A DNA stretch of 64,000 bases from Halocatena pleomorpha (GTDB lineage: Archaea; Halobacteriota; Halobacteria; Halobacteriales; Haloarculaceae), in NCBI RefSeq assembly GCF_003862495.1, contig NZ_RRCH01000003.1, positions 248,001 to 312,000 of the forward strand. The letters run 5' to 3'. Below the pieces are notes generated by a model that saw only the letters and a list, made by a program, of their open reading frames with translations, was not told the DNA's origin and did no database searches. The position numbers and the translations under genes are program-made. Shown here piece by piece: positions 1 through 64,000 of this stretch; within the stretch, counting starts at the first letter, position 1; every line of letters starts with the position of its first letter.

Positions 1-1213
1 AGGTGATAACCGTCGAGAGCGCAGCACCGACAACGCCGATGACAGGGATGAACAACACGTTCAAGACGACGTTGCCGACTGACGCCCCGGTTTTTGCAAT
101 CGCACGATCGCGGGCGCGACCAACGAAATCGAGTCCGTCGTTGGTGATCTTATCGATCGCTCGGAGAACGATGTACACGCCAAAGACCTGCACGACGGGA
201 ACGGCACCGAGATAATCGGTCCCGAACACGTACCGGATCGTCGGCTCAGAGACGAGTATGAGCCCCGCGCCGGCGGGAAGGTACAGCATGACTGTGTGAA
301 CGAACGCGTGTTCGTACAGTTCCCCAGCCCGACCGAGCGCGTCACTCGCTTTCTGTTCGCCGTAGGCCGGTGAGACAGCAAAGCCGAGCGATGTCGCTGG
401 CACTGTTACAAAATCGGCAATCTGTTTCCCGAGGACGTAGAACGCGACAGCAGCAGGATTCAAAAAGAACCCCACGAGGATGGTGTCAACGTTTTTGTCG
501 AGCGTGTGACCGCTGCGTGTGATTGTGAGCGGGATGCTGTACCGGAGAATCTTCTTCGGTAACCCCGACTCCACACCACCCTTCCCAGCGTATTTGGGAA
601 CGAATTGGACGAAAATGACGCCCAAACCCACAGCTGCGGCGAGTGCGTGCCCGAGTACGTAGCCCGCTAACGCACCGATGGCACCCAGTCCAGCGAGTAA
701 GAAAACGACAGTGAACACCAGTAGGCTGACGTTCGCCAGCGCCCCAATGCACGCGCTCCAGCGCACGCGATTGAACCCCTGAAACACGACTGTTGTGAAC
801 TTCGAGAGGGTCATCGTGACGATGTACAGCGATCCGATGACGAGAAACGGTTGAATACCTGGTTCGTTAGCTAACTCCGAAATAAACCCACTTCCCAACA
901 CGAACGTCACGCTAACGACGATGATCGACACGAGATTGTACTGGAGGGAGGTGGTGACGATATGAGGAATCTGGATCGGATCTTTGGTTTTGTACTCGGT
1001 GATGTAGCGAGCGGCTGATTTGGCGAAGCCGAGATAGCTGAACAACAGCCCGGTTCCGAGCACGGACAACGAGAGGAACAACAATCCGTACTCATCGGGA
1101 GAGAGAAAGTAGTTCGCAAGCACGATAACGATAAGACCCTTGGACACCATGCGTGCTCCTTCAGCGACGAGCATGGCTTGTAGACCGCGCATAACCTTGC
1201 GTGCAATTGTCAC
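1..1213 (-). CDS. Polysaccharide flippase, oligosaccharide flippase (Wzx/MATE-like) family, partial
   Basis: This integral membrane protein is predicted to flip lipid-linked glycans across the membrane. About 404 codons are readable in one frame running off the left edge, so the C-terminus is missing. Alternating hydrophobic segments fill the whole length, and the N-terminal pattern GLIVIVLANYF, then SPDEYGLLF, then FAKSAARYITEY is typical of the flippase family. The GTG at 1213 gives a start of the form MTIARKVMRGLQ; an ATG at 1192 is the alternative. It is divergent from a phosphatase/sulfatase-fold gene and opens the glycan island. Family assignment is by sequence pattern; the substrate is inferred only from the neighbours. 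Confidence 0.85.
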   Translation of the reverse strand, partial: MTIARKVMRGLQAMLVAEGARMVSKGLIVIVLANYFLSPDEYGLLFLSLSVLGTGLLFSYLGFAKSAARYITEYKTKDPIQIPHIVTTSLQYNLVSIIVVSVTFVLGSGFISELANEPGIQPFLVIGSLYIVTMTLSKFTTVVFQGFNRVRWSACIGALANVSLLVFTVVFLLAGLGAIGALAGYVLGHALAAAVGLGVIFVQFVPKYAGKGGVESGLPKKILRYSIPLTITRSGHTLDKNVDTILVGFFLNPAAVAFYVLGKQIADFVTVPATSLGFAVSPAYGEQKASDALGRAGELYEHAFVHTVMLYLPAGAGLILVSEPTIRYVFGTDYLGAVPVVQVFGVYIVLRAIDKITNDGLDFVGRARDRAIAKTGASVGNVVLNVLFIPVIGVVGAALSTVIT

Positions 1214-1360
1214 TGTCGATCTCGTCCGTGGAGACTGGCTGTGGAGGGATAGTAATGTGTGCATTATCCGGTCGATCGTCGTCCTCGGAAGCTGTCCGTG
1301 CCGGCGTCATCGGCCGTAGCAAGGGAATTACGATAGCGGAGCAGTCGGAACGAAGGGACG

Positions 1361-2323
1361 ATGTACACACCGTCCCAGCTGTGGCGGGGGGTTCGACGAG
1401 GGGTACAGCGACCGTCGTTTTTCGGGCAGGAGTTGAACCGACTGTACAACCGCCGGTTGTATCGGCGTGAGTACAACACCGACGGCATCGATGTGATGGC
1501 CGAGGACTGGGACAACTTGATTATCCTTGATGCGTGTCGGTACGATCTCTTTTCTGCACAGCAACAGGAGTGCTCTGGAACGCTCGAACGACGCGAATCA
1601 AGAGGGTCACACACCGTGGAGTTCCTGGTTGGAAACTTTGCCGGTCGTACACTGATGGACACCGTGTACGTAACCGCGAGTCCGCAACTGTACCGCTGGA
1701 ACGACCGGATTGATGCGACGTTTCATGAAGTCATCAATGTCTGGAAACACGGGTGGGACGACACCCACAAAACGGTTCTTCCGCGAACGATGACCGATTA
1801 TGGGCGTCGCGTAGCGGCGCAGTACCCGAACAAACGGCTCATCATGCATTTCATCCAACCGCACTACCCGTTCATCGAGAACCCCGAAATCAATGTCGGG
1901 AACCGTCTTGAAGGAAGCGACAAGACGGACATCTGGGGACGACTCCGAGACGGAGACGCGGACGTCTCAGCGTCTGAGATTTGGGACGCTTATCGGAACA
2001 ATCTCGATCGGGTGTTACCCGCTGTTCGAGAACTCGTTGGGACGCTGTCGGGCCGCTCGGTGGTAACGTCCGATCACGGTAACATGTTCGGTGAGCGATC
2101 TGGACCAATTCCGGTCGCTGAATGGGGGCATCCACCAGGGACGTACACCAAAGAACTCGTTACGGTTCCGTGGCAGGTCGTTTCGTCGTCTGAACGACGA
2201 GATATCCGACCGGAACAGCCCCACTCCAAATCGAATCAATTCCCACCGAGTACGGATCGACAGCACGACGACGACACCGATATAATGACAGCACAGTTAT
2301 ACCCACTCGGATATCTGGAATAG
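1361..2323 (+). CDS. Alkaline-phosphatase-superfamily (sulfatase-like) protein
   Basis: A 320-residue cytoplasmic protein with no signal peptide or membrane segment. Metal-site motifs of the alkaline phosphatase superfamily are visible: LIILDACRYD (Asp57), QPHYPF (166-171) and TSDHG (236-240) followed by a later His (WGHPPG, 255-260). No classical sulfatase C/S-x-P-S-R box is seen. The C-terminus LYPLGYLE resembles the tails of two other superfamily members in this island. An AAGGGA stretch just before the ATG supports the start. Haloarchaeal glycan clusters often carry such proteins, where sulfo-, phospho- or alkyl-phosphate group transfer or removal is suspected. The exact reaction is unknown. 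Confidence 0.8.
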   Translation: MYTPSQLWRGVRRGVQRPSFFGQELNRLYNRRLYRREYNTDGIDVMAEDWDNLIILDACRYDLFSAQQQECSGTLERRESRGSHTVEFLVGNFAGRTLMDTVYVTASPQLYRWNDRIDATFHEVINVWKHGWDDTHKTVLPRTMTDYGRRVAAQYPNKRLIMHFIQPHYPFIENPEINVGNRLEGSDKTDIWGRLRDGDADVSASEIWDAYRNNLDRVLPAVRELVGTLSGRSVVTSDHGNMFGERSGPIPVAEWGHPPGTYTKELVTVPWQVVSSSERRDIRPEQPHSKSNQFPPSTDRQHDDDTDIMTAQLYPLGYLE

Positions 2324-2577
2324 GTGGCGCATAACGATGTTCGTAATCAAGCAACCGGATTGACAGCCACGACCATGAGTGTCTCACCCACGTTCTCCGG
2401 GCGAGTCGTACGATGTGTCCCACCCCGACCAGAAGAGTCGAGACAACCTATTTCCACGACAGAACAGCTATTGGTCCAAGAAATAGCGGAATGTCCACAC
2501 GAACAGCACTCTCGTGAGATCACGGTCCTCCGTGATTTCCGTACAATCGTAGCGTCCTTAGCCTTCTATCAGTCGCT

Positions 2578-4491
2578 ATGACGGCGTCAACAGCACGGGG
2601 TGCTGGCACCCCAGAGCGCCAGACCGGCACGAATCCAGAGCGGTGGTGGACAAAGCCGTTAGTAACGATCGGATTTCTGTCGCTCACGGGGGCCATCCTT
2701 TCAGCGAAGTCCGTTCCTGCTGTCGGTTACGAACTGTCATTGTACGCCGCGACACCGGTACAGTTCTGGGTCGGCGTCGGCGTCGCGCTCGGGGGAGCAC
2801 TGCTTGTAGCGTTCGTGTCGCCGGTTCGGTGGGTGCGATCGCTTGCGTTGGTGCTCGCCGCGACCGCCGTGCTTTCAGTTTTGGGACTGCCGTTCATTCG
2901 GGGGTATTACTTCTATGGAACGGCCGATCCGATGACACATCTCGGGCTGGCGAAGGATCTCGACAGTGGACGAACGAGTCCGCTCGGGATCATATATCCC
3001 GGAATCCACATGGTCGCCGTGTTCATCAATCGGATCGTCGGTTACTCTCTCAGACGAGCAGTACTGCTCGTTACCCCCCTCTTTGTACTCGTGTACATCC
3101 TGTTCGTTCCCTTGTGTGTGCGACTCCTCGTCTCCGGTCCGCGCGCGACCACGATCGGTGTGTTTTCGGCGCTGCTGCTGTTGCCAATAAACCACATTAG
3201 CACGCACTTTCGTGTGCATCCATTCACGCTCACGACGTTGTACTCTGCGTTCATCGTTTTCCTGTTGTTGAAAGCGTTTCTCTCGGGCGGCCGGTACGAC
3301 CGGCGATCGAAGCAGTCTGAACCGGTAGACACCGTGGCAGGAACGTTCGTCGTCCTCGCCGTCGTGCTTGCAAGCGTCGTGTTGTACCATCCCCAGCAGG
3401 CGCTCAACGTTCTCCTCCTGTTCGTCACCATCTGTGGCGTACAGTTGCTGTATCGGTTGTTCCGCTCCGATCATCCGGTATCGAAACACCCACGGCTGTA
3501 CGCCCCGACGCTGTTTTTCTTCGGCGTGTACGCGCTGTGGACCACCAGAACGTCGTGGTTCTATCGTCTGGCTGATAAACACTTGGGAAAGATCGCCGGC
3601 TATATTCGGGGAGACACCATCGCCGGAAAGCAGATCCAAGCGCAAGGTGATTCGATAACGGCCATCGGAGCCAGCCTCCCGGAACTGTTCGTGAAGCTCT
3701 TTCTGCTCAGTGCAGTGTACACGGCTATCACAGCCGTCATCGCCCTGTTGTCGGTCTCTCACGCGTTCGACGACGACGCGACGGTCCCCGAGAGTACACG
3801 GCTGTATCTCTCGTTGAGCCTCCTTCCGTTGTTCGGGGTGTTTCTTGTGTACTTCGTCGGGAGTATTTCGAAGATGCAGTTCAGGCATCTGGGCTTTCTG
3901 ATGTTGCTTGCAACGCTGTTGGGTGCCGTCGGACTGTGTATCGGGTTGGACCGACTCAGCCGCTCCGTGTCACTGCCACGGGGTGGACTCCTGTTCGCGG
4001 CCGTGTTTGCACTCATGCTCGTGTTGGCGATCGCCCCCGCCTACCAATCTCCGTACATCTACAAGCAAAACGTGCAGGTGACAGAGATGCAGATGGAGGG
4101 ATACAATCAGACGTTCGAACACCGGGCGGACGGCGTTCCGGTGCTCGGTATTCGGATGGAGCCGACGCGATACGCCGACGCCACCCGTGGCGTGCAGTGG
4201 CGGCTTGAGCGGGAAAAGCTGTACAGAAAGACCGTCCCATTTAACACTATTTCCCGGCTTCAGGCGACGTTTGAGTCGCCTCGATACGTCATCGTCACTC
4301 GATTAGACCGGGAGCGAGAGATAAACGCGTATCAGCAGCTCAGATTCTCCAAGGAGGGATTCCGATCGATCGAGCATCAGCCGGGCGTCGACCGCGTCAT
4401 GTCGAACGGCGAAGTACAGCTGTACTACGTTGCAAACAGGTCTGAATCGACTTCGGGTGGCCCGGCGGCTACAGTTGGTGTGAACCGATGA
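2578..4491 (+). CDS. Multi-pass membrane protein, GT-C-like (candidate membrane glycosyltransferase or polymerase)
   Basis: The protein has 637 residues: many hydrophobic segments from about residue 25 to 490, then a soluble C-terminal part of roughly 140 residues. An early loop reads GTADPMTHLG (114-123) followed by YPGIHMV (140-146). An acidic/His loop followed by YPxGxH is reminiscent of the first external loop of GT-C glycosyltransferases that use lipid-linked sugars. A second feature is LYHPQQALN further on. Its last bases overlap the next gene (ATGA), so the two are probably translated together. I recognise no named family with certainty. A Wzy-like polymerase or a sugar transferase acting outside the membrane are the two likely roles. 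Confidence 0.7.
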   Translation: MTASTARGAGTPERQTGTNPERWWTKPLVTIGFLSLTGAILSAKSVPAVGYELSLYAATPVQFWVGVGVALGGALLVAFVSPVRWVRSLALVLAATAVLSVLGLPFIRGYYFYGTADPMTHLGLAKDLDSGRTSPLGIIYPGIHMVAVFINRIVGYSLRRAVLLVTPLFVLVYILFVPLCVRLLVSGPRATTIGVFSALLLLPINHISTHFRVHPFTLTTLYSAFIVFLLLKAFLSGGRYDRRSKQSEPVDTVAGTFVVLAVVLASVVLYHPQQALNVLLLFVTICGVQLLYRLFRSDHPVSKHPRLYAPTLFFFGVYALWTTRTSWFYRLADKHLGKIAGYIRGDTIAGKQIQAQGDSITAIGASLPELFVKLFLLSAVYTAITAVIALLSVSHAFDDDATVPESTRLYLSLSLLPLFGVFLVYFVGSISKMQFRHLGFLMLLATLLGAVGLCIGLDRLSRSVSLPRGGLLFAAVFALMLVLAIAPAYQSPYIYKQNVQVTEMQMEGYNQTFEHRADGVPVLGIRMEPTRYADATRGVQWRLEREKLYRKTVPFNTISRLQATFESPRYVIVTRLDREREINAYQQLRFSKEGFRSIEHQPGVDRVMSNGEVQLYYVANRSESTSGGPAATVGVNR

Positions 4492-5729
4492 AACTGCAGT
4501 CCATCTCTAATGGGCGGGTGTACGCGTCCCGTGGGCGCACCGTCTTCAGTGGGCCGCCCGGCCGACTCGAACCGCTCAGCCGTCTTCCGAACCCGCTTGC
4601 CGGTGTTTCTGGGCTTCGGTACGCAGTGACGACGACACCACCGTGGCGATCAGTGGTCGAGTGGGCTGTCGGTGCCTACCAGACGACGAACGTCTGGCCT
4701 ATCACCGAGTCGGTGCTGGTGGCGACCGTTCGGAGACAGCTGTTCGCCTCTCACGACGGCGGTCGAACGTGGCTCCACACGCATCGACTGCCACCGTCCT
4801 CGGGTGTAGCTGGCGTCCTGCCGACAGCAGTGTGCGCCCACCGTGGGGCGATCTACCTCGGAGAATATCCGCTCGACGACGACGCCACGCCGCGGATCCT
4901 GCGCTCGGTTGATGCGGGACGAACGTGGTCACCGGTGCTCGAACTGCCCGACGTACGCCACATTCATACGATCTGCTCCGATCCGTACACAGGTGAGCTG
5001 TGGGTGACGACCGGCGACAGGGATCCTGAGTGTTACATCGGGCGGCTCCGGGAGGGACAACTCGAACCCGTCGGCGGTGGAAGCCAGCGGTGGCGTGCCG
5101 TCGCGCTCGTGTTCACTCCCTCAGCGGTCCTCTGGGGGATGGACTGTGTGTACTCCGATCGAAACCCCATCTTCCGGCTCGACAGGGCAGACATCAACGA
5201 AGAATCAACGCGGCCGACACCGGGCGTGGATTCTCGATCACCGACCGCGGAACGGTCACCGAGCAACTGCGGCGGACACCCGGCGCTTGACACCAGCCCG
5301 TCTCTGACATCGGTCGGCGTCGTTCCGAATTCGGTGTACTTCGGGACAACGCTGACAGTCGATGACACGCCGTGGGTTGTCTTCTCGACGGCTGCCGAAA
5401 CCGGGGGCGACAGCACTGCCCCCAACCGTGATCACACCGACGAGGCGCGAACGAAGTCCGAACACAAGACGGCGACAGTCATCGCCGCCTCAGCAAGAAC
5501 GGAGTACACAGATTGGTACGAACTAGCGCGATTCAGAACGCCGACACGACTGATCAAACGCGTCGATCCGGGTGGATGGGTCCCGACTGCGAACACGTAC
5601 GTCTTTCTCGGGGCGGACGCCGATCATGGACTGATCATCAATCCGTTCAACACCGCAACCGATCACGGTCGACTCATCACTGTCTCCCCGGAAACGATCG
5701 CGCGGGTGGCTGAGAGTCAATCCAGATAA
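4488..5729 (+). CDS. BNR/Asp-box beta-propeller protein (sialidase-like fold)
   Basis: A 413-residue protein with two clear Asp-box repeats, SHDGGRTW (88-95) and SVDAGRTW (140-147), and several degenerate blade-like repeats after them. This matches a BNR propeller of the kind found in sialidases and photosystem assembly factors. There is no signal peptide, so it is predicted cytoplasmic, which argues against a secreted glycosidase. Translation starts inside the stop of the upstream membrane protein (ATGA), indicating tight coupling, and the gene ends 13 bases inside the convergent sulfatase-fold gene. A scaffold or carbohydrate-binding role for the partner membrane protein is my inference; catalysis is not supported. 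Confidence 0.7.
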   Translation: MKLQSISNGRVYASRGRTVFSGPPGRLEPLSRLPNPLAGVSGLRYAVTTTPPWRSVVEWAVGAYQTTNVWPITESVLVATVRRQLFASHDGGRTWLHTHRLPPSSGVAGVLPTAVCAHRGAIYLGEYPLDDDATPRILRSVDAGRTWSPVLELPDVRHIHTICSDPYTGELWVTTGDRDPECYIGRLREGQLEPVGGGSQRWRAVALVFTPSAVLWGMDCVYSDRNPIFRLDRADINEESTRPTPGVDSRSPTAERSPSNCGGHPALDTSPSLTSVGVVPNSVYFGTTLTVDDTPWVVFSTAAETGGDSTAPNRDHTDEARTKSEHKTATVIAASARTEYTDWYELARFRTPTRLIKRVDPGGWVPTANTYVFLGADADHGLIINPFNTATDHGRLITVSPETIARVAESQSR

Positions 5730-7192
5730 CCGAGATCTTCTAGCTGTGCTTCGATGCTCCCACTCAGTTGTCCCGTGTTCGCCCCAGAATCAGCAGCCAC
5801 CGTCATGTCGAACTGCTCCGTTCGTTCTGTAAGCAGCGATCGGAACCGATCGAGAACCGATGACTCCGGTTCGACAATGGCTTCCTCGATTCCCGTGCCT
5901 CGGAGGAGATACTCCTGTCTCCGTTCGCGGGGTTCGACTCGATCCGCATCGATCTCCGAGTCGTGGTGTGGCTGGTGTCCGTTCCTGTCGTGTGCAGACT
6001 GCGATCTGGCGGTGGGATCTTGCGTCGGTACAGAGGTTACGTACTTGTGGGTGCCATCGGACAGCATGCGCCAGTGGGTTATCTCTTCGGGGTCGATGTC
6101 TCGGCCGGTGTGGGGCACCACGTCCTCGATCAGAGCCGTTGAGGGCGTGGCTGGCAACGATCGGTCGAGCGTCCCGTCGAGAACGGTCTCGAAGAGTCGA
6201 TGGAGTTCAAACGGTCGCTCGACGCTCTCAGGTGCGGTTTGTCCCGGCTCCTTGATGAACAACGGCACCATCGTGTTCACGTCTCGGACGTAGTGGGGCG
6301 GCGTCGCGTCCCGGTCGTACTCTCCGAGCGTCTTGCCGTGATCGGCACAGACGACAAGCAACGCGTCGTCGTACCCTCCGTGCTGTTCGAGGGTAGCGAG
6401 CAGCCGATCGACCATCCGATCGAGATAGCGCAGGCTGGCGTCGTAATATTCGAGGAGTCGTTCACGCGTCTCCCAGTCGATACTGGCGCGGCCCATGATG
6501 TTTGTGAGCAGTTTGACGTTGAGCCGACGGGCTTCGATCGCTGACGGGCGGTCGAGACCGAGCGCGTCGAACGCGTCTCGTGGCGGGTAATACGGGCTGT
6601 GAGCTTCCATCAGGTTGAGGAAGGTGAACGTGGGGGCCTCGCTGTCAGCGGTATGTGAGAGCCACTCGGTGGCACGAGAGACGAGCCGCTCGGTGAAAAA
6701 CCGCCGCTTGAGCAGGACCAGCGGCTGTCGGCTCGCGTGACCGAGTGCGGTGTGGAGCTTGGAATAGAGCCGTCCTCGTCGGCTATGGATCGGAGTAGCC
6801 GAGCGGCTGATCTCAAGATCCCACTCGACGAATTCCTCGAATCCACGATCCAACCCCGAAAGCTGCCCAACCCACGGATTGTTGGAGAATCCAGCGGTGT
6901 GATAGCCCCGCTCTGTGAGTCGCTCAGCGAGCGTTGGAACGCTTGAGGGGATCCCGAACCCCTGACGGGTGAATCCACTCGTAACACCGTGTTCGGACGG
7001 ATGCAGCCCCGTGAACATCGAACAGTGTGAGGGGAGCGTCCACGGTGCTGGAACGTACGCGTGCTCGAACACAGTCGCTTCGTCGGCCAGCGTATCGAGT
7101 GTCGGCGTCGTCGGCCGGTCGTGGCCGTAGGCCGAGACACGGTCTCGCCGCGCCGAGTCGAGCACGAGGAACAGAACGTCAGGATCGGGCAT
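5717..7192 (-). CDS. Sulfatase-fold hydrolase/transferase with a Thr nucleophile position
   Basis: A 491-residue protein. Metal ligands of the alkaline phosphatase superfamily are seen at the N-terminus (FLVLDSARRD, Asp12) and at CADHGK (DHG 284-286). The nucleophile box reads TLPSH (52-56), where true sulfatases have C/S-x-P-S-R, so Thr52 takes the place of the formylglycine precursor. Thr is the usual nucleophile in phosphoglycerol and phosphoethanolamine transferases and in nucleotide pyrophosphatases of the same fold. A transferase or phosphodiesterase activity is therefore as likely as sulfate-ester cleavage. The C-terminus LEDLGYLD matches the tails of its island relatives. It is soluble and predicted cytoplasmic. 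Confidence 0.88.
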   Translation of the reverse strand: MPDPDVLFLVLDSARRDRVSAYGHDRPTTPTLDTLADEATVFEHAYVPAPWTLPSHCSMFTGLHPSEHGVTSGFTRQGFGIPSSVPTLAERLTERGYHTAGFSNNPWVGQLSGLDRGFEEFVEWDLEISRSATPIHSRRGRLYSKLHTALGHASRQPLVLLKRRFFTERLVSRATEWLSHTADSEAPTFTFLNLMEAHSPYYPPRDAFDALGLDRPSAIEARRLNVKLLTNIMGRASIDWETRERLLEYYDASLRYLDRMVDRLLATLEQHGGYDDALLVVCADHGKTLGEYDRDATPPHYVRDVNTMVPLFIKEPGQTAPESVERPFELHRLFETVLDGTLDRSLPATPSTALIEDVVPHTGRDIDPEEITHWRMLSDGTHKYVTSVPTQDPTARSQSAHDRNGHQPHHDSEIDADRVEPRERRQEYLLRGTGIEEAIVEPESSVLDRFRSLLTERTEQFDMTVAADSGANTGQLSGSIEAQLEDLGYLD

Positions 7193-7264
7193 ACCCCAGA
7201 GCGTGCACTGTTCGTAGCTTTGTTATACAGCCTCTGTCCGGCGTAAGCCCTTGGTACTCGGCGC

Positions 7265-8332
7265 TCACGCCGGTAGTTCGGCGTAGATCTCTCGGAGCGT
7301 CTGCTGTGTCGTGTCCCACGAATACGTCTCGGTGACGAGCTGGCGGTTCGTCCGTCCCATCGCCTCGGTTCGCTCCGGGTCTGCCACGAGCGTGGCGAGC
7401 GCGTCCGACAACTGGGTCGTGTTTTTCGGTTCGATCAACAGTCCGTTTTCCTCATCGATGACTTCTGGAATGCTCCCGACGGTGGTCGAAATGACGGCGT
7501 TACCGCCGGCCATCCCCTCTAGCAGCGCGATCGGCAACCCCTCGGCGTACGCCGGGAGCACGAATATCGTGCCCGAATCGAGAAGCGTCCGTTTTTTGCG
7601 CTCGGAAACGTAGCCGAGATACTCGACGGCGTCGTGCTGGTCGGCAAGCGATTCGACGCGGTCTTTGAGCGGCCCGCTCCCTGCGATGCTGAACCGAATG
7701 TCAGTCCCGTTTTGCTTCGTGTCCCGTTCGAGGAAGTCCTCGATGGCTCCGGTCAACTCGTACACCCCTTTCCGCTCAACCAGATTCGAGACGAACACCA
7801 CGTGTTGGGTGTCAGTCTCGAAGTCGGGCGAATACTCCGATGGAGCGATCGCGTTCGGGAGCACACGGATCTTTTCCGCAGGAACACGCGTAGATAACAC
7901 TTCCTCCCAGTATGGAGACAGCACGATGATGCGATCACACTTCCCGAACACGAGCGTTTGTATTCGATTAACGAGCCACGAGTCCGTCGTTACGAACGAA
8001 TCGAAGGAGGAACCGTGGACGTGTAATACGACCGGTCGGTCCCAAACGATCGACGCGTACAGAACGTAAAACGCCGATCGGTAGAACGAAAACCGGTGTG
8101 AGGTGTGGACGTGAACCGCGTCCGGCGGTGTCCGAAACGGGAACCGAACTGCGGCCCACACTGACGCTACTACCGAGGTGAATAGCCACCATTTCCCCTC
8201 TCCTTTCGGATCCGACACCATGTCGTACACTGACGCCTCGACGGAGTCGAGATGGCGATACTGTTGCTCGATGTACTGGTGGATACCACCACCACCGAGT
8301 GTCCCGATGATGAGTAATCGATCCGGGGTCAT
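7265..8332 (-). CDS. Glycosyltransferase family 4
   Basis: A 355-residue GT-B fold retaining glycosyltransferase. The N-terminal glycine loop GTLGGGGIHQYI and the C-terminal nucleotide-sugar domain are both present, with VFVSNLVERKGVYEL and the E-x7-E motif AEGLPIALLEG followed by STTVGSIPEVI. I chose the ATG at 8332 (MTPDRLLIIG). Sixteen extra upstream codons are open but do not resemble the family. It lies 72 bases downstream of the start of the sulfatase-fold gene on the same strand and could be its co-transcribed partner upstream. Predicted to add a sugar to a lipid carrier or growing glycan on the cytoplasmic face; donor unknown. Confidence 0.9.
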   Translation of the reverse strand: MTPDRLLIIGTLGGGGIHQYIEQQYRHLDSVEASVYDMVSDPKGEGKWWLFTSVVASVWAAVRFPFRTPPDAVHVHTSHRFSFYRSAFYVLYASIVWDRPVVLHVHGSSFDSFVTTDSWLVNRIQTLVFGKCDRIIVLSPYWEEVLSTRVPAEKIRVLPNAIAPSEYSPDFETDTQHVVFVSNLVERKGVYELTGAIEDFLERDTKQNGTDIRFSIAGSGPLKDRVESLADQHDAVEYLGYVSERKKRTLLDSGTIFVLPAYAEGLPIALLEGMAGGNAVISTTVGSIPEVIDEENGLLIEPKNTTQLSDALATLVADPERTEAMGRTNRQLVTETYSWDTTQQTLREIYAELPA

Positions 8333-8582
8333 CACTGCGGATCGTAAGCGGACACCCCCTTTGTTATTCTGTTTCAACAACGCGAGCGATCACAGCAGAA
8401 CCCGCATAGCCATGTGCGATGATCAAATGGTATGTATCGGAACTAATGTGTCTGAACAACGTGAAACGAGAGGAGAGTTCCAAACCGTTTATGTGTGTGG
8501 TAGCAGTTACTACTCACTGTTGTCTCTCTTGGGAACGATCCCAGAAACGATTATGAGAGCAGAAACCAACACGGAGGCGACA

Positions 8583-8885
8583 ATGGGGGATATGGATAAA
8601 GAGATGGGCCGAACATCCAGCGAGCCGGTACGAACCGGTACGACGGAGTTTCTGTACGACTCCTCTCGGCACTCCCTTGGAGTACGCGTTGTCGAGGCGG
8701 TTGGCAACGTGGCGGGAGTCGATGAGACGGAGATCACGGCGTCCCTGAACGCCGTAGTCGATCCGGAAGCGTTGAACGCCCTGTTCGAAGACGGTGCTGG
8801 GGGGGAAGTACGGTTCACGTTCGACGGATATCGTATCACGGTAACGGTTTCGGAGGATGGCACCGGCCACATCTACGTCGAGTAG
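8583..8885 (+). CDS. HalOD1 output domain protein
   Basis: A 100-residue protein made almost entirely of one HalOD1 (halobacterial output) domain. Signature segments are EFLYDSSRHSLGVRVVEAVG near the N-terminus and the terminal beta-hairpin with GGEVRFTFDGYRITV followed by HIYVE. A GGAGG-like stretch (ACGGAGGCGACA) sits just before the ATG at 8583, which decides the start over the in-frame ATG at 8553. HalOD1 proteins are thought to be signalling outputs in haloarchaea, but their partners are mostly unknown. No adjacent sensor kinase is present, so this is a stand-alone output domain. Confidence 0.85.
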   Translation: MGDMDKEMGRTSSEPVRTGTTEFLYDSSRHSLGVRVVEAVGNVAGVDETEITASLNAVVDPEALNALFEDGAGGEVRFTFDGYRITVTVSEDGTGHIYVE

Positions 8886-8975
8886 CTGATCGAATCGGCT
8901 ACAGCATTTCAGAACGATCAGCGCGTTGTGTAGCGACAGAATCGTAGCTAGTTGCTTGTTACACAGAACGCTGTG

Positions 8976-9530
8976 CTATGCGTCTGCTGGGGTATCGAAA
9001 TCATGAAAGTGGTCACCTTTTTCTTTCGTGAGTATGTTCAGCGCAGCTGCTGCGCCGTCACCGGCTGAGATGACGGCCTGCCACTCCTCGGCGCGCACCA
9101 TTGCTCCCGTCGCGTACGCGTTCTCGACGCTTGTTTCCATCGAAATGGAAACATCGACAGTGCCATCGTCTCCGAACGCACACCCTAACGTTTCCGCGAG
9201 GTCACGATCCGCGCCGGTGGCGAGCACGACGTACTCGCTCTCGTATTCGTCTTCCTCGGTGACGACGGTAAAGTCCGCCTCGGAGCGGTTGACTTCTGTG
9301 ACGCTCTCTTCTTGGTGACGATCGACACCGAATTCATCGATCTGGTCTCTGGCGTCGTCCATGAACGCACTGCCGTCGACGCTGTCGATCCCGAGGTAGT
9401 TGAACAGGTGCGCTTTGTGCATCCACGTCGCATCGGTGTCGAACACCGCCGTCGACAGCCCGTTTTTCGCCGTGAACAACGCTGCGCTCAAGCCCGCGGG
9501 ACCACCGCCGATCACTGTGACACGCGTCAT
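8976..9530 (-). CDS. Short FAD-dependent, thioredoxin-reductase-like protein
   Basis: A 184-residue flavoprotein. The N-terminal FAD-binding Rossmann motif is VIGGGPAGLSAALF, and the C-terminal FAD segment is ENAYATGAMVRAEEWQAVISAGDGAAAALNI-like, where the Asp of the GD motif contacts FAD. It is only about 60 percent of a normal thioredoxin reductase: the NADPH domain and the redox CxxC are absent. ATGADRD stands in the position of the ATGA motif. Such short FAD-domain-only relatives appear to be a haloarchaeal family. The electron donor and acceptor are unknown, and its position inside the glycan island may be chance. Confidence 0.8.
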   Translation of the reverse strand: MTRVTVIGGGPAGLSAALFTAKNGLSTAVFDTDATWMHKAHLFNYLGIDSVDGSAFMDDARDQIDEFGVDRHQEESVTEVNRSEADFTVVTEEDEYESEYVVLATGADRDLAETLGCAFGDDGTVDVSISMETSVENAYATGAMVRAEEWQAVISAGDGAAAALNILTKEKGDHFHDFDTPADA

Positions 9531-9586
9531 GCGTTAGTACGTACGTTTGCCATGCATATAACTGTTCGATCGATGCCCTGAACACA

Positions 9587-10702
9587 TCAATCCCCTTGCT
9601 GTGAGAGTTTGGGCGTCCTCCGTTCGTGCGCGTGTGAGTATGGGTGGAGTTCATCAACAGCAGCGGTGTCCCCACTCGCTCGTGCGAGCGACGTGATTGC
9701 CGACGAGAGGTCAACCATATCCGCGACATACCGATCGCGCTTTCGTCGCCACTCGGTTTCGAGGTCGGGTCGGTCAAGCAACCGTTCAGCCGTTTTGAGA
9801 ACGGTGTCAAACGATCGGAGGTTGTACACGAGACCGTTCGACTCCAATTCGAGGAAGTTGCCCATATCGTCCGGACCGACGAACGAGTTCGACCGGATCG
9901 CGGGCGTTCCGAGTAGCGCTGCTTCTGTCACCATCGTCTGTGTATCCGCGACGAGTAACGACGCCTCAGCAAGCGCGTCGTGTAAGACGCCCGGATGGTC
10001 GTCGAACGGCCGGGCAGGCAGCGAGTCAAGCGAGAGGGTGCCCCCTTCATCGGAGACGAACACCGTCGCATGATCAGCGAGCCGTTCGATGAGCGTCCGG
10101 CGTTGTTCTTCGGAGAATCCCCCCTGCCCCACGTCGTGGTGGGAGCCGAACGCGTTGAATCGAATGAGAACGAATCGTTCGGTCGCTCCCAGACCGAGGC
10201 GCTTGCGAATGTTGGTAGACGGTTCGTACACCCCCGGATGGAGATACGCACTCTCTTTGAACCCCACAAACACGTAGTGGTTCGTTCCCAAATCCTTCCG
10301 GAACGCCTGTGGGGTCACGATGGTCCGGGCGAACGGCATCGACACGGCGTGATCTAGCCCGGTCGGTTCCGAATCGAGTATCAGTACAGTGGGGGTCCTC
10401 GTGAACGCGCCTGCGTGCGCTGCGTATGCGCCCATTCCGAAAATCACGTCGGGATCGAACGCGCGCGTGTGGGTCAGTATGCGGATGTAGTGTTGGGGGA
10501 GTTGTCCGAGCAACGACCACCGCGTCGTGTCACACGCGCCGTACACGGTGTGGTCGATGTCGTGCCAATCGAGCAGTGCAGTTGTACAGCCGTAATCACG
10601 CGCCATGACTGAAACTGCGTGTCCTTCCGCCCGGAGTCGGCGCACGACGTGCTTATACAGATGGACGTGCGCCGGCGTGTTCGTAAAGAAAACGTATCGC
10701 AT
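9587..10702 (-). CDS. DUF354 family protein (GT-B fold, predicted glycosyltransferase-like)
   Basis: A 371-residue protein that begins MRYVFFTNTPAHVHLYKHVV, the DUF354 N-terminal signature in which a His-containing loop follows the first strand. Later DUF354 landmarks include DPDVIFGMGAYAAHAG, VLILDSEPTG, VFVGFKESAYLHPG and the C-terminal VADTQTMVTEAALLGTPAIR. DUF354 resembles UDP-GlcNAc 2-epimerase and GT-B transferases, and its genes usually sit in archaeal surface-polysaccharide clusters, as here. The substrate is unknown. Single gene on the minus strand. Confidence 0.85.
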   Translation of the reverse strand: MRYVFFTNTPAHVHLYKHVVRRLRAEGHAVSVMARDYGCTTALLDWHDIDHTVYGACDTTRWSLLGQLPQHYIRILTHTRAFDPDVIFGMGAYAAHAGAFTRTPTVLILDSEPTGLDHAVSMPFARTIVTPQAFRKDLGTNHYVFVGFKESAYLHPGVYEPSTNIRKRLGLGATERFVLIRFNAFGSHHDVGQGGFSEEQRRTLIERLADHATVFVSDEGGTLSLDSLPARPFDDHPGVLHDALAEASLLVADTQTMVTEAALLGTPAIRSNSFVGPDDMGNFLELESNGLVYNLRSFDTVLKTAERLLDRPDLETEWRRKRDRYVADMVDLSSAITSLARASGDTAAVDELHPYSHAHERRTPKLSQQGD

Positions 10703-10817
10703 GCTCGGAAACTCCTGTCCAAACGGCTTTGTTACTCTCTGCTTTCGAAACAGACTGGGAATGGATATCGCGAGCCTCGATCGTTCGTCGATCGGCGCGC
10801 GGTCGACTGACTCGGAA

Positions 10818-11432
10818 TCAACGATCGATGAACCCCGACAAGGGGTGGTGTTCTGTGGTCTTATATAGATGCATTATCGAGAGCACGACGAACCCTACCA
10901 GAACACCAGTGAACAACTGCGCCGATGAAATCCCGGCAAACAGCGTATTCGCCCCGAAGATCACTCCGCTTGCGCCGGTGAGCAGGAGATAGTAGTGTGC
11001 CCACGCGTCCGCGTCATCGCCATCGAGATTCAGATACGGTTCGAACTGCTGAAACGTCGGTCCCAAGGAGATAGTTCCTCGCGCCTTGTTGAACTCGACC
11101 GCCCCCGTGTCGTCCATCTTCGGGAGGTGACACTGGTACAGACCGACGTACACGCGCTTGCGCTCACGAGAGGTGAGCGCCGACTCCGTCGTATCGTTTT
11201 CGAGCGCAGCGATGTGTTCGGCAAGCGCACCGATCGTCACTGGATTGTCGCGTTCAACGAGGTACTGAAGGGTCCGGCGTCGGCGCTGATTTTTCAACAC
11301 CTCAAAGATCCGATCCGGACCGAGCGCCGGACCAACACCGTCGTCACTCCCGTCACCATCGACGCCGACATCCGTCGAACTGTCGTCTTCGACCGACTGA
11401 GACTGCGTATCGTTCGGCGTCTTGGTACTCAT
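10818..11432 (-). CDS. DUF7344-type winged-helix membrane protein (paralogue 1)
   Basis: A 204-residue protein: an acidic, low-complexity N-terminus (residues 1-35), a winged-helix region (about 38-130) and two hydrophobic segments near 148-190. The core reads RIFEVLKNQRRRRTLQYL and ERKRVYVGLYQCHLPKM, the signature of DUF7344 helix-turn-helix proteins. The second paralogue at 19777-20331 shares the ERKR-Y-LYQ-H-PK core and the same topology. The ATG at 11432 (MSTKTPND) is preferred over the ATG six codons upstream. The gene is divergent from a FemAB-like gene, a layout typical of a local regulator. A membrane-tethered DNA-binding role is inference. Confidence 0.82.
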   Translation of the reverse strand: MSTKTPNDTQSQSVEDDSSTDVGVDGDGSDDGVGPALGPDRIFEVLKNQRRRRTLQYLVERDNPVTIGALAEHIAALENDTTESALTSRERKRVYVGLYQCHLPKMDDTGAVEFNKARGTISLGPTFQQFEPYLNLDGDDADAWAHYYLLLTGASGVIFGANTLFAGISSAQLFTGVLVGFVVLSIMHLYKTTEHHPLSGFIDR

Positions 11433-11827
11433 CGATACCACCTGTCGCACACGCAGATGGCCGATAGCGGTACGACTCTCAAACTACACATTTTTGCTGA
11501 TCGCATGTCTCTCAATACCCGGTGCTCGTGTGCCCCGACACTGTGAGTAGTGGGCAGCTACCGCGGCGGAATATATTAGGTCGAGGACTTACTTGTAATT
11601 AATTGTCGGTTTAACTGGTTGTCGAGTTTGAATCGATAGAAAGCAATTATTTTCTCTAAAATCAATTCTGAATTTTCCCAGTAGCCCGTGAGGGTGCTAC
11701 CGAACATCCACCACGCGTACTGAAATCTCTCGGTAGAACACATCATTTATCGTGATGTCTGGTAAGAATATCCCGTAGATTAATAAAAAATGACAGGGTG
11801 CTGGGGATCGAACCGGCGCATAGTGAC
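11433..11827. other. AT-rich divergent intergenic region
   Basis: Nearly 400 bases between the DUF7344 gene and the divergent FemAB-like gene. The middle (about 11570-11680) is strongly AT-rich for this genome, with TTAATT runs. I see no convincing reading frame or RNA gene. An ATTAATAAAA stretch at about 11776-11787 could be the TATA element of the FemAB-like gene. Otherwise I see nothing assignable in it. Confidence 0.5.
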
Positions 11828-12841
11828 ATGGGAGTTGAGATCGAGCGTGTCAAGGAGACCGAAACGTGGAATCGACTCGTCGAGCGGTCCCCCCAGACGT
11901 GTCTCTTTCATCGGGATGAGGCGTTATCGATTCAGGCAGATCACACCGGGGCAGACGTTCATCGGTTAGTGGGGTACGTTGGGGAAGAGCCGATCGGGGT
12001 GTTTCCGTTGTTCGAACTGTCGCGGGGACCGGTCCGGTTACTGTTTTCACCACCGCCGGAGCTTCGGGTCACCTACTTGGGTCCCGCGTTGCTGAATGGG
12101 GGCGGACTGAAACAGCGGAAGCGAGAACGCCGTCAACACGAGTTCATCGAGGGGTGTTTCGAGTGGGCGAAATCGGCGTTCAATCCCCGATACGGGCATC
12201 TTCGAATTCACAGCTGTTATGAGGATATCCGTCCGTTCCTCTGGAACGATTGTGAGGTGACGCCGTCGTACACGTATCTCGTAGATCTCACGCAGGGGAC
12301 GGACGATCTATTGATGTCGTTCAGTCGGGACGCACGGAGCAACATTCGTGACGCAGCAGAAGCGTCGTACACGATCGAAGAAGGCGGTCGAACCGCGATC
12401 TACGATATCGTTGAACAGGTAGACCGACGGTACGCGCGTCAGGGCATAAGCTACCACGTCACGCCCGCCTTTGTGACGGAACTGGCGAACAGTCTTCCGG
12501 AGGGAGCAGTGCGCCCGTACACGCTTCGGATCGATGGCGAGTTCATTGGCGGACTGATCGCGCTTGATGACGGCGAAACCGTTTATCGGTGGCAGGGAGG
12601 CGTTCGATCCGATACGTCGACCGACGTGCCCGTCAACGACCTACTCGACTGGCACGTCATGACCGAAGCGATCGATCGAGACCGGTCTGCCTACGATCTC
12701 GTCGGCGCGGACAACCCCCGGATCAACCGGTATAAGGCGAAGTTCAATCCCGAACTCGTCCCGTTTTACAACGTCGAACACGGTTCGACGGTGACCACGA
12801 CGCTCGCACGCGCCTACCAGTGGGTACGGCGGTTAGCGTGA
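11828..12841 (+). CDS. FemAB-like GNAT-fold transferase (paralogue 1)
   Basis: A 337-residue protein of the FemAB-like GNAT family (acetyltransferase_6 type). Landmarks are a start-proximal strand with LFHRDEALSI, the middle motif FSRDARSNIRDA that precedes the second GNAT lobe, VYRWQGGV, and the C-terminal LVGADNPRINRYKAKFNP. Bacterial relatives attach amino acids to peptidoglycan or modify exopolysaccharide. Haloarchaea lack murein, so the acceptor here is probably a surface glycan or its lipid carrier. It shares 9 bases with the convergent toroid gene and is a clear paralogue of the gene at 14220-15239. ATG 11828 was chosen; a GTG at 11798 is possible. Confidence 0.82.
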   Translation: MGVEIERVKETETWNRLVERSPQTCLFHRDEALSIQADHTGADVHRLVGYVGEEPIGVFPLFELSRGPVRLLFSPPPELRVTYLGPALLNGGGLKQRKRERRQHEFIEGCFEWAKSAFNPRYGHLRIHSCYEDIRPFLWNDCEVTPSYTYLVDLTQGTDDLLMSFSRDARSNIRDAAEASYTIEEGGRTAIYDIVEQVDRRYARQGISYHVTPAFVTELANSLPEGAVRPYTLRIDGEFIGGLIALDDGETVYRWQGGVRSDTSTDVPVNDLLDWHVMTEAIDRDRSAYDLVGADNPRINRYKAKFNPELVPFYNVEHGSTVTTTLARAYQWVRRLA

Positions 12842-14137
12842 GGTTGGAACCGACGATCGGGGCTCGTGCAGCGCAGTGAGATACTCGGAGATGGCGTACG
12901 CCATCCACGCTTGACACCATCGCATGAGCGTGATTCGGGTGGTGTACAGCCGGTGTTTCCGGTAGTAAAATCGTCCGTTCCCGGCGTACAACTGATCGAG
13001 CGTCCACGCGAGGATGCGCCGGGCGAAGTCGAGATCACCGGCGTACGTGAATACGAGGATCCCCTGTGCGCTCGCGTGGATGTCCCGTGGATACGTTTTG
13101 TTTTCGTCCCAGTTCGGCGCGCCGGACGGATCGAACAGCGTCTCCCGGTAGAACGACAGTGCCCGGTCGATCGTTTCCTCGTACCGATCCGATCCGGTTA
13201 CCGCCCGATAGCGGAGCAGTGACTCGATAACGAACCCGTTGTGGTGGTTGTCCATCGAGAGATGCGACGACGATGACGGATCCCGGTACATCCACCCCCC
13301 GAGATCAGTTTGGAGACCGACGATGTGGTCGAAGATCTGTTGTGCTCGGCGGCGGTAAGACTCCTTCTCGAAGTACGCATACAGATCGATGAGCATCCGG
13401 GCACCGATCGCCCCTGCGTTGATGGTGTATATATCACTCGAATGATTCAAATGGTAGTTGATGACGGCCCCATCGTTAACGGTACGGTAGTCGAGATCTT
13501 CGACGATGAACTGTTCGGCCGTCTGTGCGATCGAGGGGTACATCGGATCGAGACCCCTGGCCGAGAGCAACGACTTGACGGCGTAGGACGTCGAGACGAT
13601 ATCCGGGTCGTTTGGTAGTCCCTTCCCGTCGATGTGTTGGATCTTATGGTTGTGTCCGCCACAGAAGCCGCTGTATCCGACGCTCCGGTTCGCAATGAGC
13701 CACTCATTGAGCTGGTACGCTTCCCGCTTATAGTCGACCTGCTCGGTCGTATCGGCTGCCTCGCCGTTTTTGACGACGGACTCCATGTCGATTCTATCGG
13801 TCGAGTTCCACTCGATCTCTCCGAGTAGTCGTGCCGTGTTCAGGTTCGCCATCGCAAACAGCGACGTTCCTTTGTAGTTTCGCCGTTGCTCGACGAGCAA
13901 CAACGGCCGGACATTAATCGGTGGTCGTTTGGCGAGTTCCTGCACGAAAATGTTGAGCCACCTGTTGTCCACCGGGAGCATCCGGAGGAGCCGGCTACTC
14001 ATCCCATCGCCGTAATCCCACCCCCGGTACTCTCGCTCGCGGGCATACGTCAGCGTCTCGCGCAGGACTTCGATGAGGTGTTGTTCGTCGTTCGTTGCGG
14101 ACGTTTCTGCGGTCTGAGTCGAGATGCGTTGTGTCAT
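12833..14137 (-). CDS. Alpha-toroid (six-hairpin-like) protein of glycan clusters
   Basis: A 434-residue soluble protein rich in paired helices. Regularly spaced segments (NLNTARLLGEIEW, ARMLIDLYAYFEKESYRRRA, ESLLRYRAVTGSDRYEE, FARRILAWTLDQLY) suggest an alpha/alpha-toroid fold like those of glycosidases, lyases and epimerases. HNHKIQHIDG and MDNHHNG are His-rich loops that could line an active site. I recall homologues carrying the label antibiotic ABC transporter permease; nothing supports that, since no membrane segments are present. It is the last gene of the six-gene glycan operon. A polysaccharide lyase, epimerase or hydrolase role is inference only. Confidence 0.72.
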   Translation of the reverse strand: MTQRISTQTAETSATNDEQHLIEVLRETLTYAREREYRGWDYGDGMSSRLLRMLPVDNRWLNIFVQELAKRPPINVRPLLLVEQRRNYKGTSLFAMANLNTARLLGEIEWNSTDRIDMESVVKNGEAADTTEQVDYKREAYQLNEWLIANRSVGYSGFCGGHNHKIQHIDGKGLPNDPDIVSTSYAVKSLLSARGLDPMYPSIAQTAEQFIVEDLDYRTVNDGAVINYHLNHSSDIYTINAGAIGARMLIDLYAYFEKESYRRRAQQIFDHIVGLQTDLGGWMYRDPSSSSHLSMDNHHNGFVIESLLRYRAVTGSDRYEETIDRALSFYRETLFDPSGAPNWDENKTYPRDIHASAQGILVFTYAGDLDFARRILAWTLDQLYAGNGRFYYRKHRLYTTRITLMRWCQAWMAYAISEYLTALHEPRSSVPTSR

Positions 14138-14219
14138 GTTATCATGCGTTCCGGTCGTATCTGAGAGCGCTGCGATTCGAGTCGTCGTGGTCGGCTGGTG
14201 GTTCTCGTGATCGTTTCGG

Positions 14220-15239
14220 CTATCGGCTAGCGAAGTTGTACGCTCCTTTGGCGAGTTTCATCTCTGGGCCGACTGATTCGACGACGTAGTACGGCACCAG
14301 ATCGCCGCTGAATTTCCCCTTGTACTCACAGAGCCGTTCCGTGTTCGCACCGACGAGATCGTAACGCGTCACCGATTCGAGCTGTGGCTCCGTGACGATG
14401 TCCTCGATGACCCGCTTGTGGAGGAGGCTGTTGACGCTCACGCCGTCGTACGTCGTCATGATCCCCCCAAGCCAGAAGTAGGCGGTGTCATCGGAGTAGA
14501 GAACGATGATACCGCTGCTGAACGATCCATCCGGCTCTCGCGCAACGTACACCCGGTGGTGTTCGGGCAGCGCTTCAAGGAGATCGCGTACGAATTCCCA
14601 CGCGATCGGCGGCTGCATCCCTTGCTCCTCGAAATGGGATCCGACTGAGTCCCAGATGCGTTTGGCTGCGCCCCGTCCCTCAATACCGACGGTGACATCG
14701 ATCTCTTCCCCGCGACGCATCTCGTTTCGGAGGCTCCGACTGAACGGATCCATCACCGTATCGTCGGTCACATCCGCAAGATCGAGGATGTAGGTGAACT
14801 CGGGCGTCACCTTGAGCTGATTCCACTGAAACGGCCGTGGATCGGCGTACGCCCGCGGACAGATCATACGGAACAACGTCAACCTCGCGTCGACGGAGAG
14901 ATCGTCGAGGATCTCCGCCGTGAAGCCGTAGTTGACCGTCTCTTTCTTCCTTTGTTTCGGACTGTTCGATAACAACAACGGTCCGAGCCGCGGGATTCCC
15001 ATCGACGGCGGCGGCGATGTCACGACGCGACCGACCGCCTTGTGATCGATGAACACTGGCAACAACGCCACCGGTTGATCGCCTTTGAAACCACCGTACA
15101 ACTGCAGTTCCCCCTCGGTGTGGTTGTCGACAGCTTCGAGTGCCGGGGCTGTGTGGAACACTTCAGTCCCCGAGTCGGGGAGCACGTCGTTCCATTCTTC
15201 GAGGGAGAGGCTGCGGGTTTCGATCGAGTTCGTGCTCAT
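14220..15239 (-). CDS. FemAB-like GNAT-fold transferase (paralogue 2)
   Basis: A 339-residue FemAB-like protein. It shares with its paralogue at 11828 the segments FSRSLRNEMRRG, ITPEF/VTPEFTYILDL, FWLGGIM and LVGANTERLCEYKGKFSGDLVPYY. The ATG at 15239 is preferred because GAGGG lies about seven bases upstream; the open frame continues further upstream without family similarity. It is the fifth gene of the operon, after the polysaccharide deacetylase. Having a deacetylase (exposing an amino group) next to two N-acyl or aminoacyl transferases suggests replacement of an N-acetyl group on the glycan, which is an inference. Confidence 0.83.
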   Translation of the reverse strand: MSTNSIETRSLSLEEWNDVLPDSGTEVFHTAPALEAVDNHTEGELQLYGGFKGDQPVALLPVFIDHKAVGRVVTSPPPSMGIPRLGPLLLSNSPKQRKKETVNYGFTAEILDDLSVDARLTLFRMICPRAYADPRPFQWNQLKVTPEFTYILDLADVTDDTVMDPFSRSLRNEMRRGEEIDVTVGIEGRGAAKRIWDSVGSHFEEQGMQPPIAWEFVRDLLEALPEHHRVYVAREPDGSFSSGIIVLYSDDTAYFWLGGIMTTYDGVSVNSLLHKRVIEDIVTEPQLESVTRYDLVGANTERLCEYKGKFSGDLVPYYVVESVGPEMKLAKGAYNFASR

Positions 15240-15350
15240 CGTTGTCCCTCTCGTGATTGTGGTCGGAGCGGACAGCTCCGTCTCTGCGTCGCTTCGTTCG
15301 TGGTTACGATCCATCGCGTAGCGTTCGTTTCGATCATAGCGTATCACTCA

Positions 15351-16292
15351 TCAGCTCCGTTCGGATAGTTTGCTGCTCGTTGTGGGGGTAGCTCGATTCA
15401 CGAGATGGGGATACAGTTCGCCGGGTGGACCGATCCATGCGTCCAACTCGCGTGCGCGTTCAATGAGAAACCGGTACAGATCGGCGTAGCCGGGGAACTC
15501 CTGATCGTTGAAATATCGAGGATGCCAGAGGACAGTCATGACCGCCCCATGGTCGCGAGCCTCGCTGAGCAGTCGTTCGCACACCGTTCGCGCGTGCTCG
15601 GCGTGCTCCCCGGGATCGGGGAGTGTGGTCTCCATCACTGTCAGGGGAAAGACGATGAACTCGTCGTCGAACGGTCGTTTGACTCCGTATCCGTTGGTGA
15701 ATCCGTACTCAGTACTCGATCCGAGACTAGCGTCGTACCGCAGTCCCATCTCGGCGTGATAGCGCCACGTCTCCGATCCGTCGAGATTAAGATAGTGTTG
15801 ACGGCCGCCGAGGATCGTCTCCCCGAGGATCGATTCGAGAACCGCCTTCTCGTAGGTGAGACGCAGCTTGTCGCTGTAGGACTGGTACGAGCCGTGCAGT
15901 CCGATCTCCCAGCCGTCGGCGTTGAGCGTCCGGATGATCGACGCGACCTCCGAATCCGTGATGTCGTACCGCCCCATCTGCTGGATCCAGTTGTCCGACT
16001 GTGTCCACGCCTGTACCGGCTTCTCGTGGAACAGATCCGGTTCGTTCAGGAAATAAAACGCCGACCGGACCCCTAAATCATTTTCGAGCGACATGATCGT
16101 CTCGAACTGCCAGTAGGGGTTCTCTTCCGGGAGCGTCGACGCCAAGTGCGACGGATCGGAATCGACCAACGCATAGTACAGCGCTTGGAACAACGACTTG
16201 TACGGTCGATCGACATCGTGAGTGAGACACAGCGCAAACGGGCTGTTACTGACACTAGTGTCATCGTCTACATCTGTTGTAAGATCATGCAT
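15351..16292 (-). CDS. Polysaccharide deacetylase family protein
   Basis: A 313-residue protein of the NodB-like deacetylase fold. The metal/catalytic Asp pair is LTHDVDR (about 23-29), the His motif is GLHGSYQSY (about 133-141), and the C-terminal WHPRYFND holds the usual late His. VRSAFYFL and RYDASLGSS are also typical. No signal peptide is visible, so it would act in the cytoplasm on a precursor, unlike secreted chitin deacetylases. It overlaps the epimerase gene upstream by 8 bases. It probably removes an acetyl group from an N-acetylhexosamine, possibly ManNAc made by the neighbouring epimerase; this step is inference. Confidence 0.88.
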   Translation of the reverse strand: MHDLTTDVDDDTSVSNSPFALCLTHDVDRPYKSLFQALYYALVDSDPSHLASTLPEENPYWQFETIMSLENDLGVRSAFYFLNEPDLFHEKPVQAWTQSDNWIQQMGRYDITDSEVASIIRTLNADGWEIGLHGSYQSYSDKLRLTYEKAVLESILGETILGGRQHYLNLDGSETWRYHAEMGLRYDASLGSSTEYGFTNGYGVKRPFDDEFIVFPLTVMETTLPDPGEHAEHARTVCERLLSEARDHGAVMTVLWHPRYFNDQEFPGYADLYRFLIERARELDAWIGPPGELYPHLVNRATPTTSSKLSERS

Positions 16293-17352
16293 CAGCGATC
16301 ACCTCAGCAACTCGTGGGGCGGCCTGCCCGTTTCCATACAACTGCGGTTTCGTTGCTGGCGTATCGATCCGGGCGAGTGCGCGACTGATCCGGGATCGGT
16401 CGGCACCGACGAGCGTGTTCCATCCACAGTCGATCGTCTGGACCCACTCGGTTTCGTCGCGCATCGTAACACACGGCGTGTCCAGATAAAACGCCTCGCG
16501 CTGGACACCGCCGGAATCGGTCGCAACCAGCGCAGCACCGTCGAGTAGGTGGACGAAATCGAGGTAACCGACCGGCTCGATGATCGTGAGCTGCTCGTTT
16601 GCGGTCTCGAACAGCCCGTACTCGTGGAGCGCTTGCTCCGTGCGCGGGTGGATCGGCACGACGACCGGAATGTCGACGCTCGCAAGTCCTTCAACGATCC
16701 CGGCGAGTCGATCACGGTCGTTTGTGTTCCCAGCTCGGTGAATCGTCGCAAGAACGTACTCCGTCGAGTCGATCCCGAGATCCGACCGAAGAGTCGATAG
16801 CTCGCTTGCCCGGTTACGGACGTACAACAACGCGTCGTACATCACATCGCCGGTCTCGTGCACCTCACCGCCAACGCCCTCAGCACGGAGCGTCTCCACC
16901 GCTCGTTCGGTCGGTGCGATCAACACATCAGCGAGGTGGTCTGTTGCGATCCGGTTGTGTTCTTCGGGCATCGCTCGGTTGCCGCTGCGCAGTCCGGCTT
17001 CGACGTGGACCAGCGAGGCTGATCGTTTTGCGGCGACGAGCGCGCCGGCCAACGTCGAATTGGTGTCTCCGTAAACGATCACCACGTCGGGGGACTCCGC
17101 AGCCATCACGCTGTCCAACTCGATCATCATGCGCCCGGTCTGGTCGGCGTGGCTCCCCGATCCGACGCCGAGGTTGTACGCGGGTTCAGGGATGTCCAAC
17201 TCTTCGAAGAACACGTCGGAGAGCATCGCGTCGTAGTGCTGACCGGTGTGAACGACGGTCTCCTGGTGTTCACCGTCAAGCGCTCGCGAAACCGGAAACG
17301 CCTTGATGAACTGCGGACGCGCACCGACGATTGACAGAACGCGCTTACTCAT
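16285..17352 (-). CDS. wecB: UDP-N-acetylglucosamine 2-epimerase (non-hydrolysing)
   Basis: A 355-residue enzyme that interconverts UDP-GlcNAc and UDP-ManNAc. Full-length family landmarks are VGARPQFIKAFPV, VHTGQHYD, VYGDTNSTLAG (Asp), HVEAGLRSG (Glu), MPEEHNR (Glu), the THR-like TIHRAGN (His) and ATDSGGVQREAF near the C-terminus. All catalytic acids and the His that I can align are present. It overlaps the GT2 gene upstream by 8 bases and the deacetylase downstream by 8 bases, consistent with translational coupling. It supplies ManNAc-type donors for the island's glycan. Confidence 0.93.
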   Translation of the reverse strand: MSKRVLSIVGARPQFIKAFPVSRALDGEHQETVVHTGQHYDAMLSDVFFEELDIPEPAYNLGVGSGSHADQTGRMMIELDSVMAAESPDVVIVYGDTNSTLAGALVAAKRSASLVHVEAGLRSGNRAMPEEHNRIATDHLADVLIAPTERAVETLRAEGVGGEVHETGDVMYDALLYVRNRASELSTLRSDLGIDSTEYVLATIHRAGNTNDRDRLAGIVEGLASVDIPVVVPIHPRTEQALHEYGLFETANEQLTIIEPVGYLDFVHLLDGAALVATDSGGVQREAFYLDTPCVTMRDETEWVQTIDCGWNTLVGADRSRISRALARIDTPATKPQLYGNGQAAPRVAEVIADA

Positions 17353-18328
17353 TGTCCTCGATGGATATCGTCTCGTCGTTCGCGTAGCGCTCTTCGACCA
17401 TCGTAAACACGACTAACAGTCCGCTGAGCACCGTGCCGAGCAGAGTGAGCCACGGCGGCGTCCGCTCTCGTGTGCGCAACCGAGCAGTGATCACGAGACC
17501 AGCGAACAGACTCGCAGACTCTGACATCGACGGAGAGAGCAGCCAGTTCCGCCGTAGTTCGGTTCGCAACCGCCAGAAAAACCGGCCCAACAGGAGCCAC
17601 GACAGTCGAGGAATGAACGCGGTGTAATGGATACCGCTCTCCTCCTCGCCGTACACCGCCGGCATTGTGACATCCGCAATGGTCGCCCCCTCAACACTCA
17701 GTCGAATGAGCACGTCGTTTCGAAAGCCATAGCGGTCGTGGAGCTGCGACAGCGGAATCCGTTCCAGTGTCGCCGTGTCGATGGCGTTGTAACCGTTCTG
17801 CGGGTCGCGCATGCGCCAGTAGCCGCTTGCGATCCGGGTGAGGATCGTCAACAGGACGTTGCCAAACAGCCGGAACCACGACATCGATTCTATATGTGAC
17901 CGCTTCGCCAGCCGGTTCCCCTTCGCGTAGCTGGCGCGTCCGTCGACGATTGGATCGAGCAGCCGATCGAGGTGAGCGGGATCCATCTGTCCATCGCCGT
18001 CCATCACGGCGACGATATCCACGCCGCTGTCCAACGCCTCTTGAAAGCCAGATTTGATCGCACCCCCGACACCACGGTTCTGCTCGTGGCGAACGGGAAC
18101 GACACGGCGTTGGGAGCGATGACCGCCGTCGGGCAGCGGAAACGAGGACGTCTCCGCCGGTGCCATTGCCATATGCTCGGTGATCTCCGCCCACGTGTTG
18201 TCGGTCGAACAGTCGTCTACAGCGTACACTTCGTCGACAAAGGAGGGGACACTGTCGATGACATCACCGACCAGTCCCTCCTCGTTGTAAGCGGTGATCA
18301 CGACGCCGACGGTGTGGTCTCGGTACAT
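17345..18328 (-). CDS. Glycosyltransferase family 2 (polyprenyl-phosphate sugar transferase type)
   Basis: A 327-residue GT-A enzyme. The nucleotide-binding start GVVITAYNEEGLVGDVI, YAVDDCSTDNTW, EQNRGVGGAIKSGF and the DxD-like MDGDGQMDP are all present. RMRDPQNGYNAI is typical of dolichol-phosphate-mannose synthase-like enzymes. The C-terminus carries one or two hydrophobic segments (around 270-315) that would anchor it. The next gene upstream ends one base before its start. It probably transfers a sugar to polyprenyl phosphate for use outside the cell; donor sugar not determinable. Confidence 0.9.
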   Translation of the reverse strand: MYRDHTVGVVITAYNEEGLVGDVIDSVPSFVDEVYAVDDCSTDNTWAEITEHMAMAPAETSSFPLPDGGHRSQRRVVPVRHEQNRGVGGAIKSGFQEALDSGVDIVAVMDGDGQMDPAHLDRLLDPIVDGRASYAKGNRLAKRSHIESMSWFRLFGNVLLTILTRIASGYWRMRDPQNGYNAIDTATLERIPLSQLHDRYGFRNDVLIRLSVEGATIADVTMPAVYGEEESGIHYTAFIPRLSWLLLGRFFWRLRTELRRNWLLSPSMSESASLFAGLVITARLRTRERTPPWLTLLGTVLSGLLVVFTMVEERYANDETISIEDNE

Positions 18329-18329
18329 C

Positions 18330-19355
18330 TCACATCCCTCCAGTGAAATCGGAACCGCTCGTATCGATCGGTCGTCGAGTCACAGCATCGCTGGCCGCCC
18401 CTGCAGCGGGATCAGTCGCAAGCGAGTCGATCTGACGGACGACTTCCACCGCCCGCAGCCCATCGACGCCCGTGACGGCCGGTTCGGACCGGTCGTTTAC
18501 CGAGTCGAGAAACGACGACAGCTCCGCTTTGAGCGGCTCACCGTTCTCGACGGTCGGCCGTTCAGTGATGCTTTCGTGGCGGTAGCGAACGCCATTGGCG
18601 GACTGAACGTACTCCGGTAGCGAGTGGCGGTGGATTCGAATCGACTGTTCGATGTAGTCGACGATCACGAGACAGTCTCTCGCCGTGATCCAACACTCCC
18701 GCACCTTCTGTTGGGTGAGCCGACTCGCCGTCACGGTACCGACGATTCCATCATCAAACTGCAGCGTCGTGGTGACGTGGCGGTTGTCGTGACACCCAAC
18801 GGCGCTGATTGACAGGGGATCACTTCCGAGCAACGCGAGTAGAACGTCGATGTCGTGAATCATCAGATCGTACGCCACGCTCTTATCGAGGTCCCGGTCG
18901 ACTGGGGGACCGAGCCGGCGCGCGTCGACCGCTATCACGTCGAGATCCGCAAGGATGTCCATGAGCGTCTGGATCGCGGGATTGAACCGTTCGATGTGCC
19001 CGATCTGCAAAACTACGTCCTGCTCACGAGCGCGTTCAATGAGGTCTCGTCCGACCGCCGGTTCACGGACAAACGGCTTTTCGATGAGCACATCGACCCC
19101 TGCGTCGATCGCTTCACGTGCGACCTCGGCGTGGGCGTGTGTCGGAACAGCGATCGAAACCGCCTCGGCCCGGTCGAACACGCTTGAGCGATCAAGAACG
19201 CGGGTGCTGTACTCCGTTGCGACCGACTGCGCACACGTATCGTCTTCGTCAACGACACCAACGAGATCGGCACGCGGCAACTCTGAATAAGCGCGTGCGT
19301 GGTGACTTCCCATCGTACCGACGCCGATTACCCCAACTGAAATCTGCTCAGACAT
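18330..19355 (-). CDS. Gfo/Idh/MocA-family oxidoreductase of sugar nucleotides
   Basis: A 341-residue NAD(P)-dependent oxidoreductase. The Rossmann motif is VGVIGVGTMGSHHARAY, the catalytic Lys motif is VLIEKPFVREP, and DLMIHDIDVLLALLG follows in the C-terminal domain. The ATG at 19355 (MSEQISVG) is preferred over a start eight codons upstream. It is the first gene of the six-gene operon. With a 2-epimerase two genes on, a UDP-HexNAc or UDP-HexNAcA 3-dehydrogenase (WlbA-like) is the most plausible role, but the substrate is not proven by the sequence. Confidence 0.87.
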   Translation of the reverse strand: MSEQISVGVIGVGTMGSHHARAYSELPRADLVGVVDEDDTCAQSVATEYSTRVLDRSSVFDRAEAVSIAVPTHAHAEVAREAIDAGVDVLIEKPFVREPAVGRDLIERAREQDVVLQIGHIERFNPAIQTLMDILADLDVIAVDARRLGPPVDRDLDKSVAYDLMIHDIDVLLALLGSDPLSISAVGCHDNRHVTTTLQFDDGIVGTVTASRLTQQKVRECWITARDCLVIVDYIEQSIRIHRHSLPEYVQSANGVRYRHESITERPTVENGEPLKAELSSFLDSVNDRSEPAVTGVDGLRAVEVVRQIDSLATDPAAGAASDAVTRRPIDTSGSDFTGGM

Positions 19356-19776
19356 GGTTTGCTTTAGAGCGGGTGTCATGGGAATCTGTTATCGCGCCAA
19401 CTGCCTGCGAAACAGGAGATACTGTACAGCCCGGCCACACTCTGCTCGGACTCGGGACGGAACCCAGTCCCAGTACCTGTGTGCAGGTTCGAAGTAGCGC
19501 CATACGACAGAGGCGACACCAGTTCATTGCTTTGTTATTCTCAGATTTCATCGAGTAATAACGAATTTCTGAAAATGGTTTCAGGCAATGACGTTCCTGC
19601 GTTCTCCCCCCGATTAACGATCGAACGCGGCTCTTACTCGGCTGTAGACGGGATCTCGATCGTGATCTGAGAGACAGTAACACCGGGTTACGAGTCGTAG
19701 GACGAGTGTAACAAAGGCCGTAACCGGTGAACGTCTCGACTCGGTGGCGACGACCACAAGCCCGACGGATAATGAC
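19356..19776. other. Divergent intergenic region between glycan operon and DUF7344 gene
   Basis: About 420 bases holding the promoters of the minus-strand glycan operon and of the plus-strand DUF7344 gene. I found no convincing gene in it. The segment near 19520-19580 is AT-rich and includes TTTGTTATTC and GAGTAATAACG stretches that could be core promoter elements. No clear long inverted repeat was seen. Confidence 0.5.
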
Positions 19777-20331
19777 ATGTCAAAAGACCAAGATGAAGAG
19801 GATTCAGAGCCGTTATCACAGGATCTCGTTTTCGATCTCCTGAGTAGCCCTCGACGTCGGTTCGTACTGCATTATCTTCGGTCTGAATCGGATTCGCTCG
19901 CGTTGACAGCACTCGCTGACGAAGTAGCCGCGTGGGAGTACGAAACTCCCGTTGAGGAACTGAGCGACCAGGAACGCAAACGGGCGTACGTGTCTTTGTA
20001 TCAGACCCACATCCCGAAGTTGGCTGACGCCGGCATCGTGGAGTACGACACGGACAGTGGCGAGGTCACTCTCGCACAGGCAGCCGGTGTTGTCGACGCG
20101 TATCTCCCAGACGAAGCGGGTCCGGAGATACCGTGGGAGTTCGTGTATCCGTTGTTGACGATCGTCTGCGTCGTGCTTTTCGTGATCGGGCTAATTGACA
20201 TCGGTCCGTTTTCAGCGACGGTAGCGGGGGTGCTCATTCTCCTTCTGTTCGGCATTACATCGTTCGTCCATCTCCTGTGGGTGAGACACGACAACCAACA
20301 GCTGCCGATCGATGTGACTGAGAATGAGTGA
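19777..20331 (+). CDS. DUF7344-type winged-helix membrane protein (paralogue 2)
   Basis: A 184-residue protein. The winged helix (about 15-105) reads LVFDLLSSPRRRFVLHYL and QERKRAYVSLYQTHIPKL, and two hydrophobic segments follow (about 120-165), ending in a short charged tail. Topology and core match paralogue 1 at 10818. The ATG at 19777 (MSKDQDEED) is preferred over the GTG eleven codons upstream. It is divergent from the glycan operon, as paralogue 1 is divergent from the FemAB-like gene. A regulatory role is inferred from fold and placement. Confidence 0.83.
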   Translation: MSKDQDEEDSEPLSQDLVFDLLSSPRRRFVLHYLRSESDSLALTALADEVAAWEYETPVEELSDQERKRAYVSLYQTHIPKLADAGIVEYDTDSGEVTLAQAAGVVDAYLPDEAGPEIPWEFVYPLLTIVCVVLFVIGLIDIGPFSATVAGVLILLLFGITSFVHLLWVRHDNQQLPIDVTENE

Positions 20332-20498
20332 GATCACCCACCAGACACCGATCGCAATGGGGATGGCTACAGCGTCCCTCTGCCAGTCGATACTCACACC
20401 AGTACCGACGATCGAACGCGTGTGCCCTCGGGGCGCAGTACGAGACCAACGAGTGTTAGAAATGAGAACGAACGCCATATCCAAGGGGTGTACTATCC

Positions 20499-22103
20499 AT
20501 GTCCGAGTCGAGTAATGAAACGAGGGGTCTGCAGACGTTGTTAATCGGCATCGACGCGGGAGCTCGATCGATACTCGAACCACAGTTCGATCGACACCAA
20601 CTGCCGAACTTACAACGGCTGTTCGAGGGGGCCAGCGGCGCGCTCGAATCGCAGATTCCGCCGTGGACCGCGAGCGCGTGGCCCTCCCTGTACACAGGGA
20701 TGAATCCGGGGAAGCACGGCGTGTTCGATTTTCTCGACTTCGAGGGGTATGAGTGGAGCGTCGTCAACGCAACGCACGTTCGTCGACGCTCGTTGTGGGA
20801 GTATCTCGATAAACACGGCTACCGAAGCGTCGTCGTCAACGTCCCCGTTACGCATCCACCTCGACCGTTTGATGGCGCACTGGTCCCCGGTTACACCGCT
20901 CCCGAATCGCCCGAATGTCATCCTCCGGGACTGTTTTCGGAGATGGTGGACGCGATCGGTGAGTACAAGGTGTACGGGACGGTCGAATCAGCGACCGACT
21001 GCGTCCGAATGCGAGGCGACGCGTTCCGGTATCTCGTCGATCGCTTCGAACCGGATTTCGGGTTCGTACAATTTCAATGGACTGACGCCATCTGTCACAA
21101 GCGGCCGGGCGACTGGACTGAATTAGAACGGGTGTACGGCGCGGTCGACCGGCAGATCGGAGAGATCATCGATGTCTGTTCGCCTCGAAACGTCATCGTT
21201 GTGAGCGATCACGGGATGGGTCCGTACAACGGACGGACGTTTCTGGTCAACGAATATCTCGACCAACAGGGGTACGTCCAAACCACCAACGGCGGCATCG
21301 GGATGCCGTCGTGGTCCGCCGTTCGTGACCGACAACTCAAGCGAGGCGTCAGCGCCACACGATACGATACGAGCTTCATTGAGCGACTGACGGCAGTGGC
21401 GGCGCGGTTCGGAATGACGAGCCAGCGCATCGAATCGCTCCTCTCGGTGTTGGGTCTCAAGCAGTTCGTGCTCCGGCACGTCCCGACGACGGCGATCAGT
21501 ACCGCGGCTCAGCAGGTCGATTTCCCCCGGTCACGGGCGTACATGCGATCCCGGACCGAGCTAGGCGTTCGGATCAATCTTGAGGGACGCGAGCCGGAAG
21601 GGATCGTTCCCCAAGGAGAGTACGAATCGATCCGGTCCGATCTCATCGACCGCTTGCAAGCGGTCGAAACGCCGGCCGGCAACCCAGTGTTCGAATCGGT
21701 CGTGCGCCGCGAACAGCAGTTCAGCGGCCCGTTCTCTGATCAAGCACCGGATATCGTGACGATACCAACGGATTTCGATCAGTTCCTCTCAACCCAAATC
21801 GGCACGCAGCAGTTCAGCGAGCCGAACGAGCCGTGGAATCACAAACGCGAGGGAGTCATCGCCGCCCTCGGTGAGTCGATTGACGAGGCAACACCACTCA
21901 CAGACGCACATCTGTTCGATATCGCGCCGACTGTGCTCGCTACGTTCGATGTGCCAGCAGACGTCGCCATGGACGGGCGGGTGCTCCCGATCGTCGATTC
22001 GGTCGGTGAGCAGGAGTATTCACCGTTCGAACTCGAATATCGGCGTGTGACTACCGATGAATCGATCGAAGACCGGCTTGCGGACCTCGGATACATCGAG
22101 TGA
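20499..22103 (+). CDS. Alkaline phosphatase family (type I phosphodiesterase-like) protein
   Basis: A 534-residue cytoplasmic protein of the phosphodiesterase/nucleotide-pyrophosphatase branch. LIGIDAG (Asp19) is the first metal motif. Thr57 in PPWTASAW is the nucleophile position, followed by SLYTGMNPGKHGVFDF. VVSDHGMGP is the second metal site and WNHKREGV holds a late His. The C-terminus LADLGYIE repeats the LGY(L/I)(D/E) tail of the other superfamily proteins in the island. Such proteins are frequent in haloarchaeal glycan clusters. The physiological substrate is unknown; a lipid-phosphate or nucleotide-sugar ester is plausible. Confidence 0.88.
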   Translation: MSESSNETRGLQTLLIGIDAGARSILEPQFDRHQLPNLQRLFEGASGALESQIPPWTASAWPSLYTGMNPGKHGVFDFLDFEGYEWSVVNATHVRRRSLWEYLDKHGYRSVVVNVPVTHPPRPFDGALVPGYTAPESPECHPPGLFSEMVDAIGEYKVYGTVESATDCVRMRGDAFRYLVDRFEPDFGFVQFQWTDAICHKRPGDWTELERVYGAVDRQIGEIIDVCSPRNVIVVSDHGMGPYNGRTFLVNEYLDQQGYVQTTNGGIGMPSWSAVRDRQLKRGVSATRYDTSFIERLTAVAARFGMTSQRIESLLSVLGLKQFVLRHVPTTAISTAAQQVDFPRSRAYMRSRTELGVRINLEGREPEGIVPQGEYESIRSDLIDRLQAVETPAGNPVFESVVRREQQFSGPFSDQAPDIVTIPTDFDQFLSTQIGTQQFSEPNEPWNHKREGVIAALGESIDEATPLTDAHLFDIAPTVLATFDVPADVAMDGRVLPIVDSVGEQEYSPFELEYRRVTTDESIEDRLADLGYIE

Positions 22104-22110
22104 CTGTCGT

Positions 22111-22692
22111 TCAGCTCGTTTTAACGGTGTCGGTGCGAGCAGTCCGAACGACGCCGATCCCTGGACGGCCATCGAACCACCACACGACGATGGTCGACAG
22201 CAGTAAACCCAGCTCGCCACCCAGATACGCTCGACCGGCCGGAGTCATGAGGAAGCCACCGGTTCGCTTGAGAAGGTGAGAGACCTTCGAGAGAACACTG
22301 AAGCTCTCTCCTGAACCGACCGACACGAACGGCCACCAGAGGAATTCGGTCCACAGTCCGTTGCCATACACCAACGGATAGAGCACGTCCCCAGGGAGGT
22401 GAAGGAGATATCCCATCACGAACGCGATCCCGAGCTGTGGAACCCGCCGGCGATGTGAAACCACGAGAACGAGCGCGGAGGACACGCCCGCAACGAGTGC
22501 CGAGTGGGCGAGCGAGTTTCCGGAGGGCAACAGTCCGAACTGCCACGCGAGCGGTTTGTCCACTATGTCCGGGAACTGTGTTCCGACCACAAGCGCGATC
22601 GTTGCCCACTCCGTGGGCGGGGAACCGGTTCGCACCCGACTGTACAACGAGTAACACAGATAGCCGACGGCGAGATGTTCCCACGGCCACAT
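22111..22692 (-). CDS. YdjM-like membrane-bound metal-dependent hydrolase
   Basis: A 193-residue membrane protein with about four hydrophobic segments. The family signature is spread over WPWEHLAVGYL (His), GTQFPDIVDKPLAW (Asp), SLAHSALV (His) and GYLLHLPGDVLYP (His, Asp), which together form a predicted metal site facing one side of the membrane. These proteins resemble phospholipase-C-like membrane hydrolases. The gene is eight bases downstream-convergent to the phosphodiesterase-like gene and follows the DUF1616 gene by six bases, so the pair is probably an operon. Confidence 0.82.
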   Translation of the reverse strand: MWPWEHLAVGYLCYSLYSRVRTGSPPTEWATIALVVGTQFPDIVDKPLAWQFGLLPSGNSLAHSALVAGVSSALVLVVSHRRRVPQLGIAFVMGYLLHLPGDVLYPLVYGNGLWTEFLWWPFVSVGSGESFSVLSKVSHLLKRTGGFLMTPAGRAYLGGELGLLLSTIVVWWFDGRPGIGVVRTARTDTVKTS

Positions 22693-22698
22693 TGGTGG

Positions 22699-23727
22699 TC
22701 AGCGCCCCCGTATATCGCGCGTCTGGTTTCGCTGTAACGGTGTCGGTCCTGGATCGGTGAGTCCGATGTACACCGTACGGTACGCGTTGGCTGCGGTCGG
22801 GACCGCTGGCGGCTCGCCTTTGTAAACGAGATACCGTAGCCGGAGGTTCGATCCTCGGCCCGATGGCGTGACGGTGTGGTTCACACGACTTGTTGCACCC
22901 GCTCTGACAGTGGTTTGCAGCCGCTGTAACTCTTGTGACGAGCGCACGTTCGTCCGTTGCCCATCGTAATCGATCTGCTGTACGACGACGACGGTCGTGT
23001 ACGTGACCGTTCGTTCCTCCCGATTGGTGATCGACAGGGTGAGTCGATCACCGGCGGTCACGGCCGTTGAATTCGTCACGAACGTGAGTTCGCCGCCAGA
23101 GGGTGTGAGAATCGATACACCAGTGGATGTCTCCGCTTCGTTGGGCACCAACACCCCATAGCCGAGCGCTACCACGGCTGCAACGACCGACAGCACCAAC
23201 AGCAGGTTCATCGCCGTGCCGAGTACTCCTTTGTCGACGCTGTCGGACCACAGCCCCGAGAGCCAGCGATCGACTGGGAGACGATAGCGTTGATTGTGTG
23301 GGAGTTTGATGCGCCGGTACGCTCCGTAGATCATGCCGAGTCCGATCTCGACTGACAGCACACCGAGTAGCACTCGGACGCCAAACCCCACGGGAGACAG
23401 CGTCCACAAGACGAGACCGATCAGTGGCAGCAACGCAAGACTCACCCCAAACGACAGGGCCGCGCGTTCGATACCGTCGATTCCGGAGGAAAACGCGTCA
23501 AGCGCACCGTATCTGGTCCGAAACTGACTGGAGGGGAACAGTACCGACAACAGGGCGTAGCCTGGGAAGAAGAACAACAACGGTAGCCCAACCGCTACGC
23601 GAGCTGGAAGCGGAAACGAAAGCACGGCGAAATCCGCGGCCGCCACAAAGCCGATGACCGCGATGACTTCACCGAGTACTAGTCCGATCTGTATCCGATG
23701 ATTCCACGAATCCGTCGTGTTAGTCAT
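22699..23727 (-). CDS. DUF1616 domain membrane protein
   Basis: A 342-residue protein. The N-terminal 200 residues carry about five membrane segments with the DUF1616 landmarks RVAVGLPLLFFFPGYALLSV and DGIERAALSFGVSLALLPLIG. The C-terminal 140 residues form an extracellular beta-rich domain (VSILTPSGGELTFV, LSITNREERTVTY). DUF1616 proteins are common in haloarchaeal glycan regions, but their function is not known. It precedes the YdjM-like gene in the same direction. Confidence 0.85.
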   Translation of the reverse strand: MTNTTDSWNHRIQIGLVLGEVIAVIGFVAAADFAVLSFPLPARVAVGLPLLFFFPGYALLSVLFPSSQFRTRYGALDAFSSGIDGIERAALSFGVSLALLPLIGLVLWTLSPVGFGVRVLLGVLSVEIGLGMIYGAYRRIKLPHNQRYRLPVDRWLSGLWSDSVDKGVLGTAMNLLLVLSVVAAVVALGYGVLVPNEAETSTGVSILTPSGGELTFVTNSTAVTAGDRLTLSITNREERTVTYTTVVVVQQIDYDGQRTNVRSSQELQRLQTTVRAGATSRVNHTVTPSGRGSNLRLRYLVYKGEPPAVPTAANAYRTVYIGLTDPGPTPLQRNQTRDIRGR

Positions 23728-24175
23728 CGCCGCCCCACTGTCGCTCGGTTGCGTCGTCGCTTCGGTATGGTCCGTTTTCTCATCACTACCGGTTGTCGTC
23801 TACATCCGTACCACAGCCAGCGATCGGTGGTGTACATTCCCGTGTCCCTTTTCACCCCGCGTCCACGCATTGTTATACATATATTACTCCGCGAGTGCAA
23901 GCCCGACTGTCCCGTGGACCGAATCAGAAGTAATCGGATGATAGATCGCACACCGAACGGCGAAAACGACTTGGATCGTGGTAATTTATGCGAAACAGAA
24001 CAGATACCGGCTCGATACGACGGTTCGAACCATATTTCACAAACAGCGCTGCTGTCCGACGGGGGAACAGCCACAGAGACACACCGACAAGTGCGGTATG
24101 TGGTATATTACTAAACCCGTCTTCGAGCAATACGGAACGCTGTAAGGACGACTGTGACACCATGGAGGGTATCCA
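23728..24175. other. Divergent intergenic region
   Basis: About 450 bases between the DUF1616 gene and a small winged-helix gene. The stretch around 23868-23888 (TTGTTATACATATATTAC) looks like a TATA element for the leftward transcript. No believable protein or RNA gene was seen; the short open frames inside have atypical composition. Confidence 0.5.
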
Positions 24176-24451
24176 ATGACACAAAACTGGGACGAAGTGA
24201 GCTTCGTTATCAGCTCTAACTACCGAGTTGCCGTGCTCCAACGACTCGCGGTCGGTCCTGCGACCCCATCGCAGATCGCCGACGACGCTGAGATATCGAT
24301 TTCACACGTTTCGCGCGCGTTGGGTCGGCTTCGGGAACGGTCTCTGGTTGAACTGCTCGTGTCCGAAGACCGCAGAAAAGGGCGCGTCTACGGCATCACA
24401 GAGCATGGGACAGAGATCTGGGAGACGATCGAGGCCGAAAATCTCGTTTGA
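24176..24451 (+). CDS. Small winged-helix transcriptional regulator (ArsR/MarR-like)
   Basis: A 91-residue protein consisting of one winged helix: SSNYRVAVLQRLAVGPATPSQIADDAEIS, then a recognition helix region HVSRALGRLRERSL, then the wing with DRRKGRVYGIT. The short length, with no effector domain, is typical of haloarchaeal single-domain regulators. Target unknown. The small minus-strand gene at 24578 converges on it. Confidence 0.85.
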   Translation: MTQNWDEVSFVISSNYRVAVLQRLAVGPATPSQIADDAEISISHVSRALGRLRERSLVELLVSEDRRKGRVYGITEHGTEIWETIEAENLV

Positions 24452-24577
24452 ACCGATCGCAACCGGATCGATCCGGTCGGAGCGTGGTGAAGAACACCGA
24501 TAGGTCCTCCTCTGTTGTCGAACGATGTCTCATTCGGAACCCTCTGGATCTTGTCGTAAAAAAGCAGTAAGCCGTGG

Positions 24578-24751
24578 TTAGTCGTCGGAAGCCGTTTCTA
24601 CTGGGTCGGACTCCGGCTGGGAGCGGGTCTCGCCACCGTCGATGCCTGCATCCGATTCGGGCAGTAACAGTTCTGGTGTTCGCTCGTGCATACTGGCATT
24701 CGCAAACGAAATGATGCGCTCCCAGTCACTTTCGGTCAGCCACTCGGACAT
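24578..24751 (-). CDS. Small acidic hypothetical protein (57 residues)
   Basis: ATG at 24751 to TAA at 24578 encodes 57 residues. The N-terminal half is amphipathic helix-like (MSEWLTESDWERIISFANAS), and the C-terminal half is acidic and probably disordered. The start, haloarchaeal codon use and amino-acid bias look genuine. I do not recognise the family and see no motif to assign a function. Confidence 0.5.
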   Translation of the reverse strand: MSEWLTESDWERIISFANASMHERTPELLLPESDAGIDGGETRSQPESDPVETASDD

Positions 24752-24891
24752 CACTGCCGGATACGTTCTTACTCAGCAAAGTTATTAGCTGCTTACACAG
24801 TTGAGAGCGCTCGAAACCCACGAGTTCGACAACCACGCGCATCTGACGGTCGATCGATCACGACGAAATCATGAGTGCCACTCAGTTGGCG

Positions 24892-25314
24892 TTATACCTC
24901 AGATAGCTCCCGAATGATGCGACGGACGTGGCCGAGCGAGTACGAAACTTCGTGTTCGCGCTCGATGTGTTTTTGGAGAAGCTCCGGCGTCCATATCGAC
25001 TGTTCGTAACCGAGATCGGTAGGGGACGCGTCGAGCGCGTTGCGCACTGCCGCTTGTTGTACATCGTCCAGTTTCGGCGGTCGTCCCGGTCGGGAGTCAT
25101 CCTCGATCGCGGCTTCGATCGACCGGGATTCGAAACGATCAAGCCACGAGTACACTGTCGAACGCGATAGCCCATACCGTGTACTCAATGTATCGACCGA
25201 AACACCGTCTTTATACGCCAACGCGATCATGAGACGCTTTGTGGCCTTCGCACTCTCGGCCTCCTCTAGGGCCGCCAACAGGCGATCACCCGAAATGTCT
25301 GCGAGCTTGTCCAT
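24892..25314 (-). CDS. IS630-type helix-turn-helix protein without a DDE domain
   Basis: A 140-residue protein equal to the DNA-binding half of IS630-family transposases: first HTH GVSVDTLSTRYGLSRSTVYSW, then RPGRPPKLDD and a second winged-helix part TPELLQKHIEREHEVSYS. The catalytic DDE half is absent; the gene ends cleanly and no partner frame follows. No terminal repeats were seen. It may be a domesticated DNA-binding protein or an insertion-sequence remnant. Conserved stand-alone copies appear common in haloarchaea, from memory, so domestication is somewhat favoured. Confidence 0.75.
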   Translation of the reverse strand: MDKLADISGDRLLAALEEAESAKATKRLMIALAYKDGVSVDTLSTRYGLSRSTVYSWLDRFESRSIEAAIEDDSRPGRPPKLDDVQQAAVRNALDASPTDLGYEQSIWTPELLQKHIEREHEVSYSLGHVRRIIRELSEV

Positions 25315-25582
25315 AGCGTGGCTACTATCTATAGGTAAAAAAATCTAAGTATTTCGCGGTGTGATGTATTTCGATCGAAACGGGCTGACACGCTACTACT
25401 GGCTCGTTCCGTGCGATCGTGATTCCAACCGAACAACTCATCCGCCATCCACATGAACCCATCATCAGTTGTCTTACTACGTCACATGTCGACAGGGATC
25501 GATCATCGCTGTCAACTCTTTCTCTTACAGGTATGTAATATTTTCCGGTGGCGTTATTGACCTACACCCTGTACGATCCTGT

Positions 25583-25711
25583 ATGAATCTTCCGTCACCG
25601 ATGACGATTCAGGGGATGTACGACTATCTCATCCTGTTCATCCTCTTGTTCGCTGCCGTTTGTGGGGTATACATCGTTGCGGTATACCTCGGGATGGCCC
25701 CAGGTCTCTAA
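25583..25711 (+). CDS. Small single-pass membrane protein (42 residues)
   Basis: From the ATG at 25583 the frame encodes 42 residues: a short N-terminus and one strong membrane segment (LILFILLFAAVCGVYIVAVY) ending MAPGL. An in-frame frame extends further upstream to 25469, but that part is not membrane-like and its composition is poor. The length and placement match an uncharacterised haloarchaeal small membrane protein. Function unknown. Confidence 0.45.
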   Translation: MNLPSPMTIQGMYDYLILFILLFAAVCGVYIVAVYLGMAPGL

Positions 25712-26157
25712 CACAACGCGTCAGTCAAGCGTCGCAGCTGCTACCGTGATCAATGAAGAGTAGCGAACACGCTCCCACGCGATATCGTGTCTTTACCGCG
25801 ACCTCTACCGCTCAGCAGAGACAGAAGAGGAAATAAACGCTGGTCGGGTTTCTTTCCGTCCTTTTGTCTATCGGACACCCGAATCAGTGCCTCTCTCCAG
25901 TTGATGACGTGCTCGTAAGTATCACAGTCATCCATTACAACAGTACTATTGTTCGCGTCTCGATCGATCATTCAGTGGGAAACGGCGTTAGAGTACGAAT
26001 ATTTTTGTTCACCTCACTCAATCCAAAGATCTCCGTATCGGTCACGTGGGAGACGGCCACTGATGTGGCGTTGTTCGTTCGACTGCCAGAGCGTTTCTGA
26101 CATGGGTTGCTAACGCAGAGGGATGTTTTCTTAACGGGTGGGTCCGTGTGTCGAAAT
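25712..26157. other. Intergenic region without confident gene
   Basis: About 450 bases between the small membrane protein and the TRAM gene. Short frames of 70-80 codons exist on both strands (for example minus 25750-25971) but none shows a recognisable domain or a convincing promoter. I call no gene here. Confidence 0.45.
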
Positions 26158-26583
26158 ATGGTCGAAATTTCGGACGCGCTCCGCACAGTGTTCACCGGAA
26201 CGATCGAACGACGCGACGAGAACTACGTCATCGAGGTGCCGATGGAAGAAGTTTCACACGGGACGATTCGGGAGAACAGCGTGTACCGGGTCGCGCTGTT
26301 GAACACACCCGGCCAGCAGGTGAAACGGCGACCGGAGTCCGTCGACTCGACACCGCCGGTGTCGGAAGGTGAGCAACGAACAGTGACGATCGAAGCCGTG
26401 GGACGGGAGGGCGACGGGATTGCCAAGGTCGAGCGGGGGTACGTGATCATCGTGCCTGGCGGTGAACCCGGTGAGGAGATCGAAGTCGAAATCGAGCGCG
26501 TCACCCCGTCGGTTGCATTCGCAAATGCCACCGACCACGAAATCGCCTCTGAGCCGACATCCGACGAAACGCCGTCTGCGTAG
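26158..26583 (+). CDS. TRAM domain protein
   Basis: A 141-residue protein. Residues 1-70 form an N-terminal part of unknown fold, and residues about 75-130 form a TRAM domain with EGEQRTVTIEAVGREGDGIAKV and YVIIVPGGEPGEEIEVEI. TRAM is an OB-like RNA-binding beta-barrel; stand-alone archaeal TRAM proteins act as RNA chaperones, cold-shock-like. The ATG at 26158 is preferred over an upstream in-frame start. Single-gene unit. Confidence 0.88.
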   Translation: MVEISDALRTVFTGTIERRDENYVIEVPMEEVSHGTIRENSVYRVALLNTPGQQVKRRPESVDSTPPVSEGEQRTVTIEAVGREGDGIAKVERGYVIIVPGGEPGEEIEVEIERVTPSVAFANATDHEIASEPTSDETPSA

Positions 26584-26665
26584 CTGGGAATGAAACTGAA
26601 ACAGCTGTCCCTATTGTAGCCGAGTACCACGGGACTGTACTCGGTATGAAAGCGTTCCTCTGCAA

Positions 26666-26674
26666 CTCTTATAT
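26666..26674 (+). promoter_or_regulatory. TATA element of the M24 gene
   Basis: CTTATATT lies about 28 bases before the ATG at 26699, the spacing expected for a leaderless haloarchaeal transcript. No Shine-Dalgarno sequence is present between them. Confidence 0.5.
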
Positions 26675-26698
26675 TGCTGGGTGACAGATCGATAGCGT

Positions 26699-27772
26699 AT
26701 GAAACGTCGTCACACGCTCGATACGCTGCTCACTGACAATTCACTCGAAGCCGTCTGGTTCGCGCGACCGAACGCCTTCAGTTGGCTCACTGGGAGTGAC
26801 AATGTCATCACAGTTACCGATCCCGTTGGCGTTGCTGCGGCCGGCTACGACGGCGATTCGATGGAGATCGTCACCGCCAACAACGAGGCAGATCGCATCC
26901 GCGAGGAGTTGCCCGAGACGACGGTCCGATCCTATGAGTGGCACGAATCGACGCTCGCTGAGGCGGTCGCAGAGCGGTCACCAACGCCTGCAGCTGCTGA
27001 TTTCGACGTTTCAGGGTTCGACTCCATCGACATCTCGCCGTACCGACAGCCACTCACCGACGATGACATCGAACAGTACCGTGCACTCGGAGCGGAGACC
27101 GCGACAGTAGTCGAGGAGGTGTGTCGGTCACTATCCACAGACACGTCCGAACGAACGGTTACGGCGCGGTTGAAACGCGCGTTCGAAGAACGGGGGATCA
27201 CCGTCCCCGTCGCGCTCGTCGGCGGCGCGGAGCGGGTCCAGCGCCACCGGCATTTTACACCGACAGACGCGGCCGTAGGCGCGTACGCCATCGTGACACT
27301 GTGTACCGTTCGTGCCGGACTCTGTATCTCGATCACTCGAACGGTCGCGTTCGATCCACCCGCGTGGCTCTCGGACCGCCACCACGCGGCCGCACGGGTC
27401 CACGCGACGGCGTTGGCCGCGACCCGTGACGTTGGACTTCGTGGTGGAACCGCAAGCGAGGTGTTTGGGGCCATTCAGGACGCCTATGCGGCTGTCGGCT
27501 ATCCCGATGAATGGCGACTCCACCACCAGGGAGGGGCCGGGGGCTACGCTACGCGCGAGTGGATCGCAACGCCGGATTCGGACGCCCCCGTCACGCTCCC
27601 GATGGGGTACGCGTGGAATCCCACCGTCCAAGGCGCGAAATGCGAGGACACCGTTATCGTCACCGATGACGGGTTCGAAACACTCACCAGAACCGGGGAG
27701 TGGCCCACGACATCGACGGACGCTGTCGGCTTTGATCTCTCTCTCCCACAGCACGACGTTCTCGTCCAGTAG
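26699..27772 (+). CDS. M24 peptidase-fold protein with missing metal ligands (likely pseudoenzyme)
   Basis: A 357-residue protein with a creatinase-like N-domain (1-110) and a pita-bread C-domain. Of the five metal ligands of Xaa-Pro aminopeptidases (D, D, H, E, E), only His276 (HHQGGAGG) and Glu316 (CEDTVIVT) align. The first Asp position is Thr200 (AIVTLC), the second is Ser211 (ISITRT) and the first Glu is Asn307 (AWNPT). A dimetal aminopeptidase activity is therefore unlikely. A metal-free creatinase-type hydrolase or a binding protein remain possible. A leaderless promoter precedes it. The C-terminal half is otherwise well preserved, so the gene is not a decaying remnant. Confidence 0.85.
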   Translation: MKRRHTLDTLLTDNSLEAVWFARPNAFSWLTGSDNVITVTDPVGVAAAGYDGDSMEIVTANNEADRIREELPETTVRSYEWHESTLAEAVAERSPTPAAADFDVSGFDSIDISPYRQPLTDDDIEQYRALGAETATVVEEVCRSLSTDTSERTVTARLKRAFEERGITVPVALVGGAERVQRHRHFTPTDAAVGAYAIVTLCTVRAGLCISITRTVAFDPPAWLSDRHHAAARVHATALAATRDVGLRGGTASEVFGAIQDAYAAVGYPDEWRLHHQGGAGGYATREWIATPDSDAPVTLPMGYAWNPTVQGAKCEDTVIVTDDGFETLTRTGEWPTTSTDAVGFDLSLPQHDVLVQ

Positions 27773-28556
27773 CTCGGTTCGATCGCTCCGTGATATTCAT
27801 AAGTCATTGGATGCGCGGCGAGGAACGGGTCGGTGTCGTCCCGCGGATGCGTCGACGGGTTTACTACAGGATTGTTTATGATTGGATCCGCTGTATCAAA
27901 ACGCCATATTAATACATTATTTTTATTACTGATTGCTTGTAGAATGGATACTGACCACTCAACTCAGACCGCGTGGTGGCAAGCAACTGACCGCCGTGGA
28001 CGACCATCGCACACACTCGTCCTTTCCGCGTCTTAATTTCGTTGGTAGGTGAGATCGCTTCATACTACTCACTCACAGTAACCATACATTTTCGATCAGC
28101 GGTAGTAGGCGTTTGTCCTCTAAGACAAGGAAGTTTAACATATTCGACGACCATACGACGACGCGAATCGTCAATCACGCGTGTCTCACCGAAATAGAAT
28201 TACAAACGTACGCCTGTAACCGAATCGAGACACGTCATCCTAACCATCAGGAAAACCGGTTGTGAAACCGGAGCGAGTATACAATAACATATGTTTGTAT
28301 TGGTCATACAGTCCAGTGCACTCAACCGTCACACGATGGAATACGATTAGGACTAGCCACGATAATCACAACAAATAAACGCAGCAGGATATATGCGCAT
28401 TTCATTGTGCTATAGAGCACAAAATCGAAGATCCGTAAACAAACATCAGGTGAACCGTCCCCGTTCCCATCCGAATCTGTGTATAATTAATTGTATTCAG
28501 AGCAGTGACACCGGTTTCAGGTAGCCACAGTCAGTAGTGCGTGTCGTTCCGGTGTG
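27773..28556. other. Long AT-rich gap upstream of the iron permease
   Basis: Almost 800 bases with markedly higher A+T than the surroundings, especially 27880-27950 and 28260-28440. A 30-codon frame at 27944-28036 is the only short frame with plausible composition, and I do not call it. Two inverted repeats were seen: TTGTGCT-ATAG-AGCACAA at 28405-28422, and an imperfect one around ATACAATAACATATGTTTGTA at about 28278. No tRNA-like structure was found. Confidence 0.5.
28405..28422. repeat. Short inverted repeat (7-base arms, 4-base spacer)
   Basis: TTGTGCT, then ATAG, then AGCACAA. The arms are perfectly complementary. It lies in the AT-rich gap about 160 bases before the iron-permease promoter. 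It could be a protein-binding site or the stem of a small RNA; I cannot distinguish these. Confidence 0.45.
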
Positions 28557-28564
28557 CTTATAAT
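28557..28564 (+). promoter_or_regulatory. TATA element of the iron-permease transcript
   Basis: CTTATAAT is centred about 25 bases before the ATG at 28586, which places the predicted transcription start on that ATG and makes the transcript leaderless for the 34-codon frame. The iron-box palindrome begins four bases downstream. Confidence 0.55.
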
Positions 28565-28567
28565 GTA

Positions 28568-28581
28568 TTAGGCTAGCCTAA
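28568..28581. promoter_or_regulatory. DtxR/IdeR-like iron-box palindrome
   Basis: TTAGGCTAGCCTAA is a perfect 14-base palindrome. It matches the core of the DtxR/IdeR operator consensus (TTAGG-TTAGSC-TAACCTAA type). It sits between the TATA element and the predicted start of transcription, where a bound metal-responsive repressor would block RNA polymerase. The gene behind it encodes an iron-complex permease, which fits iron repression. Haloarchaea have DtxR-family regulators (Idr1/Idr2, SirR-like). Confidence 0.7.
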
Positions 28582-28585
28582 ACAC

Positions 28586-28690
28586 ATGAGCGGCGAACGA
28601 AGACGGGATGTCGTGATCCCACGGCTCACAGATCGTGTGATCCCGCAGGTGTCCGGTGGGCGAGAACGAGGTGGTGAGCAAGCGCGATGA
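28586..28690 (+). CDS. Putative 34-residue leader peptide overlapping fecCD start
   Basis: ATG at 28586 to TGA at 28688-28690 encodes 34 basic residues (MSGERRRDVVIPRL at the start). The stop overlaps the permease start as ATGA, and the ATG sits about 25 bases after the TATA element, where a leaderless transcript would begin. Translation of this frame would therefore deliver ribosomes to the permease start. I know no homologue. It may be a coupling leader rather than a functional protein. Confidence 0.4.
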   Translation: MSGERRRDVVIPRLTDRVIPQVSGGRERGGEQAR

Positions 28691-29853
28691 GCGAGCGTGA
28701 GTCCTCGGTCACGCGTCCCCGATCTGATTCGAAGCCGCTACAGTGGCTTTTTGATCCGTCGCTGCTAGCGTTGTGTGGGGTAAGCGTACTGCTCGTCGCC
28801 GTCGGAGGGTTGGTACAGGTGAGTTTCGGTTCTTACCAGATGTCGCTCACGGAAGTATGGCAGGCGGTGTTCAACCCGGCTGTGTTGTTCGATCTCCGGT
28901 GGCTGTCCAAATTCATACTCGGTGACTCCGTAATGCGATCGATAACGGGCTTTACGGGGACGCTTCCAGAACTCGACACATCGACGACCGTCGTCTGGAA
29001 CATCCGGTTGCCACGGGTACTGCTCGCCGTGTTCGTCGGGATGAACCTCGCGGTGTCGGGCGCGATTTTTCAAGCGGTCACGCGAAATGAACTCGCAAGT
29101 CCGTTCGTGTTAGGGATCTCTCACGGTGCCGGGTTGGTGATCTTGCTCACGCTCGTCGTGTTCACGGGTCTCACCGCGTGGCTCCCGATCGTCGCGGCGC
29201 TCGGGGGCGCAGTGGCGTTCACCATCGTGTACGCGATCGCGTGGAAAAACGGAACCAGTCCCGTCCGGTTGGTGTTGGCGGGCATCATCGTAGCAACGGT
29301 GTTTCAGTCGCTCCAGCGGTCGCTGTTCTTTTTCGCCACCGACATCGGCACCGCCCAAACCGCCATGGCGTGGATGACGGGCTCGCTCACGGGCGTGGGT
29401 TGGACGCAGTTCCGGATAGCGCTGCCGTGGACGATACTTGTCATGGCGTTGTCCATCATCAGCGCCCGACAGCTGAACGTGTTGTTGCTCGGTCAACGCA
29501 CAGCGAAATCACTAGGGATGTCCGTCGAGCGTGTTCGCTTTGCGCTCTCAGGTGTTGCCGTGCTCGCCGCTGCTGTGAGCATCGCAGTCGCAGGCGTCGT
29601 CAGCTTCGTCGGGTTGATCGTTCCCCATCTAGTTCGAACCCTCGTCGGAAACGATCACAAGAAGCTGATCGTCGGGTGCCTGTTCACTGGTCCGGCGTTG
29701 ATGGTCGTCGCTGATGTCGGCGCTCGGCTTGGCCCATCGATACTGATCGGTGCAGCCAACCAACAGCTCCCTGTCGGCGTCGTCACTGGTCTCATCGGAG
29801 GGCCGTATTTCCTCTATCTCATGCGGAAACGGCAGCAGCTCGGAGACGTCTAA
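28687..29853 (+). CDS. FecCD-family iron-complex ABC transporter permease
   Basis: A 388-residue membrane permease with about ten hydrophobic segments. FecCD/BtuC landmarks are WNIRLPRVLLAVFVGMNLAVSG, ISHGAGL, the C-terminal VSFVGLIVPHLVR (coupling region to the ATPase) and LPVGVVTGLIGGPYFLYLM. It imports ferric siderophore, heme or cobalamin; the iron box upstream points to iron. No ATPase or binding-protein gene is adjacent, which is unusual for this class, so partners must lie elsewhere. Confidence 0.92.
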   Translation: MSERESSVTRPRSDSKPLQWLFDPSLLALCGVSVLLVAVGGLVQVSFGSYQMSLTEVWQAVFNPAVLFDLRWLSKFILGDSVMRSITGFTGTLPELDTSTTVVWNIRLPRVLLAVFVGMNLAVSGAIFQAVTRNELASPFVLGISHGAGLVILLTLVVFTGLTAWLPIVAALGGAVAFTIVYAIAWKNGTSPVRLVLAGIIVATVFQSLQRSLFFFATDIGTAQTAMAWMTGSLTGVGWTQFRIALPWTILVMALSIISARQLNVLLLGQRTAKSLGMSVERVRFALSGVAVLAAAVSIAVAGVVSFVGLIVPHLVRTLVGNDHKKLIVGCLFTGPALMVVADVGARLGPSILIGAANQQLPVGVVTGLIGGPYFLYLMRKRQQLGDV

Positions 29854-29887
29854 TCGAACACAGCTCCGAACCACACCAAGGACGGGC

Positions 29888-30992
29888 TTACCACACTCGA
29901 AGCTGATCCAATCGTGGAAGGTGGCTGCCACCGATCTCAACCAGTCCAAGTTCGTCAGCCGCGGCGTAGATGAGCAACGACCCAATGAACGTTGCGGGGG
30001 TCAATATGAGATGCCACACGATCGTGTTCTCGATCCCGTATCCGAGCAGGCCTAAAACAGCACTTCCGTTTTGTAAAACGAACAAAACAGAGGGATGGAC
30101 TACGTACACCCCGACGGCGTATTTGCCAAGCGACGGTAATGGGGTAGATTTCCCGAGCGCCGGCCGCGAGAGGAGAAAGAGGAACAACGAAACGGTCAGT
30201 AGAACGGTTACAATCGTGTAGCTCGGTGCGTAGACGCTGTGAGCAAACGTCCGCTCAGCCATAATGTAGCCAAGTACGTATCGCTCTGCGATATGGAGTA
30301 CGCCGAAGAGAACGGTCGCCCCGAGGTACAGTTTGCTTCGCTCGGTGGCCGGTTGCCAGTCGTGGGCAGAGATGTAGTAGCCGAGACTAGTGTAAAAGAA
30401 TCCGAAAAATAGTGCATCCCGATTCGGGAATGGAATATCTACGAACATCGTATAGCTTGCTCCCAAGAGACCGACAACGTGGAATCCGAGTGAGACCGGG
30501 ATCAGATATTTCGTTTTGTCGACTGTGACGAATAGAGATATCAGTGCTAAGGAGTACAAGAGTGCTGGCAGAAACCACAGGATTTCTGAGATTGAATCAC
30601 CATAGTATAGCAGTTCTAGAGGAGACATGAACCCGATTATTTCGTGTGTGGCGTTGCTCATGAGGTTTCCATGTTGGATGTGGGTGCTCACGACGGTGCC
30701 CACGAGGAACACAGGGGCAGTGAGCAGGATCCCGAACACGTAGATCGATGTGATTCTCCTGGCCCGCTGGAAGAAATACTCAGAAATATTGGTATTCGAA
30801 ATGTTGGTCGCAAAGAAGTACCCAGATGTCATGAAAAAGAAGGGGGACAGCAAATCTTGCGGCAGTATTTATGACAAAATTGGCTATATTTCCGTATGTG
30901 CCAAGTCCCATGAATGGATCTGTATGGATCGAAATAACAAAAACGATTGCAACTATTCGTGTTGAATCTATACTGTAGATTCGGTTAGTCAC
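29888..30992 (-). pseudogene. Acyltransferase 3 family membrane protein, frameshifted
   Basis: Two frames together make one acyltransferase-3 (OafA/WecH-like) protein of about 367 residues. The N-terminal part (30992 to about 30846) reads MTNRIYSIDSTRIVAIVFVI and ends with RFAVP. The rest (to 29888) continues in another frame as FFFMTSGYFFATNIS and carries about ten membrane segments ending with GKYAVGVYVVHPS. The break lies at a run of five G on the plus strand (30842-30846); four would restore one frame. Such enzymes O-acetylate surface glycans. Sequencing error, phase variation or a true null allele are all possible. The region is AT-rich, suggesting transfer. Confidence 0.8.
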
Positions 30993-31196
30993 AGGGGGCG
31001 GAACGTCTGATTAGCCCGTATATTTTTTGGCCAGAATGTAGATGTTGCGCATACCAGATAGAATATACATCAAAAAAATACTGTTCAAAAATATTTGTTA
31101 TCTACTGTTGTAGAGTAGTGCCTGTCCAGTCTGGGCTGTTTGGGACAGTGGTTGTACACACCAGATACGTCGTGTTGTCGATTCAGGTGTGCAGCC

Positions 31197-32642
31197 TCAG
31201 TCATCAGCCACACGAGTATCGACACGATAATCCCGGCTGACTTCCTTCCACGTGTTCGAAACGAACCGGTAGTAGTTGAGGGTCGCTGGGATCGCTGTTT
31301 CCGCGACGAACGCGAGATACAGTCCGGTGAGACCGAGGGAGGTGGTAGCGCCGAGGTACGTGAGCGGAATCGAACAGCAGAACATCCCCAACGCTTGGCT
31401 GAAGAAGGTCCACCGTGTATCACCGCTGGCGTCAAGGAGTCCAGCAGCGCCTCCCGAAACGCCTTGGAGAACGACCGCGAGGCACGCGACCGAGACGAGC
31501 GACACCGCGATCGGAACCGACGGATCGTCCGGCCGGCTGACGAAGCTCATGACGATCGGCTCGGTGAACAGAAACACCAGCGCCGCCGACAGGAGATACA
31601 CCGCGACCGCAAACCGGACGATCTCCCGTCCGTACGCCTCGGCCGCCGTTTCGTCGCCACGGCCGAGGGTTTGTCCGACAAGGCTGCTGGCGGCGAGACC
31701 GAACCCCCAGCCGGGGGTGTTCATCAGTCCCCAGATCCGCCGAGCGATGACGAACGCCGCGACGACTTCCGATCCGAACAGCGTGAGAATCGCCAGCATT
31801 GGGAACTCCGCGACCGTCCAGACGAGGTTACGGCCAATAACAGGAACACCGATTTCCAACAGCTGTTCCCCGAGATCGGCGTTGAGATACGGTCCGAGCG
31901 GATCGATCTGGATCGGAAGTTCCCGGCCTCCGGGCACGCGACCGGCGAGCAGCAACAGCGCGAACGTTCCGGTTACGAGCACATTCGAGGCGACAGTGCC
32001 GATCGCCGCACCGACAACACCCAACTGCAGCCCGAGGATCAAGACGGCGTTCAGCAGGAGGTTCGAGATCGCACCGCCCGAACGGACGATCATCGGCGTC
32101 CACGCGTCATCGATCCCGATGAACACGCGGCTGCCGATGAGGTTCAGCCCTGCGAACGGAACACCAAGTCCCACGTACCGGAGATACGACGCGCCGAAGT
32201 CGATCACCGCCGCGTCGTCGCTGAGCACCGAAATCAGTTCGGTCGGGAACAGAAAGAACACGATCGAGATCGGAACCGTAAGACCGACGACGATTACGAC
32301 GCTCGTCCGGACCGCCTGACCGAGTTCATCGAGTTCCTCGGCACCGAACCGCTGTGAAACGAGCGCGATCGTGCCGGCAGCAAGCCCGCCGCCGGCTGCA
32401 AACGCCAGTCCCCAGTACGGGCCAGCCAGCCCGACGCCTGCGATCGCTGTGGATCCGAGTGCAACGCCAACCATCGCCACGTCGACGGCGCTTTTCGACA
32501 TCCGTGCCACACCGGTAACGATGCGGGGCCACGCTAACTCCGTGATCCGACGCGCGCGCTCGCTGCTAACCAGCTCCACACGAACAAGCACGCGGCCGAC
32601 ACAGAGCACAACCAGTCGGATGGGATTTGGAACGCGAGACAT
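31197..32642 (-). CDS. MATE family efflux transporter
   Basis: A 481-residue membrane protein with about twelve segments in two related halves, each with a G-x-AG/S-x pattern (VDVAMVGVALGSTAIAGVGL in the first; WGLMNTPGWGFGLAASSLVG in the second). SQRFGAEELDELGQA is a typical loop of MATE exporters. It expels cationic compounds using an ion gradient. It is divergent from an MFS gene 118 bases away, sharing a promoter region. Confidence 0.9.
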   Translation of the reverse strand: MSRVPNPIRLVVLCVGRVLVRVELVSSERARRITELAWPRIVTGVARMSKSAVDVAMVGVALGSTAIAGVGLAGPYWGLAFAAGGGLAAGTIALVSQRFGAEELDELGQAVRTSVVIVVGLTVPISIVFFLFPTELISVLSDDAAVIDFGASYLRYVGLGVPFAGLNLIGSRVFIGIDDAWTPMIVRSGGAISNLLLNAVLILGLQLGVVGAAIGTVASNVLVTGTFALLLLAGRVPGGRELPIQIDPLGPYLNADLGEQLLEIGVPVIGRNLVWTVAEFPMLAILTLFGSEVVAAFVIARRIWGLMNTPGWGFGLAASSLVGQTLGRGDETAAEAYGREIVRFAVAVYLLSAALVFLFTEPIVMSFVSRPDDPSVPIAVSLVSVACLAVVLQGVSGGAAGLLDASGDTRWTFFSQALGMFCCSIPLTYLGATTSLGLTGLYLAFVAETAIPATLNYYRFVSNTWKEVSRDYRVDTRVADD

Positions 32643-32760
32643 AGAGTACCCGGTACTCTCCGGTCTGGTATAGGAGTTCGTTCACCGGTAGGAACGACCC
32701 GTTCGAACCCTCCCATGTAGTGGGAAAGTTATTAAGACAGTGGAATGATCCTAGACGGAG

Positions 32761-33942
32761 ATGAGCGAGATCGGTCGGTGGCGGTACCGCCATACCGTTC
32801 TGTTGTTGTGCGTGCTGGCGTATTTCGGCGTCCGGTTCATCGAGTTCGCGCTCGCGCTCGTCTTTCCAGATATCCAGACCGCGCTCGGCACGTCCGTCTT
32901 CACCATTGGGGTGGCGGTCACGGCGAGCACAATCACTTACGCGCTGTCCCAACTCCCCAGCGGAGCGCTGGGCGACCGGTTCGGTGAGCGGCGGGTGATC
33001 ATCGCCGCTCTCGGACTGACGGGAGTAGCGAGCTTGGTGCTCCTTGTTGCCCCCGTCGGCGGAGCCATCGTCGCCGGAATGAGCATTATTGGAGCCGTCA
33101 CCGGAACGTATTACAGCCCTGCCACGGCGCTGCTGTCCGATCTGTTTGAGCACACCGGTCGCGCGGTCGGAATCCACCGGGTCGGCGCGCAGGTCGTCGG
33201 ACTCACGGGACCAGTCGTCACGTTTCTCAGTGTCACCTACGGTTGGCACACCGTGCCCCTCATCAGCGCGGCTCTCGTGGTTCCGTTGACCGCGGGGTTC
33301 GTGCTGTTCGTACGCACGCGAACGCCGAACCGTCCTGACAGATCGATCCACGAACAGCTACAGCCCTCCCGACTACTGTCACTGTTGTCCCGTCCATCCG
33401 TTGCGTTTACCACTGCGATCGCCAGCGTCGGCCAGTTCGTCGACGTAGCGACGTTCTCGTTTTTGCCGTACATCCTCCGGGCGTACGTGGGATTCTCCTC
33501 GTCGGCTGCCGGGATGTTGTTCACGCTGTATTTCATCATCGTGGCCGTCGTCCAACCGGTTGCTGGCTGGCTCTCCGATCGATTCGGGCACGATCCCGTG
33601 ACGGTCGGGGTGCTCCTCATCGGAATCCTCGGGCCAGCGGGACTACTCACCGGAGCGACGACGCCGGCGATCGCCGGGGCCGTTGTCTGTCTCGGCGTCG
33701 GCATGGGATGGAGTTCGCCTGTCCAGTCACGGGCTATCGACCAGCTCAGTGACGACGAGCGGGGCACCGGGTTCGGGCTGATCCGAACCGTCTACATCGG
33801 ATTCGCAAGCCTCTCTGGCGTCGTCGTCGGCAGCGCCGTCACTCTCGGTGGGTGGGCCAGCGCGATCGGGATCCTCGCCATCGCCTTCTTCGTTCCAGCT
33901 GTTGCGCTCTCTGTGAACGCGACCTTCCGGCTCGGGCTGTAG
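32761..33942 (+). CDS. Major facilitator superfamily transporter
   Basis: A 393-residue protein with twelve predicted segments. The MFS loop-2 motif is GALGDRFGERRVII, and the matching second-half loop is AGWLSDRFGHDPVTV. LPSGALGD in segment 2 and GATTPAIAGAVVCLGVGMGW in the C-half are typical of drug/sugar-efflux branches. Substrate not determinable. It is divergent from the MATE gene. Confidence 0.9.
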   Translation: MSEIGRWRYRHTVLLLCVLAYFGVRFIEFALALVFPDIQTALGTSVFTIGVAVTASTITYALSQLPSGALGDRFGERRVIIAALGLTGVASLVLLVAPVGGAIVAGMSIIGAVTGTYYSPATALLSDLFEHTGRAVGIHRVGAQVVGLTGPVVTFLSVTYGWHTVPLISAALVVPLTAGFVLFVRTRTPNRPDRSIHEQLQPSRLLSLLSRPSVAFTTAIASVGQFVDVATFSFLPYILRAYVGFSSSAAGMLFTLYFIIVAVVQPVAGWLSDRFGHDPVTVGVLLIGILGPAGLLTGATTPAIAGAVVCLGVGMGWSSPVQSRAIDQLSDDERGTGFGLIRTVYIGFASLSGVVVGSAVTLGGWASAIGILAIAFFVPAVALSVNATFRLGL

Positions 33943-34040
33943 CACGTTTCTCGGCACGCCGTCCACCTGTCTCGCACTGCTTGCGGACCAGCCATGAGAC
34001 CTCACGGCCTGTTAAGACGACAGCGGCCCAACTCCGACAC

Positions 34041-34913
34041 ATGTACAGTGACGTGCTCATTCCAACCGACGGGAGCAAGGGGATCGAGGGAGCGATCACC
34101 CACGGACTCGCGCTGGCCGAGCGGTATGACGCCACCGTTCACGCGTTGTCGGTGGTCGACCTCGGGGTCTTCGAGGAGATCGACACGGATGTATCGTTTC
34201 TGCAGTCGGTTCGGGAGTCGCGCACTGCGGCAGCCCATCGGGCGACAGCAGCCGTGCAATCACAAGCGTCCGACTACAACGTGACTGTCGTGGACGCCGT
34301 CCGGGAGGGGGATCCGGCACACGAGATCGTTTCGTATGCGGATGAACACGCCGATCTGATCGCGATGGGAACTCACGGACGGACGGGGTTGGGGCAGTAT
34401 CTGCTCGGCAGCGTCACCACATCGATCGTCCGAACAGCAGCCGTTCCGGTGTTGACCAACCGATTGACTGATCCCCCTCGGTCGACCGCGTACACGGACA
34501 TCCTCATTGCGACGGACGGTACCGCTGGTTCGGCCGCCGCGATCGAGCACGCGATCGCACTCGCCCGTCGGTACGAGGCGACGCTCCACGCGCTGTACGT
34601 CGTAGACACGAAGCTCGATCAGAATCTTCCGGTCCAGAACGTACTCGAACAGGACGGCCAGCGCGCAGTCTCTGCAGTAACGACGGCTGCGGAGTCAGAT
34701 GGCGTTTCGACGACCAAGCAAGTCGTTCCGGGGATTCCCCACGAGGAAATCCGGTCGACGATCGAAGAGCGTGACATCGATCTGCTCGTTCTCGGCACCC
34801 ACGGTCGGAAGGGACTGGACCGGTTCGTACTGGGCAGCGTCGCTGAACGCCTGATCCGGGTGGCCGATATCCCCGTGTTGACCGTCCGATCGACGGACGC
34901 CGCCGGCGAATAA
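34041..34913 (+). CDS. Tandem universal stress protein (two Usp domains)
   Basis: A 290-residue protein with two Usp domains of about 140 residues. Each starts with a strand and the phosphate loop (YSDVLIPTDGSKG; YTDILIATDGTAG) and ends with the ATP-binding G-x2-G-x9-G-S/T motif (GTHGRTGLGQYLLGS; GTHGRKGLDRFVLGS). It probably binds ATP and aids stress tolerance. The ATG at 34041 was chosen because the frame upstream of it overlaps the MFS gene and lacks family similarity. Five bases separate it from the convergent NMO gene. Confidence 0.92.
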   Translation: MYSDVLIPTDGSKGIEGAITHGLALAERYDATVHALSVVDLGVFEEIDTDVSFLQSVRESRTAAAHRATAAVQSQASDYNVTVVDAVREGDPAHEIVSYADEHADLIAMGTHGRTGLGQYLLGSVTTSIVRTAAVPVLTNRLTDPPRSTAYTDILIATDGTAGSAAAIEHAIALARRYEATLHALYVVDTKLDQNLPVQNVLEQDGQRAVSAVTTAAESDGVSTTKQVVPGIPHEEIRSTIEERDIDLLVLGTHGRKGLDRFVLGSVAERLIRVADIPVLTVRSTDAAGE

Positions 34914-34918
34914 GCCGA

Positions 34919-35950
34919 TCAATGTGACGAGCGAGTGTTTGACGCTGCACTGTCGAGCGCGGCTTCAGTCTCGCCGGCCAACGCCTCGACAACCGACGAC
35001 GCAGTGGGACGGTCGTTGATCAGACCCACACTTTGACCGGCGTACAACGGGAGTTCATCGATATTGCCTGTGGTTTCGGGAACGGCGAGTGAGTCCGCGT
35101 ACCGCTCGATCGGTTCGCCGGTCGGGGTGGTAGCCACGTGATCGCCACCACCAGGACGGTCTGTTTCCGGTTTGCCAGCAGCACGCCACCGATCGACGGT
35201 GTCGTTTTCGACTACCCGGTGGGGAACGTCCGGCCATCCCCGATCGAACAGTGTCGAGTAGACGGTATCGGTCTCCTCGGCGTCGATCACCCGCTCACGG
35301 TAGCGGTCGTGGACGTGAGCCTCCGCTGTCGCGACGAATCGCGTCCCGAGCCACGCGCCAGCCGCACCTAGCGTCAGCACTGCCGCGACGGTACGGCCAT
35401 CACCGATCCCGCCCGCGGCAATCACCGGCGTCTTGGGCACTGCATCCACGACGCGGGGCACCAACGGGAGCGTCGCCACCTCGCTTTGGACGTGCCCGCC
35501 CGCTTCCCACCCTTGGGCGACGACGATATCCACACCGGCATCGACCGCTGAGCGGGCTTGTGCGGCAGAGCCGACGGTTTGCATCACGACAGCACCGAAC
35601 TCGTGTACCCGATCCACGTGCGAGGCAGCGTCCCCGAACGAGAAGGAGACGATGTCGACCGACTGCTCGGCGCAAATATCGAGATGTTCCTCCGTCGGAA
35701 TCGTTGTCGCGTCCTCGTCGAGAACGAGGTTCACCCCGACCGTCCCTCTCTCGTCAGTCAGTCGTTCGGTCTCTGACAGGCACGCCCGAGCGTCGGCATG
35801 CGGTCGCCACGTGAGCGCGAGCATCCCTACTCCGCCGGCGTTCGCCACTGCGCTGGCGAGTGCCGGACACGTCGCGCTCCCGATCGGGGCCTGCACGATC
35901 GGCACGTCCAGACCGAACAGCTCTGTCAGCTCCGTTGTGATTTCTGCCAT
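34919..35950 (-). CDS. Nitronate monooxygenase-like flavoprotein
   Basis: A 343-residue FMN-binding TIM barrel. Family landmarks are VPIVQAPIGSATCPALASAVANAGG, VVAQGWEAGGH, VIAAGGIGDGRTVAAVLTLGAAGAW and LGTRFVAT. It oxidises nitroalkanes or may act as an enoyl reductase-like enzyme. The His that is catalytic in class I enzymes is the GGH of this motif. It is convergent with the Usp gene. Confidence 0.9.
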   Translation of the reverse strand: MAEITTELTELFGLDVPIVQAPIGSATCPALASAVANAGGVGMLALTWRPHADARACLSETERLTDERGTVGVNLVLDEDATTIPTEEHLDICAEQSVDIVSFSFGDAASHVDRVHEFGAVVMQTVGSAAQARSAVDAGVDIVVAQGWEAGGHVQSEVATLPLVPRVVDAVPKTPVIAAGGIGDGRTVAAVLTLGAAGAWLGTRFVATAEAHVHDRYRERVIDAEETDTVYSTLFDRGWPDVPHRVVENDTVDRWRAAGKPETDRPGGGDHVATTPTGEPIERYADSLAVPETTGNIDELPLYAGQSVGLINDRPTASSVVEALAGETEAALDSAASNTRSSH

Positions 35951-36004
35951 CCCTTCTGACGCTCGTCTCCGACAGGGAAATAGATGGATCGTCTCTGTCC
36001 GTCT

Positions 36005-37021
36005 TCAGTACCGATTTCCGTCCGCATCAAACCGAGCGTCGTAGATACGCTGGCGCTGGTCGTCGCTCAGTGAAATGGTCGTCGCACCGACGTTCTCATC
36101 GAGTTGTTCGACGGACCGCGCGCCGACGATCGGAATGCACGTGAACGCCTCCTGATCCATCAGCCAGCGCAGCGCCACCTGTGCCGGCGTCGCGTCGACT
36201 TCTTCGGTGACGGAGCGGATCGCGTCGAGCACGTGCCAGCCTCGTTCTGACGTGTAGTACGCACCAAACTGGTCATCGAAGCTCCCCCGCGAGCCGTCGG
36301 GAGCCGTCACTGCCTCCGGGTCTTCTGGATCGGCGCGTTCGTACTTCCCCGTGAGAAAGCCACCGGCCAACGGCGAGTACGGACAGACAGCGAGGTCCTG
36401 ATCCGAACAGACATCGAGATACTCTCTGACATCCTCATAATAGGCGGCGTGGGTGAGCGGCTGAGTGACGGAAAAGGGCTCCCAATCGTTGCTTTCACTC
36501 TTCCAGAGGGCTTTGGTGAGCTGCCACGCGGCCATCGTGCTCGCGCCGAGGTAGTTCACGCGTCCGTCTTCGACCAGTCCGTTCAGCGTCGAGAGGGTCT
36601 CCTCGATCGGCGTCTCCTCGTCCCATCGGTGGATGTAGTACAGGTCGAGGTAGTCGGTGCCGAGTCGGTCGAGCGTTCCTTCGATCTGATTCCGGATATG
36701 GGTGCGCGAAAGACCGCCGTCGTTGGGATGCCCGCCGTTCGCGTCGGTCTCGAAATACACCTTTGAAGCGAGAACGAACTCTTCGCGGTCGCGCTCGTCA
36801 AGCCACTCCCCGATGTACTGTTCCGCAGTTCCCGAGGGTGACCCATAGACGTTCGCCGTATCGATGAAATTCCCGCCCCGATCCGCGAACGCGTCGAGTA
36901 ACGTGTGGGCAGCCGTCCGATCCGTTTCGACGACACCACCCGTTTCGCGGCCGAATCGCCACGTCCCGAAACACAACTCCGATACCGCTGTTCCCGTCGA
37001 CCCGAGCTGTCGGTACTCCAT
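36005..37021 (-). CDS. Aldo/keto reductase
   Basis: A 338-residue NADP-dependent TIM-barrel reductase. The tetrad is visible: Asp and Tyr in FIDTANVYG, Lys in FVLASKVYF and His in LYYIHRWD. The C-terminal IPIVGARSVEQLDENVGA is the NADP-contact segment. The ATG at 37021 (MEYRQLGSTG) is the classical start; a longer frame upstream has no family similarity. It reduces aldehydes or ketones; substrate unknown. Confidence 0.92.
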   Translation of the reverse strand: MEYRQLGSTGTAVSELCFGTWRFGRETGGVVETDRTAAHTLLDAFADRGGNFIDTANVYGSPSGTAEQYIGEWLDERDREEFVLASKVYFETDANGGHPNDGGLSRTHIRNQIEGTLDRLGTDYLDLYYIHRWDEETPIEETLSTLNGLVEDGRVNYLGASTMAAWQLTKALWKSESNDWEPFSVTQPLTHAAYYEDVREYLDVCSDQDLAVCPYSPLAGGFLTGKYERADPEDPEAVTAPDGSRGSFDDQFGAYYTSERGWHVLDAIRSVTEEVDATPAQVALRWLMDQEAFTCIPIVGARSVEQLDENVGATTISLSDDQRQRIYDARFDADGNRY

Positions 37022-37067
37022 GCAAAAAAAGTCACCACCATCGTCAAAATAGCTTCCGGCGGGCGGC

Positions 37068-39203
37068 TCACGCCTCCGCTCGGACCTGCTCGCGCGCCGC
37101 CTCGAAATGCTCGGCGGTAATCGTGATCTCCTCGGCGCGTTCGGTGGCGGCGTCGGGACCGAGATCGGACGCGAATTCCCGGATGGCGAGCATCGAAGCC
37201 TGTCGAATGAGGGCTTCGAGTTCGGCACCCGACCAGCCGTCGGTAGTGGCAGCGAGCGCGTCGAGATCCACGCCGTCGGCGTACGGCTTCCCGTCGCTAT
37301 GCACCTCGAAGATCGCCCGCCGTGCGGGTTCATCCGGCAGCGGAATCTCGACGTGTGATTCCAGTCGGCCAGGGCGGAGCAGTGCTGGATCGAGGGCTTC
37401 GCGTCGATTCGTCGCTGCCAACACCATCAGGTTGGGATTGTCGGTCATCCCGTCGAGTTCGGTCAGCAGTTGGGAGACGACCCGCTCGGTCACCTCGTGG
37501 GACTCTTCCCGACGGCCAGCGAGCGCATCGATCTCATCGAAAAAGACGATCGTAGGAGCGGTCTGGCGGGCGCGCTCAAACAACTCACGGAGGGCTTTTT
37601 CAGACTCTCCGACGTACTTGTCGACGAGTTCAGGCCCAGCCACGTGGATGAAGTTCACATCGCTCTCACCGGCGAGCGCGCGCGCGAGTAGCGTTTTCCC
37701 CGTGCCCGGTGGACCGTACAGCAACACGCCCGAGGGCGGTTCGGTCTGTGTTGTCTCGAACAGCGCGTGGTAGGTGAGCGGCCATTCGACTGCCTCTCTG
37801 AGGGTGGCTTTCGCGTCTTCAAGTCCGCCGACATCGTCGAACGTGGTTGTGGGCGTCTCGACCACGTACTCCCGCATTGCGCTTGGCTCGACGGCGGCCA
37901 TCGCCGCTTCAAGATCCGAGCGGACAACAGTCAACTCCTCGCTGTCTGTGTTACGGTACCGACGGAGCGCGATCATCGCCGCCTCGGTCACGAGTGTCCG
38001 GACATCGGCTCCGACGAACCCGTGGGTTCGTGTCGCAAACTGATCGAGATCCACGTCCGCAGCGAGGGGCATCCCACGCGTGTGGACATCGAGGATCTCG
38101 CGGCGACCCGATTCATCAGGAACCCCGATCTCGATCTCTCGATCGAATCGTCCACCACGTCGGAGCGCCGGATCGAGTGTATCGACACGGTTGGTCGCCC
38201 CGATGACGACGACTTCCTCCTGTGACCCGATACCGTCCAGCAGCGTCAGCAACTGCGTTACCACCCGGTTCTCCATGTCCGCCTCGTCGTCGCGCGAACC
38301 GGCGATGGAGTCGATCTCGTCGATGAAAACGATGGTTGGTGCCTGCCGAGCCGCCGTTTCGAACGTTTCGCGCAGTCGTTCCTCGGTGTCGCCTTTGTAC
38401 TTCGAGACGATTTCGGGGCCGGAAATCGTCTCGAAGTGGGCGTTCACCTCGTTAGCGACGGCTTTCGCAATGAGGGTTTTTCCGGTGCCGGGAGGACCGT
38501 ACAGTAACACTCCTTTCGGCGGATCGACGCCCAACTGGCGAAACAGCGCGGGATCGGAGAGGGGCAACTCGATCATCTCACGGATCTGTTCGAGTTCGTC
38601 GTCCAGCCCCCCGATATCCTCGTAGGTGATCCGGTCGGAGGTGGACGGCGTGGTCGCCGGCTCCGCTCTCCCCTCAGTGGACTGATCGGGAGTCCCCTCG
38701 GACGACGCCCAGTCGGTGCTGTCGTCACCGTCTTCTGCGGTGAGCGAAACGGTCGTCTCGTCGGTGATCCGGACCATTCCGGACGGCGTCGTGCCGGCGA
38801 TCGTCACGCGGGCACCGAGCCGTTCGAGGTACACCGCTTCGTTCGCTTGCACCGGCCGGTCTTGCAGTTCGTGTTTGAGTGCCGACGCGATACCGTCCGA
38901 ATCGGGAACAGTCGGTAGCTCGATACGAACACTTCTGGCATCCGTAACGTCGATCGGACGGATGCGTATCTGGTCACCGATGTTTACGCCCGCGTTCTGT
39001 CGTGTCTCAGCGTCCATACGAACGACACCCTGATCGCCGCCCGGCCACACTTTCGTAACGGTCTGTCGGGGTCCGTCGAGAAGGATCGTCTCACCGCTCA
39101 ACACGCCGAGCGCGCGACACGTTGAGCTGGCGAGTCGTGCGATTCCACGCCCCGCGTCGCGCTTTCGTGCACTTTGAACGGTCAGTTCAACCGCTTGTTC
39201 CAT
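37068..39203 (-). CDS. CDC48/VCP-like AAA ATPase
   Basis: A 711-residue protein. Residues 1-155 are the double-psi-barrel N-domain (VELTVQSARKRDAGRGIARL). Two AAA domains follow, with Walker A GPPGTGKT at 236-243 and 497-504 and Walker B IVFIDEID / IVFFDEID. SYRH-type arginine fingers are represented by RRGGRFDREI and LLRPGRLESHV. It unfolds proteins for degradation, forming hexamers. The linker at 155-190 is acidic and probably disordered. The ATG at 39203 (MEQAVELTV) was preferred over one 25 codons upstream. Confidence 0.95.
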   Translation of the reverse strand: MEQAVELTVQSARKRDAGRGIARLASSTCRALGVLSGETILLDGPRQTVTKVWPGGDQGVVRMDAETRQNAGVNIGDQIRIRPIDVTDARSVRIELPTVPDSDGIASALKHELQDRPVQANEAVYLERLGARVTIAGTTPSGMVRITDETTVSLTAEDGDDSTDWASSEGTPDQSTEGRAEPATTPSTSDRITYEDIGGLDDELEQIREMIELPLSDPALFRQLGVDPPKGVLLYGPPGTGKTLIAKAVANEVNAHFETISGPEIVSKYKGDTEERLRETFETAARQAPTIVFIDEIDSIAGSRDDEADMENRVVTQLLTLLDGIGSQEEVVVIGATNRVDTLDPALRRGGRFDREIEIGVPDESGRREILDVHTRGMPLAADVDLDQFATRTHGFVGADVRTLVTEAAMIALRRYRNTDSEELTVVRSDLEAAMAAVEPSAMREYVVETPTTTFDDVGGLEDAKATLREAVEWPLTYHALFETTQTEPPSGVLLYGPPGTGKTLLARALAGESDVNFIHVAGPELVDKYVGESEKALRELFERARQTAPTIVFFDEIDALAGRREESHEVTERVVSQLLTELDGMTDNPNLMVLAATNRREALDPALLRPGRLESHVEIPLPDEPARRAIFEVHSDGKPYADGVDLDALAATTDGWSGAELEALIRQASMLAIREFASDLGPDAATERAEEITITAEHFEAAREQVRAEA

Positions 39204-39286
39204 GTTCGAGTTACGTGACACCCCCCCTTGAGACCATTGTCCGATAGTCTCACTGAAGCATATCCCCGGGGTATCCACGCAACTCC

Positions 39287-39292
39287 TTTATT
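39287..39292 (+). promoter_or_regulatory. TATA element of the zinc microprotein
   Basis: TTTATT lies about 25 bases before the ATG at 39314, consistent with a leaderless transcript. It supports the reality of this 44-codon gene. Confidence 0.45.
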
Positions 39293-39313
39293 GAGGAACA
39301 CCAATAGAGATGT

Positions 39314-39448
39314 ATGGTCACACAGGTCGAACGGGATGATACAACATGGCACACCTGCGAGGCCTGCGGTCTCATGTTCGACAACGAAACGGAAGCGAAA
39401 GAACACGAAGAGCGGTGTGAGTCAGACGAACCGAACTACATCCAGTGA
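39314..39448 (+). CDS. Small zinc-finger-like protein (44 residues, DUF7128 type)
   Basis: ATG 39314 to TGA 39448 encodes 44 residues. C-x2-C (TCEACGLMF) is followed by H-x4-C (EHEERCE), giving a C2HC zinc site. I recall very similar haloarchaeal microproteins (DUF7128). It may bind DNA, RNA or protein; function not established. A leaderless promoter precedes it. Confidence 0.75.
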   Translation: MVTQVERDDTTWHTCEACGLMFDNETEAKEHEERCESDEPNYIQ

Positions 39449-39569
39449 CGGATACTGTCGCCCCGTCGAACGGCAGGGATGGGGCGTCTGTACCGGACTC
39501 TCACAGTGAAACCAAAACGGAACCATTATACATGACTCGCCCAGAGTAGTGAATACACGCCGAAGTACG

Positions 39570-39676
39570 CTCCGGTAGTGTAGTCCGGCCAATCATATTG
39601 CCCTCTCGCCCGTGCTCGCTTTCGGGCGTCGCGGGGAGATAGGCAATGACCGGGGTTCAAATCCCCGCCGGAGCAT
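39570..39676 (+). tRNA. tRNA-Glu (anticodon CUC) with a 32-base intron
   Basis: The 7-base acceptor stem GCTCCGG pairs with CCGGAGC, followed by discriminator A (39676); CCA is not encoded. The T-arm is CGGGG-TTCAAAT-CCCCG. The anticodon stem TTGCC (39599-39603) pairs with GGCAA (39643-39647), and the loop CT-CTC-G..A gives anticodon CTC at 39606-39608. Removing 39610-39641 leaves a 75-base tRNA. The body resembles haloarchaeal tRNA-Glu. Confidence 0.92.
39610..39641 (+). other. tRNA-Glu intron with canonical bulge-helix-bulge
   Basis: The intron lies between positions 37 and 38 of the tRNA. The central helix pairs CTCT with GGAG (4 pairs, one G-U). The 5' bulge is CGC (39608-39610) and the 3' bulge is ATA. 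Cutting after the second base of each bulge gives exon ends ...CTCTCG and A-GGCAA. An outer helix CCGTG/CGCGG continues it. This is the archaeal splicing-endonuclease signal. Confidence 0.85.
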
Positions 39677-39839
39677 CGTTTTGTAGTAATTCTCGATTTT
39701 TGTGTAATTCATATCACAGACGGACGCGTGTCTCACGCGCTGCTGGTAAGCGACCATCACGACACAAGCACCTCGATCGACACCTTCACTCCGAGCGCGA
39801 AAAAACCACCCGCGTGAACGATCGTTCGGAGCGATCGCG

Positions 39840-40091
39840 TTAAATCTCGTCTTGTTCTTCGAGCTGATCGATCACGTCGTCAACGAAGGCTTCAGGCGTC
39901 TCGTACGGGAAGTCACCGCTGCCAAGTTTGGTGTTAAGTTCCATGGCCGTCATGGAGAAGTCGCCCGATTCGAACTTCGTCGATGGCCCACTGGGAAGCG
40001 CAGGGACAAGATCCATCGGACTGTTGATCGGGTAGTCGGCACCGCCGAACGCGTCGAGCATCTGTTCTCGGAGTTCGTCTTTATCTACCAT
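39840..40091 (-). CDS. MTH865-like small protein
   Basis: An 83-residue protein. The layout ELREQMLDAFGGADYPINSP, then MDLVPALPSGP, then SMTAMELNTKLGSGDFPY, then FVDDVIDQL is that of MTH865-type four-helix proteins (EF-hand-like fold) of methanogens and haloarchaea. Function is not known. It is a single-gene unit. Confidence 0.82.
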   Translation of the reverse strand: MVDKDELREQMLDAFGGADYPINSPMDLVPALPSGPSTKFESGDFSMTAMELNTKLGSGDFPYETPEAFVDDVIDQLEEQDEI

Positions 40092-40229
40092 GATACATCA
40101 CCAATAAGCGTCGACGCTACCAAAAAGTTGCACGGAACTGCTGCAAAAAGAACCGAAGTTTATTTTTCCAAAATTGATCTACGGAGTTGACACTACATCC
40201 GTCTACATCGATCGGGATCGAACACGACA

Positions 40230-40415
40230 CTACTCGAACGTCACGTAACCATCTCGTTTTCTGCGTTGGTAGGATCGGAAACTCATCGCCACCCCGTTGG
40301 TAATGACCGTCTCGTGTCCCATCCCGGCGCTCGTCTCCGAAACCGGCACCGGTGCGTCGCTGATCTCGGTGTCATCGAACCGATCGTAAACGTACGGAAC
40401 GTCACTTCCGATCAT
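40230..40415 (-). CDS. Hypothetical protein (61 residues)
   Basis: ATG at 40415 encodes 61 residues with aromatic and charged groups (VPYVYDRFDDTEIS; SFRSYQRRKRDGY). A TTTTTTATGG stretch about 25 bases upstream could be its TATA element, consistent with leaderless expression. No membrane segment or known motif. I do not recognise the family. Confidence 0.5.
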   Translation of the reverse strand: MIGSDVPYVYDRFDDTEISDAPVPVSETSAGMGHETVITNGVAMSFRSYQRRKRDGYVTFE

Positions 40416-40489
40416 GGGACTGCATTAGAAACAACACCATAAAAAATTTTCCCAGATGCTGTGAATGGATTTTTGATCCAAGAACGTCA

Positions 40490-41044
40490 TCAGAATACGT
40501 CTGCTCGCCAGGCAAGGAGATCTTCCCGATCGCGGGTATCTTCGGGGAGTTCGGAGAACCAGCGCGCTTGGCTGATCTCACCGTCCGGATCACAGACATC
40601 GGTTTCGACGGTGTTCGCTCGGGCCGCAAACACCGGCATGACGCCCCACGTTCGGTGGTCCCGATAGACCACCTCAACACGGGTGAGCGTCGCCAGACCG
40701 TCGTACGTCACGTCGATTCCTGCTTCCTCAGCGAGTTCACGCCGTGCGGCGTCGTGAAAGGACTCTCCGGTATCGAGTTGGCCACCTGGGAGTACCCACA
40801 TATCGACCTCCTCGTGACGAACGAGGAGGAGTTTCCCTGTGGGTCGATAGACGATCGTGTGTGACCCGTAGGGGGCACCCGATCGAGAGATCCGCTCAGC
40901 AAGCGTTCGAAATCGCACCCGACTGACCGTCTTGGTTCGAGTGAATTCGAGTGGGTCGTTGTAGTGTTTTGTCAGCTGATGGTACGCTTTTTCAGCGCTC
41001 TGGGCGGCCCGGTCAGCAAGAAACCAGAGATCATTGAGCGTCAT
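40490..41044 (-). CDS. NUDIX hydrolase
   Basis: A 184-residue protein. The NUDIX box at about 87-110 is GGQLDTGESFHDAARREL followed by AEEAGI, a full G-x5-E-x7-RE-U-x-EE-x-G-U match. The N-terminal 50 residues are a helical extension typical of a haloarchaeal subfamily (MTLNDLWFLADRAAQSAEKA). The ATG at 41044 is used. It cleaves nucleoside diphosphates linked to other groups; substrate not determinable. It is divergent from trkA. Confidence 0.92.
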   Translation of the reverse strand: MTLNDLWFLADRAAQSAEKAYHQLTKHYNDPLEFTRTKTVSRVRFRTLAERISRSGAPYGSHTIVYRPTGKLLLVRHEEVDMWVLPGGQLDTGESFHDAARRELAEEAGIDVTYDGLATLTRVEVVYRDHRTWGVMPVFAARANTVETDVCDPDGEISQARWFSELPEDTRDREDLLAWRADVF

Positions 41045-41103
41045 CGTTGTCGAGCACTGGGTCCCCCACGATGACCGAATGTACCACACCCACGCCAATA
41101 AAC

Positions 41104-41115
41104 TTCACCGGTGAA
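41104..41115. promoter_or_regulatory. 12-base palindrome in the NUDIX/trkA divergent promoter
   Basis: TTCACCGGTGAA is a perfect palindrome between the two divergent genes, next to an AATAAAC stretch that could be the NUDIX TATA element. It may be an operator. A 12-base palindrome can also occur by chance in this region. Confidence 0.3.
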
Positions 41116-41207
41116 TGTGTCTGAGAAGTGTTAGATGTAGGGTAAGTGAATAGCAATCCACTTAGTCGGTCACACGTTTGTCTGGATATAGTGGGAGGGG
41201 AGTACGT

Positions 41208-42533
41208 ATGCGCGTGATTATTACCGGCGCGGGGCAGGTTGGAGCCTCGATTGCAGCGAGCCTTGCCGCCGATCACGATGTTATCGTTATCGATATCGAT
41301 GGCGAGCGGGTCGAAGAGCTCACCTACTCGCTCGACGTGCTCGCTATCAAGGGTGATGGCACATCACTTTCAACGCTCAAGGAGGCAGGTATCGAAACTG
41401 CCGACCTGTTCATCGCCAGCACCAACAACGACGAGACGAACGTCGTAGCCTGTGCGACGGCAACGGCTGTGAGCGATCCGTTCACGATCGCACGTGTGAA
41501 ACAAACGAACTATCTCGAAACGTGGAACCAAACCGGTAACACGTTCGGTGTCGATTTCATGGTGTGTACCGATCTCCTGACGGCGGAAACGATCGTTCGG
41601 GTTATCGGCCTGCCTTCCTCTCAAAACGTCGATATCTTCGCCGGTGGACGAATATTGATGGCAGAATTCCGCGTTCCAAGCGGCAGTCCGGTGGCCGGCC
41701 AAACGGTCAAGAACGCAGATAATTTCATCGAATTGACATTTGTAGGCATTCTTCGAGGCGATTCTGTAATAATTCCAACCGGAGACACAGTTATCGAAGC
41801 CGGCGACGACTTGGTCGTCATCGGGAGTCCCGAAAGCACACACGCCTTTGCCGGGGTTCTCTCGCCTGATCACACCGAGGATCAAGACATCGTCATCGTC
41901 GGCGGGAGCCAAACCGGGGTTCAAACCGCTCGACTGCTCGAAGACCGCGATCGCCATCCCAGACTGATTGAGAACGACCACGAACGGGCGCGGGAGTTGG
42001 CCGAGGAACTCGTCGGGACGACGGTGATGGAGAGCGACGCGACTGATCGGGAATTTCTCGATCGAGAGCACGTCGGTGACGCCGATGTCGTGATCGCCAC
42101 CCTTGGCTCCGATGAGAAGAACTTGCTCGCGTCGCTGTTGGCGGAACGGCTCGGTGTCGACCGAACGATCACAGTGGTTGAAACCACCGAGTACACTGAT
42201 CTCTTCGAGGCGGTCGGCGTCGGTGCGGCGATCAATCCGCGCGACGCAACCGCTGAGGAAATCATCCGTTTCACACACGGTACCGAGAACGTGGCACTTG
42301 TCGAACACGGCTGTGCGGAAGTGCTCGAAATCGAAGTCAGCCCCGGCAGTATCCTCGAAAATCGATCGATCAGTGAGTCGATGGCAGACCTCCCGACTCA
42401 GGTCGTCGTCGGTGCGATCACCCGGAATGGTTCGGTCATCACACCCCGTGGCGACACCGTCATCGAGAGCGGTGATCATGTAGTGTTATTCGCTGAAACA
42501 GCTGCTGTCGAAACTGTGGCAAAAATGGTATGA
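41208..42533 (+). CDS. trkA: Trk system potassium uptake regulatory subunit TrkA
   Basis: A 441-residue cytoplasmic protein with two RCK units. Each has a Rossmann part (VIITGAGQVGASIAASLA; IVIVGGSQTGVQTARLL) and a TrkA-C part (the first near FIELTFVGILRGDSVIIP, the second near TQVVVGAITRNGSVITP). It gates the TrkH channel in response to nucleotides. The ATG at 41208 follows a G-rich GGGAGGGGA stretch. Its stop overlaps the trkH start (ATGA). Confidence 0.95.
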   Translation: MRVIITGAGQVGASIAASLAADHDVIVIDIDGERVEELTYSLDVLAIKGDGTSLSTLKEAGIETADLFIASTNNDETNVVACATATAVSDPFTIARVKQTNYLETWNQTGNTFGVDFMVCTDLLTAETIVRVIGLPSSQNVDIFAGGRILMAEFRVPSGSPVAGQTVKNADNFIELTFVGILRGDSVIIPTGDTVIEAGDDLVVIGSPESTHAFAGVLSPDHTEDQDIVIVGGSQTGVQTARLLEDRDRHPRLIENDHERARELAEELVGTTVMESDATDREFLDREHVGDADVVIATLGSDEKNLLASLLAERLGVDRTITVVETTEYTDLFEAVGVGAAINPRDATAEEIIRFTHGTENVALVEHGCAEVLEIEVSPGSILENRSISESMADLPTQVVVGAITRNGSVITPRGDTVIESGDHVVLFAETAAVETVAKMV

Positions 42534-44101
42534 ATCCGGGCTGGATTGGAAGCCGGGAACAGCTCCGTGTCGACTGGCGTGCGAGTGTCGGACTCGTTGG
42601 TACTGTCGTCAAATACCTCTCAGGGGCGTTTCTCGTTCCGCTCGTCGTCGCGCTGTACTACGGGGAGGACGTTCCAACGTTCGTCGTGTCCTTGCTGTTC
42701 GCCATCGTTGTCGGCGTGACGCTCGAACGCGTCGATCCCGATCCGGACCTCGGGGCGCGTGAAGGATTCCTCATGGTCGCGCTCACGTGGCTGGTCGTCG
42801 CGCTCGTCGGAATGCTGCCGTATCTGATCGCCGGGGTCGTCGGCACTGAATCGACGCTCGCGCAACCCGAAAACGCGCTGTTCGAGTCGATGAGTGGCTT
42901 CACCACCACCGGCGCGACCGTTATGGGAGACATCTCGCTTGATCGCCACTCTCACGCCCTCATGCTCTGGCGACAGCTCACTCAATGGCTCGGCGGAATG
43001 GGCATCATCGTGCTCGCGGTCGCCATCCTTCCGGAACTGTCTGTCGGTGGTGCGCAGTTGATGGACGCGGAAGCCCCTGGACCAGGTATTCAGAAGCTCA
43101 CGCCACGCATTGCTAAAACTGCGCGCGTACTCTGGATGGCGTATCTGGGGTTCACTCTCCTCGAAATGGTGTTGTTGTACGGGCTTCATCTCCTCGGACT
43201 CGCCCCGAACATGGGGCTGTACAACGCTGTTTCCCACGCACTCACGACGTTACCGACCGGCGGGTTTTCACCGGAGGCACGATCGATTGAGGCCTTCTCC
43301 GCTGCGGTGCAATGGGTGATCATTCCGTTCATGATTGTCGCGGGAACGAATTTCGCCCTGTTCTGGCACGTCGTTACGGACGGACCGAAACAGCTCTTCG
43401 ATGACACCGAGTTCCAAGCCTTTACTGGCGTCATAGCTGTGCTCACCGCTGTCGTCGCTGGGCAGTTGTTTTTGGGCACCGGACTCCAAGCCCTCCCGGT
43501 TGCTATTGCTCCCTTCAACGGCAACCTCGAAGCCTCGGTTCGACACGCGGCGTTTCAGGTCGTTTCCATCGTCACGACGACGGGATACGCCAGTATGGAC
43601 TTTAACGTTTGGAGCGCTCCGACGAAATACGTGCTGTTGTTCGGGATGTTCATCGGCGGATCGGCAGGGTCGACTGCTGGTGCCATCAAGATTGTCCGTT
43701 GGGTCGTGATTATCAAATCACTCCGCAGAGAGCTGTTTACAACCGTCCATCCCGAGGCAGTTTCACCGGTTCGGTTAGGCGGTCATCCGATCGATGAACG
43801 CACTGTCCGAGGGATCTACGCGTTCACCCTGTTGTATCTCGTGTTCTTTTTCGTCGGGGTTGTTCTCGTGATCGCGGACGCGTGGCGGGTTGGTCACTAT
43901 TTGAGCGCGTTCGAGGCGATGAGTGCCGTCGCCGCCACCTTGGGTAACGTCGGGCCGGGATTCGGGTCGGTTGGGCCAATGAACAGCTATCTCGATTTCC
44001 CCCTGACATCGAAACTGTTCATGGTGTTTCTGATGTGGATCGGACGGCTCGAAATCCTCCCTGTACTCGTCCTACTCACACCGGCGTACTGGCGGACATG
44101 A
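42530..44101 (+). CDS. trkH: TrkH family potassium uptake channel
   Basis: A 523-residue membrane protein with the fourfold M1-P-M2 layout. Filter-like loops include SMSGFTTTGATVM, ALTTLPTGGFSPE, IVTTTGYASMDF and LGNVGPGFG, each a TxGxx/GxxG variant. It imports K+, which haloarchaea need in molar amounts. It is translationally coupled to trkA, so the two form a complete unit. Confidence 0.95.
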   Translation: MNPGWIGSREQLRVDWRASVGLVGTVVKYLSGAFLVPLVVALYYGEDVPTFVVSLLFAIVVGVTLERVDPDPDLGAREGFLMVALTWLVVALVGMLPYLIAGVVGTESTLAQPENALFESMSGFTTTGATVMGDISLDRHSHALMLWRQLTQWLGGMGIIVLAVAILPELSVGGAQLMDAEAPGPGIQKLTPRIAKTARVLWMAYLGFTLLEMVLLYGLHLLGLAPNMGLYNAVSHALTTLPTGGFSPEARSIEAFSAAVQWVIIPFMIVAGTNFALFWHVVTDGPKQLFDDTEFQAFTGVIAVLTAVVAGQLFLGTGLQALPVAIAPFNGNLEASVRHAAFQVVSIVTTTGYASMDFNVWSAPTKYVLLFGMFIGGSAGSTAGAIKIVRWVVIIKSLRRELFTTVHPEAVSPVRLGGHPIDERTVRGIYAFTLLYLVFFFVGVVLVIADAWRVGHYLSAFEAMSAVAATLGNVGPGFGSVGPMNSYLDFPLTSKLFMVFLMWIGRLEILPVLVLLTPAYWRT

Positions 44102-44107
44102 GCACTC

Positions 44108-44848
44108 TCATATCCACACGTTCGAGGACGTTACGGCCTCGTATCGACTGCGGACGGTCTCCCAATCGACGACATCGAGGAACGCATCCACGTACGCTCC
44201 TCGGTCGTTCGTGTACTGGAGGTAGTAAGCGTGTTCCCATACGTCGATAACGAGCAACGGTGTCGCACCCTGAACCGCGAGATCATTGTGCGCTTCCGCC
44301 TGAGTCACTAACAACCGATCCGCCAGATGATCGTAGACGAGTAACCCCCATCCGGAGCTTTCCACGTTCTTGGCCGCCGTACAGAACTCCGCGATAGCTC
44401 CATCAACGGATCCGAAATCCCGTTCGAGAGCGGTTGCGAGTCCGCCTGCTGGGCGTCCACCGCCATTGGGTGACATACTCTCCCAGAAAACCGAATGCAA
44501 AATATGGCCTGACACGTTGAATGAAAGATCTCTTTTAATTGGTTTGATACTATTGAATCGATCTTTCTGTCTCATAGTATCTAATTTGTCGAGGGCTTCG
44601 TTCGCCCCATCAACGTAGCCCTGATGATGTTTGTCGTGGTGGAGTCGCATGATCTGCTCGTCGATGGCTGGCGCAAGCGCATCGTAGTCGTATGGGAGCG
44701 GTGGTAGTGTGTACCGATCGTTTTTCGATGATTCCGTTCCCACTGCAAGCGCGTCCTCAACGCCGACCGCAGCGATCCCTGCGGTCGCTCCGAGTAGTTG
44801 TAGCATCGTTCGTCGGGTCGTCCCATCATCGTTCGTGGATTCGTGCAT
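44108..44848 (-). CDS. Fe/Mn superoxide dismutase with a Tat signal
   Basis: A 246-residue protein. Residues 1-38 form a twin-arginine signal (GTTRRTMLQLLG, then a hydrophobic stretch ending DALAVG). The mature part has the metal ligands His70 (LHHDKHH), His118 (GHILHSVFW), Asp202 and His206 (IDVWEHAYY). It converts superoxide to peroxide and oxygen. The Tat signal predicts export, whereas most haloarchaeal SODs are cytoplasmic. A His occupies the region where MnSODs have a second-sphere Gln, as in other archaeal SODs. Confidence 0.92.
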   Translation of the reverse strand: MHESTNDDGTTRRTMLQLLGATAGIAAVGVEDALAVGTESSKNDRYTLPPLPYDYDALAPAIDEQIMRLHHDKHHQGYVDGANEALDKLDTMRQKDRFNSIKPIKRDLSFNVSGHILHSVFWESMSPNGGGRPAGGLATALERDFGSVDGAIAEFCTAAKNVESSGWGLLVYDHLADRLLVTQAEAHNDLAVQGATPLLVIDVWEHAYYLQYTNDRGAYVDAFLDVVDWETVRSRYEAVTSSNVWI

Positions 44849-44939
44849 AGCTATCGGTAACTGGCCTTTCACAAAAAGATAGTGTTACTGTTCTATTCCG
44901 GATACATTGTTGTTTGTTGATGTAATAAGACGGCGACGT

Positions 44940-45779
44940 TCACCCGAGATCAGCGCGCTGGAACCGCCAGTAGCCCAACAGGGGCGGGATAACGAGCCAC
45001 GCCGCGAGGATCACCAGCATGAACCACCCATCCAGATAGAAAGGAGCGTTGGGATCGATCCACGTCGCCTGTCCCGTCTGCTGGGCAACGGAGTCGGGAA
45101 ACACCAGTTGCATCGAATTCATGTACGCGCCGGTCGGGCTGAGCGACCAGACGAGATCTTTGAGGTTCTGTGAGACAGACGTTCCGAGCCGATTGGCAAC
45201 GAATTCGATGATGGTGTTCGGATTGATCGGGAAGGCGTTCCAGAACACGTTCAGGAAAAACCACACACCGATGGCTCCGCCCATCGCCCTGGATCGGGTA
45301 CCTGTGGCGGCAGATAACCCGACTGCGATGCTCACGTACACGACGGCGTACAGCAGTGTCAGCCCCACAAAAGCGACGAAATCACCAACAGCGACATCCG
45401 GGTAGTAGTAGAGCGCCAGCGCCAGTCCGACAACGTAGGCGAACGCGATCGCGCCACCAACGACAATCGATCGAGCAATGAGTTTTCCGAGAACGACGTC
45501 ACGGCGGCTGTTCGGATACGACAGGAGAAATTTGAGATTGCCGCTTTGGCGTTCGCCAGCCACCGAGAGATACGCTGCCACGAGTGCGATCAGGGGGACA
45601 ATGAGAACAGCGACCGCGGTCATCGACCACAGCGAGAGATACATGTTCGGAGCCCCCGAGCTGCCTGTTCCCCAGAAGAACAACACAGTGAAGGCGAGAT
45701 ACAGCAGTCCGATCCCCCGGAGGAGGTTGGACCGCCGGACATCAAGAAGGTCCTTCCGGACGACACCGACGAAGCTCAT
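44940..45779 (-). CDS. ABC-2 type transporter permease
   Basis: A 279-residue membrane protein with six segments. GERQSGNLKFLLSYPNSRRDVVLGKLIARS is the intracellular segment of ABC-2/NosY-like permeases. It pairs with the ATPase gene upstream, whose stop overlaps its start by four bases. Exported substrate unknown. Confidence 0.9.
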   Translation of the reverse strand: MSFVGVVRKDLLDVRRSNLLRGIGLLYLAFTVLFFWGTGSSGAPNMYLSLWSMTAVAVLIVPLIALVAAYLSVAGERQSGNLKFLLSYPNSRRDVVLGKLIARSIVVGGAIAFAYVVGLALALYYYPDVAVGDFVAFVGLTLLYAVVYVSIAVGLSAATGTRSRAMGGAIGVWFFLNVFWNAFPINPNTIIEFVANRLGTSVSQNLKDLVWSLSPTGAYMNSMQLVFPDSVAQQTGQATWIDPNAPFYLDGWFMLVILAAWLVIPPLLGYWRFQRADLG

Positions 45780-46720
45780 GCGATCACCTCCGCAGCCCGT
45801 TCCGTCTCGCCAGACCCCTCTCGTCCACCGTTGGTGTACTCGTTGAACAGGTCTTCGAGGGATGTCTCTTCAACAACGATCCCGGTGACCGTCGACACGC
45901 GGTCGACGTGCTGGATCACGTTTATTTTCGCTTGGGGTGTCGCACAGCTGACGTGGAGCTGAGTGCCATCGATCGTGACATCCGTGACGCCCGCAAGCTG
46001 TCCGAGCGAGAGATCATCAGGCACCGATTCGAGGGTGAGATCGACGACGCCACCCGAACCGGCGTGTTCTCGAAGGTTGTCGATCGTGTCGAGCGCCACG
46101 AGCGACCCCTCGTTCATGATACCAACCCGATCACACACGGCTTCGACTTCCGAAAGAACGTGACTCGAAAAGAAGACGGTCGTCCCAGATTCGGCTTCTG
46201 CCCGGAGAAGGTCACGGAACTCCTGAATGCCGTTGGGATCCAAGCCGGACGTTGGTTCGTCAAGAATGAGTAGATCGGGCGACCCAACCAACGCGATCCC
46301 CAGCGCGAGCCGCTGGGCCATCCCCTTCGAGAACCCACTCACCGGACGATTCACGGCGTCGTTCAATCCAACGCGGTCTAACACGGCGTCCGGATCATCG
46401 GCGGCGTCTTTCATTTGAACACACAGCTTCAGGTGTTCGCGGGCTGTAAGCCGGCCGTACAGTTCCATTCCTTCCGGAAGGACACCGACCCGGCGTCGGA
46501 TTGCGTCGGTTTCGTCCTGTGCGTCGTATCCGAGCACTGTCGCTGATCCCGACGTCGGACGGTGGAAATCCAGTAACATGTTGATCGTCGTCGATTTCCC
46601 GGCACCGTTCGGTCCAAGAAACCCGAATATTTCTCCTTCCTCTATTCGCAGATCCAACTCGTCAACAGCGGTAACGTCTTTGAATCGTTTCGTGAGGGCT
46701 GTGGTATCGATGGCGACCAT
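45776..46720 (-). CDS. ABC transporter ATP-binding protein (ABC-2 partner)
   Basis: A 314-residue protein. Walker A is GPNGAGKST, the signature is SGFSKGMAQR, Walker B is LLILDEPTSGLDPNG, and the switch His is SSHVLSE. A C-terminal regulatory part of about 90 residues follows. The ATG at 46720 (MVAIDTTAL) fits the family; an upstream extension does not. It powers the permease encoded directly downstream. Confidence 0.93.
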   Translation of the reverse strand: MVAIDTTALTKRFKDVTAVDELDLRIEEGEIFGFLGPNGAGKSTTINMLLDFHRPTSGSATVLGYDAQDETDAIRRRVGVLPEGMELYGRLTAREHLKLCVQMKDAADDPDAVLDRVGLNDAVNRPVSGFSKGMAQRLALGIALVGSPDLLILDEPTSGLDPNGIQEFRDLLRAEAESGTTVFFSSHVLSEVEAVCDRVGIMNEGSLVALDTIDNLREHAGSGGVVDLTLESVPDDLSLGQLAGVTDVTIDGTQLHVSCATPQAKINVIQHVDRVSTVTGIVVEETSLEDLFNEYTNGGREGSGETERAAEVIA

Positions 46721-47458
46721 TCGTATTCCCGACACGATCGCCAGAAGTAATAAATGTGGTGAAAACGATTTGGCCCGCATTCAGACTTGTAAACACAGTT
46801 AACGATACGTTACGGACAGTCATGGTGTGCGATGTTCATACATACGAATAGTTATACACTGAAAATGATGGATATTCGATTCTACGGGCGAGTAGGTACG
46901 GTTACTTCTGTTCTAACAGCGTGTTGGTAGTTATAGGTACAGAGAAGATCTGGCTGCGCACGATTCGTATTCGAGGGAATACGACTGCAGAACGTAGTAT
47001 TCGCACGGTTTTGATGTGAATTTTCTCAGCCGAACAGAGATCAGACGTTGTTAAAGCAAATTTGTAAATAGTAGATAATAGTGTTTGCATATCAAATCTG
47101 TCATACACAGCGAAGGGACGCGTCTAGAGGGGGAGATACGATACATAATAATAGTGATAAGACTGGTGTTCCGTACTGGGGAATGCGTAGGTTGGTCACC
47201 ATCGTTTCGGTCATCGCCCGGCCGAATTATTAGAAAGAGCTAACCACTTCCAATCCACCATTGTCGGAACGAAACTCTGTCCCAAACGACAGTATGAACG
47301 GATCAAGGGGACAGATAGTCGTAGAGCGGACGCTTCCCTTCTGAATATCGATCCAGACAAGAGACATCCGACCGCAGCCGATTATTCAGCATTGTGGGAA
47401 TTGGTTTGGGTGGCAGCTCCTCCGTTGTGTTCACCACCGTGCGTCGGCGGTGTATGGC
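46721..47458. other. Intergenic region, AT-rich, no confident gene
   Basis: About 740 bases with A+T-rich parts (46800-46870, 47040-47160). A 68-codon minus frame (46902-47108) has no recognisable feature, and I do not call it. An 11-base CTGTCCCAAAC at 47277-47287 recurs in reverse at 31138-31148. I see nothing else assignable. Confidence 0.5.
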
Positions 47459-48526
47459 TTACAGTTCGATCCTGCCGTCGGTTTCTGCGGCTTCGTAGAT
47501 CGCCTCGATGACGCGCATATCCACGAGTCCGTGGCGACCGTCGGGGTAGATATCGCCGTCGGTGAGCAGTCGGTCAGAGAAATAATCGAACAGTTCCGTC
47601 GTCTCCCGCTCGGCATCAAACGTTTCGTGTGTCACGTCGATTGAAAGATCGTTTCGGGAGAGGTGCAGGCCACACTCGCCGTGGAAGGCGGGCCTGAGTT
47701 CGATCTGTCCCTGCGTTCCGGTGATGGTGAGGCGAGTGTCCTCGTAAGCGTTCTGGCTCGCGGTCGAAACCATCTCACAGTCCTCGAAAATGAGGAGCGA
47801 AGCGGTCCGTTCGTCGGGCACATCGTCGAACGCGTCGTGGGTCGAGACCTGTCGGGACTGAACAGCGATGGGATCGCGGTCCAACAGAAAGCGGGCTGTG
47901 TTGATCGAGTAGATCCCGAGATCCATCACTGTCGTCCCGTAGCCGGTTCGGTCGGGATCAAGCCGCCACTGATCCGGATCGGGAATCATCTCTAGGAGTG
48001 GTTGGCTGTTGTGGCCGCGGACGGAGACCGGCTCTCCGAGAAACCCGTCTTCGATGAGTTCTTTCGCGCGTTGAACGGCCGGATCAGTGTGCATCCGGTA
48101 GCCGATCATCAGGTCGGTGCCAGCGGCCTCACACTGTTCGACCATCTGCTGTGCCCGTTCGACTGTGCTCTCCATCGGCTTTTCACAGAGCACGTCCTTC
48201 CCGTGTGCGGCCGCCGTTTCGACGTATTCGAGGTGGTACGCGTTCGGCGTTCCAACGTACACAGCGTCGTACGCGTCGGTTGCGACGCCGTCGTGGAATT
48301 CCTCGTAGTTGAGCCCCCGATCGACGCCGTTCTCGGCGGCGATTCGCTCGGCTTTGTCCGTGGAACTGCTCACGAGAACTGTCACCTCACCGAGTTCGGA
48401 GGCCGCGATCGCAGGCAGGGCGACATCGACGGTCCACCATCCGAGTCCCAGCAGTGCGTATCGAACTGTTCCCTCTGTCGTCGACTGCCACCGGCGCGTC
48501 TCGTAGCTATCGATCCAATCGAGCAT
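47459..48526 (-). CDS. xacA: Gfo/Idh-family pentose (D-xylose) dehydrogenase, XacA/Gfo6 type
   Basis: A 355-residue NADP-dependent oxidoreductase. RYALLGLGWWTVDVALPAI is the distinctive start of haloarchaeal D-xylose 1-dehydrogenase (Gfo6/XacA), VTVLVSSSTDKA is the cofactor-specificity loop, and CEKPMEST holds the catalytic Lys. It oxidises D-xylose (and probably L-arabinose) at C1, the first step of the oxidative pentose route. The ATG at 48526 was chosen; the upstream open frame overlaps another gene's region and lacks similarity. Confidence 0.82.
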   Translation of the reverse strand: MLDWIDSYETRRWQSTTEGTVRYALLGLGWWTVDVALPAIAASELGEVTVLVSSSTDKAERIAAENGVDRGLNYEEFHDGVATDAYDAVYVGTPNAYHLEYVETAAAHGKDVLCEKPMESTVERAQQMVEQCEAAGTDLMIGYRMHTDPAVQRAKELIEDGFLGEPVSVRGHNSQPLLEMIPDPDQWRLDPDRTGYGTTVMDLGIYSINTARFLLDRDPIAVQSRQVSTHDAFDDVPDERTASLLIFEDCEMVSTASQNAYEDTRLTITGTQGQIELRPAFHGECGLHLSRNDLSIDVTHETFDAERETTELFDYFSDRLLTDGDIYPDGRHGLVDMRVIEAIYEAAETDGRIEL

Positions 48527-48632
48527 TACGGTCCGGTACGACAACCAACTACTAAAACACCGATACTCCTCGGAGAAGCGGTGTAACGACAGCGAACGAT
48601 TCGACGGTCGTGTTTCTCGTAGTGAGAGCGGG

Positions 48633-49676
48633 CTACTGCACGAGTTGCGTAACGTCGAACACTGGTTTGCAGGTTTCGCCGGCGACAAACGCCTCGAAAG
48701 CGTCGTCGGCGTCGAGCAACGAAAACCGATCGTCGACGAACGTTTCACAGTCGACATCTCCCGAGCGGATGAGACGGAACGCCCGTTCGAAATCCTCATA
48801 CATTGACGCGTATGAGCACTGAAGATCGATCTCAGCCCGGACAAGCGGCGAATACGGCATCGTCGTCTCGCCAGTCTGTCCGACGAGAACGATCTGTCCG
48901 CCCTTTCGGACGGCGTCGACAGCCGACGGCAATCCCGAGGGATGGCCGGTCGTATCGAAGACGACATCGAATCCGACGCGATCAGTCAGTTCAGCACACC
49001 GCTCTTCGAACGCCCCAGATTGGACGTTGATCGTTTCGAGTCCCAGCCGCTCGGCCAGTGGCAGCCGGTACGTCCCGTCTTGGTCGACCCCGGAGACGAC
49101 GACGGTTCCGCCCTGTGCGCGAGCTATCTGGGCGGTCAGAAGCCCGATCGGTCCCGGACCTTCAACTAACACCCGGTCACCGGGACTCACACGGGAGTTC
49201 TCGATCACCGCTCGCGCACCGATACTCGTCGGCTCAGCAACGGCCGCGTGCATCGGGTCGACGCCTTCCGGAACAGGATGTAGCGCCCGTTCGGGAACCG
49301 CGACAAACCGTTCGTACGCGCCGTCGTGGTCGACACCCGTGATCACCGCGTTTTGACAGACGTTTTCCTCACCAATAGAACATTGATAACAGTCACCACA
49401 TCCTCGAATTGGTCGCTCAACCACACGATCACCGACCGAGAACGCGGAAACGTCATCGCCGGTTTCGACGATCCGCCCGGTGTATTCGTGACCGATGACG
49501 GTCGGCAGTTCCATCCGCTCGAACGCCGATTCGAACTCGTAGATGCCGGCGTCACTCCCACAGAGTCCCGCGTACTCGACTTCGACGAGCGCCTCGTTTG
49601 ATCCCGGTTCCGGTCGTTCCCGTTCGACGAGTTCCATCGCGCCGTTCGTACGGCTCACTTTCGCCAATCCACGCAT
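48633..49676 (-). CDS. Zinc-dependent MDR alcohol/polyol dehydrogenase
   Basis: A 347-residue medium-chain dehydrogenase. Catalytic zinc ligands are seen in GLCGSDAGIY (Cys), GHEYTG (His-Glu) and a late Glu. The structural zinc site is CGDCYQCSIGEENVC (four Cys). The cofactor motif is VEGPGPIGLL. It resembles sorbitol/threonine/galactitol-type dehydrogenases. It lies upstream of the XacA gene in the same direction, so it may oxidise a sugar or polyol feeding the same route; substrate not proven. Confidence 0.9.
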   Translation of the reverse strand: MRGLAKVSRTNGAMELVERERPEPGSNEALVEVEYAGLCGSDAGIYEFESAFERMELPTVIGHEYTGRIVETGDDVSAFSVGDRVVERPIRGCGDCYQCSIGEENVCQNAVITGVDHDGAYERFVAVPERALHPVPEGVDPMHAAVAEPTSIGARAVIENSRVSPGDRVLVEGPGPIGLLTAQIARAQGGTVVVSGVDQDGTYRLPLAERLGLETINVQSGAFEERCAELTDRVGFDVVFDTTGHPSGLPSAVDAVRKGGQIVLVGQTGETTMPYSPLVRAEIDLQCSYASMYEDFERAFRLIRSGDVDCETFVDDRFSLLDADDAFEAFVAGETCKPVFDVTQLVQ

Positions 49677-49765
49677 GGACGATGAATACTGACAGTCCAG
49701 TGGTTATAATTCTACGGGATACCGCATACCGAAACTGTGATACGAGTTCTGATCCCACGCCCGGT

Positions 49766-50539
49766 ATGGGTTCGTACGAACACACGCCAGTGAGTGTTAG
49801 CGATAAACGAGTCGTCGTCGTCGGTGGGACCAGCGGGATCGGGGAGGCCATCGCTCTGGGATTTGGCAGCGAAGGAGCCGACGTGATCGGGACTAGTCGG
49901 AGCGAGGACAAGGTTGATACCACCGCTACGGCGCTCGAAGAACGCGGTGTGACCACCACGCGGGTCACGTGCGACGTGACCGAGGCGGCAACGATCGAAC
50001 GGGTTCGAGAGGCAGCAATCGAGGAACTCGGCGGCATCGACGTGGTCGTCGTCTCCCAAGGTGCGATCTCCCGGGAGTCGGTTCTCGGAATCGATGATGA
50101 GGACTGGGATCGAGTGACCGATGTCGCGCTTGATGGTGTCCGGCGCGTTACACAAACGTTCGCTCCCGCGATGGCAGACGGCGGTGCCATCATCACCATC
50201 TCCTCGCTGACGGCCAGACTCTCGATGGCGAACCTGCCGGCCTACTCCGCAGCGAAAGGCGGTGTCGAAGCGTTCACACGGGCGGCTGCGAAGGAATTGG
50301 CCCCGGAGATCCGAGTCAACGCGATCGCTCCTGGTTTCGTCATCACGCCACAGAACGAGGCGACCTACGCCGAGGGGACCGACAAACGCGACCGGATCGA
50401 TCGACGCACGCCGCTCGGCCGTGTCGCAGAGCGCGAGGAAATCGTTGGCGGAGCGGTCTTTCTCGCCAGCGACGCAGCATCATACATCACTGGCGAGATC
50501 CTCACGATTGACGGAGGCTTCGCCACAAGCGCCCTATAG
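49766..50539 (+). CDS. Short-chain dehydrogenase/reductase
   Basis: A 257-residue classical SDR. Cofactor motif GGTSGIGEAIALG, catalytic Ser in ISSLTARLS, YSAAKGG (Tyr-x3-Lys) and NAIAPGFVITP are all present. It is divergent from the MDR gene 89 bases away. A role in sugar oxidation, for example as an alternative aldose 1-dehydrogenase, is inferred from the neighbours. The known haloarchaeal L-arabinose dehydrogenase is an extended SDR, which this is not. Confidence 0.9.
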   Translation: MGSYEHTPVSVSDKRVVVVGGTSGIGEAIALGFGSEGADVIGTSRSEDKVDTTATALEERGVTTTRVTCDVTEAATIERVREAAIEELGGIDVVVVSQGAISRESVLGIDDEDWDRVTDVALDGVRRVTQTFAPAMADGGAIITISSLTARLSMANLPAYSAAKGGVEAFTRAAAKELAPEIRVNAIAPGFVITPQNEATYAEGTDKRDRIDRRTPLGRVAEREEIVGGAVFLASDAASYITGEILTIDGGFATSAL

Positions 50540-50568
50540 AGCTGCGAGCAACACCCCTCTTTTCGCGA

Positions 50569-51732
50569 CTAGATCTGAATCACGTTCCCTTCGTGTTCGA
50601 GGCGTCGATTGTAGAGCGCGTCACCGGTCTCTGCGTCGAACACGTGGACGGCTTCGGGTGGGATGTGAACGTGGATATCGCTGTCGGCGTCGATCCGTCG
50701 CATTCCGTCGGCAATCGCGATGAGATCCTCGGTTCCACTCGATGAGTCCGGAAACGTGAGATGGATCACATTCTCATTGCCCATCGGCTCTACCACTGTC
50801 ACGCTCATTGCTGCCGTGTGGTTCTCGTGACTGGTTTCACCCTGTGGTTCGCCATCCGGATCATGGAGTTCGATGTCCTCTGGACGGATACCGAGCACCA
50901 GTCGATCGTTGTCAGACACCGCACTGAGACCGTCCGTGATCCGGTCGTCGAAGGGGTAGGCCAGCTGCTCGGAGACGAACGCCTCATCCTCGTAGCTTCC
51001 ATCAAGGAAGTTCATCGACGGCTCACCGATGAACTGGGCGACGAACATGTTCGTCGGCTCGTGGTACAGTTCGAGTGGCTCACCGACCTGCTGGAGGACG
51101 CCGTCATTCATCACCACCATCCGATCGGACATCGTCATCGCCTCGGTCTGGTCGTGTGTCACGTAGACGGTCGTCACGTCGAGTTGCTCTTGGAGCTGTT
51201 GGAGTTCCGTCCGCATCTGGGCGCGGAGCTTCGCGTCCAGATTCGATAGCGGCTCGTCCATCAAAAACACCTCAGGATCGCGGACGATCGCTCGGCCGAG
51301 CGCCACACGCTGCTGTTGGCCCCCGGATAACTCCTCGGGCCGCCGGTCGAGCAGTTCGGAGATGTCGAGCAACTCCGCGACTTCCTCAACCCGCTGTTTG
51401 CGTTCTTCGTCAGTGAAATCCGGCTCTTCTTCCAACCCGAACTTCATGTTGCCACGCACCGTCATGTGCGGATACAGGGCGTAGTCCTGAAACACCATCG
51501 CAACGTCCCTGTTTTGGGGCGTGCGGTAGTTCATCAGGTCTCCGTCGAACTGTATCTGACCTTCCGAGGGCGTTTCCAGCCCGGCGATCATCCGGAGTGT
51601 CGTCGTCTTGCCACACCCCGATGGACCGACGAGAACGATGAACTCTCCGTCCTCGATATCGACGTTCACGTCATCGACGGCGACAACGTCATCAAAGCGT
51701 TTCGTGAGTGTTTCGATAGTTATGTTAGCCAT
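50569..51732 (-). CDS. Sugar ABC importer ATPase (UgpC/MsmK type; XacJ/XacK-like)
   Basis: A 387-residue ATPase. Walker A is GPSGCGKTT, the signature is LSGGQQQRVALG, Walker B is VFLMDEPLSNLDAKLR, and the switch is VTHDQTEAM. A C-terminal OB-like (TOBE) part follows. In Haloferax the xylose/arabinose importer XacGHIJK uses two ATPases; only this one is present here. It is the last gene of the transporter set, in the order SBP, permease, permease, ATPase. Confidence 0.92.
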   Translation of the reverse strand: MANITIETLTKRFDDVVAVDDVNVDIEDGEFIVLVGPSGCGKTTTLRMIAGLETPSEGQIQFDGDLMNYRTPQNRDVAMVFQDYALYPHMTVRGNMKFGLEEEPDFTDEERKQRVEEVAELLDISELLDRRPEELSGGQQQRVALGRAIVRDPEVFLMDEPLSNLDAKLRAQMRTELQQLQEQLDVTTVYVTHDQTEAMTMSDRMVVMNDGVLQQVGEPLELYHEPTNMFVAQFIGEPSMNFLDGSYEDEAFVSEQLAYPFDDRITDGLSAVSDNDRLVLGIRPEDIELHDPDGEPQGETSHENHTAAMSVTVVEPMGNENVIHLTFPDSSSGTEDLIAIADGMRRIDADSDIHVHIPPEAVHVFDAETGDALYNRRLEHEGNVIQI

Positions 51733-51767
51733 GTTTGCTGTTTATGGTGTAGATGTCCTGAAACCGG

Positions 51768-52694
51768 TTACGCTCCGCCCGTTTGGAGTCCTTTCGCGAA
51801 CTGTTCGGAAAACGCGATGTACAACACCAGCGTCGGCAGCGCAGCGAGAAACGCCGCGGCCATCCGAAGGCCGTAATCGACGCCGGAGATCGAGGCACCG
51901 ATGCCCGACAGCACGAGCGTCATCGTCGCCGCTGTCGCGTTCGCGTACTTGATGATCGTCAACGAGAACAGGAACTCGTTGTAGATCTGCGTGAACTGGT
52001 AGATGAACACCACGCCGAACATCGGCTTCGACAGGGGGAGGACGATGTCCTTGTAGATGCTCGTGAGGCTTTTTCCGTCGATCTTCGCGGCTTCGATGTA
52101 CGAGGTGGGCATGCTCTGGTAGTATCCCCGAAACAGGACCGTGACGATTGGGATTCCGTACGCGATGTGGGTGATCGTCAACGGAACCAACTGCAGATGT
52201 CCGGGTTCGACGAGCTTCAACCGCGCGACTGGCTCAAGCATCTGAGCCAGGGGGAAGACCTGATACCAGAACTTATCGATCGGAATGATAACTGCTTGGT
52301 AGGGCACGAACACGCCGATGAGGAACAGGATGAGGATCCCAACCTGTCCCCGCCAGTCGATCATCGTGAGACCGTAGGCGGCCATGCTGGCGAACACAAT
52401 CGTGATGAGCGTGGCCGGTACCGCCATCACGAGCGAATTGATGATGCCCCCTTGCAGTTGGCTGAAAGCAGTTCCGATGTTTTCGGCCGTCACCCCGTCG
52501 GCACCCGGCGGGAGAAACGGCATCGTATTGGCGATCGATGCGTCGGTTTTGATCGCTGTTAGGATCCCCGCCTCCAGCGGCGCGAGGAAAAACGCGATGA
52601 ACAGCGTCACCACGATGTAGATCCCGAGCCGCCGGGCATTCATCCCGCGCACGATCCCCGCAACGTCGATGTCGGCAAGTGATTCTCGTGCCAT
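51768..52694 (-). CDS. xacI: Sugar ABC importer permease (MalG type; XacI-like)
   Basis: A 308-residue permease with six segments. The EAA loop that touches the ATPase reads YIEAAKIDGKSLTSIYKDIVLPLSKP. The ATG at 52694 (MARESLADID) is two bases after the stop of the preceding permease, so they are coupled. It forms the import channel with the XacH-like protein. Confidence 0.88.
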   Translation of the reverse strand: MARESLADIDVAGIVRGMNARRLGIYIVVTLFIAFFLAPLEAGILTAIKTDASIANTMPFLPPGADGVTAENIGTAFSQLQGGIINSLVMAVPATLITIVFASMAAYGLTMIDWRGQVGILILFLIGVFVPYQAVIIPIDKFWYQVFPLAQMLEPVARLKLVEPGHLQLVPLTITHIAYGIPIVTVLFRGYYQSMPTSYIEAAKIDGKSLTSIYKDIVLPLSKPMFGVVFIYQFTQIYNEFLFSLTIIKYANATAATMTLVLSGIGASISGVDYGLRMAAAFLAALPTLVLYIAFSEQFAKGLQTGGA

Positions 52695-52696
52695 GA

Positions 52697-53641
52697 TCAG
52701 AGACTCCCCTGTCTGTGCTGGTAGTAGAGATACGGCGAGATGACGCCCAGAGCCATGATCAACAGCATGGTAGCGATCGCCGCTCCGTACGCCCACTGAA
52801 CGTTGTTGAACGCCTCCCGCATCATCAGCGTCGCCAGTATGTCAGTGCCTTTCGGTGGCGTGTATCCGCCCGTCAGCGCGTACAGGAAGGTGAACGTCTT
52901 CAGTGCGAACACCATCAACACGACCGCCGCGCTCACTGATGCGGCCTTGAGCTGTGGAATGATGACGCGCAGGTAGATCCTGATTGTACTGGCGCCGTCG
53001 ATCTGTGCGGCCTCGAACTGCGATTCCGGAATCGATTGCAACCCGGCGAGATACACGATCATCGTGTAGCCGCTGAACTGCCAGATCAACGCGAAGATGA
53101 TCGCAGCGAGTGAGAACGACGGATTTCCGAGAAAGTTGATCGGACTGATCCCGAATAATCCAAGCACGACGTTGATGACACCGACTTCGGCGTCGTACAT
53201 CCACACCCACAGTTTCGCTGTCACAACGAACGAGAGGCTCATCGGGAGCAGGTAGATCATCTGTGTCTGCTGTTTAAATCGGAACTGCCTGTCGAGTAGT
53301 ACCGCAAGGAACAGTCCGAGCACGAGACAGATTGCCGTGAACGCGACCAACAGAACGAACGTGTTCATGGCAGCCCGATGGACAGCTGGTTCTGCCAGTG
53401 CTTGGCTGTACATCTCTAGATCTAGACTCGACCAGTCAACAGGTCCGATCCCGGCGGTGTCCGTTAATGAGATTGCGATGTTGTAGCCGATTCCACCGTA
53501 GACGGCAATCCCCATGATCACAAAGGGGATGCCCCAGAACGGAAGGGACCGAACGAAATCCCCGTTGAGGACGTATCGGAACTTCGTCCGCCATCCCACG
53601 GAGTCCGCTACCGACTCCCCGGTTGCTTCGTGTGTAGCCAT
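52697..53641 (-). CDS. xacH: Sugar ABC importer permease (MalF type; XacH-like)
   Basis: A 314-residue permease with six segments. The EAA loop is QFEAAQIDGASTIRIYLRVIIPQL. It sits directly after the solute-binding lipoprotein gene in transcription order and is coupled to the second permease. Part of a CUT1-type pentose importer. Confidence 0.88.
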   Translation of the reverse strand: MATHEATGESVADSVGWRTKFRYVLNGDFVRSLPFWGIPFVIMGIAVYGGIGYNIAISLTDTAGIGPVDWSSLDLEMYSQALAEPAVHRAAMNTFVLLVAFTAICLVLGLFLAVLLDRQFRFKQQTQMIYLLPMSLSFVVTAKLWVWMYDAEVGVINVVLGLFGISPINFLGNPSFSLAAIIFALIWQFSGYTMIVYLAGLQSIPESQFEAAQIDGASTIRIYLRVIIPQLKAASVSAAVVLMVFALKTFTFLYALTGGYTPPKGTDILATLMMREAFNNVQWAYGAAIATMLLIMALGVISPYLYYQHRQGSL

Positions 53642-53679
53642 AACAGATTGCTTATTGGATGAATTGTATCACTTATGAG

Positions 53680-54990
53680 TCAGTTCGAAACCGCCGATTC
53701 GAGATCACTCGCGGCTGCCTCGACCTTGTAGGGGCCCATGAAGTTCACACGGAACGCCTCCTCACACGCCGTGAGCGTCTGTGGCGTGACCGCCAGCCCG
53801 TGTGCGATCGTGGGGGGCAGCTGTTTCGCAGACCGGAGGTCCTCGTACATCTGCTGCAGGTACTTCGGCAGTTTACTGGGATCCACGTCGGTTCGGAGCG
53901 GAACGGACCCCTTGTTCTTGTTGAACGTGATCTGAGCCTTTTTCGATCCCACGAATCGGAGCCACTGCTTGGTCAGCTTCGGAGTTGGGTTGTTCGCGGG
54001 CGCCACGAACGAATCGAGATGGAAGACGTACACTCCTTCCGTTCCGGGGAAGGGGATCCAATCCCAATCCTTCTGATAGTTCACCTGATCATTCTTGCGA
54101 TACGCGCCGTACAGCCAGTTGCCCTGATGGACACAGCCAGCAGAGCCGTTGACGATCTTCTCGTTGGCCTCGGTCATGCTCAGCGTCGAGGCGTTGTCAG
54201 GGATGTGGTTCTGGAGGATGGTTTTCGTCGCTTTGAGTGCCGATCGGATGGCCTTCCCGTCGGGGTTCCCGTCGATGAAGTTGGTGTACGCCTTCACACC
54301 CGACTGACTCAGGAGGATCTGGGCGAACAGCTGGAGATTCGTCCACGGTCCGCTCATCGCCTGCGTCATGGGCACTGCGTCGGTGTTCTGACCGATCGTT
54401 TTGAGCGCCGAGATCAGCGCATCCACCGAATCCAACGACTTGGGATCGACTCCCGCCTCTTCGAACACCTGAACGTTGTAAAAGAGGTTGTTCATCCGGT
54501 GGGAACCGATCGGTACCGCCGGCATCTTGTCGTTAAACGTACACTGCTCGATCGTCGCTTTGTGGATTGTGTCTTTGAAACCTGCCTCCTCCCAAACGTC
54601 TTTCTCGACGTTCATGAGGGCACCCTTGTACCGTTCGAGGTGTTTTCCGGGCCAGTTCGCAAACGCTCCCATCAGATCGTTGTTCTGTAATCTGTTTGCA
54701 ATGACTGTGTTGAGATTGCTGTTGGCGTCACCCCCAGCACCGTTATAGTCGGTTGACACATCGGGATATTCCTCATCGAACGCTTTTTTGAGGGCTTCCA
54801 TAGCGGCTTTTCCGTCACCAGAATTCCAGCCGTGGACGACTTCGAGCGTACCGCCTTTGTTACCGTTGGAACTATTCCCCTCATCCAAACAGCCGGCGAT
54901 CCCCGTCGTTCCGACAGCACCAATGGCCGCAAGTGCTTTCAGATATCGGCGTCGGTCCGGATCGTTAACATGGTCGATGTCAGTAGACAT
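53680..54990 (-). CDS. xacG: Sugar ABC importer solute-binding lipoprotein (XacG-like)
   Basis: A 436-residue exported protein. The signal combines a twin-arginine motif (DRRRYLKALAAIG) with a lipobox (GIAGC, Cys at about 34), giving a Tat-exported, lipid-anchored protein. The mature N-terminus is LEVVHGWNSGDGKAA, close to haloarchaeal XacG-type binding proteins. It captures the sugar outside the membrane. A TTAAACATTTTCC stretch 46-56 bases upstream resembles the palindrome ahead of xacD. Confidence 0.88.
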   Translation of the reverse strand: MSTDIDHVNDPDRRRYLKALAAIGAVGTTGIAGCLDEGNSSNGNKGGTLEVVHGWNSGDGKAAMEALKKAFDEEYPDVSTDYNGAGGDANSNLNTVIANRLQNNDLMGAFANWPGKHLERYKGALMNVEKDVWEEAGFKDTIHKATIEQCTFNDKMPAVPIGSHRMNNLFYNVQVFEEAGVDPKSLDSVDALISALKTIGQNTDAVPMTQAMSGPWTNLQLFAQILLSQSGVKAYTNFIDGNPDGKAIRSALKATKTILQNHIPDNASTLSMTEANEKIVNGSAGCVHQGNWLYGAYRKNDQVNYQKDWDWIPFPGTEGVYVFHLDSFVAPANNPTPKLTKQWLRFVGSKKAQITFNKNKGSVPLRTDVDPSKLPKYLQQMYEDLRSAKQLPPTIAHGLAVTPQTLTACEEAFRVNFMGPYKVEAAASDLESAVSN

Positions 54991-55481
54991 GGTGCATCAC
55001 TAAACTGCCTACCATTCCGTGTCGTTGATCACTATTAAACATTTTCCATAGAGATGAAGCGTATTCCCTCCGGTAACGTCGTCCGCCGTTTCATCTTCAG
55101 AGGCGCGTCCGGCCAACCTAATAGACACCATGTAGATATATATTTAGTTATATGTAACTCTTCATACCATACACAACTAACAAGGTCAAATGTGTTATGT
55201 TTCTATATTAATAGGATATCTTCTATTATTCGTCAGGTGGGGACCACCATCATGAGCGACGAGTTGGGCACGATCTCCACGTTTCTCTCGATAAGCATTG
55301 TGAAAATACTTCCAAAAAGCAGCGTTATCGCCAGTATTATGGATTCAATTTCGAATATACAGTACATCATCTTCTTTTGAAGGGAACGTCGATCGGGTCG
55401 GAAAGCCGACGCGAGTTGATTGATTGCGCCCGATCGGTGCTGGACATCCACCGTGATCGGTCCCTGTGTGTGGTCGGCGGG
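54991..55481. other. AT-rich intergenic region upstream of the sugar importer
   Basis: About 490 bases. It holds the importer promoter (55000-55060) and an AT-rich stretch (55130-55380) with a small AGTTATATGTAACT inverted repeat. A 72-codon minus frame at 55233-55451 includes one hydrophobic stretch, but it is weak and I do not call it. Nothing else assignable. Confidence 0.45.
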
Positions 55482-56714
55482 TCAGGCTTCGTCGAACATC
55501 GTTTCACCCTCGGCAAGGTGATCAGCGACGGTGTCAAGATCGAGTGTCAGGCCGAGTCCTGGCCGTTCAGGGACAGCCATGTAGCCGTCTTGAATGAGGT
55601 CGTCTTCTTCGACCAACTCTTCCCACCAGCCGAGTTCGTAGGAGTGATATTCGAGTGCCAGCGCGTTCGGGATCGCGCTCCCCACGTGTGCGGAAGCCAT
55701 CGTTCCGATCGGAGACGAGACGTTGTGCATTGCGACCGGAACGTAGTAGAGATCAGCGAGCGTCGCGATCTTTCGGGTTTCTCGCATTCCACCGACTTTC
55801 GGAACGTCGGGAGCGATGATGTCGAGCGCTTCCTCCTCGATGAGACGGCGTTGGCCGTGCGTCCGATAGACGTTCTCCCCAACGGCGATCGGCGTGCCGG
55901 TCGATTGGGTTACAGTTTGCTGCACATCGTGGTTTTCGGGTGGGACAGGGTCTTCGAGCCACCAGACATCGTACGCTTCGAGCCGCCGTGCGAGCCGTCG
56001 AGCGCTGCCTGCGGAAAAGGCCCAGTGACAATCAAACGCCACATCGGCCCGGTCACCGACGCGTTCTGTGACCCGTTCGACGATCTCCGCTTTGTGTTCG
56101 ATCTCCGGCGTTCGAAGGTGGCGGTTCGCCCGATCCTTCTCGTGACCGGACGGTACGTCGAGATCGAACTTCAGCGCGTCGTAACCGAGGTCGTCGACCA
56201 CCCGTTCGGCCTCCTCGGCACACGCCTCAGGATCGGCCTCTTCTTCAGTGTGACAGTCACAGTACACACGAATCGCGTCCCGATACTTTCCTCCGAGCAG
56301 CTGATACGCGGGAACGTCCAGGATCTTCCCGACGACATCGTGGAGCGCGAGTTCAATGCCGGAAATAGCGGCGATATCCTTTCCAGCGATCGATCCCTCG
56401 CCAGACATCTTCTGGATCATGTGTTCGTACAGCCGGTCGATGTCGAGAGGGTTTTCACCGACCACGAAGGGCGTGAGTCGCTCGATGATCTCCGGCAGCG
56501 CACCGCCCCAGTACGCTTCGCCGTTTCCGACGTGACCACTGTCCGTGTACACGCGGACGAGTGTCCACGGATAGTTGCCGTCGACGATCACCGTCTGGAC
56601 ATCGGTGATCTCCACGTCGCGGTGCCCTCGATCCTGGTTCAGTCCCATCGTCTCGCCCGACAGATCGCGCATCGTGTACTCCGCATTCGGATCTCGCAAC
56701 TGCCTGTAGTTCAT
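55482..56714 (-). CDS. xacD: Xylonate/arabinonate dehydratase (enolase superfamily), XacD type
   Basis: A 410-residue enzyme. The start MNYRQLRDPNAEYTMRDLS is characteristic of haloarchaeal xylonate dehydratase. Metal ligands lie in VAFDCHWAF (Asp), WLEDPVPPE (Glu) and AVGENVYR (Glu), with catalytic Lys in DALKFDLD and His in AMHNVSSP. It removes water from D-xylonate or L-arabinonate to the 2-keto-3-deoxy acid. The ATG at 56714 is used; the frame continues upstream without similarity. A palindrome sits 29-40 bases before it. Divergent from xacR. Confidence 0.92.
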   Translation of the reverse strand: MNYRQLRDPNAEYTMRDLSGETMGLNQDRGHRDVEITDVQTVIVDGNYPWTLVRVYTDSGHVGNGEAYWGGALPEIIERLTPFVVGENPLDIDRLYEHMIQKMSGEGSIAGKDIAAISGIELALHDVVGKILDVPAYQLLGGKYRDAIRVYCDCHTEEEADPEACAEEAERVVDDLGYDALKFDLDVPSGHEKDRANRHLRTPEIEHKAEIVERVTERVGDRADVAFDCHWAFSAGSARRLARRLEAYDVWWLEDPVPPENHDVQQTVTQSTGTPIAVGENVYRTHGQRRLIEEEALDIIAPDVPKVGGMRETRKIATLADLYYVPVAMHNVSSPIGTMASAHVGSAIPNALALEYHSYELGWWEELVEEDDLIQDGYMAVPERPGLGLTLDLDTVADHLAEGETMFDEA

Positions 56715-56742
56715 ACGACGTGTGAACATCAACGGTCGGTAT

Positions 56743-56754
56743 GAAAACGTTTTC
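56743..56754. promoter_or_regulatory. 12-base palindrome upstream of xacD
   Basis: GAAAACGTTTTC is a perfect palindrome 29-40 bases before the xacD ATG, so it overlaps the predicted core promoter. A degenerate version (TTAAACATTTTCC) occurs before the importer operon. It is a candidate site for the adjacent IclR-type regulator, but I cannot match it to a published XacR motif from memory. Confidence 0.4.
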
Positions 56755-57049
56755 GGGATGAACGAACGGAGCCACACCCATGTCGTATCGGCAACGACGA
56801 CCGAACGGTCGTTCAGACAACTGAAGAAGAGGCCGCTCCCGAGGCGTGTGCCGTACGGAACCGTCCTTCTTCCCACAATCCTGTTATCGAGCGTGCACCA
56901 CCGGAGACCGACATTCCGACGGAGCTACAGCGATCACGACCCCGATCGATCAGTAGTTGACACCGATAAGACCAGTCGGCAGCGAACACCGTCGCCGCTG
57001 TCAGCCTGCGGCAGCGGCCACGAATCGAATGCGTTGAGATGGCAGTGGA

Positions 57050-57055
57050 TTTATA
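57050..57055 (+). promoter_or_regulatory. TATA element of xacR
   Basis: TTTATA lies about 26 bases before the ATG at 57079, consistent with a leaderless transcript and supporting that start over in-frame upstream codons. Confidence 0.55.
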
Positions 57056-57078
57056 CTTGTTGGTGTGATCAATCCCCT

Positions 57079-57834
57079 ATGGGAAAAAATTCGATCAAAT
57101 CGATCAAGACCACGTTCGAAATCGTGGGAACGATTCAAGAGCGGGGTGGGACGACGTTGACGGAACTCTCGACGGCGCTCGACATCCCGACGAGCACGGC
57201 GTACAACTACCTCCAGACGCTCGAAGAGGAGGAGTACGTTGTTTCCGAAGACGGGACGTACCACGTTGGACTCCGGTTCCTAGAGCACGGCGCACACGCT
57301 CGGAGTCGGATGAAACTGTTCGATGTCGCCGTTCCGGAAGTCGATAAACTCGCGGAGCAAACCAACGAGCTTGCGAATCTTCTCGTAGAAGAACACGGAC
57401 GAGGGATCTATCTCCACCGCGCGTACGGCGATGAGGCGGTGAAAGTCGAAGCACACGTCGGTACCCGCGTGTATCTACACAGCACCGCGCTCGGCAAGGC
57501 GATTCTCGCCCATCTTCCCGAGCAGCGACGACAAGAGATCTTCGAGAGACAAGGGCTACCCCAACGGACCGACAAAACAGTGACCGATCCTGACGAAATA
57601 GCCGATCAGCTACAGCAGATAGAAGATCGTGGGTACGCGTTCGATAGTGGAGAACGCATCAAAGGACTTCGGTGTGTCGCTGCGCCCGTCCTAAGCACTT
57701 CGGGACGGGTGCTCGGAGCAGTCAGCGTCTCCGGTCCAGCAAACCGTTTTCGAAAACAGCGCTTCCGAGAGGAGCTACCGAGGAAGCTACTCGAAGTGGT
57801 CAACGTCATCGAACTCAACATCACTCATTCGTAG
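57079..57834 (+). CDS. xacR: IclR-family transcriptional regulator, XacR type
   Basis: A 251-residue regulator: N-terminal winged helix (SIKTTFEIVGTIQERGGTTL; TALDIPTSTAYNYLQTL) and a C-terminal effector domain with GRGIYLHRAYGDEAV, GTRVYLHSTALGKAIL and a final RCVAAPVLSTSGRVLGAVSVSGP. In Haloferax XacR controls pentose catabolism. It is divergent from xacD and probably regulates it, the importer and the dehydrogenases. Leaderless promoter. Confidence 0.88.
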   Translation: MGKNSIKSIKTTFEIVGTIQERGGTTLTELSTALDIPTSTAYNYLQTLEEEEYVVSEDGTYHVGLRFLEHGAHARSRMKLFDVAVPEVDKLAEQTNELANLLVEEHGRGIYLHRAYGDEAVKVEAHVGTRVYLHSTALGKAILAHLPEQRRQEIFERQGLPQRTDKTVTDPDEIADQLQQIEDRGYAFDSGERIKGLRCVAAPVLSTSGRVLGAVSVSGPANRFRKQRFREELPRKLLEVVNVIELNITHS

Positions 57835-57990
57835 CCAGCTCGCTGTTCGAACTGTTCACACCGAGTATCCCATATTGTGGGAAACATCCGTGCGTTCGGG
57901 TTTCGTGGGGGTTACAGGAGTACCGCTGTAATGTAACGGGAGTGATCAGGGACCGCCATTGCACCGGTTGCGGATGAATCGTTTCGACCG

Positions 57991-58614
57991 TCACCGCCGG
58001 CTTCCGCCCTTCGTATGGGGGCTTTCGCCGTATTTGAGCAGATAAAAGGTGAAGATGAGTGTTGCGCACATCGTCAGTAGAGCACTGATACCGACGTAGT
58101 GAGGTTGGAAGGGAACGCCGAGATCCTCCGGATCAGTCTCCTGTTGTACGGCTGCCTCCCGTGGAACAGAGCCGACAGCAATGGCTCCTTTCATGCCCTG
58201 ACTCTGGTGGGGTTCACAGTAGTAATTGGTGATCCCATCCGCGTCGAACGTCCGGGTGAACGTTGTCCCTGCTTGGGCGACCGGACTCCCGCTGTTGAAG
58301 CTGCCGTCTTCAGCGACAACGTTGTGGGCTCCACCCTGTCCAGTCCATTCCCATGTGACGGACGTACCTGAATCGATGTGGACAGCGACGGGATCGAACG
58401 AAAGTCCGCTGTTCGGGTCACCACCGACCGCGATCGTCACTGCTTGTTGTCCCGTTCGGTCGGCTGTCTGTTCGTCCCAGTACCCCACATCGTCAAGCCA
58501 GCCGCCGTAGTCGATCGAACCTCCTCCCCCCTGTGTCTGGGCTGTTACCCCCGCGCTACCAGCCACGCTGCCGGTTGCCCCCGCCATTCCGCTGATGAAC
58601 GTTCGCCGGGACAT
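57991..58614 (-). CDS. Halocyanin-like blue copper protein with C-terminal membrane anchor
   Basis: A 207-residue protein. A Tat signal (MSRRTFISGMAG) leads an exported plastocyanin-like domain. Copper ligands are His97 (GGAHNVV), Cys133, His136 and Met141 (YYCEPHQSQGM). A single C-terminal membrane helix (about 174-194) would anchor it outside the cell, where it carries electrons. Most halocyanins are anchored at the N-terminus by lipid, so this topology is uncommon. An upstream in-frame ATG (58638) is possible. Confidence 0.88.
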   Translation of the reverse strand: MSRRTFISGMAGATGSVAGSAGVTAQTQGGGGSIDYGGWLDDVGYWDEQTADRTGQQAVTIAVGGDPNSGLSFDPVAVHIDSGTSVTWEWTGQGGAHNVVAEDGSFNSGSPVAQAGTTFTRTFDADGITNYYCEPHQSQGMKGAIAVGSVPREAAVQQETDPEDLGVPFQPHYVGISALLTMCATLIFTFYLLKYGESPHTKGGSRR

Positions 58615-59079
58615 ATTGTGTTCGTTTTCCCAACCCATGGCAAATATTAGCACCCATGAGTGAAGAATCCTATGGTAGGACCTATTACACATAAGTTATT
58701 GTATCCGAGAAGGAGTAAACCACATACTGCAATCATTACGCGTTTTGTGGTTCGTGAGCGCGCTTCACTGATAGGTCTCGCTCAGTGAACCACTGTAGCG
58801 TTCATTTCTCCCGAAACGAACCGATGTCCGCGACGCGTTACAATCGTTTTATCCGCTATCAGTGTGTCTGCACGTTTCATCAGTTCTGTGTAGCCAGTTC
58901 GGTCGGAGGGTCTCTGCCGATGGATTCGCCTGTGACACCGATATCCATCACACACCAGATCAGAGCAATAGTACAATTACTTCTACCTTATAAATTTGTT
59001 ACAGTTCGATCGCAACGCGAAAGACGGCGACAAAACCGGGCTGTCGTTCACTGTGCCAACGATCCGATCCAGGAATGGA
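58615..59079. other. Intergenic region
   Basis: About 460 bases between the halocyanin gene and the end of the Lrp-like gene, both on the minus strand. It contains the halocyanin promoter and an AT-rich stretch near 58690-58720. No convincing gene seen. Confidence 0.45.
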
Positions 59080-59598
59080 TCACTGATCGTAGAGGATTTC
59101 GAGGATTTCCGCGTCCGTCCGGAATTTCAGGACGTTGTGAACCACCGAGTTCCGTATGTTTTGTACCGAATCACCGTACTCCTTGTAGAAATCGTGGATC
59201 CATTTCGACTCGGCGCGTCGATTCGGAAACATCATGATCGACTTCCACTGATACTCACCGTCCGAGAGGAACATGAACAAGGTGTTAGGCGAGCCACGGA
59301 TCGCTTCGAGTGCTTCGCGCCACGTTTCCTCGAAATGTTCGGGATTGAGTTTGAACTCGAACATGCCGAACAGGAAGTACGCGCCGTTGGGGATGATCGC
59401 CTCCCGAAACACACCTTCCTCTCGCATTCCTCGGATCGACTCGCTGACCGTTACGTGAGAGATGTCGATGCCGTACTTCTGTTCGAGGATGTCCGCGAGC
59501 TCACGCGAGGAAAGCTGTGGATCTTCCGAAAGTTCCCGAAGAATATACACGTCTCGTTCCTTGAAATCCCAGTTCGGTGCGTCATCTGAATCGGTCAT
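59080..59598 (-). CDS. Lrp/AsnC-like winged-helix regulator
   Basis: A 172-residue protein. The N-terminal winged helix (FKERDVYILRELSEDPQLSS; TVSESIRGMREEG) is followed by an alpha/beta effector part (GAYFLFGMFEFKL; TLFMFLSDGEYQWKSIMMF). The DSDD acidic N-terminus is haloarchaeal. The ATG at 59598 is used. Ligand and targets unknown. Confidence 0.82.
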   Translation of the reverse strand: MTDSDDAPNWDFKERDVYILRELSEDPQLSSRELADILEQKYGIDISHVTVSESIRGMREEGVFREAIIPNGAYFLFGMFEFKLNPEHFEETWREALEAIRGSPNTLFMFLSDGEYQWKSIMMFPNRRAESKWIHDFYKEYGDSVQNIRNSVVHNVLKFRTDAEILEILYDQ

Positions 59599-59831
59599 GC
59601 AGTATCCTAGTACAGTCGTACTACCTGCGTGTTTCGGTGGCTCGCTTTTGACAACCGACGAAATGAGGGAAGATCCACCGACAGAGGCAGAAAAACGGGA
59701 GCGGGACCAGAGAGAGCACGGACAGCAGACGATAGACCAGCCGTATGCCATCGACTGAACGTGTCGCTTCGGATTCGCTGTCCGTGTAGAACTGATGGGA
59801 TCTGTGTAATAAGTTTTGTGGATGCGAATCG

Positions 59832-60839
59832 TCACCGATCGTCATCGAGTGACGCGACGAGTTCGTCGCCCACCCGTGCGAGTCGCGTTCCGAACGGCTC
59901 GGAGCGCTCTCGCAGGCGTCTATGGCTCCATTCAGTAGCCGCTTCAGAGGCAGTGTTGACTGCACAATCACGGATTTCAGTCGGGATGAGTCGCAGTTCG
60001 TCGGGGATCCCGTCCCGTCGGACGCAGACTTCGAACAGAAATCCACGATCGTTTCGAAGTGTTTCATCAACCGCGTAGTCGTCGACGAAATCACCGGTAT
60101 CGTAGAGAATCGGATGACCGTCATGGATCTCAATTCCGTGAACCACGTGAGCGCTGTGGCCGTGAACGAGCGTTACTCCTTGCTCAATCAACCAGCGTCC
60201 AACATCCTGAAACGCCGACGACGGTTCGGTGACCATGTTCGGTCCCCAGTGAAGCGAAGCAACGACGATATCTGGATTCGTTTCCTTCGCCTTCTGTATC
60301 GTCGATGTGAGTGTTTCTCGGCTCTCCTCGTCGTGAAGATCGAACGATACGTGTGCGACGCCAGGCGAGTCGGGGCCGGCAGCGTATTCAGGGGTGTTGT
60401 CAGTGAACGCGAAAAGGGCAATCTCCACGCCGTCGATCGACAGCCGGGCCGGCTCGCGGGCCGCTGCGTCCGTTCGACCAGCCCCGGCGTGGGCGATATC
60501 GGCCTGATCAAGCCGATCGACCGTGTCACACAACGCCTCGACTTCGTAATCCAAGGCGTGGTTGTTGGCGAGTGAAACCCAGTCGACACCCGCTCGTTCA
60601 AGAGCCGGAACGACCCAGCGCGGGTCCCCTCGGAAGTGAAACGGACGATAGGTCCGACGCCACGGATGACCTTCCCGTGAGACGGCACATTCGAGGTTGA
60701 TGAACAGTCCATCGAGTGACTGGAGTTCATCAAGGAGGTCTCCCCATACGGCGTCGACAGACCGCGACCGCTGTCGACGGTCGACCAGTCGACCCAACAT
60801 GACATCGCCAGTAAATCCGAGCCGAAGGGTCGAAGCCAT
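59832..60839 (-). CDS. CapA family metallophosphatase-fold protein
   Basis: A 335-residue protein. CapA/PgsA landmarks are LGFTGDVMLGR, FINLECAVS, SLANNHALDYE, SLHWGPNMV and LVHGHSAHVVHG, giving the residues of a calcineurin-like metal site. Bacterial relatives help make or export poly-gamma-glutamate. No signal peptide is present here, so a cytoplasmic phosphoesterase is possible. No other poly-glutamate gene is adjacent. The ATG at 60839 was preferred. Confidence 0.9.
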   Translation of the reverse strand: MASTLRLGFTGDVMLGRLVDRRQRSRSVDAVWGDLLDELQSLDGLFINLECAVSREGHPWRRTYRPFHFRGDPRWVVPALERAGVDWVSLANNHALDYEVEALCDTVDRLDQADIAHAGAGRTDAAAREPARLSIDGVEIALFAFTDNTPEYAAGPDSPGVAHVSFDLHDEESRETLTSTIQKAKETNPDIVVASLHWGPNMVTEPSSAFQDVGRWLIEQGVTLVHGHSAHVVHGIEIHDGHPILYDTGDFVDDYAVDETLRNDRGFLFEVCVRRDGIPDELRLIPTEIRDCAVNTASEAATEWSHRRLRERSEPFGTRLARVGDELVASLDDDR

Positions 60840-60987
60840 AGCTGTAGTTAGGCTGTGTAGCACTAACGGCTTTCGCGGGCGAGGAAATCGGACGCGTCGA
60901 ACGTCACGGTGGGATTTTTGATTGTGGCGATCCATAGCATCATAGCGGAATCGAGACGACGAACGCGAACGAAGCTACCACAGCACG

Positions 60988-61443
60988 ATGAGTAATCTCG
61001 AACTCACGAGTCCGGCGTTTGCCGACGGAGAGCCGATCCCGGACGAATACAGCTACACGGAGCGAAACGCCAATCCACCGCTGTCCATCGCCACTGTCCC
61101 GACCAAAAGCGAATCGTTGGCGCTCATCATCGACGATCCGGACGCACGGGCACCAGCAGGAAAAGTCTGGGATCACTGGGTGGTGTGGAACATCGACCCC
61201 GACCGAACCGAAATCCCATCAAAGTGGGAGCCAACCGAAGCGATTGAGGGCACGAATGATTACGGTGATGTCGGTTACGGTGGTCCAAACCCGCCCGACA
61301 GACGACACACCTATCGCTTCAAACTCTACGCGCTCGACAGTCCCCTGAATCTTCAACCCGCGTCCACGAAGGCGGCGGTCGAGAACGCGATGAAAGGCCA
61401 CATCATCGCGCACACGACGCTCACGGGAACCGCAGCCCCGTGA
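60988..61443 (+). CDS. YbhB/YbcL-type PEBP family protein
   Basis: A 151-residue phosphatidylethanolamine-binding-fold protein. The conserved loop is IIDDPDARAPAGKVWDHWVV (Asp-Pro-Asp; His), followed by GPNPPDRRHTYRFKLYAL. It binds small anionic ligands; the archaeal function is unknown. Single-gene unit. Confidence 0.92.
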   Translation: MSNLELTSPAFADGEPIPDEYSYTERNANPPLSIATVPTKSESLALIIDDPDARAPAGKVWDHWVVWNIDPDRTEIPSKWEPTEAIEGTNDYGDVGYGGPNPPDRRHTYRFKLYALDSPLNLQPASTKAAVENAMKGHIIAHTTLTGTAAP

Positions 61444-61511
61444 CCCGTGGCAGATTGTCCTCACCGCCACCGCTAACACCATTGCGAGTGAACCAGTAGC
61501 GACGGCAAACA

Positions 61512-62852
61512 ATGCGTTTGGTTCAGATGGCGGTTCCCCCCGCGAAACACGACGCTGTCGTGGAACTGCTGGAAGAGCGGGAGCTCAACTACGCAATCGC
61601 TGATGAAACATCCGACCTCAACGCTGAGACAATCGTTTCTGTCCCCATCGAAACCGCCGAAGTTGAAGGGCTTCTCGATTCTTTGCGCGAGATCGGTATC
61701 GAAGAAGAGGGATACGCGATCATCACGGATGTCGAAGCGATCCTCGGTTCACCGGAGAAAGGGACGGAACGAACGACACGACCGGACTCGACACCACTGT
61801 TGAAACCCTTTACGAGCAACCGGATCTCACGAGAGGAACTACAAGACACAGTGACAGAGATGGCGATTCTGACGCCGAGTTACGTGTTCTTCACCATCGT
61901 GAGCTCCATCGTCGCCTGCGTTGGGCTACTCACCAACAGCGCTGCCGTCATCGTCGGGAGCATGGTCATCGCGCCGCTGCTCGGCCCGGCCGTCGGCGCA
62001 AGCGTCGGAAGCATCGTCAACGACGAGCAACTGTTTCGAACGAGCATCCTTGCTCAGGGTCTCGGACTCGTTCTCGCGGTCGGCAGTGCGACGCTCTTCG
62101 CGTATCTCATCAAGTTTACGATCATGCCGACTGTCGACCTGCACACGATAGACGAAGTGGTCTCACGAACCAATCCCAGCGCGCTGTCTCTCATCGTTGC
62201 TCTCGGCTCCGGTGCAGTCGGGGCGTTCTCGGTGAGTTCGGGGGCAAGCGCGCCGTTGGTTGGTGTGATGATCGCAGCGGCCCTGATCCCGCCTGCAGCG
62301 GCAGTCGGTCTATCGATGGCCTACTGGTCACCCGTCGTACTCATCAGCGTTACTGTGCTCTTGCTTGTCAACATCCTTTCGATCAATTTCGCAAGCCTCG
62401 GTGTGCTCTGGATGCGGGGATACCGTCCCCCTCATTGGTTCGAGCAGGAGACTGCAAAACGAACGACCATGAAACGGATCGGAACGTTACTCATTGGACT
62501 GTTGATCGTCTCCGCGTTTCTCATCACGACGTCAATAAATATAAGTCAGAACAGCCGTTTCGAAGAAGAAGTCGAAACGATCACCGCCGAAAGCGATGTT
62601 CGAACACTGTCCGTTAATATTTCCTATAAGTTACGACCGTTCACTCGAACCCCGACGGCTGTCACAGTTCACGCCGAGACCAACTCGGATCAGTTCGCTG
62701 ATCGGCTCAGATACCGGATCGAGAACAGAACTGGGACCGATGTCTCCGTCACTGTCGTTCAGGAAAGGCTCCAGACATCAAATGCCACGTCCGGAACGCC
62801 CCAACTCGAATCACTGCACTCGACACGTTTCAGAGCCACATCCGCAAGCTAA
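61512..62852 (+). CDS. DUF389 membrane protein (TIGR00341 type)
   Basis: A 446-residue protein: an N-terminal cytoplasmic part (about 1-100) and a seven-segment DUF389 core with NSAAVIVGSMVIAPLLGPAVG, GSGAVGAFSVSSGASAPLVGV and MIAAALIPPAAAVGLSMAY. A C-terminal soluble tail of about 80 residues follows. Function is unknown, but the family is conserved in haloarchaea. Confidence 0.92.
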   Translation: MRLVQMAVPPAKHDAVVELLEERELNYAIADETSDLNAETIVSVPIETAEVEGLLDSLREIGIEEEGYAIITDVEAILGSPEKGTERTTRPDSTPLLKPFTSNRISREELQDTVTEMAILTPSYVFFTIVSSIVACVGLLTNSAAVIVGSMVIAPLLGPAVGASVGSIVNDEQLFRTSILAQGLGLVLAVGSATLFAYLIKFTIMPTVDLHTIDEVVSRTNPSALSLIVALGSGAVGAFSVSSGASAPLVGVMIAAALIPPAAAVGLSMAYWSPVVLISVTVLLLVNILSINFASLGVLWMRGYRPPHWFEQETAKRTTMKRIGTLLIGLLIVSAFLITTSINISQNSRFEEEVETITAESDVRTLSVNISYKLRPFTRTPTAVTVHAETNSDQFADRLRYRIENRTGTDVSVTVVQERLQTSNATSGTPQLESLHSTRFRATSAS

Positions 62853-62917
62853 ATCGAAGCCATGAATGACAAGTCGGATCTGGAACCAATTTATCTACCC
62901 ATACTACAGTAATATTT

Positions 62918-62945
62918 ATATTGTAGTCAATGATTACTACAATAT
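62918..62945. promoter_or_regulatory. 10-base inverted repeat upstream of TFB
   Basis: ATATTGTAGT (62918-62927) and ACTACAATAT (62936-62945) are perfectly complementary with an 8-base spacer. A related ACTACAGTAATAT lies just upstream (62903-62915), so the ACTACAATAT element occurs about three times within 45 bases. It sits 60-90 bases before the TFB start in the short gap behind the DUF389 gene. It looks like an operator rather than a terminator: it has no T-run, and an A+T-rich hairpin would be weak. Confidence 0.5.
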
Positions 62946-63007
62946 CGTGATCCAAAACGGTATCCAAGATTCAGAACAGGACGGCGGTTCGACGGTGGGT
63001 GAGCAAG

Positions 63008-63985
63008 ATGAGTGACACGATGGCGAGCGTGAACGAGCAGCAGGGGAACCAGAACGATACCACAACGGTGACTCAGCCATCGGAACTAGAGTGTCCGGAG
63101 TGTGGTAGTTCGTCCGTGTATCGCAATCAGGACCGAGGAGAACGGTGTTGTGATCGTTGTGGATTAGTGATCGAGGGATCGATGATTGATACGGGACCGG
63201 AGTGGCGAGCGTTCGACGCGTCCGAACGGGAGAAAAAGTCCCGTGTCGGTGCACCAGTGACGCGGATGCTGCACGATAAGGGGTTAACGACCGCCATCAG
63301 TTGGCAAGATCGGGATGGAAACGGTCGCACCCTCTCCGCAAAACGACGGGAGCAGATGCGTCGGCTCCGCACGTGGAACGAGCGCGCCCGGACCGCGAAC
63401 AACAGAGAACGGAACCTCCAGTTTGCGCTCTCGGAGATCGACCGCATGGCCAGCGCGCTCGGCGTTCCTCAATCCATCCGTGAGATCACGTCGGTGCTCT
63501 ACCGGCGAGCACTGGATGAGGATCTCATTCGTGGGCGGTCGATCGAAGGGATCGCCACCGCTACGCTGTATGCCGCCTGCCGACAGGAAGGGATACCACG
63601 CAGTCTCGACGAGTTAACGGAGGTTTCCAGGGTCGATCGGTCTGAGATCGCTCGAACGCACCGTTACGTCGCCCGCGAGCTTTCGCTCGCGTTAGAACCC
63701 GCCGATCCACGCCAGTACATCCCTCGGTTCTGTTCGGCACTCGATCTCTCAGAAGATATCCAAGCGAAAGCGATGGAGATCTGTAGCACCACCGCAAACG
63801 AAGGGTTGTTGTCCGGAAAATCACCCACGGGATACGCAGCAGCGGCCATCTACTCCGCAGCGCGTCTCTGTGGTGCTGAAACGACACAGAGCGACATCGC
63901 AAGCGTGGCCCAAGTGACCGAGGTCACGATCCGAAAACGCTACCACGAACAACTCGACGCCATCGGTCTCACGATTGAGAATTGA
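63008..63985 (+). CDS. tfb: Transcription initiation factor B (TFB)
   Basis: A 325-residue factor. The N-terminal zinc ribbon has Cys29, 32, 48 and 51 (CPECG...CCDRCG). The B-reader follows (DTGPEWRAFD), and two cyclin-like repeats start near ERNLQFALSEIDRMASALG and YIPRFCSALDLSEDIQAKAM, with a C-terminal HTH (TTQSDIASVAQVTEVTIRKR). It recruits RNA polymerase to BRE/TATA promoters. Haloarchaea carry several TFBs with distinct roles. The ATG at 63008 is used; a GTG three codons upstream is possible. Confidence 0.95.
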   Translation: MSDTMASVNEQQGNQNDTTTVTQPSELECPECGSSSVYRNQDRGERCCDRCGLVIEGSMIDTGPEWRAFDASEREKKSRVGAPVTRMLHDKGLTTAISWQDRDGNGRTLSAKRREQMRRLRTWNERARTANNRERNLQFALSEIDRMASALGVPQSIREITSVLYRRALDEDLIRGRSIEGIATATLYAACRQEGIPRSLDELTEVSRVDRSEIARTHRYVARELSLALEPADPRQYIPRFCSALDLSEDIQAKAMEICSTTANEGLLSGKSPTGYAAAAIYSAARLCGAETTQSDIASVAQVTEVTIRKRYHEQLDAIGLTIEN

Positions 63986-64000
63986 CAACGAACTGCAATA

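Follow-up and report, generated by a model that had tools for sequence, protein, structure and literature searches.

Gene content of the locus

A window of 64,000 nucleotides of the Halocatena pleomorpha genome was analyzed, within which the stretch 11828-19355 is bounded by two ATG start codons, that of a FemAB-like gene on the plus strand (FemAB-A, at 11828) and that of a Gfo/Idh gene on the minus strand (at 19355). Six minus-strand genes, encoding in order a Gfo/Idh oxidoreductase, a GT2 glycosyltransferase, a WecB-like epimerase, a polysaccharide deacetylase, a FemAB-like protein (FemAB-B) and an alpha/alpha toroid protein, form an operon convergent with FemAB-A. All seven open reading frames were confirmed in the window, with agreeing coordinates, and the arrangement fits the description given in an earlier note, of a six-gene operon facing a second FemAB-like gene. 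The junctions of 1-8 bases claimed there for the first four genes were measured as a 1-bp gap (Gfo/Idh to GT2) and two 8-bp overlaps (GT2 to WecB and WecB to deacetylase). Downstream, the gap between the deacetylase and FemAB-B amounts to 3 bp with an upstream GTG start at 15347 and to about 111 bp with the ATG at 15239, which is favoured by the lengths of homologues. FemAB-B is separated by 82 bp from the toroid gene, which in turn overlaps FemAB-A by 9 bp.

The Gfo/Idh/MocA oxidoreductase (18330-19355, minus strand; PF01408, 84 bits) is WbpB/GnnA-like and probably a UDP-sugar C3 dehydrogenase; its best NCBIfam match is the UDP-GlcNAc 3-dehydrogenase NF040723, at 220 bits, below the cut-off of 450. 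The GT2 protein (17345-18328, minus strand; PF00535, 76 bits) contains an AglJ-like region (TIGR04182, 65 bits, under the cut-off) and a hydrophobic C-terminus, and is possibly a polyprenyl-phosphate sugar transferase. The WecB/WbpI-like, non-hydrolysing UDP-sugar 2-epimerase (16285-17352, minus strand) scores 292 bits against TIGR00236, over a cut-off of 210; it alone passes an equivalog cut-off, the matches to VimE, NF040723 and TIGR03019 being all below theirs.

Neither a Pfam match nor a useful result of the PDB sequence search was obtained for the deacetylase (15351-16292, minus strand). VimE (NF053580) is the only NCBIfam match of its family, found for 10 of 10 members; the window protein reaches 60 bits (E 1.1e-16), against a cut-off of 440. 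Its invariant residues comprise a HDVD motif (H25, D26, D28), H133, H166 and H257. The two FemAB proteins, FemAB-B (14220-15239, minus strand, or up to 15347 if the GTG is used) and its paralogue FemAB-A (11828-12841, plus strand), are about 35% identical and both above the PF13480 cut-off, with 62 and 76 bits respectively; FemAB-A also matches PF02388 (27 bits).

The toroid protein (12833-14137, minus strand) has no Pfam match, and the PDB sequence search gave nothing useful. AlphaFold predicts an alpha/alpha toroid (pLDDT 80), a signal peptide is not evident by eye, and Foldseek retrieves 2-epimerases, GH76 and GH88 enzymes at a TM of about 0.5, pointing to a possible sugar epimerase or hydrolase. 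The family is conserved in 57-61 of 194 genomes. In some loci toroid genes adjoin WecB/WbpA genes of the ManNAcA type, which led to the idea of a C5-epimerase that would produce gulosaminuronic acid; this was rejected, no C5-epimerase being found among the 50 best-listed Foldseek matches. A LanM-like match (17.6 bits, cut-off 304) was judged to reflect generic toroid similarity.

Recurrent cluster neighbours are found on both sides. To the left lie a DUF354 glycosyltransferase-like gene (9587-10702, minus strand; PF04007, 33 bits), which recurs at 62 of 80 named loci, a GT4 glycosyltransferase gene (7265-8380, minus strand; PF00534, 100 bits), which neighbours the cluster also within the genus Halocatena and in Haloferax, and, at the left end of the window, a Wzx-like flippase gene. 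To the right, a gene for a type I phosphodiesterase/nucleotide pyrophosphatase-like protein (20499-22103, plus strand; PF01663, 118 bits) has a counterpart in Halococcus, 52% identical and adjoining FemAB-A there. A DUF7344 domain gene (19744-20331, plus strand; PF24035, 106 bits) and the operon point away from each other; another gene with this domain is located at 10818-11450, on the minus strand.

Conservation and companion genes

FemAB-B type proteins were detected in 82 haloarchaeal genomes, 80 of which also contain the deacetylase, the pair lying within 20 kb in 78 (Fisher p about 1e-34, kinship of the genomes being ignored). FemAB-B and the deacetylase thus form a conserved module, as the idea of a single system in the earlier note had implied. 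The same genes are clustered in various families of Halobacteria and, given this recurrence and the FemAB-B/deacetylase pairing, their clustering is not due to chance. FemAB-A orthologues are cluster-linked in Haloferax, Halococcus and Halostella.

The cluster is larger in Haloferax, Halococcus, Haladaptatus and others, where it additionally includes genes for a nucleotide-sugar dehydrogenase, an aminotransferase of the DegT type and a hexapeptide acetyltransferase, companions which had been overlooked when the six genes and the second FemAB were correctly described. In Haloferax, Halococcus, Haladaptatus and Halostella a single cluster has the order WbpD-WbpE-Gfo-WbpA-(GT2)-WecB-deacetylase, plus FemAB; in Haloferax mediterranei it is annotated on plasmid pHME505, with E6P09_RS16715 as deacetylase, RS16710 as toroid protein and RS16705 and RS16700 as FemABs. 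In the genome under study, homologues of WbpA, WbpD and WbpE (58%, 66% and 55% identical, respectively, to the Haloferax mucosum cluster proteins) are grouped away from the operon, on contig C14, along with a Gfo paralogue 48% identical to that of the window. These companion genes make the set Wbp/Vim-like. Many Natrialbaceae loci contain the deacetylase and FemAB-B without adjacent WbpA, WbpD and WbpE, so that a different sugar could be the substrate at these loci.

A candidate aminoacylation pathway and its alternatives

To our knowledge, haloarchaea have no murein. The AlphaFold model of FemAB-B (pLDDT 90.2) shows a tandem-GNAT FemX fold, for which the top Foldseek matches are the aminoacyl-tRNA-dependent enzymes Sba18/Sbb17 and FemX (E 2.5e-13 for Sba18 and 3e-12 for FemX; TM 0.65-0.69 by query length). 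Because the predicted fold best fits aminoacyl-tRNA-dependent transferases, the best reading is that a hexosamine would be deacetylated and then aminoacylated. The earlier note had proposed an amino-acyl or acyl decoration of the amine freed by the deacetylase: the predicted fold argues for the former, and leaves the latter as a lesser rival, according to which the FemABs would be ordinary GNAT acyl-CoA transferases, putting an acetyl or other acyl group back on the amine and involving no amino acid. Acyl-CoA tandem GNATs are likewise present in the Foldseek list of FemAB-B, and PF13480 is named for acetyltransferases, but the best structural matches are of the other kind and an acetyl group removed only to be restored would be futile; this explanation is regarded as unlikely.

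The locus had also been likened to bacterial XrtA/PEP-CTERM exopolysaccharide loci, in which a FemAB relative, a deacetylase and glycosyltransferases are grouped likewise; FemAB, deacetylase and WecB would then serve a PEP-CTERM-like or archaeosortase-linked polymer. The two FemABs are indeed distantly homologous to TIGR03019, very weakly so (24 and 21 bits, with 20.9 for FemAB-B, against a cut-off of 260), and PGF-CTERM-like surface-protein genes adjoin the deacetylase in many Natrialbaceae loci. The likeness fails, however, at the deacetylase, which is of another family: the XrtA deacetylase model TIGR03006 matched none of 10 family members at E 0.001. An XrtA-like pair is located elsewhere in the genome, on contig C4 (TIGR03006, 216 bits, cut-off 276; TIGR03019, 141 bits; both below cut-off), and the one archaeosortase-domain gene, on contig C3, is not linked to the operon. 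Of the co-occurrences that the earlier note suggested scoring, that of archaeosortase tells nothing, since the domain is found in 194 of 194 genomes regardless of the cluster. With a deacetylase of a different family and an XrtA-like locus elsewhere, the exosortase type was abandoned as the main frame and is considered quite improbable.

Least probable of all is that the genes act on an N-glycan of the conventional AglB type, with diamino sugar and amino acid as minor modifications rather than parts of a separate polymer: GT2 resembles AglJ, and methanogen N-glycans contain diacetamido uronic acids and threonine, but no oligosaccharyltransferase was seen within the annotated window, and the recurrent neighbours (DUF354 and GT4 glycosyltransferases, Wzx-like flippase, sulfatase) resemble polysaccharide genes.

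The operon instead encodes, with reasonable probability, the later steps of an archaeal pathway equivalent to Wbp/Vim of bacteria, having an N-aminoacyl amino-sugar as product; judging from its genes, the cluster appears to replace with an amino acid the acetyl group of a rare cell-surface sugar. Gene content, synteny, homology and fold predictions are what the analysis shows; from them we infer each catalytic step and the sequence of steps, as well as the donor and the polymer finally made. The genome as a whole would yield a UDP-2,3-diacetamido uronic acid, through oxidation of C6 by the WbpA-like dehydrogenase, oxidation and amination of C3 by Gfo/Idh with the DegT aminotransferase, and 3-N-acetylation by the WbpD-like hexapeptide enzyme. 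C2 would then be inverted by WecB to give the manno form, one N-acetyl group would be taken off by the VimE-like deacetylase, and the freed amine would receive an amino acid from aminoacyl-tRNA via FemAB-B. FemAB-A probably performs the same reaction on a different position or with a different amino acid. GT2 and the neighbouring glycosyltransferases would incorporate the sugar into a lipid-linked glycan bound for the cell surface.

Comparison with known systems

The exopolysaccharide of Haloferax denitrificans ATCC 35960 is made of 2,3-diacetamido-glucuronic acid, GlcA2,3NAc (PMC3191746, PMC5852497), the product expected of WbpA/B/E/D, and the cluster is present in its genome; in this sugar both N-acetyl groups are kept and no amino acid is reported. 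WbpD copy number was dismissed as a tie between polymer and cluster: a second WbpD is found elsewhere in each of the four Haloferax genomes tested, so this exopolysaccharide is not assignable to the cluster. Haloferax gibbonsii ATCC 33959 contains the full cluster and its published exopolysaccharide has neutral sugars only, while that of Haloferax mediterranei consists of GlcNAcA and mannose; the product is therefore not simply the bulk exopolysaccharide.

Halococcus walls contain N-glycyl-glucosaminyl bridges (PMC4187196), and the Halococcus morrhuae genome contains the cluster with a linked FemAB. Like the polymer proposed for the cluster, the wall of this species is a haloarchaeal surface material in which the amine of a hexosamine bears an amino acid, but the residue reported for the bridge is glucosamine rather than a 2,3-diamino uronic acid. 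Such a gene set may explain the glycine bridges of the Halococcus wall; a bolder extension, put forward tentatively and considered rather improbable, is that amino-acid bridges in the surface polymers of haloarchaea, those of Halococcus included, are the work of clusters of this family. If true, it would mean tRNA-dependent cross-linking in archaea, analogous to the Fem-type bridges of bacterial murein, and amino-acid-capped sugars widespread on archaeal surfaces. A literature search found no gene assignment for either the Halococcus wall glycine or the Haloferax denitrificans sugar; for both questions, which date from the 1970s, a conserved and genetically tractable cluster is now named as a candidate.

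The predicted fold of FemAB-B is similar to those of FemX/FemABX and of the streptothricin-type enzymes Sba18/Sbb17, at a sequence identity of 10-15% only; the acceptors of these enzymes are a murein precursor or streptothrisamine. No linked sortase accompanies the cluster, unlike XrtA/PEP-CTERM loci.

The closest parallel is the Wbp/Vim linking-sugar pathway of Porphyromonas gingivalis and Tannerella forsythia, and a literature search found no paper tying haloarchaea to these genes. The product of the bacterial set is a uronic sugar bearing a 3-N-acetyl group and, on the 2-amine, a seryl or glycyl residue, VimE being the putative deacetylase and VimA the transferase for the amino acid (PMC7468200). 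FemAB-B, with its predicted FemAB fold and its adjacency to a VimE-like deacetylase, is a candidate counterpart of VimA. The archaeal set differs in scores below equivalog cut-offs, in the extra toroid protein, in the frequent presence of two FemABs, in having no type IX secretion system and, in the genome of the window, in the location of the WbpA/D/E set on another contig. The enzyme classes in common are those of the nucleotide-sugar dehydrogenase, the Gfo/Idh protein, the DegT aminotransferase, the hexapeptide acetyltransferase and the 2-epimerase, together with, putatively, a VimE-family deacetylase and a FemAB-fold transferase; if the proposal is right, an aminoacyl-sugar chemistry so far linked to genes only in bacteria would be widespread in archaea.

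Operon layout and protein identities

All seven genes reported in the earlier note were recovered in the window (G000:C23:248001-312000 of a 3.65-Mb haloarchaeal genome). The minus strand carries, in order, the genes for Gfo/Idh (18330-19355), GT2 (17345-18328), WecB (16285-17352), deacetylase (15351-16292), the FemAB-type transferase FemAB-B (14220-15239, alternative GTG start at 15347) and an alpha/alpha toroid protein (12833-14137), the first three junctions being +1, -8 and -8. The paralogous FemAB-A (11828-12841, plus strand) is convergent with the toroid gene, overlapping it by 9 bp. Gene order is identical in G183 (locus L057), a genome assigned to the same genus. DUF7344 domain genes, possibly regulators, bracket the operon (10818-11450, minus; 19744-20331, plus) and recur next to the cluster in other genera. 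A sulfatase-family gene (5717-7192, minus) adjoining a GT4 gene suggests that surface glycans are sulfated or phosphorylated.

Both FemAB proteins score above the PF13480 cut-off and match TIGR03019, the FemAB model of exosortase loci, weakly; WecB exceeds the TIGR00236 cut-off, and the model nearest to Gfo/Idh, below cut-off, is NF040723 (UDP-GlcNAc 3-dehydrogenase). The deacetylase has no match in Pfam; in NCBIfam it matches VimE (E 1.1e-16, 60 bits; cut-off 440), which is the sole match for all ten deacetylases aligned. These are 52-73% identical to the window protein, and the HDVD motif, H133, H166 and H257 are invariant among them.

The FemAB-B model (pLDDT 90) has as top PDB matches Sba18/Sbb17, peptide synthases that depend on aminoacyl-tRNA and whose structure was solved with streptothrisamine, and FemX; acyl-CoA tandem GNATs follow at lower scores. 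The toroid model (pLDDT 80) matches sugar 2-epimerases, GH76 and GH88 with TM about 0.5; at the level of predicted structure, these matches confirm the fold class and do not give the function.

Conservation and companion enzymes

The cluster is real and conserved. In a single sample of 194 Halobacteria genomes, with counts uncorrected for relatedness, strong deacetylase matches were found in 97 and FemAB-B in 82; 80 genomes contain both, within 20 kb in 78 and within 5 kb in 49. The toroid family (strong matches in 57/194) accompanies the deacetylase in 50 genomes, within 15 kb in 43, and is a looser partner, since seven genomes carry it without the deacetylase. Among 80 named loci, some shortened by contig ends, neighbours of the deacetylase include DUF354 glycosyltransferase (62), FemAB-B (59), WecB (44) and toroid (40). 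Other classes of the phylum harbour remoter deacetylase relatives. Close to the cluster, large proteins of right-handed beta-helix type are encoded (L040:2159-4846, also in L042 and L055), which may act as polysaccharide lyases or C5-epimerases.

The clusters of Haloferax, Halostella, Halococcus, Halorussus, Haladaptatus and others additionally encode a WbpD-like hexapeptide acetyltransferase, a WbpE-like DegT aminotransferase and a WbpA-like nucleotide-sugar dehydrogenase, in the order WbpD-WbpE-Gfo-WbpA-(GT2)-WecB-deacetylase, then usually FemAB. On plasmid pHME505 of Haloferax mediterranei the set is annotated as E6P09_RS16740 to RS16700; about 6 kb away lies an asparagine synthase-related gene (L165:926-2788), the type to which the bacterial amidotransferase WbpS belongs. 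The window genome has contiguous homologues of WbpE, WbpD and WbpA with a Gfo paralogue on contig C14 (117762-121950). That locus (C14:114476-121956; L151:4476-11956) reads WbpE-Gfo-WbpD-WbpA and then continues with a further dehydrogenase gene, DUF354 and GT4. Its flanking DUF7344, DUF1616 and YdjM genes resemble the surroundings of the operon in the window, and the two loci may therefore represent one cluster that was split or duplicated.

Known haloarchaeal polymers

GlcA2,3NAc makes up three of four residues in the EPS of Haloferax denitrificans ATCC 35960 (PMC3191746, PMC5852497), and that very strain carries the cluster (L096). The Halococcus morrhuae wall contains glycine and gulosaminuronic acid, its carbohydrate domains being partly linked via N-glycyl-glucosaminyl bridges (PMC4187196). 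H. morrhuae DSM 1307 has WbpD/E/Gfo/WbpA/GT2/WecB/deacetylase with FemAB close by; of its two PF13480 genes, one lies in the cluster and the other adjoins a DUF354 gene. H. thailandensis also has the toroid gene, near a FemAB. These links to EPS and wall are correlative. The published EPS of H. gibbonsii ATCC 33959, which has the cluster, is neutral, that of H. mediterranei is without diacetamido sugars, and there are second copies of WbpD. This favours a minor or linking sugar, or a component of the wall, over bulk EPS as the product.

Comparison with bacterial XrtA and Wbp/Vim loci

The cluster had been likened to bacterial XrtA/PEP-CTERM loci. This likeness was set aside as the main framing, as the ten aligned deacetylases match VimE only, the archaeosortase gene (TIGR04178 domain, in 194/194 genomes) is unlinked in the window genome, and the XrtA-like locus of that genome lies on contig C4. 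There, a deacetylase near TIGR03006 (216 bits, cut-off 276) and a FemAB near TIGR03019 (141 bits, cut-off 260) accompany a dolichyl-phosphate-type GT2 and an ATP-grasp gene. This second FemAB locus (G000:C4:25384-32599; L156:5384-12599) holds a further FemAB, 42% identical to FemAB-B. In many Natrialbaceae clusters a PGF-CTERM-like surface protein gene is directly beside the deacetylase (L048:12397-13728 and similarly in about 25 loci). For haloarchaeal ArtA, the presumed nucleophile is an amine on a lipid (PMC7157517), so that an aminoacyl sugar might conceivably have a part in protein anchoring.

Deacetylation followed by aminoacylation is retained as the best explanation of the cluster, with Wbp/Vim replacing the XrtA framing: the deacetylase would strip the acetyl group from an amino sugar, and the FemAB-type enzyme would then add an amino acid, the catalytic steps, donor, order and product all being putative. 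In the bacterial pathway, VimE is proposed to take off the 2-N-acetyl group of a diacetamido uronic acid and VimA to put serine or glycine in its place (PMC7468200). In enzyme classes, the haloarchaeal set with WbpA/D/E-like genes corresponds to that pathway, and Wbp/Vim, not the XrtA loci, is the bacterial system of which the archaeal cluster is best explained as a counterpart.
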